This document shows positions 1 to 64,000 of a stretch of 64,000 nucleotides of DNA, in pieces. Every line of letters begins with the position of its first letter. Positions within the stretch are counted from its first letter, which is position 1. Source of the stretch: Peptococcaceae bacterium (GTDB lineage: Bacteria; Bacillota; Dehalobacteriia; UBA4068; JAAVYR01); NCBI GenBank assembly GCA_022791255.1, contig JAAVYR010000018.1:1-64000 (forward strand), in the 5' to 3' direction. Under the pieces are notes generated by a model, which saw only the letters and a program-made list of their open reading frames with translations, did no database searches and had not been told where the DNA came from. Both the position numbers and the translations under genes were made by a program.

Positions 1-1
1 C

Positions 2-346
2 CACCTGAACAAGAGAAATGTAGCAGTAGATGAAAAAGTACAAGCCGGACAAGTTCTCGGGGTAGAAGGAAATACCGGCAATGTAACTGGCAGTCATCTG
101 CATCTGGAGCTGAGAAAAGTCTATGCAGACCGTATGACGACCATAGACCCGGCAGACTACTTAAAGATTAAAAACAAAGTAGGAGATGTGGAAATGGAAA
201 AAGGCACGAATGCAGTCAGTAACTGGGCGAAGGATGCTTGGAAGTGGGCCAAAGAAAAAGGGCTTTTAGACGGTACCCGACCCCAGGAGCCTATTACTCG
301 GGAAGAGATGGCGGTAGTACTGGAACGGGTAGTTAATTTAAAATAA
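2..346 (+). CDS. M23-family peptidase (lysin), C-terminal part
   Basis: The gene is cut at its 5' end by the window; 114 residues remain. The visible part starts inside a LytM/M23 metallopeptidase domain: a GxVLGVEGNTGNVTG stretch is followed by SHLHLEL, whose HxH pair is the typical zinc/catalytic motif. After a linker (residues 50-65) comes a short S-layer-homology-like segment (AVSNWAKDAWKWAKEKGLL ... ITREEMAVVLERV) of the kind fused to clostridial phage endolysins. It would cleave peptide cross-bridges of peptidoglycan, probably for phage release. It is followed by a hairpin and another element gene. The domain call is firm; the phage role is inferred from the adjacent attachment site. 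Confidence 0.75.
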   Translation, partial: HLNKRNVAVDEKVQAGQVLGVEGNTGNVTGSHLHLELRKVYADRMTTIDPADYLKIKNKVGDVEMEKGTNAVSNWAKDAWKWAKEKGLLDGTRPQEPITREEMAVVLERVVNLK

Positions 347-348
347 GA

Positions 349-374
349 AAACTCTCGACTTATTTCGAGGGTTT
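349..374 (+). terminator. hairpin between lysin and stalk-domain gene
   Basis: A 10-bp stem (AAACTCTCGA / TCGAGGGTTT, with one G-T pair) closes a 6-nt loop just after the lysin stop. No long T run follows the stem, so termination may be weak. A TATAAT at 378-383 lies directly downstream and could start transcription of the next gene. Confidence 0.45.
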
Positions 375-430
375 CTGTATAATGTATGAAGCTAGAGGGG
401 ACAGGCAAACCTCGAAAGGGGTCGGGGCTT

Positions 431-754
431 ATGGCATATGGGATTACATATAGGCCTACCAGGGAAGAAGTAAAGAATTTTATAGCCTCTCATTGTTTGG
501 ATTGTGAGGAGGAGGGAAAAGACCGGCGCAGCGGCCATGGTCTTTTTATTTTGCCAAATCAGCCGGAACCTGTTAAAATTACGATGAAGATAGGTGAGAA
601 AACGGCAACGGTCAATGGGAAACAAATGCAGCTTGATGTTGCGCCTTTCACCAAAAATGACAGAACCATGGTGCCCATTCGCTTTGTGGCCGAGGCTTTG
701 GGGGCAAATGTGGACTATATTCCGAAAGAGCAGAGGGTGGAGATTATTTTGTAA
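431..754 (+). CDS. small protein with copper-amine-oxidase-like stalk domain
   Basis: This 107-residue protein has a C-terminal half that matches the copper amine oxidase N-terminal-like (stalk) domain: ITMKIGEKTATVNGKQM, then the hallmark MVPIRFVAEALGA and VEII. The N-terminal half (about 40 residues, with a CLDC pair) is not recognised. I chose the ATG at 431, which has a G-rich ribosome-binding stretch upstream; the in-frame ATG at 386 has none. Such domains occur in phage lysins and envelope proteins of Clostridia and Negativicutes, usually as wall-binding or spacer modules. It lies between the lysin and the attachment site, so it is probably element cargo acting with the lysin. Its exact role is unknown. 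Confidence 0.65.
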   Translation: MAYGITYRPTREEVKNFIASHCLDCEEEGKDRRSGHGLFILPNQPEPVKITMKIGEKTATVNGKQMQLDVAPFTKNDRTMVPIRFVAEALGANVDYIPKEQRVEIIL

Positions 755-778
755 AAAAGTACACACAAAAGTACACAC
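755..778 (+). repeat. two tandem copies of AAAAGTACACAC
   Basis: Two perfect 12-bp direct repeats lie head to tail directly after the stalk-domain gene and about 105 bp before the tRNA fragment. The position and tandem layout are like the arm-type binding sites of tyrosine integrases beside attP. The rest of 779-883 is very AT-rich and I see no gene in it. Confidence 0.5.
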
Positions 779-883
779 TTTAATTTATTTTATATAATAT
801 TTTTAGTTTTTTATAATAGAAAAATATTTATAAAACACCAGCTTAACAGTAATAGTATAATATTTTCTGTTATACCTAAAGGG

Positions 884-907
884 GTTCGACCCCGGTTTCC
901 GGCACCA
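884..907 (+). other. attachment site: 3' fragment of tRNA-Leu
   Basis: The sequence is GTTCGACC, CCGGT, TTCCGGC, A, CCA: a T-loop, the 3' strand of a T-stem, an acceptor 3' strand, discriminator and encoded CCA. It matches a tRNA-Leu whose acceptor would begin GCCGGAA. The T-stem 5' strand should read ACCGG, but the bases here read AGGGG, so pairing breaks just left of 884 and there is no tRNA body upstream. This is what remains at the distal end (attR) after integration into a tRNA 3' end. Confidence 0.7.
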
Positions 908-914
908 AATGATG

Positions 915-945
915 AGACCTCTGAAGCTTCAGAGGTCTTTTTATT
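915..945 (+). terminator. terminator of the original tRNA-Leu unit
   Basis: A perfect 24-nt palindrome (arms AGACCTCTGAAG / CTTCAGAGGTCT) followed by TTTTATTT sits 8 nt after the CCA. It is probably the host tRNA terminator, now separated from the promoter by the inserted element. Confidence 0.8.
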
Positions 946-1018
946 TATGAATATGGCCTTAAAGACAGGTTTTGGAATGAAAATTTATAGAAATATTAGA
1001 TGAACAGGAGATGATATA

Positions 1019-1555
1019 GTGCACTACATTAGTTTTTACCAATCCCCTATGGGAGAAATCCTTTTGGCTGCAGATGAAGAGGGTTTGACTGGCTTATGGT
1101 TTTGTGGACAAAAATATTATGCAGCTGGACTTGCATCTGTTCATGAAGAAAAGGAAACTACAGTACTATCTGATACAAGGCACTGGTTGGATATTTATTT
1201 CTCTGGGAAAGATCCAGAGTTTATGCCTAATCTTCATATGATAGGTACCCCCTTTCAACAAGTTGTTTGGCAAAGATTGCAGCAGATTGCTCGTGGACAA
1301 ACTCTGACCTATGGGGAGATTGCAAGGTTTGTTGCAGTGGAAAAAGGTCTTGCTCATATGTCTGCTCAGGCAGTGGGAAGTGCTGTAGGGCATAATAAAA
1401 TTTCTATCATCATCCCTTGTCATCGTGTGGTGGGTGCTGATGGCAGCTTGACAGGCTATGCAGGAGGTATAGAGAAAAAGCTACAGTTGTTAGCGTTAGA
1501 GGGGGCGGATGTGGATGGACTATTTATTCCTACCCGAAAAACGGCTTCCAGATAG
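1019..1555 (+). CDS. ogt: methylated-DNA-protein cysteine methyltransferase
   Basis: The protein removes alkyl groups from O6-alkylguanine in DNA by suicidal transfer to its own cysteine. The acceptor motif is PCHRVVG with Cys134, followed by GSLTGYAGGIEKK. The helix-turn-helix part (QVVWQRLQQIARGQTLTYGE) precedes it. At 178 residues the length is normal for Ogt/MGMT. The start is GTG at 1019, with CAGGAG 8 nt upstream. Its 3' end overlaps a second transferase-like gene by 47 nt, so the two are translationally coupled. Function is well supported. Confidence 0.92.
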   Translation: MHYISFYQSPMGEILLAADEEGLTGLWFCGQKYYAAGLASVHEEKETTVLSDTRHWLDIYFSGKDPEFMPNLHMIGTPFQQVVWQRLQQIARGQTLTYGEIARFVAVEKGLAHMSAQAVGSAVGHNKISIIIPCHRVVGADGSLTGYAGGIEKKLQLLALEGADVDGLFIPTRKTASR

Positions 1556-1865
1556 GGAAAAGGCCGTTTTGCAAAAAGACCTTACTTATGAAATCCTTTC
1601 TGTTGTAGCAGAAATCCCCAAGGGCCGGGTGGCCTCTTACGGTCAGATTGCTCGATTGGTCGGCAGGGAACGTAATGCTAGATTGGTAGGGCGCGTCCTT
1701 AGCCAGGCGCAGCAATATGGGGAATATCCTTGTCATCGTGTGGTAAACCATGCCGGTAGATTGGTACCAGGCTGGGAAGAACAGGCCATATTATTGCAGC
1801 AAGAAGGCGTTGTCCTAAAAGATGAAAATCATGTGGATATGAAAAAATATCAGTGGGAAATATAG
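1509..1865 (+). CDS. small MGMT-family protein (second alkyltransferase)
   Basis: This 118-residue protein consists almost only of the DNA-binding/active-site domain of the O6-alkylguanine transferase family: ILSVVAEIPKGRVASYGQIA, then YPCHRVVN with Cys75. The non-catalytic alkyltransferase-like proteins have Trp at this position, so the retained Cys suggests a working methyl acceptor. The gene starts inside the end of ogt (ATG 1509 or 1515, after GAGGGGGCGG). An inverted-repeat terminator follows. It may be a second, single-domain transferase or a lesion flagger for nucleotide excision repair; the sequence does not decide. Confidence 0.82.
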   Translation: MWMDYLFLPEKRLPDREKAVLQKDLTYEILSVVAEIPKGRVASYGQIARLVGRERNARLVGRVLSQAQQYGEYPCHRVVNHAGRLVPGWEEQAILLQQEGVVLKDENHVDMKKYQWEI

Positions 1866-1873
1866 AGATAAAA

Positions 1874-1920
1874 AAATAGAAACAGCTCGGATTGTTTTAC
1901 AATCCGAGCTGTTTCTATTT
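1874..1920. terminator. bidirectional terminator
   Basis: Arms AAATAGAAACAGCTCGGATT and AATCCGAGCTGTTTCTATTT are perfectly complementary around a short loop, with A and T runs on either side. It can end the alkyltransferase unit on the plus strand and the XRE cassette on the minus strand. Confidence 0.85.
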
Positions 1921-2009
1921 GAAAGGATATTTGTTGCATATGTAAAATATCATAATCTAATGTTGCTATCAAGAGGAAAATTGTCGAATAATAGCAGCTG
2001 AAAATATTT

Positions 2010-2330
2010 TTATCGCTTTCCCTGTAATAGTTTGCCGATAATGATACCTACAAGGACAATAGCTGCGTAAACGATGGCGTAAATCCAAGCGGAGCTATTG
2101 TAATAAATGTAAATTGTGGGGAGAAATAGAACGAATGTTAGGACGGGCAGTGTTAGATCGAAACCATGTCGGATCCCGTATATAATCGCGGTAACTAATG
2201 CAATTAGCGGCATGATACATAGCATTAATAACATAGCGGAGCCGGTATTTTTTGCCCAAAGTGGTAATAGGTAAAAATTAATTCCCAATATAACTATGTA
2301 TGGTATTTGTGCAATTAGATTGTTTTTCAT
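2010..2330 (-). CDS. small integral membrane protein, unknown function
   Basis: The 106-residue protein is almost entirely hydrophobic, with about four predicted membrane helices (IPYIVILGINFYLL, SAMLLMLCIMPLIALVTAIIY, TLPVLTFVLFLPTIYIYY, YAIVYAAIVLVGIIIG) and a basic C-terminus (KLLQGKR). I do not recognise the family. It is the third gene of a minus-strand cassette after another membrane protein and an XRE regulator, 14 nt after the regulator's stop. Such triads usually express the membrane proteins under control of the regulator; what they do is unknown. Confidence 0.7.
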   Translation of the reverse strand: MKNNLIAQIPYIVILGINFYLLPLWAKNTGSAMLLMLCIMPLIALVTAIIYGIRHGFDLTLPVLTFVLFLPTIYIYYNSSAWIYAIVYAAIVLVGIIIGKLLQGKR

Positions 2331-2344
2331 GGTTTGCCTTCCTG

Positions 2345-2539
2345 TTATTTTTCTAGGGTGAACAGTTGATCAACGGTTGTTTCCAGGTAATGTGCCAATC
2401 TCATAGCTAGCTCTAGGGTGGGGTTATATTTATTGTTTTCGATTGCGATGATAGTTTGCCTGGAAACACCTAGGGCTGCAGCAAGGTCTTCCTGGCGGTA
2501 TCCTTTTTCTTTACGAAGTTCTTTTATTTTATTTTTCAT
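2345..2539 (-). CDS. XRE-family transcriptional regulator
   Basis: This 64-residue protein is a bare Cro/CI-type helix-turn-helix: KIKELRKEKGYRQEDLAAAL, VSRQTIIAIENNKYNPTLEL, then LAHYLETTVDQLF. It resembles the short YozG/immR-like regulators. I placed the start at the MKNK methionine (2539). There the ATGA overlaps the stop of the upstream membrane-protein gene, a classic coupled junction. It probably represses its own promoter, where palindromes TGTAAA-N6-TTTACA flank the -10 and -35 boxes. Confidence 0.9.
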   Translation of the reverse strand: MKNKIKELRKEKGYRQEDLAAALGVSRQTIIAIENNKYNPTLELAMRLAHYLETTVDQLFTLEK

Positions 2540-2901
2540 AAGATAACACCTGTAAAAATAAATGCTGTTACTGTGGTAGCAATGATGCTGACAGCTATGC
2601 ATATGATTATAATCATCTTTATAAACGGCTCTGTTTCAAAAGCGTCTATATCCCCTTTTACAGCGTTGCGAGTTAGGATGGCCTGAGAAAGTGTTTGAAT
2701 AATCACTGCGGTGACTAAAAGCAAACAGGGCAGCAGATTTAGTCTGCTATGGGTATGATAAACTTGGTAGCTTTCGTATAAAGACCAAAATAAAAGGGCT
2801 GCTATTAAAAAAAGATAAGCATTCTTTTGGGCTTGATGGAGAATGGCTTTCTCCATCTCATCGGGGCGGCGGTATTTCAGCTTTTTTAATAAGTGTTTCA
2901 T
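2536..2901 (-). CDS. small membrane protein, first gene of XRE cassette
   Basis: The 121-residue protein starts with a basic, charged stretch (MKHLLKKLKYRRPDEMEKAI) and then has about four hydrophobic segments in two pairs (residues 28-45, 58-76, 95-120). I do not recognise a named family with confidence. It is the first gene after a strong minus-strand promoter and overlaps the XRE regulator gene by 4 nt. The conserved layout (membrane protein, XRE regulator, membrane protein) suggests an environmental or stress sensor whose output is its own expression level. Confidence 0.7.
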   Translation of the reverse strand: MKHLLKKLKYRRPDEMEKAILHQAQKNAYLFLIAALLFWSLYESYQVYHTHSRLNLLPCLLLVTAVIIQTLSQAILTRNAVKGDIDAFETEPFIKMIIIICIAVSIIATTVTAFIFTGVIL

Positions 2902-2922
2902 AGGGGTCTCCTTTGGAAAAAA

Positions 2923-2987
2923 TGTAAAGAACTTTTTACATATTGTATTATAGTTGATAAAAAGGGAAAAGTCAAAAGTTTTTTACA
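2923..2987 (-). promoter_or_regulatory. promoter and operators of the XRE cassette
   Basis: On the minus strand a -35 TTGACT (2975-2970) and -10 TATAAT (2952-2947) are spaced by exactly 17 nt. The imperfect palindrome TGTAAAGAACTTTTTACA (2923-2940) lies just downstream of the -10. A related AGTTTTTTACA (2977-2987) abuts the -35. This arrangement fits autorepression by the small XRE protein. Confidence 0.7.
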
Positions 2988-3000
2988 TTTTCCAATAAAT

Positions 3001-3031
3001 AAAAAGCGTTGCTGTTTTAGCAACGCTTTTT
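3001..3031 (-). terminator. terminator of the ureohydrolase-yjiH operon
   Basis: AAAAAGCGTTGCT and AGCAACGCTTTTT form a stem around GTTTT, 14 nt after the end of the minus-strand membrane-protein gene. Confidence 0.85.
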
Positions 3032-3044
3032 AAAGAGGTATATT

Positions 3045-4493
3045 TTACATAAAGAAAAGATGAATGGCAATGGATGCTAATGGAATGGCAAGGATGGTCC
3101 GTTCCAAGAAGCATACAATGATTTCCCAGAATTTAATAGGAGATTTGGTTGCCATCATAACTGTTGCAGTTTCAGAGAAGAAAATAATCTGTACCATGGA
3201 AACCAATACGATGAATGCTCTAGCTGCTTCTGGCAGTGCAACACCAGTACCATTCATCACGAGGACGGGCAAGAGCATTTCTGCAATCCCTACGGGAACA
3301 GCTGGTGCAATGGTAGCCGCTTCCGGTACTTGGCAGATAGCAAGAAGTGGTTGGAAGATGTAACCTAACCAGTTAAAAATCGGTGTGTATTCTGCCAAAA
3401 TCATACCGGATACACCAATGGCAGAAAGCATCGTCAGTACTTGTGGTAAGATAAGGAAGCTGTCTTTCAAGCTGCTGGTAGCATCACTCACAATGCCTTT
3501 GGCGATGGCAGCCCGTTTGATAGCACGGTCTACACCGATGGTCAGTGTTTTGCCAGTGAATTTTAAGCCTTCTTTGCGGTCTGCTTCTGTTTGCACTACA
3601 CCATTATAATAAATATCTTTCTTCCGGGAGATAGGTGGGATGCGAACAACAATGGCTTCCATGATAAATACCATAATGAAGCTAATGAGATACAGCTTAC
3701 CAAAATGATGGCCCATGTTTGCCGTGTCGATTACCAGCGCTGCAAAGCCAATGCTTACTGCGGAGAAACAGGTCATAATGGTAACCATTTCTCGTTCGGT
3801 ATAAACATTCTTTTTCCAGAGGCGGTTGGTGATGAGTACCCCTAAGGAAGAAGAACTTACGAAAGAAGCGACGGCATCAAGAGCGGATTTACCTGGAACC
3901 TTAAATACAGGACGCATTAATGGTTCTAGGATAGCGCCGATGATTTCTAAGAAGCCATAGTTTAATAAGAATGGCATAAAGATAGCCCCTACGAGGATAA
4001 TCCCTAATACACCTTTTACAACTGGGGGAATAACATCGCCGCCAGTCATATCACTGACGATAATCTCTGGACCTTCAAAGCCAGGGATTGTCATGTGCAT
4101 GGCGTAAACTACCAAGTATAGGAGACCTAAGCCATAAAGAAAAGTATGCAATACTTTGTCATTACTGTATGTATCTGCAAACCAGGCAGTAGATTTACCT
4201 TTCTTGATATACTTAAAATAGATATGCATGCAGAAATTAGCTGCTACAAATGCTGCTAAAATCCAGTAAATTGCATTACCAAAAAGGCCGGTGAAACCAT
4301 TATAAATCTTGCCGAAGATAATGCTGCCATCTGGCGTGGAGCAGAAAAAGACTACTAAACCAATGAGGGAAAAAACCAAAAAGCGAATGAGCCCCATAGT
4401 CCGTTGGCTAGAAGATAATGTGATATGATCTAGCTCTGCAGATGGGGTATCGCTATCGTATACTACTTTGTTTTCGTCGTTTAGGGCGGTCAT
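3045..4493 (-). CDS. YjiH-family membrane protein (nucleoside-recognition/gate domain)
   Basis: The 482-residue polytopic membrane protein has about ten membrane helices and the repeated gate-type segments of the YjiH/nucleoside-recognition family (for example SALDAVASFVSSSSLGVLIT and MVQIIFFSETATVMM). The family is related to SpmA/SpmB and the gate domains of FeoB; transport is suspected but no substrate is proven. The start overlaps the stop of the ureohydrolase gene (TAATG), with AGAAGGGAG as its ribosome site, so the two are tightly co-translated. Under the glycine riboswitch a role in importing the ureohydrolase substrate or moving its product is likely. That is inference. Confidence 0.8.
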   Translation of the reverse strand: MTALNDENKVVYDSDTPSAELDHITLSSSQRTMGLIRFLVFSLIGLVVFFCSTPDGSIIFGKIYNGFTGLFGNAIYWILAAFVAANFCMHIYFKYIKKGKSTAWFADTYSNDKVLHTFLYGLGLLYLVVYAMHMTIPGFEGPEIIVSDMTGGDVIPPVVKGVLGIILVGAIFMPFLLNYGFLEIIGAILEPLMRPVFKVPGKSALDAVASFVSSSSLGVLITNRLWKKNVYTEREMVTIMTCFSAVSIGFAALVIDTANMGHHFGKLYLISFIMVFIMEAIVVRIPPISRKKDIYYNGVVQTEADRKEGLKFTGKTLTIGVDRAIKRAAIAKGIVSDATSSLKDSFLILPQVLTMLSAIGVSGMILAEYTPIFNWLGYIFQPLLAICQVPEAATIAPAVPVGIAEMLLPVLVMNGTGVALPEAARAFIVLVSMVQIIFFSETATVMMATKSPIKFWEIIVCFLERTILAIPLASIAIHLFFM

Positions 4494-5449
4494 TAAATTG
4501 CTCCCTTCTCTTTTTTCTTCACGGCGAGGATGGAGAGGAATTCAAATACTAAGTTAGCAGCAAGATAAGCAGTGATTTCACCATGGTCATAAGCAGGTAA
4601 AACTTCTACCACATCGAAGCCAACAAAGTTTAATTCCTTAATATTTCTGATAAATTCTAAGGACTCATAAGATGTAAAGCCGCCTACTTCTGGAGTGCCT
4701 GTACCCGGTGCATAGGCTGGGTCTACAAAGTCGATGTCAAAGGTTAAGAAAGCAGGGGTATTCCCAACTCGTTCATGAATGGTCTTAATCAGTGCGTCAA
4801 AACCCATGGCCCGTACTTTGTGTGCAGGGATGAGGAGCATACCCAAGTCTGCTGCCATTTTGTGTTCGTTGGGGTCATAGAGGGAGCCTCTCATACCGAT
4901 TTGGATGGAATGAGCAGGGTCGATTAAGCCTTCCTCTAATGCACGGCGGAATGGGGTGCCGTGATTATATCTTTGACCGAATACTTCATCACATAAGTCA
5001 GAGTGAGAGTCAAAGTGTACCAAAGCTACTGGACCATGTTTTTTGGCAACAGCACGGAGCTCTGCTAGGGTAATGGCATGGTCGCCGCCTAAGATAATGG
5101 GAACAGCGTTCTTTTCAACAATGCTGGCAACGCCGGCTTCGATGGCGTCGTAAGACGGATGAATATAGCCAGGTGTAACATTAAAGTCGCCCATATCGCC
5201 GCCTTTTAAGTTGTCTAATACATTTACCTGCATGATAACATTGTTTGGTTTCATCATAGCAGAAATGCTTCTGATACCATGAGGACCGAAACGGGACCCG
5301 GAGCGGAAAGAGCTACCGGTATCAAAAGGTGCTCCTGCAATGACAAAGTCTAATCCATCGGCAGAGTCTACTCTCTGCATTCTCATAAATGTGCCCATGT
5401 TGCAAAAACGAGGTGAAGAAAGGGCGCTGGCTGGTTGTTTAACATCCAT
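4493..5449 (-). CDS. agmatinase/arginase-family ureohydrolase
   Basis: Ureohydrolases split a guanidino compound into urea and an amine using two Mn or Ni ions. The metal ligands are all present: GGDH (His124), FDSHSD (Asp147, His149, Asp151) and FDIDFVDP (Asp238, Asp240). NHGT (His163) is the substrate-binding loop. At 318 residues it matches agmatinase and guanidinobutyrase relatives; substrate cannot be read from the motifs. The upstream glycine riboswitch argues against simple agmatine degradation and suggests a substrate such as guanidinoacetate that gives glycine plus urea. It is the first gene of a two-gene operon, with GGGAGGA as its ribosome site. Confidence 0.85.
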   Translation of the reverse strand: MDVKQPASALSSPRFCNMGTFMRMQRVDSADGLDFVIAGAPFDTGSSFRSGSRFGPHGIRSISAMMKPNNVIMQVNVLDNLKGGDMGDFNVTPGYIHPSYDAIEAGVASIVEKNAVPIILGGDHAITLAELRAVAKKHGPVALVHFDSHSDLCDEVFGQRYNHGTPFRRALEEGLIDPAHSIQIGMRGSLYDPNEHKMAADLGMLLIPAHKVRAMGFDALIKTIHERVGNTPAFLTFDIDFVDPAYAPGTGTPEVGGFTSYESLEFIRNIKELNFVGFDVVEVLPAYDHGEITAYLAANLVFEFLSILAVKKKEKGAI

Positions 5450-5526
5450 GTTTTATTCCTCCCTTTATTAAATAAGTAATAATAAAATTAAGTAAGTGTG
5501 AAATAAAATGTTGCTTGGTCGGGATA

Positions 5527-5563
5527 CAAAAAAAGAGCAGCCTTATGGATTAGGCTACTCTGG
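5527..5563 (-). terminator. glycine-riboswitch expression platform: terminator and antiterminator
   Basis: In the RNA, GAGTAGCCT pairs with AGGCTGCTC and is followed by seven U residues (plus-strand 5527-5560). The 7-nt CCAGAGT just before and overlapping this stem (plus 5557-5563) is perfectly complementary to ACTCTGG, the 5' strand of the aptamer P1 helix (plus 5674-5680). The two pairings are mutually exclusive, so ligand-bound aptamer should leave the terminator free to form. Confidence 0.75.
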
Positions 5564-5601
5564 TATTCCGACATGTTTTATGACAACATATTTGGTCATC
5601 A

Positions 5602-5717
5602 TCTCTGTCCTTTTGCCTGAGAGTTTCAGCTTTTTTAGCCTTGCCCCTTCGGCACCCAATTCAATGGGTTTCTCCAGAGTTTCCTCGTCTTTCAGTCTTA
5701 AAAAATCCTGAAAGCCT
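5602..5717 (-). ncRNA. singlet glycine riboswitch
   Basis: The RNA reads ACTCTGGAGA ... GGGTGCCGAAGGGGCAAGG ... GCTGAAACTCTCAGGCAA, AAGGACAGAG, which is the conserved glycine aptamer. Only one full aptamer is present. Upstream a 7-bp hairpin (CTTTCAG / CTGAAAG) is left in the place of a partner, like the ghost elements of singlet glycine riboswitches. The switch sits between a promoter and the ureohydrolase gene. The overlap of P1, antiterminator and terminator predicts transcription OFF with glycine. The ligand class is established knowledge; the OFF polarity is read from pairing. Confidence 0.92.
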
Positions 5718-5733
5718 CATAAGAATTTACTAC

Positions 5734-5762
5734 ATCATATCATAATCCTTGTTTTTTTGCAA
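5734..5762 (-). promoter_or_regulatory. promoter of the glycine-riboswitch operon
   Basis: On the minus strand TTGCAA (5762-5757) and TATGAT (5739-5734) are separated by 17 nt. Transcription would begin a few bases before the ghost hairpin of the riboswitch. Confidence 0.65.
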
Positions 5763-5929
5763 GGAAAATCTCTATATCATTTTATAGAAGGAAGAGAAAT
5801 TTGTCTAAAAGTAACATATTTCATAAAAATTTCTTATTTTTTGTTGGAAAAGAGAGGGGTAAGAGGGTTTCCGGATATTCAGTAGAATATAAAAAAGGAT
5901 TGCAAAATAAAAAAAAATGTATTAGACTA

Positions 5930-5952
5930 TTATTAGTAATTGTTACTAATAA
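5930..5952 (+). promoter_or_regulatory. palindromic operator upstream of the rubredoxin gene
   Basis: Ten-base arms TTATTAGTAA and TTACTAATAA form a perfect inverted repeat around TTG, about 20 nt before the start codon of the high-molecular-weight rubredoxin. The form and AT content suit a MarR- or Fur/PerR-type dimer. The exact regulator is not determined. Confidence 0.6.
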
Positions 5953-5970
5953 ATTAAAAGAGGTAGTAGT

Positions 5971-6645
5971 ATGGATAACACAGCATTATTTCAATTATCC
6001 TATGGATTATACGTCGTTACCACCAAAGGCAAAGGCCGTATCAATGGCCAAATAGCGAATACAGTTTTTCAGATTTCTGATACACCGGTGCGATTAGGGG
6101 TAGGTTTGAATAAAAATAATCTCACTAATGAATTAGTAAAGGATAGCGGTATTCTTTCGGTACAAGTATTAGAGCGGGATGTACCGTTTGATGTTATTAG
6201 CCGCTTTGGCTTCCAATCTGGCAGGAATGTGGATAAGTTTGCTGATATTGCTTACCAGACTAATGCAGATGGTTGTCCTATACTCGTAGATGGCATTGCA
6301 GCTCAAATCGACTGCAAGGTAATTGGTGCTATGGATGTGGGTAGTCATACCTTATTTATTTGTGAGATGACCGATGCGATAAGAAATGATAAAACGCCAT
6401 TGACCTATGCCCAATACCATGAACGGAAGAAAAACGGCGGCGCTTTATTAGGTGCGGCTGCTGCTGTGCCGGAGGTTGCACCGACAGCTCCAGCAGATGG
6501 AACCAATGGTAAGCGGTATCAATGCATGATTTGCGGACATATTTATGATGAAGCCAAAGAAGGGGTTCCTTTTGCAGACTTACCAGAGGATTGGGAATGC
6601 CCTATCTGTCATGTGAAGAAAAAAATGTTTACAGAAGTAAAATAA
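5971..6645 (+). CDS. high-molecular-weight rubredoxin (flavin reductase + rubredoxin)
   Basis: Residues 1-150 are a flavin reductase-like FMN-binding domain ([39 protein letters not shown]). After an Ala/Pro linker, residues 175-224 are a rubredoxin with two Cys pairs ([19 protein letters not shown]) for one iron. Proteins of this fusion type shuttle electrons from NAD(P)H to flavodiiron proteins or rubrerythrin, detoxifying oxygen, NO or peroxide in anaerobes. The ribosome site AAAGAGG lies 8 nt upstream and rubrerythrin follows 35 nt later, which supports a joint job. A palindromic operator lies upstream. Confidence 0.9.
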
Positions 6646-6680
6646 CAAATAATAAAGAAATAAGAGGAGGCATTTTTACA

Positions 6681-7214
6681 ATGGAATTAAAAGGAAGTAA
6701 AACAGAAAAAAACTTATGGGAAGCATTTGCAGGGGAGTCTATGGCAAGAAACAAATACACTTATTTTTCCTCTGTAGCAGATAAGGAAGGCTACAAACAA
6801 ATTGCGGCCATCTTTACGGAAACGGCTGATAATGAAAAGGCTCATGCGAAAGTTTGGTTTAAATTGTTAGATGGGATTGGTACTACGGCTGAAAACTTAA
6901 AAGCTGCCGCTTGCGGGGAAAACGAAGAATGGACTGCTATGTATCCAAGAATGGCAAAAGAAGCTGATGAAGAAGGTTTTCCTGTGATTGCAGAACTGTT
7001 CCGCAAGGCTGCTGCTGTAGAAAAAGATCATGAAGAACGGTATAAAATCTTAGCTGAACACGTGGAAAACGGTACTGTTTTCAAAAGAGAAATGCAAATC
7101 GTATGGCAGTGCCGGAATTGCGGTCATATTTATGTAGGTACAGAAGCGCCGCAGGTTTGCCCTCTGTGCGCTCATCCCCAAAGCTTCTTTCAAGAATTAG
7201 CAAAGAATTATTAA
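6681..7214 (+). CDS. rbr: rubrerythrin
   Basis: The 177-residue protein reduces hydrogen peroxide at a diiron site. Residues 1-140 form the four-helix bundle, with the iron-binding motifs [17 protein letters not shown] and [10 protein letters not shown]. Residues 145-177 are the rubredoxin-like tail with CRNCG and CPLCAHP. I chose ATG 6681 because AGAGGAGG lies 9-10 nt upstream and the family begins [12 protein letters not shown]. It forms an operon with the upstream rubredoxin, its likely electron donor. A terminator follows at 7219-7252. Confidence 0.96.
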
Positions 7215-7218
7215 AACC

Positions 7219-7252
7219 TAAAAGACTGCCGTTTATATGGCAGTCTTTTTTA
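7219..7252 (+). terminator. terminator after rubrerythrin
   Basis: AAAAGACTGCC and GGCAGTCTTTT form a stem, with GTTTATAT as the loop, followed by a T run. Confidence 0.85.
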
Positions 7253-7299
7253 TAGAGGAAATTGTGGGAAATGTATAAAACGAAGTAAAAAGGGAAATA

Positions 7300-7327
7300 T
7301 TTACAAAAAGGGTTTTTATGGTATAAT
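7300..7327 (+). promoter_or_regulatory. promoter of the DUF1858-hslO unit
   Basis: TTTACA (7300-7305) and TATAAT (7322-7327) are spaced 16 nt apart, about 50 nt before the DUF1858 gene. Confidence 0.6.
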
Positions 7328-7378
7328 GACTTCAGTAAAAGTAAGTTTGATAAGAATTTATGAGAAGAGGGGAAAAAG

Positions 7379-7579
7379 ATGGATATGATTACGAAAGAAA
7401 TGAGTATTTTAGAAGCTGTACAGACTTGGCCAGAAACTGCTGCTGTATTTATGGAGTTTGGCATGGGATGCTTAGGCTGTATGGCAGCTCGGTTTGAAAA
7501 TATTGAACAAGGGGCTACTGCCCATGGTATTGATGTAGATGCATTGGTAGATGCTTTAAATGCAGCTATCGCTGAATAA
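7379..7579 (+). CDS. DUF1858 redox-disulfide domain protein
   Basis: The 66-residue protein is one complete DUF1858 domain (hybrid-cluster-protein-associated redox disulfide family). It contains the characteristic FMEFGMGCLGCMAARFEN with a CxxC pair at about residues 31-34. The domain is thought to act as a small thiol-disulfide or metal-handling module; no reaction is proven. The start at ATG 7379 follows AGAAGAGGGG. It is encoded 45 nt before hslO in the same direction, consistent with a redox-stress unit. Confidence 0.88.
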   Translation: MDMITKEMSILEAVQTWPETAAVFMEFGMGCLGCMAARFENIEQGATAHGIDVDALVDALNAAIAE

Positions 7580-7623
7580 AGCAGGATAAATCACAGTATG
7601 CAGGAGAAAAGGAGGAGGCTGTT

Positions 7624-8508
7624 ATGGCAGATTATTGTTTGAGAGGCATTAGTGAAAATGGACAAGTTCGGTTTTGGGCTATTCGCTCTACTGATTTGTG
7701 TGAGGCAGCTCGTCTTTGCCAGCAGTCTTCTCCTGTGGCTACTGCGGCTCTAGGCCGGTTACTTACGGCTGGCGTAATTATGGGATTATCCTTGAAGGAG
7801 CAAGACCAGATTACCCTGAAGGTGGAAGGCAATGGTCCCCTAGGACAGCTCATTGCCGTAGCGGAAGCAGACGGCACGGTGCGGGGCAGAGTGGAAAATC
7901 CTTTGGTCGTGGTGCCGGATAAAGCCCCTGGCAAGTTAGATGTAGGGCAGGCTGTAGGGCCAGATGGCTTCTTGCATGTTATCAAAGACATGGGTTTTGG
8001 CGAGCCTTATGTGGGGACAGTATCCCTTCTTAGCGGAGAGATTGCTGATGATATTAGCAATTATTATGTAGAGTCGGAGCAGGTGCCAACGGCGCTGGCA
8101 CTTGGCGTCATGATAGATAGAGATTATCATGTATCAGCTGCTGGGGGGTATATGGTGCAGCTCCTTCCTGGTGCAACAGAAGAAACAGCAGAAATACTTG
8201 AAAAAAACATCTTATCTTCTCCTGTGGTAAGCGCTATGATTGACCGTGGTGATACGCCGGAAGTCATGTTAGAGCAAATATTAGCAGGTATTGATTATAA
8301 GATTTTAGAGCATAAAGACGATATTAAATTTCAATGTCGTTGCTCTCATGAGAAATTAGCTGACGCCTTGGCAAGCTTAGGGACGGACGAGTTAACCGAT
8401 ATGAGAGAAACGATGGAGCAGGTAGAATTAACTTGTGGTTTTTGCGGAAAGAAGTATTATTTTGCGAAAGATGAATTGACGGAAATCATTGACCGCTTAG
8501 AGAAATAA
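7624..8508 (+). CDS. hslO: redox-regulated chaperone Hsp33
   Basis: Hsp33 is a holdase chaperone switched on by oxidation of its zinc-binding cysteines. The 294-residue protein has the N-terminal Hsp33 fold (RGISENGQVRFWAIRSTD, SPVATAALGRLLTAGVIMGL) and the four C-terminal zinc ligands in the order CxC (Cys238, Cys240) and CxxC (Cys271, Cys274). The start ATG 7624 is preceded by AAAGGAGGAGG. It follows the DUF1858 gene and precedes a HAD hydrolase. All key residues are intact. Confidence 0.96.
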   Translation: MADYCLRGISENGQVRFWAIRSTDLCEAARLCQQSSPVATAALGRLLTAGVIMGLSLKEQDQITLKVEGNGPLGQLIAVAEADGTVRGRVENPLVVVPDKAPGKLDVGQAVGPDGFLHVIKDMGFGEPYVGTVSLLSGEIADDISNYYVESEQVPTALALGVMIDRDYHVSAAGGYMVQLLPGATEETAEILEKNILSSPVVSAMIDRGDTPEVMLEQILAGIDYKILEHKDDIKFQCRCSHEKLADALASLGTDELTDMRETMEQVELTCGFCGKKYYFAKDELTEIIDRLEK

Positions 8509-8534
8509 CCCAAGAATAAATACCGGAGGAAAAC

Positions 8535-9266
8535 ATGAAGCAAGGGATTTTATTTGATTTAGACGGGACTCTTTGCAAAATGGATTTAGACCAATTTAAT
8601 AAAGCATATATGACGGGAATGGCAGAGTATTTCCAGGATATTGTGCCGATTGAGGCATTTGCCGGGCAAGTGATGAAGTCTTGCGGGTTTATGGTGGCCC
8701 ATGCTAATCCGTATATCTTTTGCAAGAATGTGTTTATGGAGCACTTTGCTAGAGTCTTTGGCCTCAATGAGGAGCAAGTATGGAACCGTTTGGTGGAATT
8801 TTATACAGAAGTATTCCCACAATATCGGGAATATGTAGAACCTTGCCCGGAAAACCAGGCGCTAATTGCTTTGGCACGGGAAAAGGGGTATAAAATTGCG
8901 GTAGCCAGCAATGCCATTATGCCGTTAGTTGCCATTGAGGAGCGGGTGCGCTGGGCTGGCTTAGACCCTGCCCAGTTCGACTTTGTCACTGGCATGGAAA
9001 ATATGCACTTCTGTAAGCCCAATACTGGCTTTTTCCAGGAGATTGCTCAGCATATTGGTGTGCCGGCAGAAAACTGTGTCATGCTAGGCAATGACCTTGC
9101 AGAGGATATGCCTGCCCACGAAATTGGCATGAGTACTTTTCTAATCGGAGAAGAAACTGATGGACAGGATGAGAATGTAGACTGGCATGGTAGCTTAGAA
9201 GATTTTGGAGAGCTGCTGGCAAATGATTTTGTTTTGCCGGAGCAACTATCGGACAGTGAAGCATAA
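8535..9266 (+). CDS. HAD-superfamily hydrolase
   Basis: The 243-residue protein is a class I HAD phosphohydrolase with all four motifs: DLDGTL with the Asp nucleophile near residue 8, ASNA (motif II), CKPN with the conserved Lys (motif III) and GNDLAED (motif IV). A helical cap (residues 20-95) sits between motifs I and II. The substrate cannot be predicted. It follows hslO by 26 nt with its own CGGAGGA ribosome site and ends at a bidirectional terminator. Confidence 0.85.
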   Translation: MKQGILFDLDGTLCKMDLDQFNKAYMTGMAEYFQDIVPIEAFAGQVMKSCGFMVAHANPYIFCKNVFMEHFARVFGLNEEQVWNRLVEFYTEVFPQYREYVEPCPENQALIALAREKGYKIAVASNAIMPLVAIEERVRWAGLDPAQFDFVTGMENMHFCKPNTGFFQEIAQHIGVPAENCVMLGNDLAEDMPAHEIGMSTFLIGEETDGQDENVDWHGSLEDFGELLANDFVLPEQLSDSEA

Positions 9267-9281
9267 GTAAAAAGCATAAAT

Positions 9282-9315
9282 AAAAAGGAGAGCAATCTAT
9301 TGCTCTCCTTTTTTT
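9282..9315. terminator. bidirectional terminator
   Basis: AAAAAGGAGAGCAA and TTGCTCTCCTTTTT form a long stem around TCTA, flanked by A and T runs. It serves the HAD gene on the plus strand and the 32-aa membrane-protein gene on the minus strand. Confidence 0.88.
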
Positions 9316-9322
9316 GTTCTTC

Positions 9323-9421
9323 TTATTTATTAGATTTTTTCTTTTTCAAATTACTGAAAATTGCAAAGCCTGCCACTAGGAAAAAGGCAATCGTTACAAT
9401 AATTTCTATTTTGTCATACAT
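9323..9421 (-). CDS. 32-residue single-span membrane protein
   Basis: This short reading frame encodes an acidic N-terminus (MYDKIE), one hydrophobic helix (IIVTIAFFLVAGFAIF) and a basic tail (SNLKKKKSNK). That layout predicts a one-span protein with its C-terminus in the cytoplasm. AAGAAGGGGAAG lies just upstream as a ribosome site, a promoter is at 9507-9480 and a terminator follows directly. So a complete transcription unit is present, and its small size alone should not exclude it. I recognise no family. Confidence 0.7.
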   Translation of the reverse strand: MYDKIEIIVTIAFFLVAGFAIFSNLKKKKSNK

Positions 9422-9479
9422 AGCTTCCCCTTCTTTCTTCTGCATGAGATGTCTGACATTGGTCTTGATTTTCTTTCCT

Positions 9480-9507
9480 ATTTTACCATGATAAGGTAGA
9501 AAGTCAA
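9480..9507 (-). promoter_or_regulatory. promoter of the 32-residue protein gene
   Basis: On the minus strand TTGACT (9507-9502) and TAAAAT (9485-9480) are spaced 16 nt apart, 59 nt before the start codon. Confidence 0.65.
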
Positions 9508-9556
9508 GATTATCCCAGACAATGAATGGCGATGCCGCAGAAAAAAGGGGCTGATT

Positions 9557-10288
9557 TTATCTTCTCATTTTATGTCCGCAATAAGGGCAAACCAGGTAAT
9601 ATTCATCGGTTTCTAAATAATCTATTAATTCTTTTCTGCTGGTTTCTGGCAGCGGCATAGGGATTTGCGCTAACATATCCCGAGATGGGATAAATACTTT
9701 ATCTCCTGGGTAGATGATTTTATCTTCGCTAAGCTGCGGATTTACGGTGAGTATTTGGTCTACGGTAAAGCCGTTTTCTTTGGCGATTTTATAGAGAGTG
9801 TCGCCTTTTTTTACAGTGTAAACATAAGGCTTGCTTTGACTAGGTTTCCAATTGTCCATTTCGTCATCATCATATTCATGACAATGACAGTGATAGCGGT
9901 CGCCTTCTGGGCTAACATAGTCCATTTCATACTTGGAGCGATATTTATCGGTATAATAGGCTTCTTCTTTTTTTGCTGCTGGTTTTTCATAACTGTAATA
10001 TTTGCTGCTCACTGGCATAGCGGCATAGTCGGAGTCTAATTCAAAATCCTCATAAGCGGCAGCGGCTTCTTCGGCGCGGGGCTGTGGACGAACGGGACGG
10101 CAGCCGGGCGGGCATTTTGGTGGTTGGGGTTTACTTTCTTTTTCTGGGATGAAGACTTTGTCTCCGATGTAAATTTGGTTTGGATTGGTGATTTGCGGAT
10201 TGGCGTCCATCAGTTCATCCAATGTGAGTTTATGGCTTTGGGCAATTTGCCAAAGGGTTTCTCCTTTTTTAATGGTATGTATTTTCAT
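9557..10288 (-). CDS. double-LysM protein with Cys-rich tail
   Basis: The 243-residue protein has two LysM peptidoglycan-binding domains: residues 1-50 (IHTIKKGETLWQIAQSHKLT ... GDKVFIPE) and about 155-205 (YTVKKGDTLYKIAKENGFTV ... GDKVFIPS). Between them is a Tyr/Glu/Asp-rich linker with HCHCHEYDDDE. The C-terminus is a short CPYCGHKMRR knuckle. There is no signal peptide. This recalls spore-coat or SafA-like LysM proteins, which lack classical signals and act at the forespore, but the identity is not secure. I placed the start at 10288, where AGGGGGAAT precedes ATG. Confidence 0.8.
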   Translation of the reverse strand: MKIHTIKKGETLWQIAQSHKLTLDELMDANPQITNPNQIYIGDKVFIPEKESKPQPPKCPPGCRPVRPQPRAEEAAAAYEDFELDSDYAAMPVSSKYYSYEKPAAKKEEAYYTDKYRSKYEMDYVSPEGDRYHCHCHEYDDDEMDNWKPSQSKPYVYTVKKGDTLYKIAKENGFTVDQILTVNPQLSEDKIIYPGDKVFIPSRDMLAQIPMPLPETSRKELIDYLETDEYYLVCPYCGHKMRR

Positions 10289-10386
10289 TGATATTCCCCC
10301 TAAAAAGTTCATTTTTTCTCATAGTATTCTGGTTCTTTGAATTGGTGCTTGTATGCTGGGAAGATTTAACTTGGGAAGATTTGTTT

Positions 10387-10415
10387 TTGAGTTTCGGACC
10401 GGGGTATGGTAAAAT
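10387..10415 (+). promoter_or_regulatory. promoter of the DUF362 gene
   Basis: TTGAGT (10387-10392) and TAAAAT (10410-10415) are spaced 17 nt apart, about 70 nt before the start codon. Confidence 0.55.
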
Positions 10416-10486
10416 GACAGAGAATTATCTAGTATCAGCTGGATGTGTTAGATGTATGGATTAAAATGAAATTATGAGGAATAGCA

Positions 10487-11638
10487 ATGGAAAAGGTTGC
10501 TTTATGTAAGTGTCAGTCTTATGAAGAAAAAGAGATTGCAGACGCTCTATATCAAGGGTTTGATTTGTTAGCAGCTGAAGAGTTTTTACCTGGAGCGGGA
10601 CAGATTGTTTTCTTGAAGACAAATTTGCTGATGGCGAAATCTCCAAAAAGTGCCGTCGTAACCCATCCTGCTGTGGTAGAGGCGGTAGCCGCTTATTTTT
10701 GTAAAAGAGGCGCTCGGGTTATTATTGGCGATAGCCCCGGAGGGCCGTTTTTACCTGGACTGCTGAAAAGTGCATATCATGCAGCGGGGCTAATAGGGGT
10801 AGCGGAGCGGACAGACAGTACATTAAATTATGATGTATCAGTACAGGAAGTGCTAGCTGCAGAAAAGACAAGAACTAATTCTTTTTCTATGGTAAAGGCT
10901 ATGTTAGAAGCTGACGCCATCATCTCCCTAGCAAAGCTAAAAACCCACTCAATGATGATGTATAGTGGTGCTGCAAAAAATATGTATGGCGCCATTGCCG
11001 GCATGGCAAAGGTGGATTATCATTTACGGCTGCCAAATTATACGGATTTTGCTCATCTTTTAGTAGATGTTTGCGAGACGGTAAAACCTGTTTTTAGTAT
11101 CATAGACGGCATTGTTGCCATGGAAGGGAACGGTCCCTCTGGCGGTATGCCGCGGCAAGTGGGTGCGCTGGTTATGGGAAAAAATCCCTATGCTGTTGAT
11201 TGGATTGGTGCTAGTGTATTGGGGATGTCGCCTGAAGATATCCCAATGCTTGCAGCGGCAAGAGAACGGGGGCTGGTGACGCCTGCAGATATCCATATAT
11301 ATGGAGAAGAACTAAGCACTTTGCAAATCACTGATTTGCAGCTGCCAGATAGCCGGCCTATCCATTTTTATCATCAAAAGTTGCCGGGGTTTTTATCTGA
11401 CTGGTTGGATAATCGCATCAAACCTAGGGTTCGAGTAGAGAAAAACCGCTGCATTGGTTGTGGTAAATGTGTAGCCCATTGCCCGCCGCGTGCTATGTCA
11501 CTGGTAGATAAAGTTCCTAAGATAGCGGAAAAGAAGTGTATTTGCTGTTTTTGTTGTCAGGAGCTTTGCCCAGAAAAAGCCATCGAGATATATCGAGGCT
11601 GGCTAGGCAGGTTCTTAATGGAGCATAAAAAATCATAA
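10487..11638 (+). CDS. DUF362 protein with two [4Fe-4S] clusters
   Basis: Residues 1-300 are a DUF362 domain (FLKTNLLMAKSPKSAVVTHP, IIGDSPGGPF, SLAKLKTHSMMMYSGAAKNM, YAVDWIGASVLGM). Residues 318-370 are a bacterial ferredoxin module with CIGCGKCVAHCPP and CCFCCQELCPEKA, enough for two [4Fe-4S] clusters. DUF362 proteins are iron-sulfur redox proteins of unsettled function, common in anaerobes. It stands alone after a promoter; GAGGAA is the ribosome site. An extra Cys in the second cluster motif (CICCFCC) is worth noting but does not remove any ligand. Confidence 0.85.
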   Translation: MEKVALCKCQSYEEKEIADALYQGFDLLAAEEFLPGAGQIVFLKTNLLMAKSPKSAVVTHPAVVEAVAAYFCKRGARVIIGDSPGGPFLPGLLKSAYHAAGLIGVAERTDSTLNYDVSVQEVLAAEKTRTNSFSMVKAMLEADAIISLAKLKTHSMMMYSGAAKNMYGAIAGMAKVDYHLRLPNYTDFAHLLVDVCETVKPVFSIIDGIVAMEGNGPSGGMPRQVGALVMGKNPYAVDWIGASVLGMSPEDIPMLAAARERGLVTPADIHIYGEELSTLQITDLQLPDSRPIHFYHQKLPGFLSDWLDNRIKPRVRVEKNRCIGCGKCVAHCPPRAMSLVDKVPKIAEKKCICCFCCQELCPEKAIEIYRGWLGRFLMEHKKS

Positions 11639-11665
11639 ATTTTATAGGCTTAATAGAAATGAATA

Positions 11666-11694
11666 TTGATAGAATATTTAAGATATGGTAGAAT
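11666..11694 (+). promoter_or_regulatory. promoter placed directly before the ylbF-like start codon
   Basis: TTGATA (11666-11671) and TAGAAT (11689-11694) are spaced 17 nt apart. The -10 box ends only six bases before the ATG at 11701, so the transcript would start at or within a base or two of the start codon. Confidence 0.6.
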
Positions 11695-11700
11695 GATAAC

Positions 11701-12084
11701 ATGAGAGATGAAATTAATTTACAAACTACAAAAATATTGGCGGGCTGTCATGATCTTGCGGTCCTATTAAAGGATAGTCCGGAATTTGCTGCTTACCAAA
11801 AGGCCAAGGAGGCTGTGGGCAAAAATGAGTCAGTTTTGGAGCTTTTAATGAAGTTTCGTGCTCTGCAAATGCGAGTTCAAGTAGCTCATTTAGGTAAGGC
11901 AGAAAATCTGGCCCTAGAAAAAGAATTAGACGATATGTATTTTACTTTGAGCATGTATCCGGAAATCAATGATTTCTTAAATGCAGAGTATCGTTTTTCT
12001 AAACTGGTAGGAGAAATGCAAAAGATTTTTGCCAGTGAGCTTGGGGTGGAGCAGGCAGCAATGGAATTGCCCAATTTAAACTAA
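11701..12084 (+). CDS. YlbF/YmcA-family protein
   Basis: The 127-residue, helix-rich protein matches the YlbF family: LLKDSPEFAAYQKAKEAVGK, ELLMKFRALQ, then YRFSKLVGEMQKIFASELG. In Bacillus the relatives YlbF and YmcA form a complex with YaaT that steers RNase Y-dependent mRNA maturation and development. A similar role here is plausible but unproven. No ribosome-binding sequence is seen, and the promoter -10 lies immediately upstream, which suggests a leaderless mRNA. perR follows 65 nt downstream. Confidence 0.85.
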   Translation: MRDEINLQTTKILAGCHDLAVLLKDSPEFAAYQKAKEAVGKNESVLELLMKFRALQMRVQVAHLGKAENLALEKELDDMYFTLSMYPEINDFLNAEYRFSKLVGEMQKIFASELGVEQAAMELPNLN

Positions 12085-12149
12085 TCTCAATTTAAACCAG
12101 TTTAGTCCAGATAGGCAAAAGAAACATAGATATCAGACAGGTGGTAGTT

Positions 12150-12605
12150 ATGGGGGAAAAAGGTGTATTACGGCAGCAGCAAGTACCGTCGGCGGCAGCT
12201 GCAGCAAAACCAGCAATCGCAAAACAAAAGAGAATGACAAAACAAAAGGCATTAATCTGGCAGATATTATCCGAGACCAAATGTCATCCGACAGCAGAGT
12301 GGGTATATGCAGAAGCCAGGAAGGCAATGCCCAATATTAGTTTGGGTACGGTATACCGTAATTTACAGCTTCTGGTGGCAGATGGGTTGGCGCAAGAATT
12401 AAACTATGGTAAGAATGTCAGCCATTTTGATGCTAATGCAGGTATGCATTATCATTTTGTTTGTGAAAAGTGCGGTCGTGTTTATGATATTGAGACGCCG
12501 TTAAAAAAGAGCATTTTTTCTCCCGGGGAAGATTGTGGCTGTGGCAAGGTACACCATTATCGGTTAGAGTTTTACGGAGTGTGTCACCATTGTCATGGTA
12601 AATAA
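12150..12605 (+). CDS. perR: PerR-type Fur-family regulator
   Basis: The 151-residue metal-dependent repressor has a winged helix (SLGTVYRNLQLLVADGLAQE) and the full set of PerR-like regulatory metal ligands: His46, Asp94, His100, His102 and Asp113. The structural zinc site is made by Cys105/Cys108 and Cys145/Cys148. Asp rather than Glu at the fifth position is typical of peroxide-sensing PerR. The first 28 residues are an unusual Gln/Ala/Lys-rich extension. I chose ATG 12150, with AGGTGG upstream. It probably controls the peroxide-defence genes nearby; no direct PerR box was assigned. Confidence 0.88.
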   Translation: MGEKGVLRQQQVPSAAAAAKPAIAKQKRMTKQKALIWQILSETKCHPTAEWVYAEARKAMPNISLGTVYRNLQLLVADGLAQELNYGKNVSHFDANAGMHYHFVCEKCGRVYDIETPLKKSIFSPGEDCGCGKVHHYRLEFYGVCHHCHGK

Positions 12606-12663
12606 GTAAATAAGTAAATAAATATTTGTGGTATAGGACATTCAGGATTGCAGGATTGATTGT

Positions 12664-12700
12664 AAAAAAGTCGGTGAATTTTCATCGGCTTTTCTTTTTG
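12664..12700 (+). terminator. terminator after perR
   Basis: AAAAGTCGGTGAA pairs with TTCATCGGCTTTT (with G-T pairs), followed by CTTTTTG. The preceding 12606-12660 and following 12701-12870 hold no gene that I can support. Confidence 0.75.
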
Positions 12701-12870
12701 TCTTGTTTTATTAGTTGACACCTGACTGGTTTTTTATTATCATATCTTTATGCTCATCAGAATAAAATGATTGTTTTTCATATTATTTTCATTTTAAGTT
12801 ATGATAATGTTAGATGTATTTTGAAAGACAGATGAAAAAGCAGATTGATGAATTTAGGAGGAAGTAAACT

Positions 12871-13581
12871 GTGGTTATTCAAAAAATCCGTAATACAACA
12901 AAAAATCAAAAGACCTTGCTGGGGATTATGGTAGCTGTTTTAATCTTTGGTCTTTTAGCTAGTTATTTTATCTGGCAATCTCCTGATTTTGGTACTAACC
13001 AAGGCCAAATGACCCCAGAGCAGATTGATAAGCAATTAGAAGCATATGATGACTCCATCGCCAAAGCCAAAGAAGAATTGGCAGCAAAACCTGACGACTA
13101 TAGCCTTTTAGTAAATCTTGCTTCTCTTTATCAAGCCCAAGGAGAATTATTAACAGAAGCAGAACGGTATAACGATGTGCTTACTAGCTATGCTAATGTA
13201 ATCGAATATTACACAAGAGCACTTGCCAATAAACCAGCTGAACTCAATGCTAGCGCAGAAGCAGATATTTATGCAAAAATTGCTAACGCAAACTGGGTAA
13301 TTGGCTACAATGAAGGGGCAGACGAGGCTTTTGCTAAAGCATTGGCATTAGACCCAACCAATTGGTCTATCAACTATCTCCATGTGATGTATTTATTCAG
13401 TGCGAATGGTGTTGACGCTGCTTTAAGCGCAGCTAAAGATTATCAAGCTCTGGTAAAAGATGATGCTGAACTTAGCAAAAATGCTGACGCTTTGGTAAAT
13501 CAAATCCAACAAGTAAAGGATAGCAGAGACCAAGAAAACCAAAATCAGGATAATCAAGATAGCGAACAAGAAAATCAATAA
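12871..13581 (+). CDS. membrane-anchored tetratricopeptide-repeat protein
   Basis: The 236-residue protein has one N-terminal membrane helix (residues 16-36, LLGIMVAVLIFGLLASYFIW) and an extracytoplasmic part with about four TPR-like helical pairs (residues 65-205, e.g. YSLLVNLASLYQAQGELL, ADEAFAKALALDPTNWSINY). The C-terminus is a Gln/Asn/Glu/Asp-rich tail. TPR domains scaffold protein complexes; the partner is unknown. The start is GTG with AGGAGG 12 nt upstream. It is a monocistronic unit ended by a strong terminator. Confidence 0.8.
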   Translation: MVIQKIRNTTKNQKTLLGIMVAVLIFGLLASYFIWQSPDFGTNQGQMTPEQIDKQLEAYDDSIAKAKEELAAKPDDYSLLVNLASLYQAQGELLTEAERYNDVLTSYANVIEYYTRALANKPAELNASAEADIYAKIANANWVIGYNEGADEAFAKALALDPTNWSINYLHVMYLFSANGVDAALSAAKDYQALVKDDAELSKNADALVNQIQQVKDSRDQENQNQDNQDSEQENQ

Positions 13582-13614
13582 ACATGAAGCTATTTGAAAG
13601 ATATGGGTATTTGT

Positions 13615-13650
13615 AAGAGCTGATAGAAAACTTCTATCAGCTCTTTTTGT
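13615..13650 (+). terminator. terminator after the TPR gene
   Basis: AAGAGCTGATAGAA and TTCTATCAGCTCTT pair around AAC, with a T run behind. Confidence 0.88.
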
Positions 13651-13754
13651 TTTTCTGTCTGTTGAGGTTTTGTCGGAACTATGATAAACTATAATAAAGT
13701 AATCAATATAAGACATCTGAAAATATAAGTAATCACATAAGCGAGGCTAGAAAT

Positions 13755-14714
13755 ATGAAAATGGTAACTAAAAAGAAATCTATCTTATTGTTGACGGTTG
13801 CATTGTTGACTACGGTGCTATGTTTGAGCGGCTGCAAGGATAATGGCGGTCAAAATGCTCAAAAGATGGAAATCGGTGCTAATCCGCAGATTATTGCCGG
13901 TGGTTTATGGCATACGGTAGCCTTAATGGAAGATGGTACTGTGCAGGCTATGGGCAATAATGAGTATGGCCAGTGCGATGTAGGGGATTGGCAGGATATC
14001 GTTTCTGTGGGGGCTAGTAGCTTCAGCACCTTTGGACTGAAAGCTGATGGCACTATAGTTGCTGTGGGACGAGATGTTTTTGATATCTCAGAAGTGGAAA
14101 AATGGACGGATATTGCAGTACTTACTGTAGGTGCTGACTATGTAGTAGGTATTAAGACCGATGGCACGATGATTGCGGCTGGCTATAATGACCGCGGCAA
14201 CTGTGATGTAGAGGACTGGACGAATATCACAGCAGTGGCCGCTTTTGGCCACACTTTGGGATTAAAGGCAGATGGCACAGTGGTAGTGGCTGGTGGCGTT
14301 GGTGTGGAAGATTTCGGTGAGTGTAATGTGGCTGACTGGACGGATATGGTAGCAGTAGCTGCTGGTAACAGCCATAGTGTGGGCCTTAAAAAAGATGGTA
14401 CGGTAATCGCCATTGGGGATAATCGTTTTGGCGCTTGTAATGTGGACCATTGGACAGATATTGTAGCTATAGACGCATATGGACAACAAACTGTTGGGCT
14501 GAAGGCAGATGGTACGGTAGTAGTCTGTGGGCAAGATGGCTATGGACAATTGACAGATGCTTTGAGCTGGCGGAATATTGCAGCCATTTATGCGCTGCAA
14601 GACCGTGTAGTTGGTATTAAAACAGATGGTTCTATTGTTGCAGCTGGCTTTGGCGATACTTCTATGGAAAGCTGGACCGGAGTGAAACAGCTAAATCGGC
14701 AAGTAGTGGAATAA
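13755..14714 (+). CDS. RCC1-repeat lipoprotein
   Basis: The 319-residue protein begins with a lipoprotein signal peptide ending in LSGC (lipid-anchored Cys about 27). The rest is seven repeats of about 40 residues with the pattern (V/I)GLKADGTVVAxG ... xxWTDIVAVAAG, the signature of an RCC1-type seven-bladed beta-propeller. Such propellers bind protein or carbohydrate partners; nothing points to a specific ligand. It is a single gene, probably displayed on the outer face of the cytoplasmic membrane. The repeat number and length are complete for one propeller. Confidence 0.88.
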   Translation: MKMVTKKKSILLLTVALLTTVLCLSGCKDNGGQNAQKMEIGANPQIIAGGLWHTVALMEDGTVQAMGNNEYGQCDVGDWQDIVSVGASSFSTFGLKADGTIVAVGRDVFDISEVEKWTDIAVLTVGADYVVGIKTDGTMIAAGYNDRGNCDVEDWTNITAVAAFGHTLGLKADGTVVVAGGVGVEDFGECNVADWTDMVAVAAGNSHSVGLKKDGTVIAIGDNRFGACNVDHWTDIVAIDAYGQQTVGLKADGTVVVCGQDGYGQLTDALSWRNIAAIYALQDRVVGIKTDGSIVAAGFGDTSMESWTGVKQLNRQVVE

Positions 14715-14725
14715 GCTGACAATAA

Positions 14726-14752
14726 GACTCTTTGACTTCGCTCAAAATGACT
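14726..14752 (+). repeat. dispersed intergenic repeat, copy 1
   Basis: GACTCTTTGACTTCGCTC followed by AAAATGACT closely resembles a segment after ftsZ (62398-62424). Related short TTCGCTC-type repeats are common between genes in Clostridia and Negativicutes. Confidence 0.45.
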
Positions 14753-14860
14753 TGCTATGCCACGCTGTACGAAATATTACTAACTACTTCTAATACTTAT
14801 ACTTTACTAAGGAGGTAGTGGGTTTCACTTTTGTACCCAGTGGTGGATTACAGAATCTGT

Positions 14861-14889
14861 TTGACAAGATAGCCTGGGGGTGCTATCAT
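14861..14889 (+). promoter_or_regulatory. promoter of the his-leader/ior operon
   Basis: A consensus TTGACA (14861-14866) and TATCAT (14884-14889) are spaced exactly 17 nt apart. The transcript would have a leader of about 250 nt before iorA, holding a short peptide gene and a terminator. Confidence 0.8.
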
Positions 14890-14952
14890 AAATAATATAG
14901 TAAAGAGTCATCTAAAAGCTATGTAATAAAGGGCTGAAAGAGGATGTTTGTT

Positions 14953-15042
14953 ATGTCTCAACAAGCAGCACAATTACAAGTTCAAAAAGGCATTTCCATG
15001 GTTGCTATTCATCATAACCACCATCATTTGATTGGGGGCTAG
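14953..15042 (+). CDS. histidine-rich leader peptide
   Basis: A 29-residue reading frame starts at ATG 14953, 9 nt after AGAGG. It begins MSQQAAQLQVQKGIS and near its end has CAT CAT AAC CAC CAT CAT (15010-15027), i.e. HHNHHH: five His codons in six. A UAG stop follows, then an intrinsic terminator 58 nt later and iorA. This is the architecture of amino-acid leader peptides such as hisL, where ribosomes stalled at uncharged His codons prevent termination. No other purpose for such a peptide is evident. A functional small His-rich metal-binding peptide is the main alternative. Confidence 0.7.
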   Translation: MSQQAAQLQVQKGISMVAIHHNHHHLIGG

Positions 15043-15056
15043 TTTTATATTGCTTT

Positions 15057-15130
15057 GATGGGTAGTGGCTGTTCATAAAAAGATGTATGGTGTAATCTCA
15101 AAAACTCCCATGTAAATGGGAGTTTTTTTT
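15057..15130 (+). terminator. attenuator: antiterminator strand and intrinsic terminator
   Basis: The terminator stem is AAAACTCCCAT / ATGGGAGTTTT (15101-15111, 15116-15126) with loop GTAA and a run of T. Upstream, ATGGG-T-AGT (15058-15066) is complementary to ACTCCCAT (15104-15111) with one bulged base, giving a competing antiterminator. The antiterminator strand can also pair with the His-codon region (GATG with CATC, GTGG with CCAC). These are the four regions of a classical attenuator; the last pairing is the weakest. Confidence 0.65.
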
Positions 15131-15148
15131 GTAAGCGAAGGAGGCAAC

Positions 15149-17011
15149 ATGATGGTAAAAAAAATCGTTTCTGGTAATGACGCAGTAGGCTTAGGCGCTC
15201 TTCGTGCCGGGGTAAAGGTGGTATCTGGCTATCCTGGTACACCTTCTTCTGAAGTGATTATCGGACTTTTGAAAAGAAAAGATTTAAGTGGCACCTATGT
15301 AGAGTGGAGTGTTAATGAAAAGGTAGCTTTAGAGGTGGCGGCAGGTGCAGCTTGGGCAGGGAAGAGAAGTCTTGTGACTATGAAAATGTCCGGCTTAAAT
15401 GTTGCTTTTGACGCTCTTGCTTCTATTGCTTATTCTGGCTGTCGCGGCGGTATGGTCATCTATGTCTGTGATGACCCGGGGGTAAGTGCCGGCATGCCAG
15501 AGCAGGATGTGCGCGGCTTTGCCCAGATGGCAGATATGCCGATGCTGGAGCCTGCTACCGTCCAAGAGTCTTATGATATGACTATCTTGGCTTTTGAGCT
15601 ATCTGAGAAAATCGGCGGTCCTGTCTTTGTGCGGTCGGTGACTAATGTTTCTCAGACCCATAGCCAACTGGAATACGAAGAACGGACATTACCTAGTGAT
15701 GCAGACATTATCCTAGAAAAGGATATTAATAAATATACCAAAGCGGGCGCTGCTATCTGTATGGAACAACACCGGGCAGTGATTGCGCGATTGGCAGAGG
15801 CGGAAGCATATCTGGATGGTCAATATGCTAGCTTCAAATTAGGCAAAAAAGGTGGTTTGGGGATTATCACGGCAGGTGTTGCCGGGGTATATCTAGATGA
15901 GGCATTGGCGTTGCTGTCTGATTATGGGATAGATAGGGACGAGCTAACCATATTAAACACGGTGGCGACTATTCCGGCGCCAGTGAAGCAAATCAAAGAA
16001 GTAGTTGCCAATTGTTCCCAAATTCTAGTGCTGGAAGAATTAGAACCTTATCTGGAGCGGACAGTACTCCAGACTGCTTATCAAATGGGTAAAATCTTGC
16101 CTATCTTTGGCAAGTTAGACGGTACTTATTCTCGTATCAATTGTTACGATGCTTTCACTGTGGTGAGGGGATTAGAAAAGGCATTAAACCTTCGCTTACC
16201 GGAAGATTTTTATCAGGCAGCAAATTGCACGGATTTAGCGGCGCCAAGACCCATTACCACTTGTGCTGGCTGTCCGCACCGCGGTACATATCTTGCCATC
16301 AATCAAGCTATCCGTAAGGCTGGGTATAAAAAAGATGAAGTGATGGTGACAGGGGATATCGGCTGCACTATCTTAGGCATGAACCCTCCCTTCTATAGTA
16401 TTTGGACGGAAGTGTCTATGGGAACTAGCATTCCTTTAGCCCAAGGTTTTGTAAAGGCTGGGCTCAAAACGCCGGTCATTGCTACCATCGGGGACTCTAC
16501 CTTTTTCCATGGTGGCATGCCTGGACTTATCAATGCCATCCAGCATAATATTCCCGTAACGGTGATTATCATGGATAACGGCTGGACGGCCATGACGGGG
16601 ATGCAGGTAAACCCCAATACTGCGCAGGAATTTCAAGGGGAAGACTGGAAGCAGTTGGATTTGGCAAAGATTATTCCGGCTTTGGGGATAGAACAATTTT
16701 ATCAGGTAGACCCTTACCAGCTCACAGAAATGACGGATATTTTGACGGATTGCATGAAAAAGCCTGGGGTAAAAGTGATTTTGGCTCGTCGGGAGTGTGC
16801 CATCCAGACCAATCGGAGAAAAATCAAATACGGCACTATGAAACTGGACCAAAATAAATGCACCAATTGTAAAGCATGTATTTCTGTAACCGGTTGTCCT
16901 GCGCTATCTATTGTAGATGGTAATATCGAAATCGACCAAAATCTCTGCAATGGCTGTGGACTGTGTACTTATAGCTGCAAGTTTTCTGCACTGACAAGGG
17001 AGGACTGCTAA
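15149..17011 (+). CDS. iorA: indolepyruvate ferredoxin oxidoreductase, alpha subunit
   Basis: The alpha subunit of the aryl-2-oxoacid:ferredoxin oxidoreductase interconverts aryl pyruvate plus CoA with aryl acetyl-CoA, CO2 and reduced ferredoxin using thiamine diphosphate. Seen here: SGYPGTPSSE near the N-terminus, TTCAGCPHRG, the TPP signature GDIGCTILGMNPP through IGDSTFFHG to DNGWTAMTG, and two ferredoxin motifs at the end (CTNCKACISVTGCP, CNGCGLCTYSCK). I chose ATG 15149 after AAGGAGG (620 residues). It is the first enzyme gene behind the His-leader attenuator. Whether it runs oxidatively or as a reductive carboxylase is the key open point. Confidence 0.95.
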   Translation: MMVKKIVSGNDAVGLGALRAGVKVVSGYPGTPSSEVIIGLLKRKDLSGTYVEWSVNEKVALEVAAGAAWAGKRSLVTMKMSGLNVAFDALASIAYSGCRGGMVIYVCDDPGVSAGMPEQDVRGFAQMADMPMLEPATVQESYDMTILAFELSEKIGGPVFVRSVTNVSQTHSQLEYEERTLPSDADIILEKDINKYTKAGAAICMEQHRAVIARLAEAEAYLDGQYASFKLGKKGGLGIITAGVAGVYLDEALALLSDYGIDRDELTILNTVATIPAPVKQIKEVVANCSQILVLEELEPYLERTVLQTAYQMGKILPIFGKLDGTYSRINCYDAFTVVRGLEKALNLRLPEDFYQAANCTDLAAPRPITTCAGCPHRGTYLAINQAIRKAGYKKDEVMVTGDIGCTILGMNPPFYSIWTEVSMGTSIPLAQGFVKAGLKTPVIATIGDSTFFHGGMPGLINAIQHNIPVTVIIMDNGWTAMTGMQVNPNTAQEFQGEDWKQLDLAKIIPALGIEQFYQVDPYQLTEMTDILTDCMKKPGVKVILARRECAIQTNRRKIKYGTMKLDQNKCTNCKACISVTGCPALSIVDGNIEIDQNLCNGCGLCTYSCKFSALTREDC

Positions 17012-17012
17012 G

Positions 17013-17615
17013 ATGAAAAAGCTTGATATTTTTATCGTAGGGGTTGGCGGCCAAGGGGTGCTGACCATTGGGGATATTATCGCTATGGCCATGGGGGAGA
17101 AGAACTATATCACTAGCTTTTATCCAACCAAAGGCATGGCCCAGCGGGGCGGCTTTGTGAAAGCTCAATTGCGCATTGGAGAAGGTTTAGGTCCGAATAT
17201 CCCGCTAAAGGGTGCAGATGTGATTATCTCTATGGAGCGGTCTGAGTCCTTAAAAGCGGCGCCATACATTCATGATAAAACGAAATTTATCATCTATGGA
17301 CACACTTGGTTTCCTACCGGCGTCATGCTGGGAAAAGATAACTATCCGGCAAAAGAAGCTGTTGTGGATGCTTTAGCCGGTGCCGGGGCCCAAGTGGTTT
17401 ACCTAGATGAGGAAGACTTACCTCTCTACGAGGGAGCGCCTATGGCAGAAAACATTTATCTTTTAGGCGGGGTAGTGGCTACCGGTGCTTTAGAAGAGTT
17501 TGTTTCTATAGCAGATATTGCTGAGGCTATCGCCAATAAATGGCCAAAGGGTGCAGAACGAAACCTAGCATCTTTTTATGCTGGTGTAGAAGCAGCAAAA
17601 AAGTTATTGGCGTAA
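17013..17615 (+). CDS. iorB: indolepyruvate ferredoxin oxidoreductase, beta subunit
   Basis: The 200-residue protein is the gamma-type domain subunit of the 2-oxoacid:ferredoxin oxidoreductases (FIVGVGGQGVLTIGDIIAMA, YPTKGMAQRGGFVKAQLRIG). It pairs with IorA to form the active enzyme. The gene begins one base after the iorA stop, with GGGAGG inside the iorA end, so synthesis is coupled. Length and motifs are normal for the family. Confidence 0.95.
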   Translation: MKKLDIFIVGVGGQGVLTIGDIIAMAMGEKNYITSFYPTKGMAQRGGFVKAQLRIGEGLGPNIPLKGADVIISMERSESLKAAPYIHDKTKFIIYGHTWFPTGVMLGKDNYPAKEAVVDALAGAGAQVVYLDEEDLPLYEGAPMAENIYLLGGVVATGALEEFVSIADIAEAIANKWPKGAERNLASFYAGVEAAKKLLA

Positions 17616-17658
17616 TGAAAAAATTCGTGAAATATAATGAGATAAAGAGGCATTTTGT

Positions 17659-19677
17659 ATGAGTTTAAAAGCACTTTTTGAGCCTAGGGGCATCGTAGTT
17701 GCTGGCTCTGTCAGTCCGGGAAAATTGGGTAGTGTATTAATCGACCGACTGTTAGACGGCGGCTATCAGAATATCTTTGTGGTAAACCCAAAAGGGCAGG
17801 GCTATGGCGATATACCTGGTTTTGTTTCTGCCGGACAAATCAGTGCGCCGGTAGATTTGGTCGTAATTGTTTCCCCTAGTTTTACAGTGGCTAGTGTCTT
17901 AGAGGACTGTGGGAAAGCTGGGGTAAAGGCAGCAGTAATTATCACTTCTGGTTTTGCAGAAGTTGGCAACAAAGATGGTGAAGCAGAAATCATTGCTGTG
18001 GCAAAGAAATATGGCATTCGCTTCATCGGTCCAAACTGTGCCGGCATGGCGAATACCGACTTTAATCTGTATGCGACACTGGAAGAAAAGCCTTTGCCTG
18101 GTGGTATCTCGGTGCTATCTCAGAGTGGCGCTGTAGGCGGTGCTGTTATGGTGGCCTCTAAAGAACGGGGTATTGGCATTAGCAAGTTTCTGAGTTTTGG
18201 CAATGGCTCTGATTTAGAGGTATTAGAGTTGTTGGCTTATCTGCGGGACGATGCTGATACCAATGCTATTGTGCTTTATATCGAAAACATCAAAGACGGC
18301 AGAGCTTTCATGGATGTGTTAAAATCAACTACTGCGAAAAAGCCTGTGATTGTCATTAAATCCGGCCGGACTTCTAGTGGGCAGCGGGCTACCCTTTCTC
18401 ACACCGGTTCTTTATCCGGTTCTGACCAAGTATATAGTGCCGCTCTTGCTCAGTGCGGTGCGCTACGGGTGCGGACTTTAGAAGACGCTTACGACCTTTG
18501 TCAGGGATTTGCTGTATTACCTCAGCCCCAAGGGGATAAAGTCGTTATCGTGACCAACTCTGGCGGGCCGGGCGTGATGGCAGCCGACCAGGCTGATGAT
18601 GAAGGGTTAGCAGTTCTCGAGGCAAGCCCTGCCTTAAAAGAAGAATTAGGAACTTTCCTTTCTCCCTATGCAGGCAAGGGAAACCCCATTGATATTACGG
18701 TAGAGGGCACCGGGGAACAATATCGCCGGGCTCTAGTAACAGCTTTAGCTGATTATGACAGCGCCCTTGCTTTTTATATCGGGACCCCTTACTTAAAAGC
18801 TATGCCTATTGCAGAAGGCATCGTGAGCGCGGCAAAGGAAACAGGTAAACCGATTATTGCCAGCCTTATGGTTGGCTCTGATATGGCAGAGGCCCTCGCT
18901 TATCTAAAAGCGAATAACATTATGTATCTGCCTGATGGGGAACGGGCTATGAAAGTCTTTGCTAAGATGGTTCAGTATCAGACTTATCTGGCTGATAAAA
19001 ATGAGATGGTAGCGCCTGTTGCGGTAAAAGCAAATCTGCCTGGGATGATTTTAGAACCGGATGCTATGGATCTTTTAAAAGAAAATGGCTTGCCGGTGCC
19101 GGCCTTCCGCTTTATAACGGAAAAGGGGCAGCTGCAAGCTGCAGCAGCAGAAATAGGTTATCCTGTCGTCATGAAAGTGGTATCGCCCCAAATCATCCAT
19201 AAGTCTGACGCGAAGGGCGTTTATCTGAATTTACAAAATATTGCCGAGGTGGAGGCTGCCTATGATACCATGGCGGCAGCTTTTGCTGATAAAGATTTTC
19301 GCGGCGTAATGCTATACCCCATGGTCCCGGCTGGGAAAGAAATCATGGTGGGCTTCCATCAGGACCCGCAGTTTGGGCCAGTGGTATTAGCAGGTCTTGG
19401 CGGCATTTATACAGAAATCCTCAAGGATGTGGCTTTGGCAGTGGCTCCTGTCACACCAGAAAAAGCAAAGGCCATGTTAAAGACATTAAAGTGTTATCCG
19501 TTGCTGACAGGAGTACGGGGAGAGCGTGCTATTGATATTGCGGGGCTTGCCCAGCTCATTGCGGACTTTTCTCAGTTGCCATTTGCTTACCCCGATTTAC
19601 AAGAGGCGGATTTAAATCCTGTATTTGCAGATGAAAATGGGGTTGCCATTGTCGATGTGCGTTTGATTAGAAAATAA
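17659..19677 (+). CDS. ADP-forming acyl-CoA synthetase (fused alpha-beta)
   Basis: The 672-residue protein joins the CoA-binding alpha part (residues 1-450, IGPNCAGMAN, SQSGAVGGA, phosphorylatable His248 in LSHTGSLSG) and the ATP-grasp beta part (470-672, YPVVMKVVSPQIIHKSDAKG, GVMLYPMV). It converts acyl-CoA, ADP and phosphate to acid, CoA and ATP, or the reverse. Beside ior it is expected to act on aryl acetyl-CoA or imidazoleacetyl-CoA. In archaea the same pair ferments aromatic amino acids; in the reverse direction it activates aryl acetates for reductive carboxylation. It lies 43 nt after iorB. Confidence 0.93.
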   Translation: MSLKALFEPRGIVVAGSVSPGKLGSVLIDRLLDGGYQNIFVVNPKGQGYGDIPGFVSAGQISAPVDLVVIVSPSFTVASVLEDCGKAGVKAAVIITSGFAEVGNKDGEAEIIAVAKKYGIRFIGPNCAGMANTDFNLYATLEEKPLPGGISVLSQSGAVGGAVMVASKERGIGISKFLSFGNGSDLEVLELLAYLRDDADTNAIVLYIENIKDGRAFMDVLKSTTAKKPVIVIKSGRTSSGQRATLSHTGSLSGSDQVYSAALAQCGALRVRTLEDAYDLCQGFAVLPQPQGDKVVIVTNSGGPGVMAADQADDEGLAVLEASPALKEELGTFLSPYAGKGNPIDITVEGTGEQYRRALVTALADYDSALAFYIGTPYLKAMPIAEGIVSAAKETGKPIIASLMVGSDMAEALAYLKANNIMYLPDGERAMKVFAKMVQYQTYLADKNEMVAPVAVKANLPGMILEPDAMDLLKENGLPVPAFRFITEKGQLQAAAAEIGYPVVMKVVSPQIIHKSDAKGVYLNLQNIAEVEAAYDTMAAAFADKDFRGVMLYPMVPAGKEIMVGFHQDPQFGPVVLAGLGGIYTEILKDVALAVAPVTPEKAKAMLKTLKCYPLLTGVRGERAIDIAGLAQLIADFSQLPFAYPDLQEADLNPVFADENGVAIVDVRLIRK

Positions 19678-19695
19678 ATGCAGAGGAGTATGACC

Positions 19696-20811
19696 ATGAC
19701 TGTAAAATCAAGAGCAGAATTAGAAAATTTACCTGATTATCAAGAGGGCAAGCCTTTTGAAATGGCTTGTGCTGAAAAAGGCATTGCCAGTGTAACACGG
19801 CTCTGCTTTAACGAAAATCCCATGGGTATGTCTCCTCTGGCTAGAGAGGCCATTGTAGATATGGCGGGAAAAGCGGATAGATACCCGGATACCTTCATCT
19901 ATGAACTAAGAGAAAAGATTGCGGCGAAAGAACGGGCTCGTGGGCTAGTTGCTGTCACTCGTGAAAATGTCTTTGTCAGCAATGGCTCTGATGAGATGAT
20001 TAATCTTTTAGGAAAGACTTTTTTGTCTTCCGGAGATGAAGCCATTATTGCAGACCCGACTTTTCCTCAGTTTGAGACGACCATCCTTTCTATGGGAGCG
20101 AGGGCTATCAAGGTGCCGGTAGACGCTGACTTTCAACATGACCTTGACGCCATGTTTCGGGCTATCACTGATAAAACAAAAATGATTTTTCTCTGTAATC
20201 CTAATAATCCTACTGGGACTTATTTAAATAAAAATGCCATTAGCGCCTTTCTTGCGCAGGTGCCAGAACATATCTTAATCGTCTTGGATGTAGCTTATTG
20301 TGAATATGCGCAAGATGCGGCAGATTATGACCAAGGGGACGACTATGTACTGCAGCGGCCTAATGTGATTGTGTTGCGAACTTTCTCCAAAGTGTATTCT
20401 CTAGCTGGCCTTCGCGTTGGCTATGCCATTGCTTGTCCTGCATTATTGGCCCAAATGCAGAAGGTGCGGGAGCCCTTCAATGTAAATATCATTGCCCAGG
20501 CAGCAGCAGCTGCGGCGCTGGATGATAGTGACCATGTGGCGCGTACCTTGGCCAATAATGAACAAGGCAAAGCTTATCTGTATCAGGCCTTTACGGAAAT
20601 GGGGCTTAGCTTTGTGCCAACAGCTGCAAACTTTATTTTAGTGCAGATTGGCGTGCCTTCCAAACAAGCGGAAAAGGCACTCTTAGATTTAGGTATTGCC
20701 GTAAAGGCCGGGGCTCCTTATGGTCTAGAAGGATATTTACGGGTAACCATCGGTAAAGGGGAGGATAATGAAAAATTTATTGCTGCCCTAAAACAAGTAT
20801 TAGGTAAATAA
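19696..20811 (+). CDS. hisC: HisC-family aminotransferase
   Basis: This PLP-dependent class I/II aminotransferase (371 residues) is of the histidinol-phosphate/aromatic type: LCFNENPMGMSPLAREAI, VSNGSDEMINLL, FLCNPNNPTGTYLNK, LDVAYCEYA and the PLP lysine in RTFSKVYSLAGLRVGYA. HisC relatives act on histidinol phosphate and often on phenylalanine, tyrosine or histidine. In this operon it would interconvert an aryl or imidazole pyruvate with the amino acid. The start is ambiguous; ATG 19696 lies 7 nt after AGAGGAG, while ATG 19678 overlaps that site. No other his genes are nearby. Confidence 0.88.
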   Translation: MTVKSRAELENLPDYQEGKPFEMACAEKGIASVTRLCFNENPMGMSPLAREAIVDMAGKADRYPDTFIYELREKIAAKERARGLVAVTRENVFVSNGSDEMINLLGKTFLSSGDEAIIADPTFPQFETTILSMGARAIKVPVDADFQHDLDAMFRAITDKTKMIFLCNPNNPTGTYLNKNAISAFLAQVPEHILIVLDVAYCEYAQDAADYDQGDDYVLQRPNVIVLRTFSKVYSLAGLRVGYAIACPALLAQMQKVREPFNVNIIAQAAAAAALDDSDHVARTLANNEQGKAYLYQAFTEMGLSFVPTAANFILVQIGVPSKQAEKALLDLGIAVKAGAPYGLEGYLRVTIGKGEDNEKFIAALKQVLGK

Positions 20812-20844
20812 AAAGAATATCAATTTTAAAGAAAGAGATAATTT

Positions 20845-22740
20845 ATGGAGCAGCGAAGAAGCTTTTCCCCGCAAGAAAAAGTCGTTTTTTCTTTAGCGAC
20901 CATATTGGGCTTTCTCCAACTTTGGTGGGTGATGGTTCATCCCCTTACCAGTTATCTGCAGCAGGCCATCCATCTCTCTTTTATGCTGGCGATTATTTTC
21001 CTCACCAAGCCGGCGCTGAAAAGAGATGTACCTGTGAAATCTTTCAGTGGTTTGGCGGTAAGCATTACCCTTGCTTTGCTTGCGCTGGGGGTGGGGGCTT
21101 ATCAATGTTGTTTTTGGCAGGATATCTTGCTGCGGGCAAGTAATCCTTTGCTTTGGGATGTCTTCTGGGGAACGGTGCTCTTACTCTTGATTATGGAGGG
21201 TATTCGTCGTTCTGCCGGTAATATGATGTGTGGTATTTCCGGCTTTTTCTTTCTTTACGCATTTATTAAGGTAAACGCTGATTTTGGCTTTCAAGATTTT
21301 GGCGGAGCGTTAAGACAGATTATTGCTGTAGAATTTATGTCAGAGCAGGGCATTTATAATATGCCGCTGCAAACTATGAGCAGCTACATTATTATCTTTG
21401 TGATTTTCAGTACGGTTTTAAGTCATTTAGGGGCTAATCATCTCTTTAATGAATTGGCTCACTGCTTTGTTGGTCATAAGCGAGGCGGGGCTGGGAAAGT
21501 AGCAGTGATAGCCAGCGGTATTATGGGGGCTACCAGTGGCAGCCCTATTGCGAACCTGTTTACTACTGGTGTTTATACTATCCCTATGATGCGGGCCCAG
21601 GGGTATCCTTCTCGGTTTGCCGGCGCTATTGAGTGTGCGTCTTCTATTGGCGGGCAGCTCATGCCTCCTATTATGGGGGCGGTGGCCTTTATGATAGCAG
21701 ATAGTGTGGGCATTGCTTATCAGCAGGTGTTGGTGGCGGCGTTATTACCGGCTATTCTTTATTATGCTTCATTGCTATTTACCATTGACCTGGAAACGCA
21801 AAAAATGGGATTGGAGACCATGGAGCGGCAGAGTAAAAAAATGCTTTTGCCCATCCTAAAAAAGGATGGGGTGCTGCTCCTGCCGCTCTTACTTCTAATT
21901 ATTCTGTTAGCATATTATGCAGCTCCTCATGTAGCAGGCGGTATTAGCATTCTCTTTTTATACGGATTAGGGGTACTACGGCAGCCCAAGGGACTTTCTT
22001 GGGGACGGAAGGTCCATAATTTTTCTTTGAAATTTATTTATGGGATGGATAAAGGCGTTATCAGTATTTGTGGGCTGGCTTCTCTTGCAGCAGGCTCTGG
22101 TATGGTTATCGGCTTCATGGAGCTTTCTGGGTTAGGGGTGACCCTAAGCGAGTTCTTAGTTTCTCTTGCCAATGGCTCTTTGTTCCTAACATTGTTATTA
22201 TGGGGATTTTTAGCATTGGCGCTAGGCGGGCCCATGCCGACTCTGAGTGCTTATCTGTTGGTATCTACATTAGCGATGCCTATCTTTTCTCAGTTTGGCA
22301 TAGCGCCGGTAGCGACTCATTTATTTGTGCTTTATTTTACTATGGTGGGGCCGGTTATCCCGCCAGTATCTATCCTTGCTTGCTGTAGTGCCAGCATTGC
22401 CGGGGGGCCACCTATCCAGATTAGTCTTTCCACGTTGAAAATTGCTTCAGCTGCATTTATCATCCCTTTTGTGTTTGTCCTGCGGCCGGAGCTGCTGATG
22501 GTGGGAGCATGGTGGCAGATTTTGCTGGTGTTCCTCAGTGTGCTTTTAGGCGTATTCCTATTTGCCGGGGTGGTGGAAGGTTTCTCTCAAAAGCGGCTTA
22601 CTTGGGGAGGTCGGCTTTTTCAGGGTGGGGTAGCTGTTTGCTGCTTTTTTCCAGATTGGCGAGTAAATGTAGCTGGTTGTATGGCTGCTGTATGGCTGCT
22701 ATATCAGAGTCTTTCTGCCAAGCAAAGGGAAGTATCTTAA
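20845..22740 (+). CDS. TRAP transporter fused permease (4TM/12TM)
   Basis: The 631-residue membrane protein has about 16-18 helices and is the fused small-plus-large permease of TRAP-type transporters (IMGATSGSPIANLFTTGVYT, ECASSIGGQLMPPIMGAVAF, ALGGPMPTLSAYLLVSTLAM, GPVIPPVSILACCSASIAGG). These use ion gradients and a TAXI-type binding protein to import organic acids. No binding-protein gene is in the window, so the partner is encoded elsewhere or absent. As the last gene of the ior operon it is the best candidate to import the aromatic or imidazole acid handled by the enzymes. Confidence 0.9.
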   Translation: MEQRRSFSPQEKVVFSLATILGFLQLWWVMVHPLTSYLQQAIHLSFMLAIIFLTKPALKRDVPVKSFSGLAVSITLALLALGVGAYQCCFWQDILLRASNPLLWDVFWGTVLLLLIMEGIRRSAGNMMCGISGFFFLYAFIKVNADFGFQDFGGALRQIIAVEFMSEQGIYNMPLQTMSSYIIIFVIFSTVLSHLGANHLFNELAHCFVGHKRGGAGKVAVIASGIMGATSGSPIANLFTTGVYTIPMMRAQGYPSRFAGAIECASSIGGQLMPPIMGAVAFMIADSVGIAYQQVLVAALLPAILYYASLLFTIDLETQKMGLETMERQSKKMLLPILKKDGVLLLPLLLLIILLAYYAAPHVAGGISILFLYGLGVLRQPKGLSWGRKVHNFSLKFIYGMDKGVISICGLASLAAGSGMVIGFMELSGLGVTLSEFLVSLANGSLFLTLLLWGFLALALGGPMPTLSAYLLVSTLAMPIFSQFGIAPVATHLFVLYFTMVGPVIPPVSILACCSASIAGGPPIQISLSTLKIASAAFIIPFVFVLRPELLMVGAWWQILLVFLSVLLGVFLFAGVVEGFSQKRLTWGGRLFQGGVAVCCFFPDWRVNVAGCMAAVWLLYQSLSAKQREVS

Positions 22741-22831
22741 AAATAGGAGCATAAAATTGTCACATCTTTCTCTTTCGTTCATATAATGCAGCAAGTTAGT
22801 TGTGGTATCGACAGAGAGGAAGATGGTATGG

Positions 22832-23416
22832 ATGGCAATTAAGATTGCAATAGACCCAGGACACGCACCTGGTAATGTAAACGCCGGTCCTACTGGCTAT
22901 TATGAATATGCTGGTATGTGGAAGTTGGCAAACTATTTGAGGGATTATTTAATGAAGCAAGGATTTGAGGTGCTTTTAACCCGAACGGAGCAGGAAGACC
23001 CTACTCTTACGGAGCGGGCTATGCGGGCAGCAGAGTGGGGGGCAGATATGCTTATTAGTGAGCATAGCAACTCTGCCAATGGCAAGGTCCGCGGGGTAGA
23101 AGTTTATTACTCTATGACGCAGCCTGATGATGAGCCTTTTGCGGCAGGGCTGGCGGCAGCCCAGGCAAAGCTGATGAATACCATAGACCGTGGGGCAAAA
23201 GTGCGGGAAAGCACCACTGACCCTGGTCTTGATTATTACACCATTATGGTCGTAGCGCAGCAAAATGGTGTGCCCCATGTTTTTTTAATCGAAAACGGTT
23301 TTCATGATAATATACAAGATGAAAGTTTTTTGCTGGATGATAATAAGTTGCGAGCCTTGGCGAGGCTGCAAGCCCAGCATATTACAGATTATTATGGGCT
23401 GCCGTGGAAGGAATGA
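22832..23416 (+). CDS. N-acetylmuramoyl-L-alanine amidase (Amidase_3)
   Basis: The 194-residue zinc amidase cleaves the bond between MurNAc and L-Ala in peptidoglycan. Motifs: IAIDPGHAPG (first His), GADMLISEHSNSA (second His region) and HVFLIENGFHDN with the catalytic Glu. There is no signal peptide or wall-binding domain, so it is a bare catalytic domain, as in phage or mother-cell spore lysins. I chose ATG 22832, 11 nt after GAGAGGA; an upstream GTG at 22802 lacks a site. It is monocistronic and ends at a terminator. Confidence 0.87.
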   Translation: MAIKIAIDPGHAPGNVNAGPTGYYEYAGMWKLANYLRDYLMKQGFEVLLTRTEQEDPTLTERAMRAAEWGADMLISEHSNSANGKVRGVEVYYSMTQPDDEPFAAGLAAAQAKLMNTIDRGAKVRESTTDPGLDYYTIMVVAQQNGVPHVFLIENGFHDNIQDESFLLDDNKLRALARLQAQHITDYYGLPWKE

Positions 23417-23456
23417 CAAAAAGTTGTAATTTGTAATAATGTACAAATATGGTTTT

Positions 23457-23487
23457 AGCAGGCAAAAGATATTTTGTCTGCTTTTTC
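23457..23487 (+). terminator. terminator after the amidase
   Basis: AGCAGGCAAAA and TTTTGTCTGCT pair around GATA and run into TTTTTC. Confidence 0.8.
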
Positions 23488-23516
23488 TTGTATTCCTCCA
23501 GGTGATGGCGTAAAAT
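23488..23516 (+). promoter_or_regulatory. promoter of yjdF
   Basis: TTGTAT (23488-23493) and TAAAAT (23511-23516) are spaced 17 nt apart, directly before the yjdF riboswitch. Confidence 0.65.
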
Positions 23517-23522
23517 AAAGCT

Positions 23523-23633
23523 GCAAAGATAAAAACACAGCCCGGTTGGTAGTCCGGGCGCAGCAAAACTGTCAGTAACCTGCCTCCTAAGGTTGTCCCT
23601 TCTTTGTGAGTACATATTTTTAGGAGGGGTATT
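23523..23633 (+). ncRNA. yjdF-motif riboswitch
   Basis: The leader of the yjdF gene contains the hairpin CAGCCCGG-TTGGTAG-TCCGGGC, then CAGTAACCTGCCTCCTAAGG and finally the ribosome site TTAGGAGG. CCTCCTAA (23583-23590) is perfectly complementary to TTAGGAGG (23620-23627), so a folded state can hide the ribosome site and control translation. Known yjdF-motif RNAs precede yjdF genes and bind azaaromatic compounds; the natural ligand is debated. The gene context and pairing support the call. I could not run a covariance model. Confidence 0.8.
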
Positions 23634-24059
23634 ATGGATATGGTTTGCAGTGTGTTTACTGTTTACTTTGACGGTTCTTTTTGGGTGGGGGTGTACGAGC
23701 GGCGTTATCAGGATAAGCTGGAGATTGCTAGAGTAGTCTTTGGCGCGGAACCGAAAGATTATGAAGTTTACGACTTTATTCTTCATGGGGCTTATCGCTT
23801 GCAGTTTTCTCCGCAAATAAAGGAAGAACAGTCCTTAATACCAAAAAAGAGCATAAACCCGAAACGACTGCACCGATTGGTGGAAAAATCTCTGAGTCAA
23901 ACAGGTGTTGGCACCAAAGCGCAGCAAGCGTTAGCCTTGCAGCGAGAAGCAAAAAAGGAACAGGCTGACGACTGCCGCCGGGCGCGGAAGCAAGAACAAG
24001 CGGAACGAAGATTTATGCTCAAACAAAAAAAGAAAAAAGAAAAGCGTCGGGGCCGATGA
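23634..24059 (+). CDS. yjdF: YjdF-family protein (DUF2992)
   Basis: The 141-residue protein starts with the family signature CSVFTVYFDGSFWVGVYERR and LEIARVVFGAEPKDYEVYDF. It ends in a highly basic, Lys/Arg/Glu/Gln-rich helix (residues 95-141, including KQKKKKEKRRG). Its biochemical role is unknown; the association with an azaaromatic-sensing riboswitch suggests defence against or handling of planar heterocycles. GGAGGGG precedes ATG 23634. The gene's last codons lie inside the terminator stem. Confidence 0.9.
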   Translation: MDMVCSVFTVYFDGSFWVGVYERRYQDKLEIARVVFGAEPKDYEVYDFILHGAYRLQFSPQIKEEQSLIPKKSINPKRLHRLVEKSLSQTGVGTKAQQALALQREAKKEQADDCRRARKQEQAERRFMLKQKKKKEKRRGR

Positions 24060-24074
24060 CCTCGACGCTTTTCT
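24039..24074 (+). terminator. terminator overlapping the end of yjdF
   Basis: GAAAAGCGTCG and CGACGCTTTTC pair; the yjdF stop codon lies in the loop region. From 24075 to 24244 I see nothing that I can name. Confidence 0.75.
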
Positions 24075-24244
24075 ACTGGAAATAGGATAATATAAGAAGA
24101 AACAGGTCTCATCAGATTAAAAATCCCAGCTTAAAGTAGAGAAAGCGGATTTATTAAGAATGTTTACCGGAAAAATCCTGGTGCGTTTATAAAGTTTAGC
24201 GCTAAAGTTTTTATTTTGTATTTTGGATACATGATAAATTATGA

Positions 24245-24281
24245 TTGCAATTGCCTATGGTCTCTAATATAATATAGGCAA
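24245..24281 (+). promoter_or_regulatory. promoter and operator of the pyruvate carboxylase operon
   Basis: TTGCAA (24245-24250) and TATAAT (24268-24273) have a 17-nt spacer. An inverted repeat TTGCCTAT / ATAGGCAA (24251-24258, 24274-24281) begins right after the -35 and ends right after the -10, so a dimeric repressor here would block the polymerase. Confidence 0.7.
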
Positions 24282-24336
24282 CCAGGGTATACCTATATAC
24301 TTTTCTGGTGGGGAATTTTGAGAGAAGGAGATTGTT

Positions 24337-26205
24337 ATGAATAAGATTAGTTTTACCGACACAACATTGCGTGATGGTCCACAGAGCTTATGGGCAACTA
24401 GAATGCGTATCGAAGATATGTTGCCAATCATTGAAAAAATTGATAATGCCGGTTATGCTTCTGTAGAAGTATGGGGCGGCGCAACATTTGATGTTTGTAT
24501 GCGTTATTTAGGCGAAGACCCATGGGAACGCTTGAGAACATTTAAAAAATGCTTCAAAAAGACTCCTTTACAAATGTTACTGCGGGGACAAACATTGGTT
24601 GGTTATCAACAATCACCCGATGATGTTGTTGAGGCTTTCGTAACAAGAGCCATTGAAAACGGGATAGATATTATGAGAATTTTCGATGCCTTGAACAGCA
24701 TCGACAACATGCGGGTAGCTATCCGCGCTGCGAAAAAAGCAGGCGGTAAAGTACAAGGTTCTGTTGTATATACCTTAAGCCCAGTTCACACCATGGAACA
24801 TTACTTAAAAACTGCACAGGATTTAATCGACGAAGGTGTTGACTCTTTGTGCTTAAAAGACATGGGGGGTATCTTAACACCTCAACCTACCTATGACATC
24901 ATCAAAATGTGGAAAGAACATTTCCCTGATGTACCTGTTCAATTACATACCCACTTTACTTGTGCTATGGCTCCTGCTTGTGCATTAGAAGCAGCTCGTG
25001 CTGGTGCAGAAATCATTGATACCTGCTCCGCACCATTAGCATTTGGTTCTTCTCAACCACCAATCGAACCATTGGTTCGTTCCTTTGAAGAATGCGGCTT
25101 TACCACTGATATGGATATGGATTTATTGTGGGATATTGCCGACTACTTTGAAGACTTGCGTGCAAAATACGGCTATGAACGCGGCGTGAATAAATTAAGC
25201 GATATGAAAGTATTTGACCACCAAGTACCAGGCGGTATGATTTCTAACTTGGTAAGCCAATTGCGTCAACAAAAAGCAGAACATCGCTTAGATGAAGTAT
25301 TGGCCGAAGTACCAAAAGTAAGAGCAGACCTCGGTTGGCCTCCATTGGTTACACCTTGCAGCCAAATTGTAGGGATCCAATCTGTATTGAATGTACTGAC
25401 CGGTCAACGGTATAAATTGGTTCCAGATGAAGTAAAAGCTTTTGTAAAAGGCTTGTATGGTCCATCTCCGGCACCTATCACCGAAGAAATCAGAAAGAAA
25501 ATCATTGGCGACGAACAACCAATCAGCTGTCGTCCTGCTGACCTGCTTCCTGCTAAAATGGATGAAGCAAAGGCAGAAATCGCTGACCTCACCAGTGATT
25601 ATGATCAAATCATCGCTTATGCCATGTTCCCAATGGTAACCAGACAATGGTTAGAAGGCATGAGAGACGGTACTTATAAAATCGACTTGAGCTTGCCATC
25701 TGCACAAGCTGCATTAAACAATGAAGAAGGAGATATGGATATGAACTTAAAAGATATTAAAGAATTGATTTCCGCTTTAGATAGCAAAGAAATCAACGAA
25801 TTCGTATTTGAAGACGATAAATTCAAATTGGCTATCAGAAAAGGTGTAGTTGCTGCCGCTGGCGCTGCTCCTGCTGCAGCACCTGTAGCTGCTGCACCTG
25901 CTGCCGCTGCTCCTGTAGCTGCTGCCCCTGCTGCTGTAGAAGCTGGTGAAGTAGCCCTTGCTGCAAACCAAAAAACTATCGTATCCCCAATCGTTGGTAC
26001 TTTCTATGCTGCTCCTGCTCCTGACGCTGCTCCTTTCGTAAAAGAAGGGGATGTTGTAGCAAAAGGTCAAACCGTTTGCATCGTAGAAGCTATGAAATTG
26101 TTCAACCAAATCGAGTCTGACTATGCTGGTAAAATCGTAAAAGTTTTGGTAGCAAATGCTGAAGCTGTAGAATACGGTCAACCACTGTTCATCATTGAAG
26201 AATAA
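24337..26205 (+). CDS. pycB: pyruvate carboxylase subunit B (carboxyltransferase + biotin carrier)
   Basis: Residues 1-465 are a pyruvate/oxaloacetate carboxyltransferase (FTDTTLRDGPQSLWATRMR, IMRIFDALNS, LCLKDMGGILTP, QLHTHFTCAMA, with the metal His pair). Residues 469-510 look like the start of an acetyl-CoA-carboxylase-type AccB (MNLKDIKELISALDSKEINE). An Ala/Pro linker (515-555) follows, then a biotinyl domain with Lys587 in EAMKLF. It forms oxaloacetate from pyruvate together with the biotin carboxylase encoded next; no sodium-pump subunits are nearby. An internal ribosome site and ATG at 25741 could also release free carrier protein. Confidence 0.88.
   Translation: MNKISFTDTTLRDGPQSLWATRMRIEDMLPIIEKIDNAGYASVEVWGGATFDVCMRYLGEDPWERLRTFKKCFKKTPLQMLLRGQTLVGYQQSPDDVVEAFVTRAIENGIDIMRIFDALNSIDNMRVAIRAAKKAGGKVQGSVVYTLSPVHTMEHYLKTAQDLIDEGVDSLCLKDMGGILTPQPTYDIIKMWKEHFPDVPVQLHTHFTCAMAPACALEAARAGAEIIDTCSAPLAFGSSQPPIEPLVRSFEECGFTTDMDMDLLWDIADYFEDLRAKYGYERGVNKLSDMKVFDHQVPGGMISNLVSQLRQQKAEHRLDEVLAEVPKVRADLGWPPLVTPCSQIVGIQSVLNVLTGQRYKLVPDEVKAFVKGLYGPSPAPITEEIRKKIIGDEQPISCRPADLLPAKMDEAKAEIADLTSDYDQIIAYAMFPMVTRQWLEGMRDGTYKIDLSLPSAQAALNNEEGDMDMNLKDIKELISALDSKEINEFVFEDDKFKLAIRKGVVAAAGAAPAAAPVAAAPAAAAPVAAAPAAVEAGEVALAANQKTIVSPIVGTFYAAPAPDAAPFVKEGDVVAKGQTVCIVEAMKLFNQIESDYAGKIVKVLVANAEAVEYGQPLFIIEE
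25741..26205 (+). other. possible internal translation start giving a free biotin carrier
   Basis: Inside pycB, AGAAGGAG (25725-25732) lies 8 nt before the in-frame ATG 25741. The product would be 154 residues and begin MNLKDIKELIS, exactly as a stand-alone AccB does. Another in-frame ATG (25735) is too close to the ribosome site. Confidence 0.5.
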
Positions 26206-26240
26206 TTCGAGATAAGAGAAATATTCATCATTGAAGAATA
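26188..26240 (+). repeat. tandem duplication of the pycB end
   Basis: TTCATCATTGAAGAATA occurs at 26188-26204 (the last codons of pycB) and again at 26224-26240, 36 bp later. The bases after each copy are also related (GAGATAAGAGAAATAT and GAGATAAAAATAT). The second copy supplies the ribosome site of the next gene. Confidence 0.85.
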
Positions 26241-26254
26241 GAGGAGATAAAAAT

Positions 26255-27598
26255 ATGTTTAAGAAAGTTTTAATCGCAAACCGCGGTGAAATCGCAGTTC
26301 GGGTTATTCGTGCTTGTAAAGAATTGGGCATCAAAACCGTTGCTGTTTATTCTGAAGCCGATAAAGATGGTCTTCATGTACAATTAGCTGATGAAGCTGT
26401 TTGCATCGGACCAAAAGAGTCTGCAAAAAGTTATTTGAATATGGCAGCGTTAGTTAGCGCTGCTAAAATGACCGGTGCAGAAGCAATCCATCCTGGCTTT
26501 GGTTTCTTATCTGAAAACGCAGAATTTGTAAAATTCTGTGAACAACATGATATTGTCTTCATTGGGCCATCTGCTCACGCTATGGAAACCATGGGGGCAA
26601 AATCTGTGGCTAGAGAAACCATGATGGCAGCAGGCGTACCTGTTGTTCCTGGTTCTGACGGCTTGATTACTGATGTAGATGAAGCTGTAAAACTTGCCAA
26701 AGAAATCGGTTATCCGGTAATGGTAAAAGCTTCTGCTGGTGGCGGCGGTAAAGGGATCCGCATGGTAATGGACGAAGAAGGTCTTCGCGAAGGTATCATG
26801 ATGGCGCAAACTGAAGCCCAAGCAGCTTTTGGTGATGGTGGTGTATACCTTGAAAAATGCATCATTGAACCTCGCCACATTGAAATGCAGATTTTGGCAG
26901 ATACCTTTGGTAATACATTGTACATCGGCGAACGTGAATGCTCTATTCAACGCCGCCAACAAAAAGTATTCGAAGAAGCGCCATCTGTGGCTGTAACCGA
27001 AGAAGCGCGGAAACACTTAGGCGAAATCGCTGTTCGCGCTGCTAAAGCTGTAAACTATTACAGCGTTGGTACCATCGAATTCTTAATGGATAAAGAAGGC
27101 AACTTCTACTTCATGGAAATGAACACTCGTATTCAGGTAGAACACCCTGTATCCGAATTTATCACTGGTGTGGACTTAGTAAAAGAACAAATCAAAGTTG
27201 CTGCTGGTGAAAAATTAACGCTGACTCAAGACGATATTAAAATCAATGGTTGGGCTATGGAATGCCGTATCAATGCGGAAGACCCTGAATTTAACTTCCG
27301 TCCATCTCCTGGCACCATCACCAAATATCAAGTGCCTGGTGGTCCTGGGGTGCGTATTGATGGTGCTCCATATCAAGGCTATCGCATTCCTCCATATTAC
27401 GACTCCATGGTATCTAAGCTTATCGTTTGGGCTCCTACCCGTGATGAAGCTATTGCCAGAATGAACCGTGCTTTGGATGAATATGTGATCGAAGGGATTA
27501 AAACAACCATTCCTTTCCATAAGCAATTGATGGCCAATGAAAAATTCCAAAAAGGTCAAATCTATACCAAGTTTGTAGAAACAGAAATGCTAAAATAA
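26255..27598 (+). CDS. accC: biotin carboxylase (pyruvate carboxylase subunit A)
   Basis: The 447-residue ATP-grasp enzyme carboxylates biotin on the carrier domain of the preceding protein. Motifs: VLIANRGEIAVRVIRACKEL, ATP loop KASAGGGGKGIRMV, ERECSIQRRQQKVFEEAPS, MEMNTRIQVEHPVSE. The start is ATG 26255 after GAGGAG. It belongs to the two-subunit pyruvate carboxylase operon. It could also serve an acetyl-CoA carboxylase, since it is very close to AccC and the partner carries an AccB-like segment. Confidence 0.93.
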   Translation: MFKKVLIANRGEIAVRVIRACKELGIKTVAVYSEADKDGLHVQLADEAVCIGPKESAKSYLNMAALVSAAKMTGAEAIHPGFGFLSENAEFVKFCEQHDIVFIGPSAHAMETMGAKSVARETMMAAGVPVVPGSDGLITDVDEAVKLAKEIGYPVMVKASAGGGGKGIRMVMDEEGLREGIMMAQTEAQAAFGDGGVYLEKCIIEPRHIEMQILADTFGNTLYIGERECSIQRRQQKVFEEAPSVAVTEEARKHLGEIAVRAAKAVNYYSVGTIEFLMDKEGNFYFMEMNTRIQVEHPVSEFITGVDLVKEQIKVAAGEKLTLTQDDIKINGWAMECRINAEDPEFNFRPSPGTITKYQVPGGPGVRIDGAPYQGYRIPPYYDSMVSKLIVWAPTRDEAIARMNRALDEYVIEGIKTTIPFHKQLMANEKFQKGQIYTKFVETEMLK

Positions 27599-27617
27599 AT
27601 TTGGTGCAGATACAAAT

Positions 27618-27650
27618 AAAAAGAGAGGCAAAAAGCCTCTCTTTTTTGAT
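27618..27650 (+). terminator. terminator of the pyruvate carboxylase operon
   Basis: AAAGAGAGGC and GCCTCTCTTT pair around AAAAA, ending in a T run. Confidence 0.85.
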
Positions 27651-27663
27651 AGGAGGGGCTGTT

Positions 27664-28422
27664 GTGAACATCATTACGGTAACAGCGGAAAACTTAGAGC
27701 AAGAGCATATTTGTTGCGCCATTAGCAATAATAAGGATTGCCAGGTCATATCTAAAAAGGCTTGGCTGGCAGAGCGGTTTGCCGACGGTTTGGTTTTCAA
27801 AAAAGGTGATGTGCGGGGAAAATGCTTTATCGAGTATCTTCCTGCTGAAAATGCTTGGGCGCCTATCGACGCGCCGGGATTTATGTATATTGATTGCCTG
27901 TGGGTATCAGGGCAATATAAAGGGCATGGGAATAGCAATCTGCTCCTGGAGGAATGTATCCATGACAGCAAGGAAAAAGGCAAGAAAGGACTGGTGATTT
28001 TATCTTCCAAGAAGAAAATGCCCTTTCTGGCTGACCCGAAATATCTGCAGTATAAGGGCTTTCTGGTGGCAGATAGTGCTGAGCCGTATTATGAATTGTA
28101 TTATTTGCCTTTTGTGGATGGGGGTAAAATGCCAAAATTCAAAGATCAGGTGAAAGCGCCTCATATTGCAGAACAAGGGTTTATCCTGTATTACACTCAT
28201 CAGTGTCCGTTTACAGCGAAGTATGTACCGCTAATCGAAGAGATGGCACGGGAAAGAGGTATTGCTTTTCATTCTGTACGCATTGACAGTAGGGAAAAAG
28301 CTCAAAATGCGCCTGCACCTGTTACCACATATAGCTTGTTTTACAATGGAGAGTTTATAACCCATGAAATTTTATCGGATAAGAAATTCTTAAAAATCCT
28401 GAAGAACAAGGCTTTACTTTAA
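27664..28422 (+). CDS. GNAT acetyltransferase with YoaP-type C-terminal domain
   Basis: The 252-residue protein has an N-terminal GNAT fold (residues 1-150; MYIDCLWVSGQYKGHGNSNL is the acetyl-CoA loop region). A C-terminal domain of the YoaP type contains a thioredoxin-like segment (GFILYYTHQCPFTAKYVPLI) with a single Cys. Substrate unknown. The start is GTG 27664 after AGGAGGGG; anything further upstream would run through the preceding terminator. It is convergent with purC and shares a terminator. Confidence 0.8.
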   Translation: MNIITVTAENLEQEHICCAISNNKDCQVISKKAWLAERFADGLVFKKGDVRGKCFIEYLPAENAWAPIDAPGFMYIDCLWVSGQYKGHGNSNLLLEECIHDSKEKGKKGLVILSSKKKMPFLADPKYLQYKGFLVADSAEPYYELYYLPFVDGGKMPKFKDQVKAPHIAEQGFILYYTHQCPFTAKYVPLIEEMARERGIAFHSVRIDSREKAQNAPAPVTTYSLFYNGEFITHEILSDKKFLKILKNKALL

Positions 28423-28426
28423 AATA

Positions 28427-28460
28427 AAACAGACGGCAAGAAAATCTTGCCGTCTGTTTA
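28427..28460. terminator. bidirectional terminator
   Basis: AACAGACGGCAAGA and TCTTGCCGTCTGTT pair around AAA between the convergent GNAT and purC genes. Confidence 0.85.
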
Positions 28461-28476
28461 TGTACAGGATGATGAA

Positions 28477-29154
28477 TTAACCAATGAAGTTTGCAGCCAG
28501 GTCCATTGGTTTTACAATCACGCCGTCTTTATAAACACGCATGTTGCCGCCGGAGATTTCGTCGATTAACAATACTTTATCGCCGGATTTGCCAAATTCG
28601 AATTTGATGTCATATAAATCCATGCCTTTTTTGCTCATTTCATCAGCGATGAATTTGGTTAAGGTTTTGGTTTGGGCTTTGATATCTTCATATTCGGCGT
28701 CGGTCATGATGCCTAATGTAACCAAAGCGTCTTTGGTGATAGGTGGGTCTTCTCGGTCGTCGTCTTTTAAGGTCACTTCTACGAAATAATCTAAGTCCTG
28801 ACCTTTGGTAGCATAGGTGCCAAAACGACGGATAAAGCTGCCATCAGCCTTTCTGCGGCAAACGACTTCTAAGCCTTCACCATAGCGGGTAGCTGGTTTT
28901 ACTGTCATGGTAACAGCGTCGGCATCAGCAGAAATATAGTGAGTTTCAATGCCTGCTGCATTTAATTTTTCAAAGAAATATTTAGACATCAAAAGGCCGG
29001 CTTTGCCGATACCTGCAATCTGTAATCCTACTGTGTTAGCACCTGGGTCAAAAACACCATCGGTGCCGGTCACATCATCTTTGAACTTCAATAAGAAGTT
29101 GCCGTCGTCTAGTTTGAAAACATTTTTGGTTTTTCCTGCGTATACTTGTTCCAT
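28477..29154 (-). CDS. purC: SAICAR synthase
   Basis: PurC joins aspartate to CAIR with ATP in purine synthesis. The 225-residue protein carries [42 protein letters not shown] and [13 protein letters not shown], all family signatures. It is transcribed alone, apart from other pur genes in this window. AAAGGAGTG is the ribosome site. A hairpin (GTGGAT / ATCCAC) lies at the predicted transcript start. Confidence 0.95.
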
Positions 29155-29202
29155 TCTATCACTCCTTTATTTATATAAAAAAATAGTAAAATCAGTGCTT
29201 AA

Positions 29203-29264
29203 ACAGGTGGATAAACAAGCTATCATCCACTTTTACAGTATAACATTTCTTGTCGATTTGGCAA
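29203..29264 (-). promoter_or_regulatory. purC promoter with 5' hairpin
   Basis: On the minus strand TTGCCA (29264-29259) and TATACT (29242-29237) are 16 nt apart. The transcript would begin close to a hairpin with arms GTGGAT and ATCCAC (plus-strand 29203-29231), which may protect the 5' end. Confidence 0.55.
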
Positions 29265-29326
29265 TATTTTTTTTGTATGAATAATGTATTTTTATAGAAA
29301 TTTCTTTAGCAAACGCTGGGGTTTTC

Positions 29327-30196
29327 TTATTCAGTTATTTGAATGAGTGAAGCGAGTAGGCCCCGTTTGCCTTGATGTCCCCTGTGAGAAAAGAAAATGT
29401 CCTTATGACAATTGGTACAAAGCCCAATGTCAATGATATGTTCTGGTAGGAGGCCAGCAGATTGGGCGATGAGGCTGTTTATCTGCTGTAAGTTTATATG
29501 GTACTTGCCTGGTGTAGTTGGTTTTATAGCCTTGCTATTTGTGAGGAGTGGATGGGCTAGAAAGATATCTGCTACTGGTTGGTCTACTTCATAGCAGCAA
29601 AAACCGATAGAGGGTCCGATGCCCATATAAATATCTTTTGGCTTGCTATGATAATGCTCTTGAAAAATCTGTATCATGTTGGCAGCGATATTCCCTACTG
29701 TTCCGCGCCAGCCGGCATGGGCGGCGCCTATTACTTTCCTTATCGGGTCTGCAAAGAGGAGGGGGACGCAATCTGCATGAACGACGCTTAACGGTACGCC
29801 CGGTAAATCTGTAATGAGCCCATCAATATCGTGGTAGTCCTGCGGTAGGGAAAAGCCTTTGCCGATGTCTTCTTTGCCGATTATTTTTACATTAGTGGTG
29901 TGAGTTTGGTCGGTGAGGGTAAGATTTCCCGTGTTGAGGCCGATGCAGGAGCAAATCATCTCATAGTTTTTACGGATGTTTTCTGGTTTGTCTGCTGTCT
30001 TAAAGCCTAAATTCATGGTGGCATAGATATCCTCGCTGACGCCGCCCCAGCGGGTGGAGAAACCATGGCGCATATTGGGCAAGGCCGAAAAGCTATTAAG
30101 TGTAAGATATGGGGTGGGTGTAGAATGATAAGTAAAAACGGGGTTGTCATTCCAGTTGGTAGGAATATTTATAGATGGTGTGTTTGTTATTTCCAT
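29327..30196 (-). CDS. pgeF: peptidoglycan editing factor/laccase-domain protein (YfiH/YlmD)
   Basis: The 289-residue multicopper-oxidase-related protein shows RHGFSTRWGGVS, VVHADCVPLLFAD (His and Cys of the zinc/active site), GAAHAGWRGTVG and GLCTNCHKDIFFSHR. Members have been described as purine nucleoside phosphorylases/adenosine deaminases and as PgeF, which corrects peptidoglycan composition. AAAGGAGAAC precedes ATG 30196. It lies 117 nt after alr on the same strand, which is compatible with a wall-related role. Confidence 0.9.
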   Translation of the reverse strand: MEITNTPSINIPTNWNDNPVFTYHSTPTPYLTLNSFSALPNMRHGFSTRWGGVSEDIYATMNLGFKTADKPENIRKNYEMICSCIGLNTGNLTLTDQTHTTNVKIIGKEDIGKGFSLPQDYHDIDGLITDLPGVPLSVVHADCVPLLFADPIRKVIGAAHAGWRGTVGNIAANMIQIFQEHYHSKPKDIYMGIGPSIGFCCYEVDQPVADIFLAHPLLTNSKAIKPTTPGKYHINLQQINSLIAQSAGLLPEHIIDIGLCTNCHKDIFFSHRGHQGKRGLLASLIQITE

Positions 30197-30257
30197 ATGG
30201 TTTGTTCTCCTTTCTAGTAAGGTTTTTCTAGGTTGGCCGCTTTGTAAGGGAAAAAGA

Positions 30258-30302
30258 AAAGAGACTGAAAAGTTACTAAAAAGTTACACTTTAAGGTCTC
30301 TT
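30258..30302 (-). terminator. hairpin between alr and pgeF
   Basis: Outer arms AAGAGAC / GTCTCTT enclose a second stem AAAGT / ACTTT. It may end alr transcription in part, but no clear T run follows on the minus strand. Confidence 0.45.
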
Positions 30303-30313
30303 AGAAAATCAGA

Positions 30314-31462
30314 TTATTTAGCAGGATAGATAAGCGGTGTTTCTACATATTTTCTAGGTAGGCGGTTTGTAAGACGGGTCATAAATTCTACCTGCCCGGA
30401 GCCTACTAGCTTGCCTAAGTCCTCGCAACTGATAGCATCATATTCATTAGCGCCGATTAAGATAACTTCTTCACCTGCTTGGATGGGGATGTCTTTATCT
30501 ATCAAAATCATGCACTGGTCCATGCAAATAGTGCCTACAATGGGGAAACGATAATTTTTATAAAGGACCTCTGCTTTATTGCTGAGTCCTCGGTCGTAGC
30601 CATCTGCATAGCCGATAGGAAGAGTCGCAATCTGACAGGCACTTTTGGTAGTATAGGTACTGTTATAGCTAATGCGAGTGCCAGCTGGTACTTGGTTTAC
30701 TCGAGCAATTTTTGCCTTTAAGGTCATGGCTGGGTAAAAAACGCCTTTGCTTCTGTCCAGACAAGGAGAAAGGTAGCAGCCGTAAGTGATGATGCCGGGA
30801 CGTACCATATCCAGATGGGCTTCTGGGTAATTTAAGATAGCGGAGCTGTTTGCCATATGCTTATAAGTAAAAGTGTGGCCGGTGGTTTCCTCCAGCTGGT
30901 GTACAAAGGTTTTAAATTTATCAATTTGCAATTCTGTATAGGTGCGGTCTTCTTCGTCTGCACAAGCTAGATGAGTGTAGACGCCCACTGCTGTTAAATG
31001 GGGTAAAGAAAGAATAGCGGCTGCTTCTTGCATGCCTGCCGCGTCAGTATTAACACCTAGTCGGGTCATGCCGGTATCTACTTTTAAATGAATGGGAAAT
31101 TGAATATTTTTTTCTGCAGCCAAGTTATTTAAAATAGTTGCTTCTTCATAGGAGAATATGGTTGGGGTCAGGTTGTATTCTAATAAGCGAGGATAATCTT
31201 CTGCCGGTACCCAGCCGAAAATCAGAATAGGTACGGTGAAACCTGCTTCTCGCAGGGTGACGCCTTCGTTGGCAATGGCGACGGCAAGCTGGCTTGCGCC
31301 TCCCTCTAAGCAGGTTCTTGCTGTTTCTATCATACCATGGCCGTAAGCATTTGCTTTTACCACGCCCATGACTTCAGCCGGGGCTACGATGCGCCGGATT
31401 TCTTCTATATTATGACGAATGGCATTGAGATTAATCTCTAGCCGGGCAGGTCTGGAACTCAT
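30314..31462 (-). CDS. alr: alanine racemase
   Basis: This PLP enzyme makes D-alanine for peptidoglycan. The 382-residue protein contains the PLP lysine in MGVVKANAYGHG (about residue 37) and the second catalytic Tyr in RISYNSTY. Also seen are VKVDTGMTRLG and GTICMDQCMILI. I chose the ATG at 31462, 5 nt after GGGAGGAT; the upstream in-frame ATG has no site. Length and motifs are normal. Confidence 0.95.
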   Translation of the reverse strand: MSSRPARLEINLNAIRHNIEEIRRIVAPAEVMGVVKANAYGHGMIETARTCLEGGASQLAVAIANEGVTLREAGFTVPILIFGWVPAEDYPRLLEYNLTPTIFSYEEATILNNLAAEKNIQFPIHLKVDTGMTRLGVNTDAAGMQEAAAILSLPHLTAVGVYTHLACADEEDRTYTELQIDKFKTFVHQLEETTGHTFTYKHMANSSAILNYPEAHLDMVRPGIITYGCYLSPCLDRSKGVFYPAMTLKAKIARVNQVPAGTRISYNSTYTTKSACQIATLPIGYADGYDRGLSNKAEVLYKNYRFPIVGTICMDQCMILIDKDIPIQAGEEVILIGANEYDAISCEDLGKLVGSGQVEFMTRLTNRLPRKYVETPLIYPAK

Positions 31463-31708
31463 GAAAAATCCTCCCATGCAGCTGCAAATTTATTTCTTGC
31501 AATGGATTTATTCTAACACAATCCCTAGGCATTTTCAATTTTTAGGGAAATCTCTATATAAAGAAAATACGATGGTCAGCTTAATTTATGCTTAAAAAAG
31601 AAAAAAGTCCGTCGTTTCAGTATTATTTCATGGTCAATATGGTAAAATCATGATAAAATATAAAAACATAGTAACTTAGTAACATAGTGATACGAAGAGG
31701 GGGATGTT

Positions 31709-32281
31709 ATGTCTCAACCAGGTGTATATAAGCAGCTTGATATAGACGCAATGAAAAATCAGCTTACATTGATGGTAACAGATTTTTTAAGCCAGGCTGG
31801 AGTGGGTGCTGGAGATATTTTGGTATTAGGGTGCAGCACTAGCGAGATATGCGGTACTGCTATAGGGAAGGGCTTTAGTCAAGCAGTAGGGGATATGGTC
31901 ATTGATACAGTTTTGTCTTTGTTAAAGGACGGTCAGATTTCTCTAGCTGTGCAATGCTGCGAGCATTTAAACCGGGCGTTGGTGGTGGAAAAAGAACTTG
32001 CCCTTGCAAACGGCTGGGAAATTGTGGCGGCAGTTCCTATGCCTGAGGCTGGCGGCGCTGCAGCTGCAGCGGCTTTTCGTAAATTTACTGACCCTGTGTT
32101 GGTAGAACATATTTCTGCTTCTTGTGGCATAGATATTGGTGATACCTTTATTGGTATGCATATTCGTCATGTGGTAGTTCCGGTGCGTCTTGCTGAACAG
32201 ACTTTAGGTAGTGCCCATGTGACTTTTGCTAAAAGCCGCCCTAAATATATTGGCGGTGCGCGGGCTTGTTATCAGCTGTAG
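31709..32281 (+). CDS. YwlG/DUF436 family protein (TIGR01440)
   Basis: The 190-residue protein matches the UPF0340/YwlG family, with LVLGCSTSEICGTAIGKGFS, VQCCEHLNRALVVE and HVVVPVRLAEQTLGSAHVTF. Function is unknown; structures resemble small oxidoreductase-like folds. The region before it (31463-31708) contains only AT-rich sequence with TAAAAT-type boxes and no gene. GAGGGGGATG is the ribosome site. A small membrane protein gene follows 52 nt later. Confidence 0.88.
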   Translation: MSQPGVYKQLDIDAMKNQLTLMVTDFLSQAGVGAGDILVLGCSTSEICGTAIGKGFSQAVGDMVIDTVLSLLKDGQISLAVQCCEHLNRALVVEKELALANGWEIVAAVPMPEAGGAAAAAAFRKFTDPVLVEHISASCGIDIGDTFIGMHIRHVVVPVRLAEQTLGSAHVTFAKSRPKYIGGARACYQL

Positions 32282-32333
32282 ATATGACTGCAATCAGTCA
32301 GTGGAAAATCTTGAAACAAAGTGGAGTAAGTGA

Positions 32334-32909
32334 ATGACAGATTATTTGGTTGATACATTAGCAGGATTGCCTGTTACTTGGCAAGTATTTCTTATGTCTA
32401 TCATCCCAGTGACGGAGCTGCGGGCGGCTATCCCCATTGGCATTTTGTTGGATTTAGCTCCATTGCAGGCCTTTTTCTGGGGGGTGCTGGGCAATTTGGT
32501 GCCGGTTATTCCGCTTCTTGTTGGGCTTCCGTTTGGTTATCGTTGGGCTTGTAAAATTCCTTTCTTACAGAAGTTTTTAACGGGTTTCGTGGCTAGATGT
32601 CGTAAGAAAGGCCATCAAGTGGAAAAATATGGAGCGTTGGGGTTACTTTTTTTTGTTGCGGTGCCGTTGCCGGGGACTGGGGTGTGGACCGGATGTTTTG
32701 TTGCCTTTTTGATGGGAATTAATTTTTATTATGCTGTGGCCGCTATTACGTTGGGCACCATCCTTGCGGGGATTACTGTAACGCTGGCAAGTGAAGGTGT
32801 AAAAACTATCTTTCTTTCTAATCTACTTTTCCAAGCAGAGCTTTTAGGTTTGCTCTTGATAGTAGGTATTTTAGTATGGTGGGGATATAAATGGTGGCGG
32901 CGGCGGTGA
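32334..32909 (+). CDS. small multidrug-export-family membrane protein
   Basis: The 191-residue protein has about five membrane helices. It shows the signature of the family named putative small multi-drug export proteins: MSIIPVTELRAAIPIGI near the N-terminus and FFVAVPLPGTGVWTGCFVAF in the middle. The C-terminus is WWGYKWWRRR. The export label rests on weak experimental ground; a DedA-like fold is an alternative view. It ends at a terminator. Confidence 0.85.
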   Translation: MTDYLVDTLAGLPVTWQVFLMSIIPVTELRAAIPIGILLDLAPLQAFFWGVLGNLVPVIPLLVGLPFGYRWACKIPFLQKFLTGFVARCRKKGHQVEKYGALGLLFFVAVPLPGTGVWTGCFVAFLMGINFYYAVAAITLGTILAGITVTLASEGVKTIFLSNLLFQAELLGLLLIVGILVWWGYKWWRRR

Positions 32910-32946
32910 TAACGATAGGCAATAAAGATAAAAACTAGATAAAAAC

Positions 32947-32980
32947 AAAAGGACATCCTTGAGAGGATGTCTTTTTGTTT
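32947..32980 (+). terminator. terminator after the export-family gene
   Basis: AAAAGGACATCCT and AGGATGTCTTTTT pair around TGAG. Confidence 0.82.
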
Positions 32981-33091
32981 AGACTTTTATATTATTTGGG
33001 ATTGAAAGCAATGGTTTTTTGTTAGGATAGAATTCATTGATTGGCGTTATACTAAAAACAAAAATATGATAAGAGAGAAAGGAAGCCATCA

Positions 33092-33943
33092 ATGAACGAT
33101 AATAATAAAAAAATAACAATTTCTCAAATAAGAGCGTTTGAAACTATGCTAAAGCAAGAGGAGCGAAGCTCTGGGACAGTAGAAAAATATCTAAGAGATG
33201 TCCGAGCTTATGCTCTTTGGCTGGACGAAAATCCTGTCAGCAAAGAACAAACGATGGGTTGGAAAGGATATCTTTTAAGCAATGGGTATGCGACAGTAAC
33301 GATTAACTCTATGTTATCTTCCTTAAATCGTTTTTTTCGGTTTTGTGGTTGGGACGATTGCGGTGTCGCTTTTTTGAAAGTACAACGGAAGATGTTTCGA
33401 GAGGAGTCAAAAGAGCTTACCCAAGCCGAATATACCAGATTAATAAAAGCAGCGCATAGCCTAAAACAGGATAGGATTGAATTGTTAATGGAAACGATTT
33501 GCGCAACAGGTATTCGCGTGAGCGAAGTGCCATATATTACGGTGGAGGCTGCTAGATCCGGACGGACAGAGGTCCATTTAAAAGGAAAAATCCGCGTAAT
33601 ATTATTGCCACGGAAACTTTGTAAGAAGTTATTAGGTTATGCGAAAAGTAGAAAAATCTCTTCTGGGGAAATCTTCCTCACAAAAAACGGAAGAAGTTTA
33701 TCTCGAAGACAAATATGGTCGGAAATGAAATATTTGTGCCGTTATGCGAAAGTCGATACTAGTAAGGTATTCCCTCACAATTTGCGGCATTTGTTTGCCG
33801 TTACCTTTTATAAGGTTTGTCAAGATATTGTAAAGCTTGCAGATGTGTTGGGCCATAGCTCTATTGAGACAACTAGAATTTATTTACTGACAAACAGTGC
33901 AGAGCATGCCCGGCAACTAGACCGTTTAGGACTTGTCTTATGA
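33092..33943 (+). CDS. tyrosine recombinase of the invertible switch
   Basis: The 283-residue XerC/D-like recombinase has an N-terminal SAM-like core-binding domain (residues 8-95) and all six catalytic residues: Arg142, Lys166, His229 and Arg232 in HNLRH, His255 in GHSS and the nucleophile Tyr264 in TRIYL. There are no phage or ICE genes around it. Its stop codon abuts the first of three copies of an 18-bp site (33944, 34009 and inverted at 34258). It therefore almost certainly catalyses the local inversion that sets expression of the surface operon. Such short recombinases (PinT/Mpi/Tsr-like) control phase variation in gut anaerobes. Confidence 0.9.
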   Translation: MNDNNKKITISQIRAFETMLKQEERSSGTVEKYLRDVRAYALWLDENPVSKEQTMGWKGYLLSNGYATVTINSMLSSLNRFFRFCGWDDCGVAFLKVQRKMFREESKELTQAEYTRLIKAAHSLKQDRIELLMETICATGIRVSEVPYITVEAARSGRTEVHLKGKIRVILLPRKLCKKLLGYAKSRKISSGEIFLTKNGRSLSRRQIWSEMKYLCRYAKVDTSKVFPHNLRHLFAVTFYKVCQDIVKLADVLGHSSIETTRIYLLTNSAEHARQLDRLGLVL

Positions 33944-33961
33944 ACAAAATCAATATTTTGT
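33944..33961 (+). repeat. recombination site 1 (direct orientation)
   Basis: ACAAAATCAATATTTTGT, starting on the base after the recombinase stop codon. It has the same 18 bp and orientation as site 2, 65 bp away. The outer TGTT of sites 2 and 3 is missing here (CAAAG follows). Confidence 0.8.
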
Positions 33962-34008
33962 CAAAGTAAAAAGGATACATATCAATATTATTATAATAAC
34001 AACTGCGC

Positions 34009-34030
34009 ACAAAATCAATATTTTGTTGTT
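34009..34030 (+). repeat. recombination site 2, left inverted repeat
   Basis: The 18-bp ACAAAATCAATATTTTGT is extended by TGTT to 22 bp. The site is itself quasi-palindromic (ACAAAAT / ATTTTGT), as expected for the core site of a tyrosine recombinase. It is repeated in inverse orientation at 34254-34275. Confidence 0.88.
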
Positions 34031-34091
34031 TATCCGAGCTAATTGATGATATTTTTTTAGTATTGCAGGGTAGCTATTTTACTTTCGGCAT

Positions 34092-34157
34092 AAAAAAGGG
34101 CATGAAAATTAGGGGCGTAAAAATTTATTATTTACATCCCTGATTTTCATGCCTTTT
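34092..34157. terminator. long hairpin terminator inside the invertible segment
   Basis: AAAAAAGG-CATGAAAAT and ATTTTCATG-CCTTTTT form the outer stem. AGGGG-GTAAA and TTTAC-CCCT continue it inwards. It works on both strands and would insulate the segment from outside transcription in either orientation. Confidence 0.75.
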
Positions 34158-34220
34158 TCAACTTTAAAAACTCTTATAAGAGCTAAAAAACCTCTCTGCG
34201 AGAGATAAATCCTAACTATT

Positions 34221-34249
34221 TTGTGATAAAAAAGGACAGATGTTATCTT
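34221..34249 (+). promoter_or_regulatory. invertible promoter of the surface operon
   Basis: TTGTGA (34221-34226) and TATCTT (34244-34249) are spaced 17 nt apart and point right. The right inverted repeat begins 4 nt later. It is the best promoter I find between the recombinase and the adhesin gene; the opposite strand of the segment has only weak boxes. Confidence 0.6.
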
Positions 34250-34253
34250 TTTT

Positions 34254-34275
34254 AACAACAAAATATTGATTTTGT
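34254..34275 (-). repeat. recombination site 3, right inverted repeat
   Basis: It is the exact inverse of the 22-bp site at 34009-34030. With flanking bases it forms a palindrome with 11-bp arms AACAACAAAAT / ATTTTGTTGTT around ATTG. Confidence 0.88.
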
Positions 34276-34362
34276 TGTTTATTTGGTCATGATACGGGTT
34301 TGGTTTGAAAGGAAATCCTTTGGGGGTTCTTTTGGCAATCGTATCTTGGGGAGGTATTGGCT

Positions 34363-37300
34363 ATGCAAAAACAATCTCTTTACCCTGAAAAAAATAGAAG
34401 AAGACCGGTTTCTCGGAAAACAAAGGCCTGTTTGGCAATATTGTTAAGCATTGGCTTGCTGTTGCCCTATCCCACTGATATGGTGCGGGCCGTTGTAGAG
34501 GGGTTCCTGCCAATCCAAGAATGTACCCATCATTTGACTCATACTGCAGATTGTGGCTATGTGGCTGCTGTGGAAGGACATCCGTGCAATCATGTGCATG
34601 ATGAAACCTGCGGTTATGTTGCGCCTGTAACAGAAGATAGAAACGATGCGGGCACTGCGGAAAATGCAATAGCCTCTGACTCTCTTGTATTGGATAATTT
34701 AAAAACAGGAAAAGACGATGTGGTATCTGATGATTTAAAAACCATAGCTGACCCGAAAGAAGATGCTGGCAAGGCAGAGGCTGACAAGTCGGAAGCTGAC
34801 AAGTCGGAAGACAGTGAAAAACCTGCAGCAAACACTTGTAAGCATGTCCATGATGCAGCTTGCGGTTATGTAGAAGCTGTGCCCGGACATCCTTGTGAAT
34901 TTGTTTGCGATATTTGCAATCCAGTGGCTGCTGCGGCAACGCCTATCTTAGCATGGCAATGGGTTGATGAAGAGGAATACCTGGTTTTTGATGAAGCGGC
35001 TCAAATGTGGTATTTGTCTTTGCCGGGGGCCGGTGCCGAAAATCCGGTGACTAGAGAAGTTCTTTTGAACTTGTTGCCTGCTGAAATTTCTGCAGAAATC
35101 TCTGCAGAATATCGTATTCCTGTTGCCTTATCCTGGGATTTATCCGCTATTCCAGAAGATGGTATCTGGAGTGGACAGTTGGTTTTACAAGCTTCCGTAT
35201 CACAGGAATATCGGCTGGAGGCAGATTTACCTGCTTTGACTGTTGTATTAGATTTAGGGGGCACGACAACATTCCTTTCAGAAAGCCAATTGAAAGACCA
35301 TATTGTGACGGAAGGGATAGTAAACCCTGCTGGGGTAACGGTAAATCTCTTTGATTATTGGGTAAATGATGAGACAGAACCAAACTATAACGGAAAAGAA
35401 CCGAAAGCCCCTAACGGTGACCTGCTCGGTAAAAATCATAGGCATAATTGGAGTTATAAGGGCTCTGCTTCATCTACGGCTACGCCGTTTTCTTCTAGTG
35501 AGGACTGGAACCGAGGCATTAACCAGAACCATTTATTGCTTTTTGGTGATGGGGTTATTCATGGTGGTTTGTGGAATAAGGGAGCGGGCTCTGGCTGCGA
35601 CTATGGACAAAACTATGCTGGTATGGAAGGTATCGTAAAACCTGTGTTGTCTGGCGGTTATCCGGAAATTAACTTGAGCGCTGCTAAACAATCCTTAACC
35701 GGAAATAAAGACGAACGGGATTGGGACTTGGTGAAGTATGGCAGACTTTCTGCTGCCCACATAGTGGATGCTACTGTTACAGACGGGACCTATTGGGACT
35801 GGTGGAAATATCCGGCTAATCCGCCTAATCTTAGCGATACTGTAGTTGGTTTTTGGCAGGCGGCAACGGGGCAAAGCATTGATAGCGCTGCTGCTAAAGA
35901 GTCTTTAGACTATTTGTTTAATCCTCATACCAATCATTCTAGCAAAAAATCTTATGAAAATGTGACTGGGCTGTTTCAGCTAGATGACCAAGGCTATTAC
36001 ACTTACAGCATGAGAAATAACTTTGCTGAGTTCGTCTATGAGCCGGTAGGCAGAGACATGGAGGCCAGCGACGGGCATTTTATCCTCTATGACGCGCCTG
36101 GGACGACGCGAACGGATGACGCCTCTATGGGTAACTTTTTCCCGTTTAACAAGGGAACGGAAGTGTTTACCGACATTGTTGGCGGCAAGCTGGTTAGCGC
36201 TACGCAATGTTTTGCCAATAGCATGAACCACCATTTTGGTATGTCTTTGGATATTGCTATGCGTCAGCCCATTGGTGGCATGATTAACATGGGCAGTGAA
36301 AACAATCCTATGATTTTCCAGTTTGCTGGGGATGATGATGTATGGGTTTTTGTTGATGATGTTCTTGTTTTGGACTTGGGCGGTGTACATAGTGAGATTT
36401 ACGGTACCATTGATTTTTCTACTGGGATTGTGAACATCGGTCGGTCCTTTGGTGCTGGTGCTGGTGACGGTGGTATCCCTGAAAATCCTGCAGACCCAGA
36501 CCGATTGGTGACGCAGACTAACTTAAGAGACCTCTTTAAGGCAGCTGGTAAAGAAGATGTTGTTAGCTGGAATGGCAATACTTTTTCCAGTAATACAGAC
36601 CATCATTTAAGAATGTTTTATCTGGAACGGGGAAACTATGACTCCAGTTTAACCTTGCGATTTAACATCCAACCGCTTTTGTATCAACAGATTAAGAAAG
36701 TGGATAAATTTGGCAATCCTCTAGCTGGCGTAGAGTTTGCCTTATATGAAGCTCAAAAGAACGGCGGTAGTTATACTGCTGTCGGTGATGTGCTGGCGAC
36801 ATTGACCACTGATGTGGATGGTTTTGCCTTGTTTACCAGCAATGTGGCAAGAAAAGACGGTGCTGGTCGTGTCATGTATGAACCGTTTAACTTTAACGAC
36901 CGGGCAAACCCCTATTACATATTAAAGGAAACCAGTACCCCTGATGGTTACCGGGGACTTCCTATTGATATTGTATTGGAATATAACCCAACAACGACCA
37001 TGCTACGGGTGGTAAATCGTTGGACGACTGGGGCATATTCTAGTTTTACTTCGACGGTAGCCGGCAATAAGAATGTGACTTATGGTCACTATAATGTGGC
37101 GACTGGGAATATTGATGCCGATATGGATAAAACGGTACCTTTGCAGAAACAAAAAGATGGTCTGGTTTTGGCCATTCCCATGATGCTGCAAGAAAACAGT
37201 ACCCTTTGGCAAGCGGTCCATGGCAGCAATACCAATGGCTTTAGCCTGGTCAGAGTGGACCCAGAGCATTATACGGTAGATGAATGGCGTAAGGCCACGC

Positions 37301-40218
37301 TGGCAGCTGCTATTTATCAGTGTGCGGAATATGGCGGAACAACGCCTGGCTGGTATCTGGATTGGAGCACGGAAAATTACCGTTTAGAGGGAACATTAAC
37401 AGACCTGCCAGGTAGGGCAGACCGTTATAAACTGAGCAATCCTGATGGTGATATGATGATGGTATACGGCATCATCGAACCAAATGCTTTTGCTGCTCTG
37501 GGGATTACGGCAGCAAATAGCGGCGATCGTTATGAAGCGTTGGGAGCTTATGTTCGCGACTTGGCTGTACAGCTGAAAACAGCTAACCCTGCTTTGACTG
37601 CAGAGGAAGCTCTCAGTCAGGCGGTACAGCAAACGACTAATCAAATCATGGCGGTAAATGTGGCAGGCACTGGGAGCAATAAAGGGTTTAGTTTCTTGAA
37701 TGTATCTCAGTTTAATCGTAATTTCCGTTCTATGATTTATATTCCAAATGAACAACGGGAATTGTATGTTCAGAAAATTGACCAAAACGGCAGACCTGTA
37801 AACGGAGCGGTATTCGGTTTGTATGACAATGAGGAATGTGCCGGTGACCCTGTTGCCAGTGGTGCTACAGCTCGCGTAAACAACCAAGAAGGTGTATTGG
37901 TATTTACGCCGATTATCCCTGATGGTGTAACAGCAGGGCAGGGATATGCCGAAATGGTATGGGTAAATGAGGTCCATGACCGAGCAGAGCCTTATTTCTG
38001 GCTTAAAGAAATCAGCGCTCCTGCTGGTTATGAAATCAACCCAACCATTACCCCTGTTGTAGTAGGGATTTATTCTATCTATGCTGACGCGGGAACAGCT
38101 GATAACGGTATTTCTGTTATGGCTGGTGTGGGGAAGCTAGTGCAGACCATGGTAAAATTCGCCAGTGATGGTGATGTGAATATTACTTTGCGGGATATTC
38201 AGGCAATCGGGCAAACGCAAAGTTCGGGAGCTTTTGCTATTGATGGTTGGCACGATATGGCGTTGCAGGCTTCTACTGTTGCACGGACTATGAATTTGCA
38301 CTATGGCATGAACGCTGTCATTGACTATGGCCTTCATGATGAAGATGGTGGGAAAAATATCAATCCATATCTGATTACGGATACCGGGTTTATTCGTGTA
38401 CGAGTAAAACAAAACTACGAAAGATTATTTGATGAACCTAGCTCTGCTTTAAAAGACCTGGTATCGGATGATATTACCAGTTTATTTAGTTTGGTAAATT
38501 TTGTAGTGGTAACGGACCAGACTACAGAAAAAACCCAAACGGGAAAATTGACAATCAGTAAAATGCTTTCTGGTGCGGGGCTCTTAGCTAATGACTATGT
38601 ACAAAATTTCCGTTTTCAACTGGAATTAACAGACAAAGACGGTAAGGGCCTTCCCGGTGAATACTACTTCTATGGTACTAATAAAACCGGTTATGTGCAG
38701 AATGGAGACATTATCCCGTTGCACCATGATGAGAGCATTACTGTTCTGGGATTACCGGAAGGTACAAAATTTAAGGTAACAGAAGAAAATGCTGTCGGTT
38801 GGTATGTTTTCCCCAAAGCTGGTTTTATTAGCGGGAGCATTCAAAATGGCAAAACTGCAAAAGCGGCCTTTGGCAACCGCAAACAAGAATGGCCGGCTGC
38901 TGGTGATTTAACCATTAGCAAAGTGGTAACGGGTACGGACGGAGAAAGTGATAAAGCCTTTACCTTTACGGTAACATTTACCAATGCAGCAGGGGCAGCG
39001 TTAACAGGAAGTTTCAACTATGACGGGGATAAGGCAGGCGCCATTGCCAGTGGCGAAACCATAACACTGAAGAGTGGGGAAAGCATTACCATTCACAGTT
39101 TGCCTGCAAATGCTCACTATACTATTACAGAAGCAGAAGCGGGGCAAGACCGTTATACCACAGAAAGCACTGGAGAAACCGGTATTATCAAAGACGGGGA
39201 AATTCATGAAGCTGTCTTTACCAATCATCGTGACCTTGCACCGACTGTTGGTAATTTGATTATTCGGAAAACGGTAAGCGGCAGTGCCGGGGATAGAAAT
39301 AAAGAATTCACCTTTTCTCTTACTTTAACGGATGCGGAAGGTAATGCTTTGGCGGGGCGTTTCGATTATGATGGTGCGAAGAATGGCGATATTGCTAGCG
39401 GTGAAACCGTCACCTTGAAACATGGCCAATCTATTACTATTCACAATATACCGGCCGGCAGTCAGTATGGGGTGACAGAGGAAGAAGCCGGCAAAGATGG
39501 TTACACCACTACCAGCAGTGGGAACATTGGTATGGTAGTAGGCGGTAAAGTAGCGACAGCAGCCTTTATCAATCAAAAAGGCGGCTCTGGCGGCGGCAGT
39601 GGTAATGGTGATAGTGGTGACGAGCCGGAGCCAAAAGGCAATCTGATTATTCGGAAAACGGTAACCGGCAGCGAAGGGGATAAGAATAAAGAATTTACAT
39701 TTAAAGTAACCTTAACAAACGCTGCTGGGTCAGCCATAGATGATAATTTCCAATATGATGGTGTTAAGGTAGGCACCATCGCTAGTGGCAAAACTTTAAC
39801 CTTAAAAGATGGCGATGTTGTAACCATCCATAATATACCTGCTGATACTAACTATGTGGTAGAGGAGCAAGAAGCTGGTGGAGATGGCTACACAACCACA
39901 AGCAGTGGAGATATTGGTACGATTAAAGATAACCAGAACGCCATTGTCTTATTTATCAATCATAAGGGTGACGATAAAGAACCTGATGATAGCAATGGTG
40001 GTGGAGATAATAGCGGCGGCAATGATAATCATGGTGGCGATGGCAACAAGGGCGGTGATAGCCACCAAGGTAATTCTGGAGAGAACACCGGCAAAAATAC
40101 CTATGATGTAACGCCGAAAACAGGAGATAATTCTTTGACTAGTGTATGGGCGGCTCTGGTGTTGATTTCTTTGCTTGCTATTCTGTTGCTTCTTCGTTAT
40201 AGATCAAAAGAAAAATAA
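34363..40218 (+). CDS. large sortase-anchored fibro-slime/pilin-type adhesin
   Basis: The 1951-residue secreted protein has a signal peptide (helix at about 22-38). Two Cys/His-rich repeats (about 50-88 and 158-188, HDETCGYV / HDAACGYV) follow. A fibro-slime/PA14-like domain (about 300-775) contains FQFAGDDDVWVFVDDVLVLD. Two SpaA/Cna-B domains lie at about 776-883 and 1131-1243. Four tandem pilin-type (DUF7601) repeats lie at about 1391-1868, a Gly/Asn/Asp linker follows, and TPKTGD with a membrane helix and basic tail ends it at 1917-1951. It is a wall-anchored adhesin or pilus-type fibre. ATG 34363 follows GGGGAGGT. Expression is set by the invertible promoter upstream. No sortase gene is in the window. 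Confidence 0.88.
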   Translation: MQKQSLYPEKNRRRPVSRKTKACLAILLSIGLLLPYPTDMVRAVVEGFLPIQECTHHLTHTADCGYVAAVEGHPCNHVHDETCGYVAPVTEDRNDAGTAENAIASDSLVLDNLKTGKDDVVSDDLKTIADPKEDAGKAEADKSEADKSEDSEKPAANTCKHVHDAACGYVEAVPGHPCEFVCDICNPVAAAATPILAWQWVDEEEYLVFDEAAQMWYLSLPGAGAENPVTREVLLNLLPAEISAEISAEYRIPVALSWDLSAIPEDGIWSGQLVLQASVSQEYRLEADLPALTVVLDLGGTTTFLSESQLKDHIVTEGIVNPAGVTVNLFDYWVNDETEPNYNGKEPKAPNGDLLGKNHRHNWSYKGSASSTATPFSSSEDWNRGINQNHLLLFGDGVIHGGLWNKGAGSGCDYGQNYAGMEGIVKPVLSGGYPEINLSAAKQSLTGNKDERDWDLVKYGRLSAAHIVDATVTDGTYWDWWKYPANPPNLSDTVVGFWQAATGQSIDSAAAKESLDYLFNPHTNHSSKKSYENVTGLFQLDDQGYYTYSMRNNFAEFVYEPVGRDMEASDGHFILYDAPGTTRTDDASMGNFFPFNKGTEVFTDIVGGKLVSATQCFANSMNHHFGMSLDIAMRQPIGGMINMGSENNPMIFQFAGDDDVWVFVDDVLVLDLGGVHSEIYGTIDFSTGIVNIGRSFGAGAGDGGIPENPADPDRLVTQTNLRDLFKAAGKEDVVSWNGNTFSSNTDHHLRMFYLERGNYDSSLTLRFNIQPLLYQQIKKVDKFGNPLAGVEFALYEAQKNGGSYTAVGDVLATLTTDVDGFALFTSNVARKDGAGRVMYEPFNFNDRANPYYILKETSTPDGYRGLPIDIVLEYNPTTTMLRVVNRWTTGAYSSFTSTVAGNKNVTYGHYNVATGNIDADMDKTVPLQKQKDGLVLAIPMMLQENSTLWQAVHGSNTNGFSLVRVDPEHYTVDEWRKATLAAAIYQCAEYGGTTPGWYLDWSTENYRLEGTLTDLPGRADRYKLSNPDGDMMMVYGIIEPNAFAALGITAANSGDRYEALGAYVRDLAVQLKTANPALTAEEALSQAVQQTTNQIMAVNVAGTGSNKGFSFLNVSQFNRNFRSMIYIPNEQRELYVQKIDQNGRPVNGAVFGLYDNEECAGDPVASGATARVNNQEGVLVFTPIIPDGVTAGQGYAEMVWVNEVHDRAEPYFWLKEISAPAGYEINPTITPVVVGIYSIYADAGTADNGISVMAGVGKLVQTMVKFASDGDVNITLRDIQAIGQTQSSGAFAIDGWHDMALQASTVARTMNLHYGMNAVIDYGLHDEDGGKNINPYLITDTGFIRVRVKQNYERLFDEPSSALKDLVSDDITSLFSLVNFVVVTDQTTEKTQTGKLTISKMLSGAGLLANDYVQNFRFQLELTDKDGKGLPGEYYFYGTNKTGYVQNGDIIPLHHDESITVLGLPEGTKFKVTEENAVGWYVFPKAGFISGSIQNGKTAKAAFGNRKQEWPAAGDLTISKVVTGTDGESDKAFTFTVTFTNAAGAALTGSFNYDGDKAGAIASGETITLKSGESITIHSLPANAHYTITEAEAGQDRYTTESTGETGIIKDGEIHEAVFTNHRDLAPTVGNLIIRKTVSGSAGDRNKEFTFSLTLTDAEGNALAGRFDYDGAKNGDIASGETVTLKHGQSITIHNIPAGSQYGVTEEEAGKDGYTTTSSGNIGMVVGGKVATAAFINQKGGSGGGSGNGDSGDEPEPKGNLIIRKTVTGSEGDKNKEFTFKVTLTNAAGSAIDDNFQYDGVKVGTIASGKTLTLKDGDVVTIHNIPADTNYVVEEQEAGGDGYTTTSSGDIGTIKDNQNAIVLFINHKGDDKEPDDSNGGGDNSGGNDNHGGDGNKGGDSHQGNSGENTGKNTYDVTPKTGDNSLTSVWAALVLISLLAILLLLRYRSKEK

Positions 40219-40320
40219 CGTATTCCCCTAGTATCCAGGTGTTTGGGAGGAATAGAGAGGAGGCTTATCCATAAAAAGAAAGAATGGCGCTATCGGTAAG
40301 CAGTGGGAGATATTGGCGTG

Positions 40321-41700
40321 ATGTTGTCTGCTATAGAAAAAGGTAAGTGGTTGCTAACGCACTATCTTGTCATATGTTTGTTTTTGGCTTTGCTGATTTT
40401 GACCTTAGTTGGTGTAGGAAATGTGGTGCTAGTAAGCCTATTGGGCATACTTCTTTGCTTGGTGGGGCTGGTGCAGCATGCTGTGAAAGTAGACTTATGG
40501 GTTCTTGGTTCGCTACTGATTTACAATCTGTTTAGTATGATTGCTTCTTATCGGACCTTTGGTAACACAGTAGATGGGTACGCTGCCGTGCAAATGATTT
40601 TTCCGGTGATTTATTTGCTGTTAGCTTCTCTCTCTCAGCAAGAACTTGTTCTTTTGCGGCGACTATGTGTGGTTTGGGTTGGGATGGCAGCGGTAATTGG
40701 TATGCTGCACTTTGTGTATGGTGCGGTATGGTTAGGCAGTGCAAAACGGCTAGGTGGCCTTTTAGGTAACCCAAATGGTTTTGGTATCTTTCTGGTTTTA
40801 GGCTGGTTTGCCTTGCAAAGCTGTACATTAAGTGGGACTGCAGAAGCAGGAGACGGAAAAAAATCTTTCTTATCAATGGAACCGCTTTTGCTGACAGCCC
40901 TGGGGCTTACTTTATCATTAGGTAGTTTTGCAGCTATGGCGGTGGGGGTATTGGTTTTGTTGTTGCAGATATGGCAGCAAAGTTCCCGGCGGGAGATGTT
41001 GCTTCGTGGTTGTGTGCCTTTGGCAAAGTTAACGCTGGGAGTTGGCATGGGTTTACTGCTCTATCTGGGGGCGGCTAGAACCAATTATCCTTGGGTTTGT
41101 CTCTTGGTTTTTGCTTATGTCATATTTGCTGCATATTATTGGCGGCGATTTGAAGATTTTTTGCAGTCTTATCCGAGATGGTCACTATCCATTGCAGCTT
41201 GTGGTCTACTCGTAGCAGGTGCTGCTGTGGCCATACGGCCCAGTGCCATGGCAACCTTTGCGGAGCGTTTGGCGATGATGCAAAATGGTATTCATTACCT
41301 TAGTATGCATCCTCTTTGGGGTGTTGGTCCTTATCAGTGGCGTGTTTTGAATTTGTATGATAATGATATCTATTTTAATACCAATCATATTCATAATGCG
41401 TTTATCCATGTGGGGGTGGAGATGGGCCTGGTTGCTGGGGCTGTGTTGCTGATTATTGCAATAAGGGGGCTTGTAAAAAAGAGACAGTCTTGGATGTTGG
41501 CTGGTTGTGTTGCTTTTTTCTTCCATTGTTTGATAGATACTGGTTTCTTTTATCTGGGTATTGTGACGCTGGTTTTGCTGACGGTAGCGGAGCCTGGTCA
41601 TGGTGGCAGATACCTGTCGGCAAGGGCTGTAAAAGGTGTATTTGGGTTGTTGGAACTGGTGTTTTTGTGTAACTTAATTTGCTATGTTTGCATGATATAG
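40321..41700 (+). CDS. O-antigen-ligase-family membrane protein
   Basis: The 459-residue protein has 10-12 membrane helices and the periplasmic/extracellular Wzy_C segment (MHPLWGVGPYQWRVLNLYDN ... NHIHNAFIHVGVEMG) with its conserved His residues. The family includes O-antigen ligases, polysaccharide polymerases and protein O-oligosaccharyltransferases. Its position between two surface-protein genes makes glycosylation of those proteins a reasonable guess. ATG 40321 lies 10 nt after GGGAGA; GTG 40303 has no site. No glycosyltransferases are adjacent. Confidence 0.8.
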   Translation: MLSAIEKGKWLLTHYLVICLFLALLILTLVGVGNVVLVSLLGILLCLVGLVQHAVKVDLWVLGSLLIYNLFSMIASYRTFGNTVDGYAAVQMIFPVIYLLLASLSQQELVLLRRLCVVWVGMAAVIGMLHFVYGAVWLGSAKRLGGLLGNPNGFGIFLVLGWFALQSCTLSGTAEAGDGKKSFLSMEPLLLTALGLTLSLGSFAAMAVGVLVLLLQIWQQSSRREMLLRGCVPLAKLTLGVGMGLLLYLGAARTNYPWVCLLVFAYVIFAAYYWRRFEDFLQSYPRWSLSIAACGLLVAGAAVAIRPSAMATFAERLAMMQNGIHYLSMHPLWGVGPYQWRVLNLYDNDIYFNTNHIHNAFIHVGVEMGLVAGAVLLIIAIRGLVKKRQSWMLAGCVAFFFHCLIDTGFFYLGIVTLVLLTVAEPGHGGRYLSARAVKGVFGLLELVFLCNLICYVCMI

Positions 41701-41708
41701 GAGGCATT

Positions 41709-42392
41709 ATGGTACCGCAAACCAAGAAAGAAAACAGATTTTTAGGGGGCGCTTTCTTGGCAGGCTTTTGCGCACTGACCGTGCTTATTTGTTTCTTGTG
41801 GTATCGGACTGAGGCAGCGTTTCCAGATATGGTAGGGCGAAGTCTTTCGATTGCAGAACAGCAGTTGGTGATTAGTCGGAACAGTCCGCTTACCTCCTAT
41901 GTAAGCCTAACTGTTAATGGAGACTTTCCCCGAAAAGAAAAGATTAAAAAAATAACCATCCATCATATGGCGGCTGACTTGACCCTAGCGGATTTAGGTG
42001 CTTCCTTTGCGAAACGGGACCGACGAGCCTCGGCTAATTACGCTATTGACAGCAAAGGGCAAGTAGGGCTTTATGTGGAGGAGGAAAATCGCGCTTGGAC
42101 TTCTAGCAACGAAGAAAATGACCAGCAGGCAGTGACCATCGAAGTGGCTAATGATGAAATCGGAGGTATGTGGCATGTAAGTGATGCTGCTTATGAAAAG
42201 CTAATAGCGCTTTGTGTGGATATTTGCCGGCGTAATGACATAAAACGATTGGTTTTTACCGGGGACAGTGATGGTAATTTGACATTTCATAAAATGTTTT
42301 CTGCTCGGACGGAATGTCCGGGACCTTATCTGGAAAGCAGAATGTCAGATATTGCATGGAGGGTAAACCAACAGCTAGCGACACAGGAGTAA
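41709..42392 (+). CDS. membrane-anchored N-acetylmuramoyl-L-alanine amidase (Amidase_2)
   Basis: The 227-residue protein has an N-terminal membrane anchor (residues 12-32) and an Amidase_2/PGRP catalytic domain: KITIHHMAADLTL with the first zinc His, SANYAIDSKGQVGLYVEEEN, then QAVTIEVAND, and a late His in LTFHKMF next to ECPGPYL. It would cut peptidoglycan stems on the outer side of the membrane, maybe to insert the large wall proteins. It starts 9 nt after the O-antigen-ligase-like gene, with AGGAGGC, so it is in the same operon. Confidence 0.85.
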   Translation: MVPQTKKENRFLGGAFLAGFCALTVLICFLWYRTEAAFPDMVGRSLSIAEQQLVISRNSPLTSYVSLTVNGDFPRKEKIKKITIHHMAADLTLADLGASFAKRDRRASANYAIDSKGQVGLYVEEENRAWTSSNEENDQQAVTIEVANDEIGGMWHVSDAAYEKLIALCVDICRRNDIKRLVFTGDSDGNLTFHKMFSARTECPGPYLESRMSDIAWRVNQQLATQE

Positions 42393-42480
42393 CGATAAGC
42401 AATTATTTTCAAAGTGATTTGTGATATATACGGGTTTGGTAATTGGGGTTTGGTAAGTTCAATGAAAAGAGGGAACGAAC

Positions 42481-42999
42481 ATGTTTGACAAAATGAAAAA
42501 GACGGTGTTTCCTGCAGTGATGGTGGCGCTGATTTTTGCTTTGACATTAGGGACAGTGGTATTTGCAGCCGGTGACTTTTCCATTGGCGGTGGAGACGGT
42601 AGTTCTTATGGATTGATTTTAGAAAAGAAAATCGGTAGCGATAATAAAGAAGAATTGGCACAAAATAAAAATTATAGTTTTTGGATTAGCGGCGAGTCGG
42701 TTACGCAAGGCAGTCGTCAGAAATGGGTAAACGGCATTGTGACGGTTACTGGTCCAAAGCGTGAAACTGTTTATATTGATGGCTGTGATAGCCGTGTTAT
42801 CGTAGCAGAAATCCGTAATGACCTAGCAATCAAGCAGGTTAACAATGCTACAGCGATGGCGACATCGGAATTAAAAACGGTAGTTTTGTATGATAATGTC
42901 CTAGAGATTATGGGGCCAAAGCTGATAAAGAATGGTGACCAATGGCTGGAAGATACTACTAGTATGCGTATCCAGGTCAGCAAGGTTCCCGCTGTCTAA
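42481..42999 (+). pseudogene. second surface protein, 5' part before an in-frame stop
   Basis: The 172-residue frame has a signal peptide (TVFPAVMVALIFALTLGTVV, cleavage near AGD) and a beta-rich start. It stops at TAA 42997-42999. The same frame continues without a further stop to 45666 and ends in a sortase signal. The 5' part has no anchor and the 3' part no signal peptide, so they look like one gene broken by a nonsense change (for instance CAA to TAA). If the stop is real and not read through, only a secreted fragment is made. The 88-nt gap before it has no clear promoter. Confidence 0.7.
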
Positions 43000-43002
43000 G
43001 AA

Positions 43003-45666
43003 GTGGCGGAGTTACAAGGAAAGTATCTGGTCATTACAGGAAAATCTGTTGATGAGGACAACAATATTATTGATCCTACAGAGCTAGTAATCGCTGTCTG
43101 GACGGCAGATATTGCGGATACGGATTTGTCGATAGACCGTAGTGGTATTATTCCTGCTGATAGAAATAGGTTTTATCTGACGCCTACAGGAGATACGATT
43201 ACTTTTATCAGTGATGAAATCGGCAAAGGTGACCAGCGGGAATATGTATTTCATGTGGAGGGCAAAGGTGCCCATGGCGGGACGCCTGTCAGTCGTACGG
43301 TGACCCTAAAGGCAGGAGAGAGTGTTACCCTGAAAAAGCTGCCGCACGATAGTTATTTGGTTACAGAAGAGCCTGGTTTTTCCATTGGCGAGGGTCAGGG
43401 TACATTAGAGCCTCGGCCGGTAGAAGTACATATCGGACCTTTCTCTGAACTGACCATTACCAAACATAAAACATTTGATGTTTCAAGTGATAATGCGCTG
43501 AAATTAGTTGTTCGTACGGCTGATGAAAATGCTTCTTTGGTAGCAGAAGCAATTTTCCAAAAAGTAGAAAATCGTACACCAGAACTTCCAGATGGGGCAG
43601 CAATTACTCCAGACGCAGACAGTGATGGTCTTGCAACACCAAATGAAGCGCAAGGGGCGAAAGCTGATAATTCTGATAATCAGGAAAATCCTGATAACCC
43701 AATAGAACTCTTTGCAGAATTAGAGGAAGGTGCTGACCCGGTGGGCGAAGCAGCTCCCCAAGAGGTGACGGTAACAGGTCTTACGGCTGGGAGTTTGTAT
43801 CGGGTGGTAGATTATGAACATGGTGGTTTTACTGTTTCTTTTGTAAATCAGCTTCCGGTAGAAGTGACAGCTCGTTCTGGTGGTAATGGTATGCCAACCA
43901 CTGTTTTTACCAATACCTATGATAAGAAATTTGGTAGTTTGCTTGTTTCGAAAACAGTGAAGGGTGCGAAAGAAGGAGACCCGGAAGAGTTTATTTTTAC
44001 TCTTTGGATGCAAAGTCCTGATGGTACAGACTTTGATGGAGAATATCTATATACCGGCGGCAGCCTCATAGAGGGGGTAGAGCCGGCTGCAGATGGCATG
44101 ATAAAATTTGAAAATGGCAGCGGTATTGTGACCTTGCGGCATGGTCAGACTATCCGCATTGACGGTTTGTTGGCCGGCACCCATTATGCTGTAGCAGAAA
44201 CTATGGAAAAAGTTGCAGGTGAAGACGCCTTTGCTGTGGTCAAAATCAATGGTAAGAAAGCTACCGTGATAGATGGTGTAGCTAGTACCAGCGAGGCATT
44301 CATCGCAGAAGGAGAAAATGCTGTTCATTTCCTGAACCAAAAGGATAGTCCTGGTGGGCCTATTGGGGACAATGATAATGATGTTACAGATTTAGTAATT
44401 AGTAAAACTGTCGTGGCTGAAGACGATGACGATATTATCATAGACGATGATGATTTTATCATTATTGAGGATTTTTTCTTTGAAGATGATGAAATTATCA
44501 TTGAGGACGACGACTTTTGGGGTGACGACGATATTATTATTGACGATGGCGAAGATGAATTTACCTTTGTCTTGACGGTAAAAGATGCCAATGGCAAAGC
44601 GCTGAAAGACTCTCAGCTCTATATTGGCGGCAGTTCTATAGCAGGGGTTGCGCCGGCTGAGAATGGTTATCTATTCGGTGGTAGCGGCACCTTTACCTTA
44701 AAACATGGACAGTTTATTACCGTGAAAGGGGTGCCTGTTGGTGGCACCTATGAAGTAAAGGAAATCGTAACAGAAGATTTCCCCACCGCTGAAATAAATG
44801 GTGAGTGGGTGGAAGAAGAAAATGGCATGTTCTCTTCTGGTGTAAATGATATTGCCAGCACAGATAATGTGGTCGCTTTTACCAATTACAAGACAGTGGA
44901 AATCGAAGACCCTGAGGTGCCGAAAGACCCCTTCCCAAAGGATAGTCTTACGATTACGAAAACGGTAAAAGATGCGAAGGCAGACAGTACGAAAGAATTT
45001 GAATTTACCCTGATTTTGAAAGACGCATTTGGCAGAGATCTGGTAGGCTTCTTTGATTTTGAGGGCGGTAGCATAGCAGAAGGGGTAGCGCCTGCTGCAG
45101 ATGATTTTGCTTTCATTGTGGGCGAATATACCTTTACATTGAAGGATGGTCAGTCTCTGACGATGAAGGATGTGCCGATTAGCACTGTTTACGAGGTGAA
45201 GGAAAAGGTTGTAAGTGATTTTCCCGTGGTAAAAGTTAACGGTAAGACCATTGCAGCAGTGGACGGCACAGTTTCCTCTGAAGAAGATGAAGTGGGACAG
45301 GGCGGCAATGTAGTGGCCTTTACCAATCAGACGAAACCTACTCCTGACGACCCGCCAAAGGGTGAAGACCCCAAAGGCGAAGACCCAAAAGGTGAAGATC
45401 CTAAAAAGGATGATACGCCAGATGGGGATGATAACGAAAAACATGACCAGGGGGTAAAACCTGAAAAGGGTGGCGACTCCTCTTTCGATAAACAAGACGG
45501 ACAAATAGATGGAAACGGGAAAAAAGATACCGATATTCCCCAAACGGGGGATGCTTCTCATACAGCAGTTTGGGCTATGGTTTGCACTACTTCCTTGGTT
45601 GCCTTTGTAGCCATGGTTCTGCTGATGTGGCGGAGAAGAAAACACTTAAATAAGCCTTCTTTATAA
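43003..45666 (+). pseudogene. second surface protein, 3' part with pilin domains and PQTGD anchor
   Basis: This 887-codon frame directly follows the in-frame TAA. It has no ribosome site and no signal peptide; a GTG at 43003 is its first possible start. It contains one N-terminal beta domain (to about 150), a low-complexity acidic spacer (about 200-245) and three pilin-type domains (FGSLLVSKTVKG, DLVISKTVVA, DSLTITKTVKD). A run of three KGEDP repeats, IPQTGD, a membrane helix and RRRKHLNKPSL follow. The second pilin domain holds an unusual Asp/Ile-rich insertion at 44419-44556. It was probably a minor pilin/adhesin exported with the first protein. Confidence 0.7.
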
Positions 45667-45694
45667 ATCTTTCCAGATGTAATATATAGAGGGG

Positions 45695-45740
45695 AGCAAG
45701 AACCAGCATACTTATGTTGGTTCTTGCTTTATATTTTTTT
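45695..45740 (+). terminator. terminator of the surface operon
   Basis: AGCAAGAACCA and TGGTTCTTGCT pair, with a short bulged top, and are followed by a T-rich run. Confidence 0.85.
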
Positions 45741-45796
45741 AAATTTTTCTGAAAAATTTCTTATTTCTAGCAGGAAATAGGCTAGTTTTATAGAAT

Positions 45797-45826
45797 AAGT
45801 GGGGGAAAGTGGTATAAAGTGGTTGA
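45797..45826 (+). promoter_or_regulatory. mraZ box: MraZ operator (three direct repeats)
   Basis: AAGTGG occurs at 45797, 45807 and 45817, with exactly 10-bp spacing, ahead of mraZ. Direct TGG(G)-type repeats at one helical turn are the known MraZ-binding arrangement. It indicates autorepression of the division cluster. Confidence 0.8.
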
Positions 45827-45863
45827 AACCAAACAGATTTTTACAGAAAGGAGCTTGGTTCTT

Positions 45864-46295
45864 ATGTTCATGGGCGAATATCAACATACCATAGACGCCA
45901 AAGGCAGACTAACGATGCCTGCAAAGTTTCGTGATGAACTGGGGGACAAGTTCGTTGTGACGAAGGGGTTAGACCACTGCTTGTTTGTGTATTCTCAAGC
46001 TGAATGGCGTATTATGGAAGACAAGCTCAAAGCCCTTTCCTTTACGAGAGCGGATGCTCGTGCTTTTGCGCGTATGTTTTTTTCCGGTGCAGCTGAAGGG
46101 GAAATAGATAAGCAAAACCGGGTGCTTTTACCGCAAAACTTAAGAGAACATGCTGACCTGCAGAAAGATGTGATTGTCGTAGGTGTTTCCACTCGTGTGG
46201 AAATCTGGGATAAGGAAAAATGGCAGGCTTATAATGACGCAGCTTCTGCAGACTATGAAACCCTTGCTGAAAAACTGGTAGACTTTGACTTGTAA
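45864..46295 (+). CDS. mraZ: transcriptional regulator MraZ
   Basis: The 143-residue, AbrB-like double-domain protein carries the paired DxxGR signatures: [19 protein letters not shown] and [19 protein letters not shown]. It represses the division and wall cluster that it heads. ATG 45864 lies 10 nt after AAGGAG; a TTG 9 nt upstream is too close to the site. Three 10-bp-spaced operator repeats are upstream. Confidence 0.96.
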
Positions 46296-46330
46296 CTGTT
46301 GTATGAAAAGCAGAGAGGCGGAAAAGCAAA

Positions 46331-47266
46331 ATGGAATTTAAACATATCAGCGTTTTGCTGGAAGAAACAGTAGATATGCTTTTACCGCAACAGGGAAAGG
46401 TCTTTGTGGATTGTACTATGGGCGGAGCGGGGCATTCTCGGTATCTCCTGGAACAGTCCGCACCTAATGGGAAATTGATTGCCATCGACCAAGATGGAGA
46501 GGCTTGTGCTGAAGGAAAAAGACGGTTGGCTGAATTTGGTGACAGGGTTGAAATCGTTCAGGCAAATTTTTCTGAACTGTCGACTGTTTTAGCGGAGCGG
46601 GGCATTTCCGGTGTAGATGGTATTATGATGGACTTAGGCGTTTCTTCTTATCAGCTGGACAACAAAGACCGCGGCTTTAGCTATATGCAGGATGCGGCGC
46701 TGGATATGAGGATGAACCCAACAGTGGGAAAGACTGCAGCAGATATCCTGAATACGGCAACAGAAGATGAACTAAACGATATTTTCTGGCTTTATGGTGA
46801 AGAGAAATGGGCACGCCGTATTGCAAAGTTTGTGGTAGCAGAGCGGGAAAATGAGTCTATCGAGACTACTGGACAACTGGTGGCTATCATCAAAAAGGCC
46901 GTGCCGGCAGGGGCCCGTCAGGAAGACCAACATCCTGCGAAAAGATGTTTCCAGGCTCTTCGGATTGCCGTTAATGATGAATTAGGTGTTCTGGAGCGTG
47001 TGTTGCCGGCTGCAGTTGCGTGCTTAAATCCCGGCGGCAGATTATGTGTAATCTCTTTTCATTCTTTAGAAGATAGGATTGTAAAAAATATTATGAAGGA
47101 ACTGGCAAAAGGGTGTACTTGTCCTCCCCAGCTGCCTGTATGTGTGTGCGGCAAAAAACCGCAGATAAAGATAATCAGTCGGAAGCCTATATTACCTGGA
47201 GCGGCGGAAATTGCCGCTAATCCTAGGGCAAGAAGTGCAAAACTCCGAGTGGCGGAAAAGTTCTAA
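46331..47266 (+). CDS. rsmH: 16S rRNA (cytosine1402-N4)-methyltransferase
   Basis: RsmH (MraW) methylates C1402 in the ribosomal P site. The 311-residue protein shows HISVLLEETVDML, the SAM motif FVDCTMGGAGHS, DGIMMDLGVSSYQLD, RGFSYMQDAALDMRM and the late CVISFHSLEDRIVK. It follows mraZ by 35 nt as in nearly all Bacillota clusters. Confidence 0.97.
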   Translation: MEFKHISVLLEETVDMLLPQQGKVFVDCTMGGAGHSRYLLEQSAPNGKLIAIDQDGEACAEGKRRLAEFGDRVEIVQANFSELSTVLAERGISGVDGIMMDLGVSSYQLDNKDRGFSYMQDAALDMRMNPTVGKTAADILNTATEDELNDIFWLYGEEKWARRIAKFVVAERENESIETTGQLVAIIKKAVPAGARQEDQHPAKRCFQALRIAVNDELGVLERVLPAAVACLNPGGRLCVISFHSLEDRIVKNIMKELAKGCTCPPQLPVCVCGKKPQIKIISRKPILPGAAEIAANPRARSAKLRVAEKF

Positions 47267-47287
47267 ATAAGAGGGAGGATGCATAGA

Positions 47288-47833
47288 GTGATAGCAGCTA
47301 AAAGAGATGTGTATGCAAGTGAATATGAATATAATTTACCAGACTATGGCCAGGAGGAACAAGAATATTTACAAGTCATAGAAACTGGTGGGGTAAATAA
47401 AAAAGCAACGCTGCGCAAGGATAAGCTTGTTTTGGTAGTCGGCATTCTTTGCATGTTTTCGCTGGCGCTTCTTTATACCTTTATGGCGGCAAAAATCACC
47501 ATGGGGGGCTACACCATTAACGCACTGAAGGCAGATATTGAAACCATTGAAAATCAAAACCATCGGCTTACTTTAGAAATCGAAGAAAAAAGCTCCCTAA
47601 AGCGCATTGAAACCCTTGCTCGGACAGAGCTGGGGATGATTGCTCCCAATGGAAAGAATGTTTATTATGTAGCAATGGATACAGCTTCCCCGGTACTTAC
47701 TGGCGGTCAGCCTCAGCAGACGGCGCAAGCGGCTCCAGCGGCAAAGACTGAGAATGGTGAGGAGACTCAACCTGAAACAAATAAAAATGCACATCCTGTT
47801 TTTTTAGCATTAAATAAGCTGTTTTTTGAATAA
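47288..47833 (+). CDS. ftsL: cell-division protein FtsL
   Basis: The roughly 181-residue protein has a cytoplasmic N-terminus of about 45 residues, one membrane helix (LVLVVGILCMFSLALLYTFM) and an external coiled coil (NALKADIETIENQNHRLTLE) ending in the family's ARTELGMIAP-type turn. A long Gln/Ala/Glu-rich tail follows. It bridges FtsB/DivIC and FtsQ in the divisome. GTG 47288 is 9 nt after GGGAGG; ATG 47279 is too near to that site. The 3' end lies in a strong inverted repeat. Confidence 0.85.
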   Translation: MIAAKRDVYASEYEYNLPDYGQEEQEYLQVIETGGVNKKATLRKDKLVLVVGILCMFSLALLYTFMAAKITMGGYTINALKADIETIENQNHRLTLEIEEKSSLKRIETLARTELGMIAPNGKNVYYVAMDTASPVLTGGQPQQTAQAAPAAKTENGEETQPETNKNAHPVFLALNKLFFE

Positions 47834-47845
47834 AACAGCTTATTT
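47812..47845. repeat. inverted repeat across the ftsL stop codon
   Basis: AAATAAGCTGTTTT and AAAACAGCTTATTT flank TTGAAT, and the ftsL stop is inside. No T run follows, so it may be a processing or partial-termination hairpin between ftsL and the penicillin-binding protein gene. Confidence 0.6.
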
Positions 47846-47891
47846 CAGTGTATCAGCGGTTTTTCTATAGAGAATAAGACCTGAGAGGTGA

Positions 47892-50060
47892 ATGGGATTG
47901 CAGTTTACAAAACTCAGTATGCGGCGAAGGACGGTACTGGTCTTTGCTATTGCATCAGCATGTTTTTTTGCGGTAATCTTTCGTCTGGGCTGGCTCCAGT
48001 TTGTAAAAGGCAATGAGCTGCAAACCAAGGCGGAAAGCTTGCGCATTAGAGAAAAACCTGTGGCAGCAAGCCGCGGTGATATCTTAGACCGTAATGGCAA
48101 TAAGCTAGCGGTAAGTATTAGTGCCGACTCTATTGCGGTTTCTCCTCCGGAAATCAAAATAGAGGAGCAAGAGGAAATCGCTAAGTTTTTAAGTGAGACT
48201 TTAGAATTGGATTATGATACGGTGTTGAAAAAGGTGTCCTCTGGTCGTTCCTTTGAATGGATTAAGCGCAAGGTGGATTTTGCAACTTCTGAGAAGATCC
48301 AGGAAAAAGATTTCAAAGGCATTAGTATTATTCAGGAAACACAGCGTTTTTATCCAGAAGGGCAGCTGGCGGCTAATGTTTTAGGCTTTGCTGGTATTGA
48401 TAATCAGGGGTTAGACGGTATTGAAATCTCTTTAGATGATATCTTAAAGGGGAAAGATGGCAGTACCATTGCAGAATATGATGCGAAAAGCCGGCAAATT
48501 CCTCAAGCAGTGCACCGTTATAATTCTCCTGTTGATGGCTATAATGTATCTTTGACCATTGACGAAACCATCCAATATTTCTGTGAACGGGAATTAGATT
48601 TATTGATGGCCTCGGAGAATAAGCCTAAGGGCGCGGTGGCAGTAGTGATGCGGCCGAAAACTGGGGAAATCCTGGCTATGGCAAGTCGTCCTACTTATGA
48701 CCCTAATAATTATGGGCAGTATGAAAGTGTTGATTTCCGTAATAAAGCGGTGGTGGACTCCTATGAACCAGGTTCTACCTTTAAAATCTTAGTTAGTGCT
48801 GCTGCTATGGAAGAAGGACTGGTAACACCGGAAGAACGGTTTTATGACCCTGGATATATAAAAGTGGGGGTAGAGAAAATTAAATGCTGGCGGCACTATC
48901 GTCCTCATGGCAGTCAGTCTTTTACGGAAGTGGTGCAAAACTCCTGCAACCCTGGGTTTGTAGAAATCGGTTTGCGGTTGGAAAAGAAGGAAAAAGGATT
49001 ATTATATAAATATTTGCGGGCCTTTGGTATTGGCAGCACGACCGGTATTCGCTTGCCGGGGGAAGCTGCTGGGATTATGACCAAAGAAGAGGATTTGCGG
49101 GATATCAATATTGCCACTATTTCCATTGGTCAAGGGATTGCGGTGACGCCGCTCCAGCTGGTAACAGCTGTATCTGCTGTAGCTAATGGTGGTGTGTTGA
49201 TGGCGCCGCAGGTGGTAAGAGAAATCACAGATGATGATGGAAATGTGATTACACCCTTTACTCCAAAAGAAGTGCGGCGAGTTGTTTCGAAGCAGACAGC
49301 AGATACCATGTGCGAAATCTTAGAAACTGTTGTATCCAAAGGGACCGGGCGAACCGGCTATGTAGAAGGTTACCGTGTAGGCGGTAAAACCGGTACAGCC
49401 CAAAAGGCAGGAAAAGGCGGCTACCAGGATGGGAAATATGTTGCTTCCTTTATCGGTCTTGCACCGGCGAACGACCCGGAATTAGTTATCTTGGTAGCGG
49501 TGGATGAGCCTAGTGGTCCTTCCACTGGTGGTGGTGCTGTAGCGGGGCCTATTTTCCAGAAAATTATGGAGGATAGCTTGCATTACTTAGGTATTCCAGC
49601 GCAGCATACAGAAGGAGATGTCTTACCTGGTACTAATGGTGGGAAAGAAGATACTGTCAAACAAATTATTGTGCCGGATGTGGTAAATTTATCTCAAGTA
49701 GATGCAGAGGAAGCTATTCGCATTGCCGGTCTTGCGCCATCTGTAGAAGGTAGTGGCAGTGTAGTGGTGAAACAAACACCTGCAGGCTTTAGCAGTGTAA
49801 CCCAAGGCGCAAAAGTAGTGCTGCGAATGGGCGATGCTGTGGAAGGGCAGGAAGGCTTTGTGACGGTACCAGATTTGACTGGTAAGCGTCTTCATGAGGC
49901 AGCGGATTTATTAGCCGCCATGGGGCTGACCATGCAGTCTGAAGGTGGCGGCTTAGTCACCGAACAAGATCCTATCCCTGGTACCAAGGTAAAATCTGGT
50001 ACCGCTGTGAAAATTATCTTTGAAGAAGAAAATACTGGTGCAGCTGTAGTTGGTCCGTAA
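47892..50060 (+). CDS. ftsI: division transpeptidase (FtsI/SpoVD-type PBP with PASTA domains)
   Basis: The 722-residue class B penicillin-binding protein cross-links septal peptidoglycan. It has a short cytoplasmic tail, a membrane helix (14-32), a dimerisation domain (RGDILDRNGNKLAVS) and a transpeptidase domain with Ser295 in GSTFK, SCN and KTGTA. Two C-terminal PASTA domains (about 583-645 and 650-715; VPDVVNLSQVDAEEAIRIAG, VPDLTGKRLHEAADLLAAMG) follow. PASTA-bearing forms in this position are often SpoVD; division PBPs of Clostridia look alike. GAGAGG precedes ATG 47892. Confidence 0.93.
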   Translation: MGLQFTKLSMRRRTVLVFAIASACFFAVIFRLGWLQFVKGNELQTKAESLRIREKPVAASRGDILDRNGNKLAVSISADSIAVSPPEIKIEEQEEIAKFLSETLELDYDTVLKKVSSGRSFEWIKRKVDFATSEKIQEKDFKGISIIQETQRFYPEGQLAANVLGFAGIDNQGLDGIEISLDDILKGKDGSTIAEYDAKSRQIPQAVHRYNSPVDGYNVSLTIDETIQYFCERELDLLMASENKPKGAVAVVMRPKTGEILAMASRPTYDPNNYGQYESVDFRNKAVVDSYEPGSTFKILVSAAAMEEGLVTPEERFYDPGYIKVGVEKIKCWRHYRPHGSQSFTEVVQNSCNPGFVEIGLRLEKKEKGLLYKYLRAFGIGSTTGIRLPGEAAGIMTKEEDLRDINIATISIGQGIAVTPLQLVTAVSAVANGGVLMAPQVVREITDDDGNVITPFTPKEVRRVVSKQTADTMCEILETVVSKGTGRTGYVEGYRVGGKTGTAQKAGKGGYQDGKYVASFIGLAPANDPELVILVAVDEPSGPSTGGGAVAGPIFQKIMEDSLHYLGIPAQHTEGDVLPGTNGGKEDTVKQIIVPDVVNLSQVDAEEAIRIAGLAPSVEGSGSVVVKQTPAGFSSVTQGAKVVLRMGDAVEGQEGFVTVPDLTGKRLHEAADLLAAMGLTMQSEGGGLVTEQDPIPGTKVKSGTAVKIIFEEENTGAAVVGP

Positions 50061-50081
50061 TAGAAAATGGAGGGGAGTTTT

Positions 50082-51560
50082 ATGCAGCTAACAGAAATCG
50101 CTGCTTTCTTGGGACTGGAAATCCAATCTGGTGGGGAGCAAACGATTACGGGTATTCAATATAATTCCCAAAAGGTGCAGCCGGGAAATATCTTTGTCTG
50201 CATCCAAGGGGAGAAAACAGATGGTCACAACTATATAAAGGATGCAGTGGGTCGTGGGGCAGTGGCTATTCTTGCGGCCCATCCTGTAGCAGATTTACCG
50301 GAAAATATCTCTCTTTTGATTGCGGAAAATACGCGCTTGACCTTGGCGGTGCTTGCAGATATGTGGTATGGCTTTCCAGACCGTAAAATGCGTATCATTG
50401 GTGTGACTGGTACGAACGGCAAAACAACAACCACGCATTTGATTAAATGGGTGCTGGAACAACAGGGTTATGCGACAGGACTGGTAGGGACGATCCATAA
50501 TGTAGCTGGTAAATTAGATGTGCCGAGCAGTAATACGACACCTGAGTCTTTAGAGCTTTTTGCCCTTTTTGACGAAATGGTAAAGAGTGGTTATCAGTAT
50601 GGGGTAATGGAAGTTTCTTCTCACGCTTTGAAGCAAGGGCGAGTTTCTGCTTGTCGCTTTGCAGCTGGTGTTTTTACCAATCTGACCCAAGACCATTTAG
50701 ATTATCATCTGACTTTCGAAGACTATCTTTACAGCAAGACGAAGCTATTTAGCATGCTGAAAAAGACGGAGGGTTTTCCTGCTTATGGTGTGGTAAATAT
50801 GGATGACGCTGCAGCTAGCAGCTTTATAAATGCGGCTAATGTACCAGTGTGGACTTATGGTCTTTGCGAAGACGCTGATGTACGGGCCAAGGATTTTCAG
50901 CTGACAGCCGGTGGTACCCGGTTGACCATTTGTTACAGGGGAAAAGAATATGAGACTAAAGTTCCGTTAATTGGGAAGTTTAACATTTATAATGCCTTAG
51001 CTGCGATTACGGTGCTTTTAGCAGAAGGAATTGCTATGGAGAAAGTCCTTGCGGCGCTAGCTATGGCGCCACAGGTGCCTGGCCGTTTTGAGTTGGTAGA
51101 TTGTGGGCAGGATTTTGCAGTGGTGGTGGATTATGCACATACACCAGATGGCTTAGAAAATGTGCTTTCCACTGCAAGGGAAATTACCCATGGTAGGGTG
51201 ATTTCTGTCTTTGGTTGCGGTGGTGACCGGGATAAAACCAAACGGCCCATTATGGGTGCTATTGGTGGGAAGTATAGTGACTTTTCGATTATCACTTCAG
51301 ATAACCCTCGTACAGAAAACCCTTATGACATTTTAGAGCAGGTAGAGGCAGGTATCAAAAAAGAAACTGATCGTTACCTGGTGATTGAGAGCCGAGGGGA
51401 AGCTATCGCTAAAGCTATCCATATGGCAGAAGCAGGAGACTTGATTATGATAGCGGGCAAGGGTCATGAAAATTATCAATTGGTGAATGGCGAAACTTTG
51501 CATTTTGACGACCGAGAAGAAGCAAGAAATTGTTTAAGAAAACGGCTTGCCGAAAAATAG
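50082..51560 (+). CDS. murE: UDP-MurNAc-tripeptide synthetase, meso-DAP type
   Basis: MurE adds the third stem residue. The 492-residue protein has GVTGTNGKTTT, DHLDYH, DYAHTPDGLENVL and, from Asp407, DNPRTENP. The DNPR motif marks meso-diaminopimelate as substrate rather than lysine. ATG 50082 follows GGAGGGGAG; an upstream in-frame ATG lacks a site. In most Bacillota murF comes next, but here mraY does. Confidence 0.95.
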   Translation: MQLTEIAAFLGLEIQSGGEQTITGIQYNSQKVQPGNIFVCIQGEKTDGHNYIKDAVGRGAVAILAAHPVADLPENISLLIAENTRLTLAVLADMWYGFPDRKMRIIGVTGTNGKTTTTHLIKWVLEQQGYATGLVGTIHNVAGKLDVPSSNTTPESLELFALFDEMVKSGYQYGVMEVSSHALKQGRVSACRFAAGVFTNLTQDHLDYHLTFEDYLYSKTKLFSMLKKTEGFPAYGVVNMDDAAASSFINAANVPVWTYGLCEDADVRAKDFQLTAGGTRLTICYRGKEYETKVPLIGKFNIYNALAAITVLLAEGIAMEKVLAALAMAPQVPGRFELVDCGQDFAVVVDYAHTPDGLENVLSTAREITHGRVISVFGCGGDRDKTKRPIMGAIGGKYSDFSIITSDNPRTENPYDILEQVEAGIKKETDRYLVIESRGEAIAKAIHMAEAGDLIMIAGKGHENYQLVNGETLHFDDREEARNCLRKRLAEK

Positions 51561-51650
51561 GCGGATAGATAAAAAAGAAAAGGATTTTTACGATGAACAG
51601 CGTATTTTATATTGTTTATCGAAAGTTTTATCGGAAAGAGGAGCCTATTC

Positions 51651-52634
51651 ATGAAAATCGCTTTAGCAACATTAATAACAGCTTTTATTATCGCCGCTGC
51701 CCTTGGTCCTATTCTTATTCCAATCTTTAGATGGATGAAGTTTCGTCAAACTATTCGCAGCGATGGTCCACAGCGGCATTTAGCAAAGGCTGGTACGCCG
51801 ACCATGGGGGGTATCATCTTTTTGCTGGCTTTTGTAGTTAGTGCTGTTTTCTGGGGAAGCGGCTCCAAAGAGCTCTATATGATTTTAGGCTTTACATTGG
51901 CCTTTGGCTTTATTGGTTTTTTAGATGATTTTATTAAGGTAGCCTTGAAGCGGTCCTTGGGGTTGACAGCCAAAGAAAAGCTAGTCTTACAATTTGTAGT
52001 AGCAGCGGTTTTGTGTTGGCTCATGGTAAAGGTAGTGGGCCGAGGTACGGAGATTATTTTCCCTGGTATTGCTAGCCCCATAGATTTTGGTTGGTTTTAT
52101 TATCTCTTTATGGCTATCTACATTGTAGGCATGGTTAATGCAACCAACTTAACAGATGGGTTAGATGGTCTTGCAGCCGGGATTTCCTTTATTGTATTTT
52201 TAGGCTATATGCTCATTGGTTTATTAGCTATCGGTCGTGAGCCTATTGTTGGTGTGAATTATTTAGATGTGGCAATCGCTGCAGCGGCTCTTGCCGGTGG
52301 TTGTCTGGGCTTTTTGCTTTATAATCACTACCCGGCAAAAGTATTTATGGGGGATACTGGGTCTCTTGCGCTGGGCGGCGGGCTGATGGTCATCGCCATG
52401 ATGACCAAAACAGAAGTGGTACTGCTTTTTATGGGGGCGGTATACCTGATGGAAGCCCTTTCTGTTATCTTGCAGGTGTTTTCTTTTAAATGCTTTGGCA
52501 AGCGTATTTTTCGTATGAGTCCCTTGCATCACCATTTTGAGATGTTGGGCTGGTCAGAGTTAAAGGTGGTTTATTCTTTTTGGCTAGCGGCTGCATTTTC
52601 TGTATGCATTGGTTTATGGTTGACCACATTATAG
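51651..52634 (+). CDS. mraY: phospho-MurNAc-pentapeptide translocase
   Basis: MraY transfers phospho-MurNAc-pentapeptide to undecaprenyl phosphate (lipid I). The 327-residue protein has ten membrane helices and the family motifs HLAKAGTPTMGG, FIGFLDDFIK with its Asp pair, NATNLTDGLDGLAAG and MGDTGSLALGG, ending with the SPLHHHFEMLGW loop. ATG 51651 follows GAGGAG. The 90 nt between murE and mraY hold no gene, confirming that murF is missing at its usual place. Confidence 0.97.
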   Translation: MKIALATLITAFIIAAALGPILIPIFRWMKFRQTIRSDGPQRHLAKAGTPTMGGIIFLLAFVVSAVFWGSGSKELYMILGFTLAFGFIGFLDDFIKVALKRSLGLTAKEKLVLQFVVAAVLCWLMVKVVGRGTEIIFPGIASPIDFGWFYYLFMAIYIVGMVNATNLTDGLDGLAAGISFIVFLGYMLIGLLAIGREPIVGVNYLDVAIAAAALAGGCLGFLLYNHYPAKVFMGDTGSLALGGGLMVIAMMTKTEVVLLFMGAVYLMEALSVILQVFSFKCFGKRIFRMSPLHHHFEMLGWSELKVVYSFWLAAAFSVCIGLWLTTL

Positions 52635-52670
52635 TCTAGATAGTCCGGATAAAGTAGGAGATGTCAGAAA

Positions 52671-54050
52671 ATGGAAAAGTTGGAGCTAGTAGGAAAACAA
52701 GTGCTGGTAGTAGGTGCAGGCCTTAGCGGTGTCAGTGCTGCCAAGTTTTTATTAACGAAGGGTGCAACGGTGTCTCTTTATGATGATAAGCCAAAAGATG
52801 CTTTAAGTGAGGCTGCAAAAGACCTATTGCTACAAGGTGTTACCTTTTTAACTGGGGCAGGGGCGGATGGTACAGGTATCGATTTAGCTCCATTCTCTCT
52901 AGTGGTGGCGAGTCCCGGTGTTTCCTTAAAAGCGCCGCTATTGCAAAGAGCTGGGGCCTTGGAAATTCCCATCATTGGAGAGCTAGAATTGGCATATTTA
53001 TTTAGCCGGGGTTCTTTTGTGGCTATTACCGGGACCAATGGCAAAACGACAACTACTTCATTGACAGCAGAAATTTTCCGTGCTGCAGGAAGGAAAATGC
53101 TCTTAGGTGGAAATATCGGCCTGCCTTTGGCGGAACAAATCGCTCTTTCTGAGGCGGACACGATCATCGTGGCAGAGGTTTCCAGCTTCCAATTGGAAAC
53201 AACCAAAGAATTTCATCCTATTGCAGCAGCGGTATTAAATATCACACCAGACCATTTAGACCGCCATGGTAATATGGCTGGTTATATCGCGGCAAAAAGC
53301 AAGATTTTTGCTCGTCAGAGCAAGACAGATTATACAGTATTAAATTATGATGATGAACCTACCAGGGCATTGGCAGAACAAACACCAGGGCAAGTAGTAT
53401 TTTTTAGCAGGAAAGAAATATTAGACCAAGGTGTTTATGTAGAAGCTGGAAACATTGTTATCGCTTGGCAAGGTGAGAAAATCTCAGTATTGCCTTGTGA
53501 GGAAATCTATATAAAGGGAAATCATAACTTAGAAAACGCATTGGCTGCTGTGGCTCTTGCTTGGTTTTGTGGTGTTGACGCTAGTGTCATTGCTGCGGTG
53601 TTGCGTAGCTTCCGCGGGGTGGTGCACCGCTTAGAGTTTGTAGCAGAGATAAACGGTGTGCAATATATCAACGACTCTAAGGGCACCAATGTGGACTCTA
53701 CCATTAAAGCATTAGAGACTTATCCTGACCATATTATTTGGATTGCTGGCGGTAGAAACAAAGGGGCTAGTTTTGACCCGCTCATTCCGCTGGTGCGAGA
53801 ACGGGTCAGCTCTGTGGTTGCCCTAGGCGAGTCTGCCGGACTCATCAAAGAAGTTGCAGAAAAAGCTGGTATTCCCGCTGATAAAATCTATCAGGCAAAG
53901 GATTTACCGGATGTGGTAAGTCATTGTCACCAGATAGCGGTGCCTGGTGATGTGGTCTTGTTGTCACCGGCCTGTGCCAGCTGGGATATGTTCCGCAGCT
54001 ATGAGGAACGAGGAGATATATTTAAAAATCTGGTGCATACATTAGAGTAA
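52671..54050 (+). CDS. murD: UDP-MurNAc-L-Ala-D-Glu ligase
   Basis: The 459-residue Mur ligase adds D-glutamate. It has VLVVGAGLSGVSAAKFL at the start, AITGTNGKTTTTSL (ATP loop), ITPDHLDRHG and YINDSKGTNVDSTIKAL. It lies 36 nt after mraY, with GTAGGAGATG upstream, inside the wall operon. Confidence 0.96.
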   Translation: MEKLELVGKQVLVVGAGLSGVSAAKFLLTKGATVSLYDDKPKDALSEAAKDLLLQGVTFLTGAGADGTGIDLAPFSLVVASPGVSLKAPLLQRAGALEIPIIGELELAYLFSRGSFVAITGTNGKTTTTSLTAEIFRAAGRKMLLGGNIGLPLAEQIALSEADTIIVAEVSSFQLETTKEFHPIAAAVLNITPDHLDRHGNMAGYIAAKSKIFARQSKTDYTVLNYDDEPTRALAEQTPGQVVFFSRKEILDQGVYVEAGNIVIAWQGEKISVLPCEEIYIKGNHNLENALAAVALAWFCGVDASVIAAVLRSFRGVVHRLEFVAEINGVQYINDSKGTNVDSTIKALETYPDHIIWIAGGRNKGASFDPLIPLVRERVSSVVALGESAGLIKEVAEKAGIPADKIYQAKDLPDVVSHCHQIAVPGDVVLLSPACASWDMFRSYEERGDIFKNLVHTLE

Positions 54051-54096
54051 GATTGACAGACTAATTTTGGCAAGAGAAAACGAGGAGGTCGTCTCA

Positions 54097-55197
54097 TTGG
54101 CTAAAAGCAGAGGAGTCCAGGGAAAGGTACCTGATTTCGGTGTGTTTTTTGCAGTGTTGGTGCTATTGGGCATTGGGATTATTGCAGTGTTTAGCGCCAG
54201 TCAATACTTTGCGCAATATGCGCCTTATAATGATAGTTTGCACTTTTTGAAACGACAGTCTCTCAATGCGCTTATTGGCATTGTGGGGATGTTATTTGCC
54301 ATGAAGATAGATTATCGTTGGTTTCAGGTGTTGGCGTTGCCGGGACTGATTATCTCCATTGTTATGCTGGTGGTGGTGCTTGCTTTAGGCGGTACCCGCT
54401 GGATTTCTTTAGGATTTATCCAGTTTCAGCCGTCAGAAATAGCTAAAGTTGCGCTTATCATTTTTATGGCGTTAATTCTCAGCCGAGACCCAGAACGTCT
54501 CCAATCCTTTAGTCATGGCTTCTTGCCTTGCTTAGGGTTAATGGGGTTAGTGTGCGGCTTGGTTGTAATCAAAGACTTAAGTACTTCTATTGTTATCGCT
54601 GGTACCTGCTGTGTAATGATGTTCTGTTCTGGAGCAAAATGGAGCCATATGGGCTTTATGTTTGCCTTAGGGGTAGTTGCGTTTATTGCTGCTGTTTGGG
54701 TAGAGCCATATCGTATGGCGCGTATCTTTGCATTCTTGGACCCTTGGTCGGACCCGCAAGGGGATGGTTTTCAGACTATCCAATCTTTCCTTGCTATCGG
54801 CAGCGGCGGGCTTACGGGGGTAGGCCTGGGGGCAGGCAGTGCTAAATGGTACTACCTACCGGAACGGCATACTGACTTTATCTTCTCCATTTGGGCAGAA
54901 GAAATGGGTTTTTTAGGCGGTACGATTATCATTCTGACTTTCTTATTCTTTGTATGGCGGGGCTTTATGGTGTCCTTAAACTTGAAAAACAATTTCCAAA
55001 GCTTATTAGCGCTTGGCATTACTTCGATGATTGGCATTCAGGCGCTAATCAACTTATGCGTAGTGGTAGGTCTTTTTCCGGTTACTGGGGTAACGCTGCC
55101 TTTTATCAGTTATGGCGGTACTTCCCTTGCCATTTCTTTGACCAGTGTAGGCATTTTGTTAAATGTTTCCCGATATGCAAAAACGACAGGTGATTAA
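54097..55197 (+). CDS. ftsW: septal peptidoglycan polymerase FtsW
   Basis: This SEDS-family glycosyltransferase polymerises lipid II at the septum with its partner PBP. The 366-residue protein has ten helices and the hallmarks GGTRWISLGFIQFQPSE, DLSTS, HTDFIFSIWAEEMGFLGG and PVTGVTLPFISYGGTS. I placed the start at TTG 54097, 8 nt after CGAGGAGG; the TTG 30 nt upstream would leave this site inside the gene. It may equally be called SpoVE. Confidence 0.94.
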   Translation: MAKSRGVQGKVPDFGVFFAVLVLLGIGIIAVFSASQYFAQYAPYNDSLHFLKRQSLNALIGIVGMLFAMKIDYRWFQVLALPGLIISIVMLVVVLALGGTRWISLGFIQFQPSEIAKVALIIFMALILSRDPERLQSFSHGFLPCLGLMGLVCGLVVIKDLSTSIVIAGTCCVMMFCSGAKWSHMGFMFALGVVAFIAAVWVEPYRMARIFAFLDPWSDPQGDGFQTIQSFLAIGSGGLTGVGLGAGSAKWYYLPERHTDFIFSIWAEEMGFLGGTIIILTFLFFVWRGFMVSLNLKNNFQSLLALGITSMIGIQALINLCVVVGLFPVTGVTLPFISYGGTSLAISLTSVGILLNVSRYAKTTGD

Positions 55198-56303
55198 TGA
55201 TGAAAGTGATTATGACCGGTGGTGGTACGGGAGGGCACATCTATCCAGCCTTGGCTATTGCACAAGGCATATTAGATAATATTCCCGATAGTGAAGTGCT
55301 CTATGTAGGCGGCAAAAACAGCATGGAAAAGGAATTAGCAGGAAAGGCTGGTTTTCCTTTTTATGAAATCGAGGTGGCACCGCTGCCCCGTAAGCTTTCT
55401 TTGCAAACATTAAAGAACTGTCATACGGCATGGAAAGCGGTGGGAAAAGCAAGAAAGCTGGTAAAAGAGTATCAACCTGACTTGATTATCGGTACTGGCG
55501 GCTATGTGTGCGGGCCTATGGTGTTGGCTGGGCACTTAGCGAAAGTACCGACGATGATACACGAACAAAATGCAGTTCCCGGGAAGACCAATAAATTATT
55601 GGGCAGAATGGTAGACCGGGTGTGCTTGGGATTTCCAAATACAGCTCAATGTTTCCCAAAACCGGAACGATGTGTGTATACGGGACTTCCGGTGCGGAAA
55701 GAGATCTTGGCACAGAATAAAGCTGACTCTCGTAAGGTGCTGGGATTGCCTCTGGATAAGCCGGTGCTTTTGGTGACAGGGGGTAGTCAGGGGGCCCATG
55801 CCATTAATGCTGTGATGGAACAGCTTTATAATCCGCTTTTGGCAAAGGGCATCGAAATTCGTCATATTACCGGAAAACGGGAATACGAGAAAATCCAGGC
55901 TTTTGCAGATAAAAAGAATTTTAATGATTATCCGAACCTGCATTTATTAGCGTATGGGTATCATATGGAGCATTGTCTTACTGCTTGTGATTTAGTAGTG
56001 GGGCGGGCAGGTGCGTCTTTTATCGCAGAAGTGACTGCTGTAGGTCGGCCTAGTATCTTGATACCATACCCCTATGCGGTGTATAATCATCAAGAAGCGA
56101 ATGGACGGGTCGTGGAGAAAAAAGGTGGCGCTGTGGTGCTTTTAGAAAAAGATATGACGGCTCAACGGTTAGAACAGGAAATCTGCTCTTTGCTTTTGGA
56201 TAAGACTCGTCTTGCGGCGATGGCTGAGGCTGCCTGGCAATGCGGTAATCGCCATGCAGTAGAGGATATCTTAAAAGAAATCAGACAGTTGGTTCAGAAA
56301 TAG
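55197..56303 (+). CDS. murG: lipid II synthase (GlcNAc transferase)
   Basis: MurG adds GlcNAc to lipid I on the inner membrane face. The 368-residue GT28 enzyme shows MTGGGTGGHIYPALAIA, TGGYVCGP, HEQNAVPG, TGGSQGAHAIN and GRAGASFIAEV. Its ATG shares a base with the ftsW stop (TAATG), which signals translational coupling. Confidence 0.97.
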   Translation: MMKVIMTGGGTGGHIYPALAIAQGILDNIPDSEVLYVGGKNSMEKELAGKAGFPFYEIEVAPLPRKLSLQTLKNCHTAWKAVGKARKLVKEYQPDLIIGTGGYVCGPMVLAGHLAKVPTMIHEQNAVPGKTNKLLGRMVDRVCLGFPNTAQCFPKPERCVYTGLPVRKEILAQNKADSRKVLGLPLDKPVLLVTGGSQGAHAINAVMEQLYNPLLAKGIEIRHITGKREYEKIQAFADKKNFNDYPNLHLLAYGYHMEHCLTACDLVVGRAGASFIAEVTAVGRPSILIPYPYAVYNHQEANGRVVEKKGGAVVLLEKDMTAQRLEQEICSLLLDKTRLAAMAEAAWQCGNRHAVEDILKEIRQLVQK

Positions 56304-56331
56304 ATTTTGGGCTTGAGGGGAGCGGGCAATT

Positions 56332-57738
56332 TTGCAGAAACAAGAGGATGTATATGCCTTTGGGAAAACCCATTTTATAGGTATCGGTGGTGCTGGCATG
56401 AGTGGGTTGGCAAATATTTTATTAGAAAAAGGGATTGCTGTTTCTGGTTCTGACAGCAGCTTTTCCCCGGTGGTGGCGCGTCTGCAGCAGATGGGGGCAG
56501 TGTGCTTTGGGGAGCAGAAAAAAGAAAACATTACAGAAGATATTGATTTAGTCGTTTATTCCTCGGCTATTCGGCAGAATAATCCAGAAATCATTGCAGC
56601 GAAAGAAAAGGGTATCGAGGTCATCTGTCGGGCGGAACTTTTGGCCCGTCTCATGTCGTTACAGACGGGGATTTCGGTGGCAGGTACCCATGGGAAAAGT
56701 ACGACCACCGGTATGCTTTCTACTATTTTATTAGGGACGGAAGGTATGGCGCCTACCATTGTAGGCGGGGCCTATCTGCCGGGCATACAGGGAAATGCAA
56801 AGTTGGGTGCTGGCAAGTATTTGGTAGCAGAGTCTGATGAAAGTGACGGCTCCTTTTTGCTGCTCCATCCGGAGATTGCCGTTGTCACCAATATTGAGGC
56901 GGACCATTTGGACCACTATGGTTCCTATGAAAAGGTATTGGAGGGGTTTGCTCAATTCTTAAACCAATTGCCGGAACAAGGACTTGCTGTGGTGTGCCTA
57001 GATAGCCCAGGTGTAAAGGATATTTTACCTCAGCTTACCGTAAAGCAAGTAGTGACCTATGGTGTAGAGACGGCAGAGGGGGATTTTGGCGCGGCAGATA
57101 TTGCTTATCACGGCAGGGGCAGTTCCTTTACCTGTCTGGCTCGGGGCAAATCTCTAGGTCGTGTAGAGCTATCTGTACCTGGTATCTATAATGTTTGTAA
57201 TGCGCTTGCTGCTATTGCAGTGGCTTTACATATTGGCGTGAATTGGGAAGATATTTTAAAAGGGCTGAAAGCTTTCCAGGGGGTGGGCAGACGCTTTGAA
57301 ATCCTCGGTGTAGAACAGGAAGTGACCGTGGTAGACGACTATGCTCACCATCCCACAGAAATCAAAGCCACTTTAGCCGCTGCTAAAAATATGGGTTATG
57401 CCAGAATTATTGCGGTGTTCCAGCCCCATCGTTATAGCCGTACTCAGGCATTGTTTACAGAGTTTACAGATAGTTTCTTAGATTGTGATGAGATTATTAT
57501 GAATGGGATTTATGCAGCGTCTGAGGACCCTATTCCTGGGGTGTCTGGCGAAACCCTTGCCAAGGCTATCCGGGAAAAACATCATTGTAAGATAGATTAT
57601 TATGATACCCGTGAAGAAATATTAAAAGACTTGCTTACTCGGGTGAAAGCCGGGGATTTGGTTATGATGATAGGTGCCGGTAATTTACGCCAGGTCGGCA
57701 TCCAGCTGGTAGAGGCATTACAAACAGGAGGAAGATAG
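56332..57738 (+). CDS. murC: UDP-MurNAc-L-alanine ligase
   Basis: The 468-residue ligase adds L-alanine to UDP-MurNAc. Motifs: HFIGIGGAGMSGLANIL, VAGTHGKSTTTGML, ESDESDGSFL, NIEADHLDHYG, VDDYAHHPTEIKATL and FQPHRYSRTQ. The start is TTG 56332 after GAGGGGAGCGGG. murB follows 2 nt after its stop. Confidence 0.96.
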   Translation: MQKQEDVYAFGKTHFIGIGGAGMSGLANILLEKGIAVSGSDSSFSPVVARLQQMGAVCFGEQKKENITEDIDLVVYSSAIRQNNPEIIAAKEKGIEVICRAELLARLMSLQTGISVAGTHGKSTTTGMLSTILLGTEGMAPTIVGGAYLPGIQGNAKLGAGKYLVAESDESDGSFLLLHPEIAVVTNIEADHLDHYGSYEKVLEGFAQFLNQLPEQGLAVVCLDSPGVKDILPQLTVKQVVTYGVETAEGDFGAADIAYHGRGSSFTCLARGKSLGRVELSVPGIYNVCNALAAIAVALHIGVNWEDILKGLKAFQGVGRRFEILGVEQEVTVVDDYAHHPTEIKATLAAAKNMGYARIIAVFQPHRYSRTQALFTEFTDSFLDCDEIIMNGIYAASEDPIPGVSGETLAKAIREKHHCKIDYYDTREEILKDLLTRVKAGDLVMMIGAGNLRQVGIQLVEALQTGGR

Positions 57739-57740
57739 CG

Positions 57741-58658
57741 TTGGATATTGCTTCTTTTTTAACTGATTTGCAAAGCAGGTTTCAGGGAGATATTTTTACC
57801 GAAGAACCAATGAAAAAACATACCACTTGGAAAATCGGGGGCAAGGCCGATGTGTTAGTGCGGCCTTATTCAGAAGCGGATTTGCAGGCGATATTTACCT
57901 GTGCTAATCGTTATGAAATCCCCTTTTATGTCATTGGGAAAGGCAGTAATTTATTAGTAACAGACGGTGGTATCCGAGGTGTGGTGATTGAAATCTCTGC
58001 TGATGAGTTTCAAAAAATCACTATTCAGGATGATGGTACGGTTCTTGCTGGTGCGGGGGTGTCTATGGCGCGGCTGGCAAAGGAAACATTAAATCATAAC
58101 TTAGCGGGTCTTGGCTGGTCTGCTGGTATTCCCGGTAGTCTGGGCGGGGCAGTGATGATGAATGCAGGTGCTTATGGTTATCATATTGGCTCTTATGTAA
58201 CCAAAATAAACCTTGTCGAATATATTGGCTCCAGAAGGCAAATTTCAAAAGCAGAAGCAGATTTTTCCTATCGGCATAGTGGACTTATGGGGCAGCCTTG
58301 GGTGGTGACAGAGGTAGCGTTGCGCCTTGTGCCCCAAGGGGATGTGTCTGGAGAAATCCAGCAGATGAAGGATTGGCTCAAAGAGCGGGCTGCAAAACAA
58401 CCTTTAGACTATCCTTCTGCTGGCAGTGTATTTAAAAATCCAGAAGGAAGCCACGCAGGTTACCTGGTGGAACAGGCCGGGTGCCGGGGAATGCAGGTAG
58501 GGGATGCACAAGTATCTACAAAACATGGTAATTTTATTGTGAATTTAGGAAATGCTTCTGCCTCTGATGTGTTGTCGCTAATAGAAAAGGTACGGGAGCG
58601 GGTTTTGCAAAATAGCGGACACAAGTTAGAGCTTGAGGTACGAATATTGGGCGAATAA
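57741..58658 (+). CDS. murB: UDP-N-acetylenolpyruvoylglucosamine reductase
   Basis: This FAD enzyme reduces the enolpyruvyl product of MurA to UDP-MurNAc with NADPH. The 305-residue type II form shows HTTWKIGGKADVLVRP, YVIGKGSNLLV, GIPGSLGGAVMMNAGAYG and YPSAGSVFKNPEG (with the catalytic Ser). TTG 57741 starts 6 nt after GGAGGAAG. It lies between murC and murA, so the first two cytoplasmic steps are made together. Confidence 0.95.
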   Translation: MDIASFLTDLQSRFQGDIFTEEPMKKHTTWKIGGKADVLVRPYSEADLQAIFTCANRYEIPFYVIGKGSNLLVTDGGIRGVVIEISADEFQKITIQDDGTVLAGAGVSMARLAKETLNHNLAGLGWSAGIPGSLGGAVMMNAGAYGYHIGSYVTKINLVEYIGSRRQISKAEADFSYRHSGLMGQPWVVTEVALRLVPQGDVSGEIQQMKDWLKERAAKQPLDYPSAGSVFKNPEGSHAGYLVEQAGCRGMQVGDAQVSTKHGNFIVNLGNASASDVLSLIEKVRERVLQNSGHKLELEVRILGE

Positions 58659-58690
58659 CCCTCTTTGGTATGCATGTGGGGGTGCGATAT

Positions 58691-59974
58691 TTGGAAAGGT
58701 TTGTAATCCAGGGCGGAAAAAGGCTAAAAGGTGAAGTCAGTATTTCAGGGGCAAAAAATGCAGTGTTGCCTATCATGGCGGCGACCCTTCTTTCTCAGGA
58801 GCCTTGCTTGTTAGAAAATGTACCGCTTTTAAATGATGTATTTGTTATGATACAGGCATTGGAACAATGTGGGGCCAAATGCCGTTGGGAGGGGGATGCC
58901 CTTTATATTGACGCCTCTAATGCTTATCCTGGCGTGTTGCCGGAGGTTTTAACCAAGAAAATGCGGGCGTCAAATCTGATTTTAGGTCCTCTTTTGGCTA
59001 GGTTTGGAGAGGTGACGCTGCCTTTTCCGGGAGGCTGTAATATTGGTTCTCGCCCGATGGATTATCATTTAAAAGGGTTAGAGCAGTTAGGTGCTGTCAT
59101 TGGAGAGAAAAACGGCTTCTTTGAGGCAAAAGCCACTGGGCTTATCGGTGGGGAAATCTGTTTAGATTTTCCTAGCGTTGGTGCTACAGAGAATGTGCTT
59201 ATGGCGGCTGCTCTTGCCGAAGGAGAAACCGTGCTGCAGAATGCGGCTCGGGAACCAGAAATCACAGATTTAGCAAACTTTTTAATCTCTATAGGGGCAA
59301 AGATTAGCGGAGCCGGCACGGATGTGGTAGTTATTCAAGGGGTGCCTTCTCTGGGAACGAAAAAAGATTTAACCTATCGCATTATGCCAGACCGTATTGA
59401 GGCGGGTACCTTCATTATGGCGGCAGCGATTACTGGCGGTGATGTGGTGGTAAAAGATGTGGACACAGAAGATTTGGTGGCGCTGCTTGCAAAACTAAAA
59501 GAAGCTGGATTGCGTATTGCCCAATATGATAGAAATATTGTCCGCATAAAGCCCAGTGACCGCTTGCGAGCGGTGGATGTGCGCACCATGCCTTATCCTG
59601 GTTTCGCGACGGATTTACAGCCTCAGTTTGTGGCGTTGATGACTTTGTCTCTGGGCACATCTATTGTTTCAGAAAATATCTTTGAAAATCGTTTTAAACA
59701 TGCAGATGAATTGCGGCGAATGGGAGCCAATGTGAAAATTATTGGTCGGGCTGCTGTCATAAACGGTGTGGAGGGCCTATGCGGTGCTAATGTAGAAGCG
59801 CCAGATCTAAGGGCCGGGGCTGCCTTGGTATTAGCCGGTCTTGCAGCGGAAGGACAGTCTATCGTGGAAAAAATAGAATACATAGACCGGGGTTATAGTT
59901 TTTTAGAAAAGAAATTATCTGTATTAGGCGGTGACATTAGTCGAGTGGCGATTGCTACCGAAGCTGGAAATTAA
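58691..59974 (+). CDS. murA: UDP-N-acetylglucosamine enolpyruvyl transferase
   Basis: MurA catalyses the first committed step of peptidoglycan synthesis and is the fosfomycin target. The roughly 427-residue protein contains GGKRLKGEVSISGAKNAVLP, MRASNLILGPLLAR, the catalytic Cys in PGGCNIGSRPMDYHL, and GTFIMAAAITGGDV. The family begins MEKFVI, which fits TTG 58691 (LERFVI) with GGGGGTG upstream better than ATG 58670. A terminator follows at 60040-60078. Confidence 0.95.
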   Translation: MERFVIQGGKRLKGEVSISGAKNAVLPIMAATLLSQEPCLLENVPLLNDVFVMIQALEQCGAKCRWEGDALYIDASNAYPGVLPEVLTKKMRASNLILGPLLARFGEVTLPFPGGCNIGSRPMDYHLKGLEQLGAVIGEKNGFFEAKATGLIGGEICLDFPSVGATENVLMAAALAEGETVLQNAAREPEITDLANFLISIGAKISGAGTDVVVIQGVPSLGTKKDLTYRIMPDRIEAGTFIMAAAITGGDVVVKDVDTEDLVALLAKLKEAGLRIAQYDRNIVRIKPSDRLRAVDVRTMPYPGFATDLQPQFVALMTLSLGTSIVSENIFENRFKHADELRRMGANVKIIGRAAVINGVEGLCGANVEAPDLRAGAALVLAGLAAEGQSIVEKIEYIDRGYSFLEKKLSVLGGDISRVAIATEAGN

Positions 59975-60039
59975 TATAAGATACTCAATATGTGCTGTAA
60001 AAAAATAAAGAAATAAGAAAATTTAGGGTGGAAATTAGA

Positions 60040-60078
60040 GGGGAGAAAGAGAGTTTCTTCCCTTTTTCTTTTTATTTT
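60040..60078 (+). terminator. terminator between murA and ftsQ
   Basis: GGGGAGAAA and TTTCTTCCC pair around GAGAG and run into TTTTTCTTTTT. It separates the mra/mur operon from ftsQ-ftsZ. The remaining leader to 60282 includes TATAAT (60199-60204) as a possible promoter element but no gene I can support. Confidence 0.75.
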
Positions 60079-60282
60079 CCGGCGATTTTTCGGTTTTTAA
60101 AAGATAGGGGTATCGGGCGGCAAATGGCAAAAGATTTTTTGCCTAAATTAGGAAAGAAATGGGTGAAAAAAAGAGATGTATTTTCCTCGTGGTTTTGTTA
60201 TAATTTTCTTATCTTTATAGTTGGCAGCGTTTTATTTGTATCTAAGTTTATTATCTTATGTGAAGGAAAAGGCGGGTTTTTC

Positions 60283-61056
60283 ATGGGAGATGTTACCCAG
60301 ATAAGTTCATATAAGCGGAAGCGGCGGCGTGCCGGCAGTATTCGCTGGGTAATGTGCCTGCTTTTGCTTTTGGTTTGCCTTTTAGCGGGATACTATTTTT
60401 CTCAGTCTTCTGTGTTTTTTGTCAAGGAGATTGTGGTAACTGGTAACAGTATTGTAGACAGTACGCGCATTGCAGACCTGACCGGTATCGAAAAAGGGGT
60501 GAATACTTTTAAACAAAATATGCGGTTGGCTGAACAAAAAGTGGTATTAGAACCACTTATCGAGACGGTGTCTGTAAAACGGCGTCTGCCAGGCAAAGTG
60601 GTGGTTACTGTCACTGAACGGCAAGCTGCTATGATTGTAGCTTGGAATGGTGCCTTTCTACATGTGGATAAAAAAGGAGCGCTTTTAAAACAGGTTCGTT
60701 ATTTAGAGGGGACAGGCCTACCTATTATTTCTGGTGTAGATGATATAGAGGGAGATTTACTTTTAGGGCGAACAGTTTCTTCTGAAAAGATTAACAGTGT
60801 TTTGCAAATCATCGGGGAGATGGATGATCGTTCTCGTACCATTGTCCGAGAATTGCAGGTATCAAACTTGCAAAAGGTAAAGTTTTTTACGCCAGAGGGG
60901 CTAGAGGTGCGTATTGGTGATGTAAAAGATTTTGCAGCTAAATTTAGTGTGTTTGACTATATTTATAAAGACCAGCTGGATAATAAAAAAATAGACGGTG
61001 TTCAATATATTGATGTGAGCCTAAAAGAAAAGCCGGTGATTTATTATTATAACTAG
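60283..61056 (+). CDS. ftsQ: cell-division protein FtsQ/DivIB
   Basis: The 257-residue protein has a basic cytoplasmic tail (SYKRKRRRAGSIR), one membrane helix (WVMCLLLLLVCLLAGYYF), a POTRA domain (VFFVKEIVVTGNSIVDSTRI, ETVSVKRRLPGKVVVTVTER) and a beta domain. It organises the divisome with FtsL and FtsB. ATG 60283 has AAGGAAAAGGCGGG upstream. The frame is open for 85 more codons upstream, with another hydrophobic stretch, but that region contains a terminator and would add an unusual second helix. Confidence 0.88.
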   Translation: MGDVTQISSYKRKRRRAGSIRWVMCLLLLLVCLLAGYYFSQSSVFFVKEIVVTGNSIVDSTRIADLTGIEKGVNTFKQNMRLAEQKVVLEPLIETVSVKRRLPGKVVVTVTERQAAMIVAWNGAFLHVDKKGALLKQVRYLEGTGLPIISGVDDIEGDLLLGRTVSSEKINSVLQIIGEMDDRSRTIVRELQVSNLQKVKFFTPEGLEVRIGDVKDFAAKFSVFDYIYKDQLDNKKIDGVQYIDVSLKEKPVIYYYN

Positions 61057-61246
61057 TATTTTCTAGGCTGGTTTTTGAGGTGAGATAAATTTTTTCATTC
61101 TTGCAGGGAAATGGATTTTTTTATGGAATATAGTACCTTAAGTGTATTTATGCTTATTGCAAAGTAGTATGAAATATTTGCTGAAAGACAGAAAAGATAA
61201 AGATAAAGATAGAGAAGAGATAGAAATAAAGGGGTTGAAGGGGAAT

Positions 61247-62389
61247 ATGGTACAGTTTGATGAAAATCCAATGGACCAATATGCAAAAATTAAAGTAATC
61301 GGTGTTGGTGGCGGCGGTAATAACGCTGTGAACCGCATGGTAGAAAGCGGTCTTTCCGGAGTGGAATTTGTATCTGTAAATACAGATGTACAAGCATTAC
61401 ATACTTCTAGAGCTGAAAAGGTATTACAAATCGGCGGCAAACTGACCAAAGGTTTAGGTGCTGGTGCTGACCCAGAAGTGGGGTCTAAGGCAGCGGAAGA
61501 AAGTCGGGAAGATATCCGGGGCATGCTTGACGGCTCTGATATGGTATTTATCACTGCTGGTATGGGTGGTGGCACTGGGACTGGAGCAGCGCCAGTAGTT
61601 GCGGAAATTGCTCGTGATATGGGCATTCTCACCATTGGTGTTGTGACCAAGCCTTTTTCCTTTGAAGGGAGACACCGTGCCAAACAAGCAGAGTTGGGGA
61701 TTAGTGAATTAAAGGGGAGAGTGGATACGCTCATTACCATCCCTAATGATAAATTATTAAAAGTAGCAGATAAGAAAACCTCTATGCGTGACGCTTTCGT
61801 TCTTGCGGATGAAGTGCTCCGTCAAGGGGTTCAGGGGATTTCTGACTTAATCTCTAAGCCTGCTATGATTAACCTGGACTTTGCTGATGTGAAGACCATC
61901 ATGAGCAACTCCGGTACGGCTATGATGGGGATTGGCGAAGCTAAGGGGGAAAACAAAGCCATCGAAGCGGCAACTCGTGCTGTATCCAGTGAAATGCTGG
62001 AAACAACCATTACTGGGGCTAAAAGAATTCTCTTAAGTGTAACGGCAAGCCCTGATATTGGTCTCTTAGAAGTAAATGAAGCGGCAAACTTCATCTATGA
62101 AGCTGCTGACCCCGATGCAAATGTTATCTTTGGGGCTGATGTAGATGAGTCCTTAGACGATACCATTCGTGTAACAGTGATTGCCACAGGTTTTGACCAG
62201 AGAGTGCAGCAGCAGGCTGCTGCTAGTCAGACTGTTTTTGCAGCAAAACCGACTGTTGGTGCTACGGCAAATGCTGGTACTGGTAATGTGGCAGCTGCAA
62301 ATAATGGTGGCGAATATGTGCCAAAAATTGATGTAAAGCCTTTCTCTTTAGGGGATATTGATGTACCTGCTTTCATGAGAAATAAATAA
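61247..62389 (+). CDS. ftsZ: cell-division GTPase FtsZ
   Basis: The tubulin-like GTPase assembles the Z ring. The 380-residue protein has [24 protein letters not shown], the GTP loop GMGGGTGTG (105-113), [12 protein letters not shown]-type T5 region ([10 protein letters not shown]) and the T7 loop [11 protein letters not shown]. The C-terminal peptide [11 protein letters not shown] is complete. ATG 61247 follows GAAGGGG. ftsA, the usual neighbour, is absent. Confidence 0.97.
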
Positions 62390-62397
62390 AAGACAAG

Positions 62398-62424
62398 ATT
62401 CTTCGCTAGCGCTCAGAATGACAA
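62398..62424 (+). repeat. dispersed intergenic repeat, copy 2
   Basis: GATTCTTCGCTAGCGCTC followed by AGAATGACA resembles 14726-14752 and lies between ftsZ and its terminator. Confidence 0.45.
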
Positions 62425-62468
62425 GTGGGCTAGTATCTAGAAAGAAAAATCAGCGAAAGCTGTGAATA

Positions 62469-62498
62469 AAAAGGACTGTGTTTGCAGTCCTTTTTTTG
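62469..62498 (+). terminator. terminator after ftsZ
   Basis: AAAAAGGACTG and CAGTCCTTTTT pair around TGTTTG. Confidence 0.85.
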
Positions 62499-62583
62499 TG
62501 GCTTTTAGGGGACCCTATTGGCAGAGAGAAAAAATAATGATATGATAAAAGAATAAGAAATAAATTTGTAAGGGAGCGGTTAT

Positions 62584-64000
62584 ATGGAACAAGACTTGGA
62601 TATTAACAAATTGATAGACAGTGTGAAAGCCTATAACCCCTCTTGTGATGAAGACTATATTTGTCGGGCATTTGCGCTTGCTGTGAAAGCTCATGAGGGG
62701 CAAAAACGGGACTCTGGTGCGCCCTACATTACCCATCCTTTTGCAGTAGCAGAGATTTTGGTTAGCCTTAATATGGATGACAAGGCTATCGCAGCAGGGC
62801 TTCTCCATGATGTGGTGGAAGATACCGAATATACGCTAGAGGACATTACCCAGGCGTTTGATAAAGAGCTGGCAACTTTGGTAGATGGGGTAACCAAATT
62901 AACCCGCATTCAGCATCGTAGCCGCCAGGAACGACAAGTGGAAAATTTACGCAAGATGATTTTTGCCATGTCTCAGGATATCCGTATTATCATCATTAAG
63001 CTATCTGACCGCTTGCATAATATGCGCACCTTGAAATATCATCATTCTCCGCAACGGCAAAAGGAAATCTCTCAGGAAACCAAAGAAATCTATGCGCCTC
63101 TTGCTCACCGCTTGGGGATATTTAAAGTAAAAACAGAGTTGGAAGACTTATCTCTGAAATACTTAGACCCTGAACGGTATCAATACTTAAAAGACCAAAT
63201 CACCAATAAAAAACTGGAACGAGGACAATATATCGAAAATATTTGTATTGAACTGAGAGGCAAGTTAGAAGAGTTTGGCATTAAAGGGGAAATTTACGGT
63301 CGTTATAAAAGCTTTTACAGCATTTATAACAAAATGATAAAGCAGCAAAAAGAGCTTAATGAAATCTTTGACCTGAATGCGGTGCGGGTTATTGTAGATG
63401 ATGTGAAAGACTGTTATGGGGCGTTAGGCATTATCCATACGCTGTGGAAGCCTATTCCTGGGCGGTTTAAGGACTATATCGCCATGCCAAAGCAAAATAT
63501 GTACCAGTCTATCCATACCACCCTTATTGGTCCTAAGGGAGAGCCTTTTGAAGTGCAAATCCGTACTTGGGATATGCATCGCATCGCTGAATATGGGATT
63601 GCTGCTCACTGGAAATACAAAGAAGGTAAAAGCGCTGATGGTGATTTTGAACAGAAGCTGTCCTGGTTGCGGCAGATGTTAGAATGGCAGCAGGAGTTAA
63701 AAGACGACCAGGAATTTATGGAGTCTGTAAAAGTAGACTTATTCACGGACTCGGTATATATCTTTACCCCCAAAGGCGATGTGTATGAATTGCCGCGGGA
63801 CGCAACACCTATCGACTTTGCTTACCGGGTCCATACTCAAGTGGGCCATGAATGCGTGGGGGCAAAAGTTAATCGCCGCATTGTGCCATTAGATTATCAT
63901 GTAAAAAATGGTGATATCGTAGAAATCCTGACGGCGAAAGGAAGCGGCCCCAGCCGGGATTGGCTGCAAATCGTCAAAACCTCTCAGGCAAAAAACCGCA
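62584..64000 (+). CDS. relA: bifunctional (p)ppGpp synthetase/hydrolase, 5' part
   Basis: The gene runs off the right edge; 472 codons are visible. In order: HD hydrolase domain (HPFAVAEILVSL, LLHDVVEDTEY, IIIKLSDRLHNMRTL), the synthetase domain (GRYKSFYSIYNKM, VRVIVDDVKDCYGALGIIHT) and the start of TGS (VYIFTPKGDVYELPRDATPI). RFKD in PGRFKDYIA is the RXKD form typical of bifunctional RelA/SpoT (Rel), and the HD motif is intact. So it should make and degrade the stringent alarmone. ATG 62584 follows AAGGGAGCGG. Confidence 0.95.
   Translation, partial: MEQDLDINKLIDSVKAYNPSCDEDYICRAFALAVKAHEGQKRDSGAPYITHPFAVAEILVSLNMDDKAIAAGLLHDVVEDTEYTLEDITQAFDKELATLVDGVTKLTRIQHRSRQERQVENLRKMIFAMSQDIRIIIIKLSDRLHNMRTLKYHHSPQRQKEISQETKEIYAPLAHRLGIFKVKTELEDLSLKYLDPERYQYLKDQITNKKLERGQYIENICIELRGKLEEFGIKGEIYGRYKSFYSIYNKMIKQQKELNEIFDLNAVRVIVDDVKDCYGALGIIHTLWKPIPGRFKDYIAMPKQNMYQSIHTTLIGPKGEPFEVQIRTWDMHRIAEYGIAAHWKYKEGKSADGDFEQKLSWLRQMLEWQQELKDDQEFMESVKVDLFTDSVYIFTPKGDVYELPRDATPIDFAYRVHTQVGHECVGAKVNRRIVPLDYHVKNGDIVEILTAKGSGPSRDWLQIVKTSQAKNR

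Follow-up and report, generated by a model that had tools for sequence, protein, structure and literature searches.

Histidine-leader attenuators have been described in several groups of Firmicutes, namely the B. cereus group, Peptostreptococcaceae/Lutispora and Erysipelotrichales (PMC9413887), and in bacilli such attenuators lie upstream of hisZ and hisS (PMC2965389). The locus reported here resembles these leaders, and hisL of E. coli, in its run of His codons, its terminator, its competing antiterminator and a putative histidine-supply operon downstream. It differs in its host, a Peptococcaceae-like genus, and in its target, a set of ior, acyl-CoA synthetase, HisC-like aminotransferase and TRAP permease genes rather than a his operon, a His transporter or hisS.

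The enzymes encoded by this operon also have described counterparts. T. kodakarensis has an imidazolylacetyl-CoA synthetase and an aminotransferase that acts on His (PMC9986279, PMC3942289). As in the Thermococcales set (P. furiosus ACS4 and the TK0548 aminotransferase), an ADP-forming synthetase and an aminotransferase would here act between histidine and imidazoleacetate. However, the Thermococcales set is catabolic and includes no linked IorAB named for His, whereas here the genes form one operon behind a leader for His starvation, which implies that they work in reverse. In M. maripaludis, aryl acids are converted to aromatic amino acids via IOR (MMP0713-0714; PMC4162585). That route, which passes from acid to CoA ester, 2-oxoacid and amino acid with IorAB working in the synthetic direction, is similar to the one proposed below, but it yields Phe, Tyr and Trp instead of His and has no His leader.

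Rumen bacteria carry out the reductive carboxylation of arylacetates, and mixed rumen microbes reportedly form histidine from imidazoleacetate or imidazolepyruvate, the same overall conversion as proposed here. We know of no genes or organisms assigned to that conversion, and our literature search found no paper on the formation of histidine from imidazoleacetate. The single steps have precedents, and their combination under a His attenuator appears to be new. Our favoured reading, to which we assign a probability of roughly 0.6, is that a His-starvation attenuator controls an operon that rebuilds histidine from imidazoleacetate or a related imidazole acid in a bacterium in which the classical pathway appears to be absent.

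A His-codon leader and its alternative folds

The features of the locus are collected in Table 1. The window is the whole stretch of DNA analysed, 64 kb (64,000 nucleotides) in length. An earlier note on this DNA had described a consensus promoter, a 29-codon peptide gene with five His codons in six and a terminator with a competing strand, and each of these was borne out. The promoter hexamers and their 17-base spacing recur in the sister species G001 and G002, although promoter-like sites numbered one in 580 bases, no more than in shuffles. The leader ORF, whose ATG is preceded by AAAGAGG, lies directly upstream of the terminator and then the operon.

Table 1. Leader elements and operon genes, by position in the window
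Feature	Position	Strand	Remarks
Promoter TTGACA-17-TATCAT	14861-14889	+	Near-consensus; 11/12 hexamer matches and TG before second hexamer
Leader peptide gene, 29 codons	14953-15042	+	ATG 14953 to TAG 15042; MSQQAAQLQVQKGISMVAIHHNHHHLIGG, then stop
Stall site, His-His-Asn-His-His-His codons	15010-15027	+	Five His in six
Strand 1, within His codons	15019-15029	+	Pairs with about 15079-15092 in unstalled RNA (model)
Antiterminator strand TGGGGG, in last leader codons	15033-15038	+	Pairs with CTCCCA 15105-15110
Second possible antiterminator strand ATGGGTAGT	15058-15066	+	Pairs with ACTCCCAT 15104-15111 (model)
Intrinsic terminator hairpin with T tract, AAAAACTCCCAT-GTAA-ATGGGAGTTTTTTTT	15100-15130	+	Stem shared by the three species
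iorA-like, 2-oxoacid:ferredoxin oxidoreductase alpha, divergent IorA	15149-17011	+	TIGR03336 564.7 bits, cut-off 650.9
iorB-like, beta subunit	17013-17615	+	Best IorB model 120.6 bits, cut-off 238; PF01558
Fused ADP-forming acyl-CoA synthetase	17659-19677	+	CoA_binding_2, Succ_CoA_lig, Ligase_CoA_2, ATP-grasp_5, all over cut-off
HisC-family aminotransferase	19678-20811	+	TIGR01141 323.8 bits, cut-off 276.55
Fused TRAP permease	20845-22740	+	TIGR02123 485.3 bits, cut-off 320.65

The leader is present in all three species of the genus that were compared (G000, G001 and G002), with 70 of the 76 columns from 14998 onward identical in all three. The tail of the leader peptide, VAIHHNHHHLIGG, is also identical in the three species. 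This conservation bears on the alternative in which the His codons fell together by chance and the hairpin is a plain terminator or some other 5′ UTR element. No other short ORF in the window has five His among six codons, and one of 60 simulated first-order Markov sequences of 64 kb contained any such ORF, which shows that chance can occasionally produce one. Against chance, all three species retain the promoter, the reading frame, the peptide tail, the terminator and the alternative strands, even though the N-terminal part of the leader has diverged, and we consider a coincidental origin very improbable.

A simple terminator scan overlooked the hairpin because the stem extends into the T tract. 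The one change in the stem in G001 yields a G-U pair. With a ribosome placed on His codons 1-3, the main modelled partner of the terminator 5′ arm is the TGGGGG strand (P about 0.8), which refines the earlier account of the competing strand, ATGGGTAGT taking second place; the latter is conserved in three species. In the modelled unstalled RNA the terminator 5′ arm is unpaired with the leader in two of the three species (G000 and G001), whereas that of G002 still pairs the arm (P 0.86). Folding of the leader RNA beats dinucleotide shuffles, with z values of -3.7, -3.1 and -2.6. The models thus predict a terminator and an antiterminator that exclude each other and are tied to the stall site, with a clean switch in G000 and G001 and a mixed one in G002. 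The conserved run of His codons, taken with these modelled alternative folds, strongly supports His-sensing regulation of the operon.

An Rfam scan of the window at the gathering threshold gave no covariance-model match to His_leader (RF00514) or T-box (RF00230), and we rejected both as the identity of the element. Outside the genus, no DNA similar to the leader was found at synthetase loci, and related ior-synthetase loci had neither a convincing leader ORF rich in His nor an Rfam riboregulator. Among the loci compared the leader is, as judged by sequence similarity, restricted to one genus. The comparison with relatives suggested by the earlier note showed conservation in the three species of the genus and no His leader at related modules elsewhere.

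Enzymes and permease of the operon

The operon runs in the order iorA, iorB, ADP-forming acyl-CoA synthetase, HisC-like aminotransferase and fused TRAP permease, and profile scores and domains agree with the five gene identities first proposed. IorA and IorB both fall below the equivalog cut-offs for indolepyruvate:ferredoxin oxidoreductase (TIGR03336 and the IorB equivalogs). Given its IOR fold and domains, the pair is predicted to work like IOR, but as a member of a divergent group.

The synthetase gene is syntenic with ior in many lineages. A module of this kind could run oxidatively and ferment histidine or aromatic amino acids. The aminotransferase would yield a 2-oxoacid, IorAB an acyl-CoA, and the synthetase ATP and the free acid; the TRAP permease would then move an acid, and the His leader would be either a relic or a sensor of starvation in general. 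All the steps are reversible, the same module is widespread in anaerobes, where it frequently comes with a HisC-like gene and has no His leader, and fermentation is the role given to such enzymes in Thermococcales. However, the leader senses only His, its conserved tail being free of codons for Phe, Trp and Tyr, and breakdown would be turned on at His shortage in an organism without key classical His genes. We therefore regard fermentation as unlikely.

The TRAP family is known for the transport of organic anions, which counts against another possibility, that the permease takes up histidine, or some compound containing it, when His is short and that the enzymes are passengers or have another role. 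It is true that His auxotrophs among the Firmicutes usually place His-specific RNA switches on His transporters (PMC9413887), but the His carriers known from that survey are HisXYZ and YuiF, and four enzyme genes would precede the permease as passengers. An operon for histidine uptake is, in our judgement, distinctly unlikely.

In the aminotransferase, Lys343 replaces one conserved phosphate/carboxylate Arg in all three species, and the imidazole-contacting lid Tyr is retained. Because of this replacement, and because HisD and HisB are absent, we filed the enzyme as HisC-like only; the tree that sets HisC-like sequences beside the his-operon HisC of relatives is thin, since a HisC match was present in only two of the stretches analysed, one of which entered the tree. 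Several imidazole acids are produced by gut microbes, and the retained Tyr would also suit import of imidazolepyruvate or imidazolelactate by the permease, with the aminotransferase alone making histidine and IorAB and the synthetase serving other aryl acids. This arrangement, which we rank below uptake, leaves unexplained the position of IorAB and the synthetase at the head of a His-controlled operon.

Histidine genes in the genome and its relatives

The earlier note had also proposed a search for the classical his set. Our family searches of the draft genome covered HisD, HisB and HisA/HisF, and among the matches listed they found no HisD (histidinol dehydrogenase), no HisB/IGPD (IGP dehydratase) and no HisA/HisF pair. 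The one strong HisA/HisF-family match in the genome is a stand-alone HisA-like ORF outside any his operon. Histidine ammonia-lyase was likewise absent from the family searches of the draft genome. On this gene content, which agrees with the main genomic expectation of the salvage reading, the classical histidine-making pathway appears to have been lost in this gut bacterium.

Among genomes of the order, HisD is absent from seven of the nine that carry the ior-synthetase module, compared with two of the 26 that do not; both the module and HisD occur in G007 and G013. More distant hosts of related modules frequently have HisD (14/25), and a general rule that the module means no HisD was rejected on this count. 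Together with G007 and G013, these hosts indicate that the module is not in itself dedicated to histidine.

A candidate route from imidazoleacetate to histidine

Under the proposed salvage of histidine, scarcity of charged tRNA-His would stall the ribosome on the His codons of the leader, the GGGGG stretch of the leader would pair with the terminator 5′ arm, and transcription would read through; with ample His the terminator would form. A leader that turns the operon on when His runs short points to synthesis and not to breakdown. For substrate, reaction direction and transport, we infer that the TRAP permease imports a histidine-derived acid, most likely imidazoleacetate, which the ADP-forming synthetase would convert to its CoA ester with ATP. 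IorAB would then carboxylate the ester to imidazolepyruvate with reduced ferredoxin, and the HisC-like enzyme would transaminate imidazolepyruvate to histidine. In favour of this reading are the conserved leader tail and the switching of the modelled folds, the missing his genes and histidine ammonia-lyase in a genome that has chorismate synthase and an arginine cluster, the link between the module and HisD absence in the order, and the lid Tyr and Lys343 of the aminotransferase. Homology does not fix the substrate, however, and points against the reading are the restriction of the leader to one genus, the module hosts that have HisD, the pairing of the terminator arm in the unstalled G002 model, the draft state of the genome and the lack of a substrate-binding protein next to the TRAP permease, both here in the window and in G002.

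If this is correct, histidine would have a second route devoted to it, and the locus would supply genes for a conversion reported, as far as we know, only for mixed rumen microbes. Organisms scored as His auxotrophs for missing hisGDBHAFI might then be no auxotrophs, and imidazoleacetate formed in the gut as histidine and histamine are broken down would be a source for protein synthesis by bacteria. The locus would also be a rare case in which regulation, not homology, reveals which way a reversible pathway runs, and would extend the His attenuators of Firmicutes to a further lineage and to targets of a new kind.

Finally, the genome encodes a separate canonical IorAB with PaaK, which leaves the divergent IorAB of the operon free for another substrate. 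Chorismate synthase is present in the genome, as is an arginine cluster. Because of this chorismate synthase and the separate IorAB-PaaK, we judged salvage of aromatic compounds less likely as the main role of the operon.

The operon and its His-rich leader

The source genome is a 1.56-Mb draft in 24 contigs, 96.8% complete, with the window on contig 1. The promoter, 29-codon His leader, terminator and five named genes described in the earlier note are all present at 14861-22740. The five genes are separated by gaps of 1, 43, 0 and 33 bases and are, therefore, likely to form one transcript.

Features of the operon, its surroundings and related loci of the source genome (G000; L040, L121 and L130 are loci and C1, C5 and C22 contigs of that genome)
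Feature	Location	Strand	Remark
Glycine riboswitch aptamer	5595-5687	-	RF00504, 66 bits
RCC1-like repeat lipoprotein gene	13755-14714	+	immediately upstream of operon; retained in both sister species
Promoter	14861-14889	+	11/12 consensus matches
Leader peptide gene	14953-15042	+	29 codons, MSQQAAQLQVQKGISMVAIHHNHHHLIGG and stop
Terminator	15100-15130	+
iorA, iorB, fused ADP-forming acyl-CoA synthetase, HisC-family aminotransferase, fused TRAP permease	downstream of terminator, in this order	+
TRAP permease	20845-22740	+	no adjoining binding-protein gene in window or sister species G002
Azaaromatic (yjdF) riboswitch	23519-23616	+	Rfam RF01764, 91.7 bits; precedes YjdF-like ORF at 23634
Lone HisA-like ORF	L040:6422-7147 (G000:C1, about 206.4-207.1 kb)
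Second HisC paralogue	L130:5013-6658 (G000:C22)		376 bits; right after ACT-domain-like protein gene
Canonical iorB-iorA and phenylacetate-CoA ligase-like gene	L121 (G000:C5:38000-54000), 965-11900	-	between argC and argH

The leader is the sole short ORF in the window with five His in six codons; among 60 simulated 64-kb sequences, one contained any such ORF. When the order was searched at the DNA level, the leader region matched only in two sister species (G001 and G002); the leader is confined to one genus. Promoter, reading frame, peptide tail and terminator are conserved in both sisters. The N-terminal half of the peptide has diverged (MLQQITPLQLQNGIHMVAIHHNHHHLIGG and MSAKQYNQLQLENGISMVAIHHNHHHLIGG), and from a conserved ATG at 14998, 70 of 76 columns are identical across the three species. 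The comparison with relatives proposed earlier thus found the His-rich tail and RNA strands fixed in all three; such constancy after a variable start would be expected of an attenuator.

Modelled switching of the leader RNA

The switching behaviour of the leader RNA is predicted from thermodynamic models. In ribosome-free RNA, the His-codon stretch is paired with a strand immediately 5' of the terminator, and the latter folds into its hairpin; fold z-scores in the three species were -3.7, -3.1 and -2.6. With a ribosome on His codons 1 to 3, and the RNA folded only up to the terminator's 5' arm, that arm pairs upstream with a probability of ~0.8 in all three species, chiefly with TGGGGG (15033-15038), consistent with the competing antiterminator strand claimed previously. 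For unstalled RNA whose 3' arm is yet to be transcribed, the probability of upstream pairing was 0.0 for both G000 and G001 but 0.86 for G002; the modelled switch is thus clean in two of three species. With the ribosome at the leader stop codon, the model still permits a second pairing, with ATGGGTAGT, such that termination would depend on ribosome release.

A survey of >600 Firmicutes species reported histidine regulation by HisR, T-boxes and His-leader attenuators, the last in three lineages and all on his operons or His transporters (PMC9413887), and an earlier scan of bacilli found His leaders ahead of hisZ and a hisS paralogue (PMC2965389). We judge that His-leader attenuators are already known, the present switch adding one more, and that the pathway is a variant of known chemistry; we found no description of the two combined in the literature consulted. 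Unlike the surveyed attenuators, the present leader precedes a different kind of operon, in a genus that lacks HisD and HisB.

Histidine genes and distribution of the module

The his gene set, which the earlier note had singled out for checking, proved depleted among the members searched one by one, namely HisD, HisB and the HisA/HisF family. Histidinol dehydrogenase (HisD) and imidazoleglycerol-phosphate dehydratase (HisB) had no match in the G000 genome, whilst 13 of 14 control genomes gave matches. From the HisA/HisF family, only a solitary HisA-like ORF matched strongly; it is flanked by germination-receptor-type genes and a gene for a pcrA-type helicase. Many genomes of the order contain HisA/F-family ORFs that score lower and lie apart from the his operon. 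Histidine ammonia-lyase is absent from the G000 genome. Chorismate synthase and an arginine cluster (argF, argD, argB, argJ, argC, argH) are present, a gene content that does not suggest general auxotrophy for amino acids.

Within the order, 9/35 genomes lack HisD and 9/35 carry the window-type synthetase and IorA. Seven combine both properties (Fisher p 1.7e-4 by genome, 0.013 by genus), several genomes being incomplete and kinship handled only by the genus-level count. Elsewhere, 14 of 25 hosts of the iorA-iorB-synthetase module have HisD, and upstream searches in other hosts revealed no convincing His leader and no Rfam riboregulator; a histidine function is thus not a general property of the module. 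It may have been recruited to a histidine role in the present genus. A HisC-like gene adjoins iorA-iorB-synthetase in a recurrent four-gene module of Clostridia and Chloroflexi (loci L043, L046, L062, L063, L065, L066 and L073), and 4/6 host genomes of this module lack HisD.

Enzymes and direction of the pathway

Because the operon reactions can run either way, their direction does not follow from homology. The His leader does point one way: it would open the operon under histidine shortage, which fits a supply route rather than a breakdown route. Histidine uptake through the TRAP permease would follow similar regulatory logic, but leaves four enzyme genes unexplained. For histidine supply by the enzymes, we infer imidazoleacetate (or imidazolepyruvate) as the substrate. 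Each step has precedent: an ADP-forming synthetase of T. kodakarensis is specific for imidazoleacetate and P. furiosus ACS4 accepts it (PMC9986279, PMC3942289), and M. maripaludis makes aromatic amino acids from aryl acids through IOR (PMC4162585).

The HisC-like aminotransferase retains the universal Arg and the lid Tyr, whose equivalent touches the imidazole ring in HspAT. At the position of the second Arg, shared by all sequences compared, it carries Lys343; that Arg binds the phosphate of histidinol phosphate or a carboxylate of the substrate (PMC4703992). Because Lys could also bind an anion, the exchange is no more than suggestive. The second HisC paralogue is likely an aromatic aminotransferase.

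The window IorA and IorB score under the equivalog cut-offs. The order iorA-iorB-synthetase is widely conserved, with a HisC-like gene adjoining in several lineages, and the synthetase-linked IorA of Clostridia, Synergistes, Chloroflexi and Spirochaetes is separate from the second, canonical IorA of G000, which scores above the cut-off. The nearest relatives of the window IorA outside the genus, at L052 (genome G010) and the goat-cecum locus L065, both come from genomes without HisD. The canonical pair and its ligase-like neighbour are embedded among arginine biosynthesis genes, which gives a usually catabolic gene pair anabolic surroundings.
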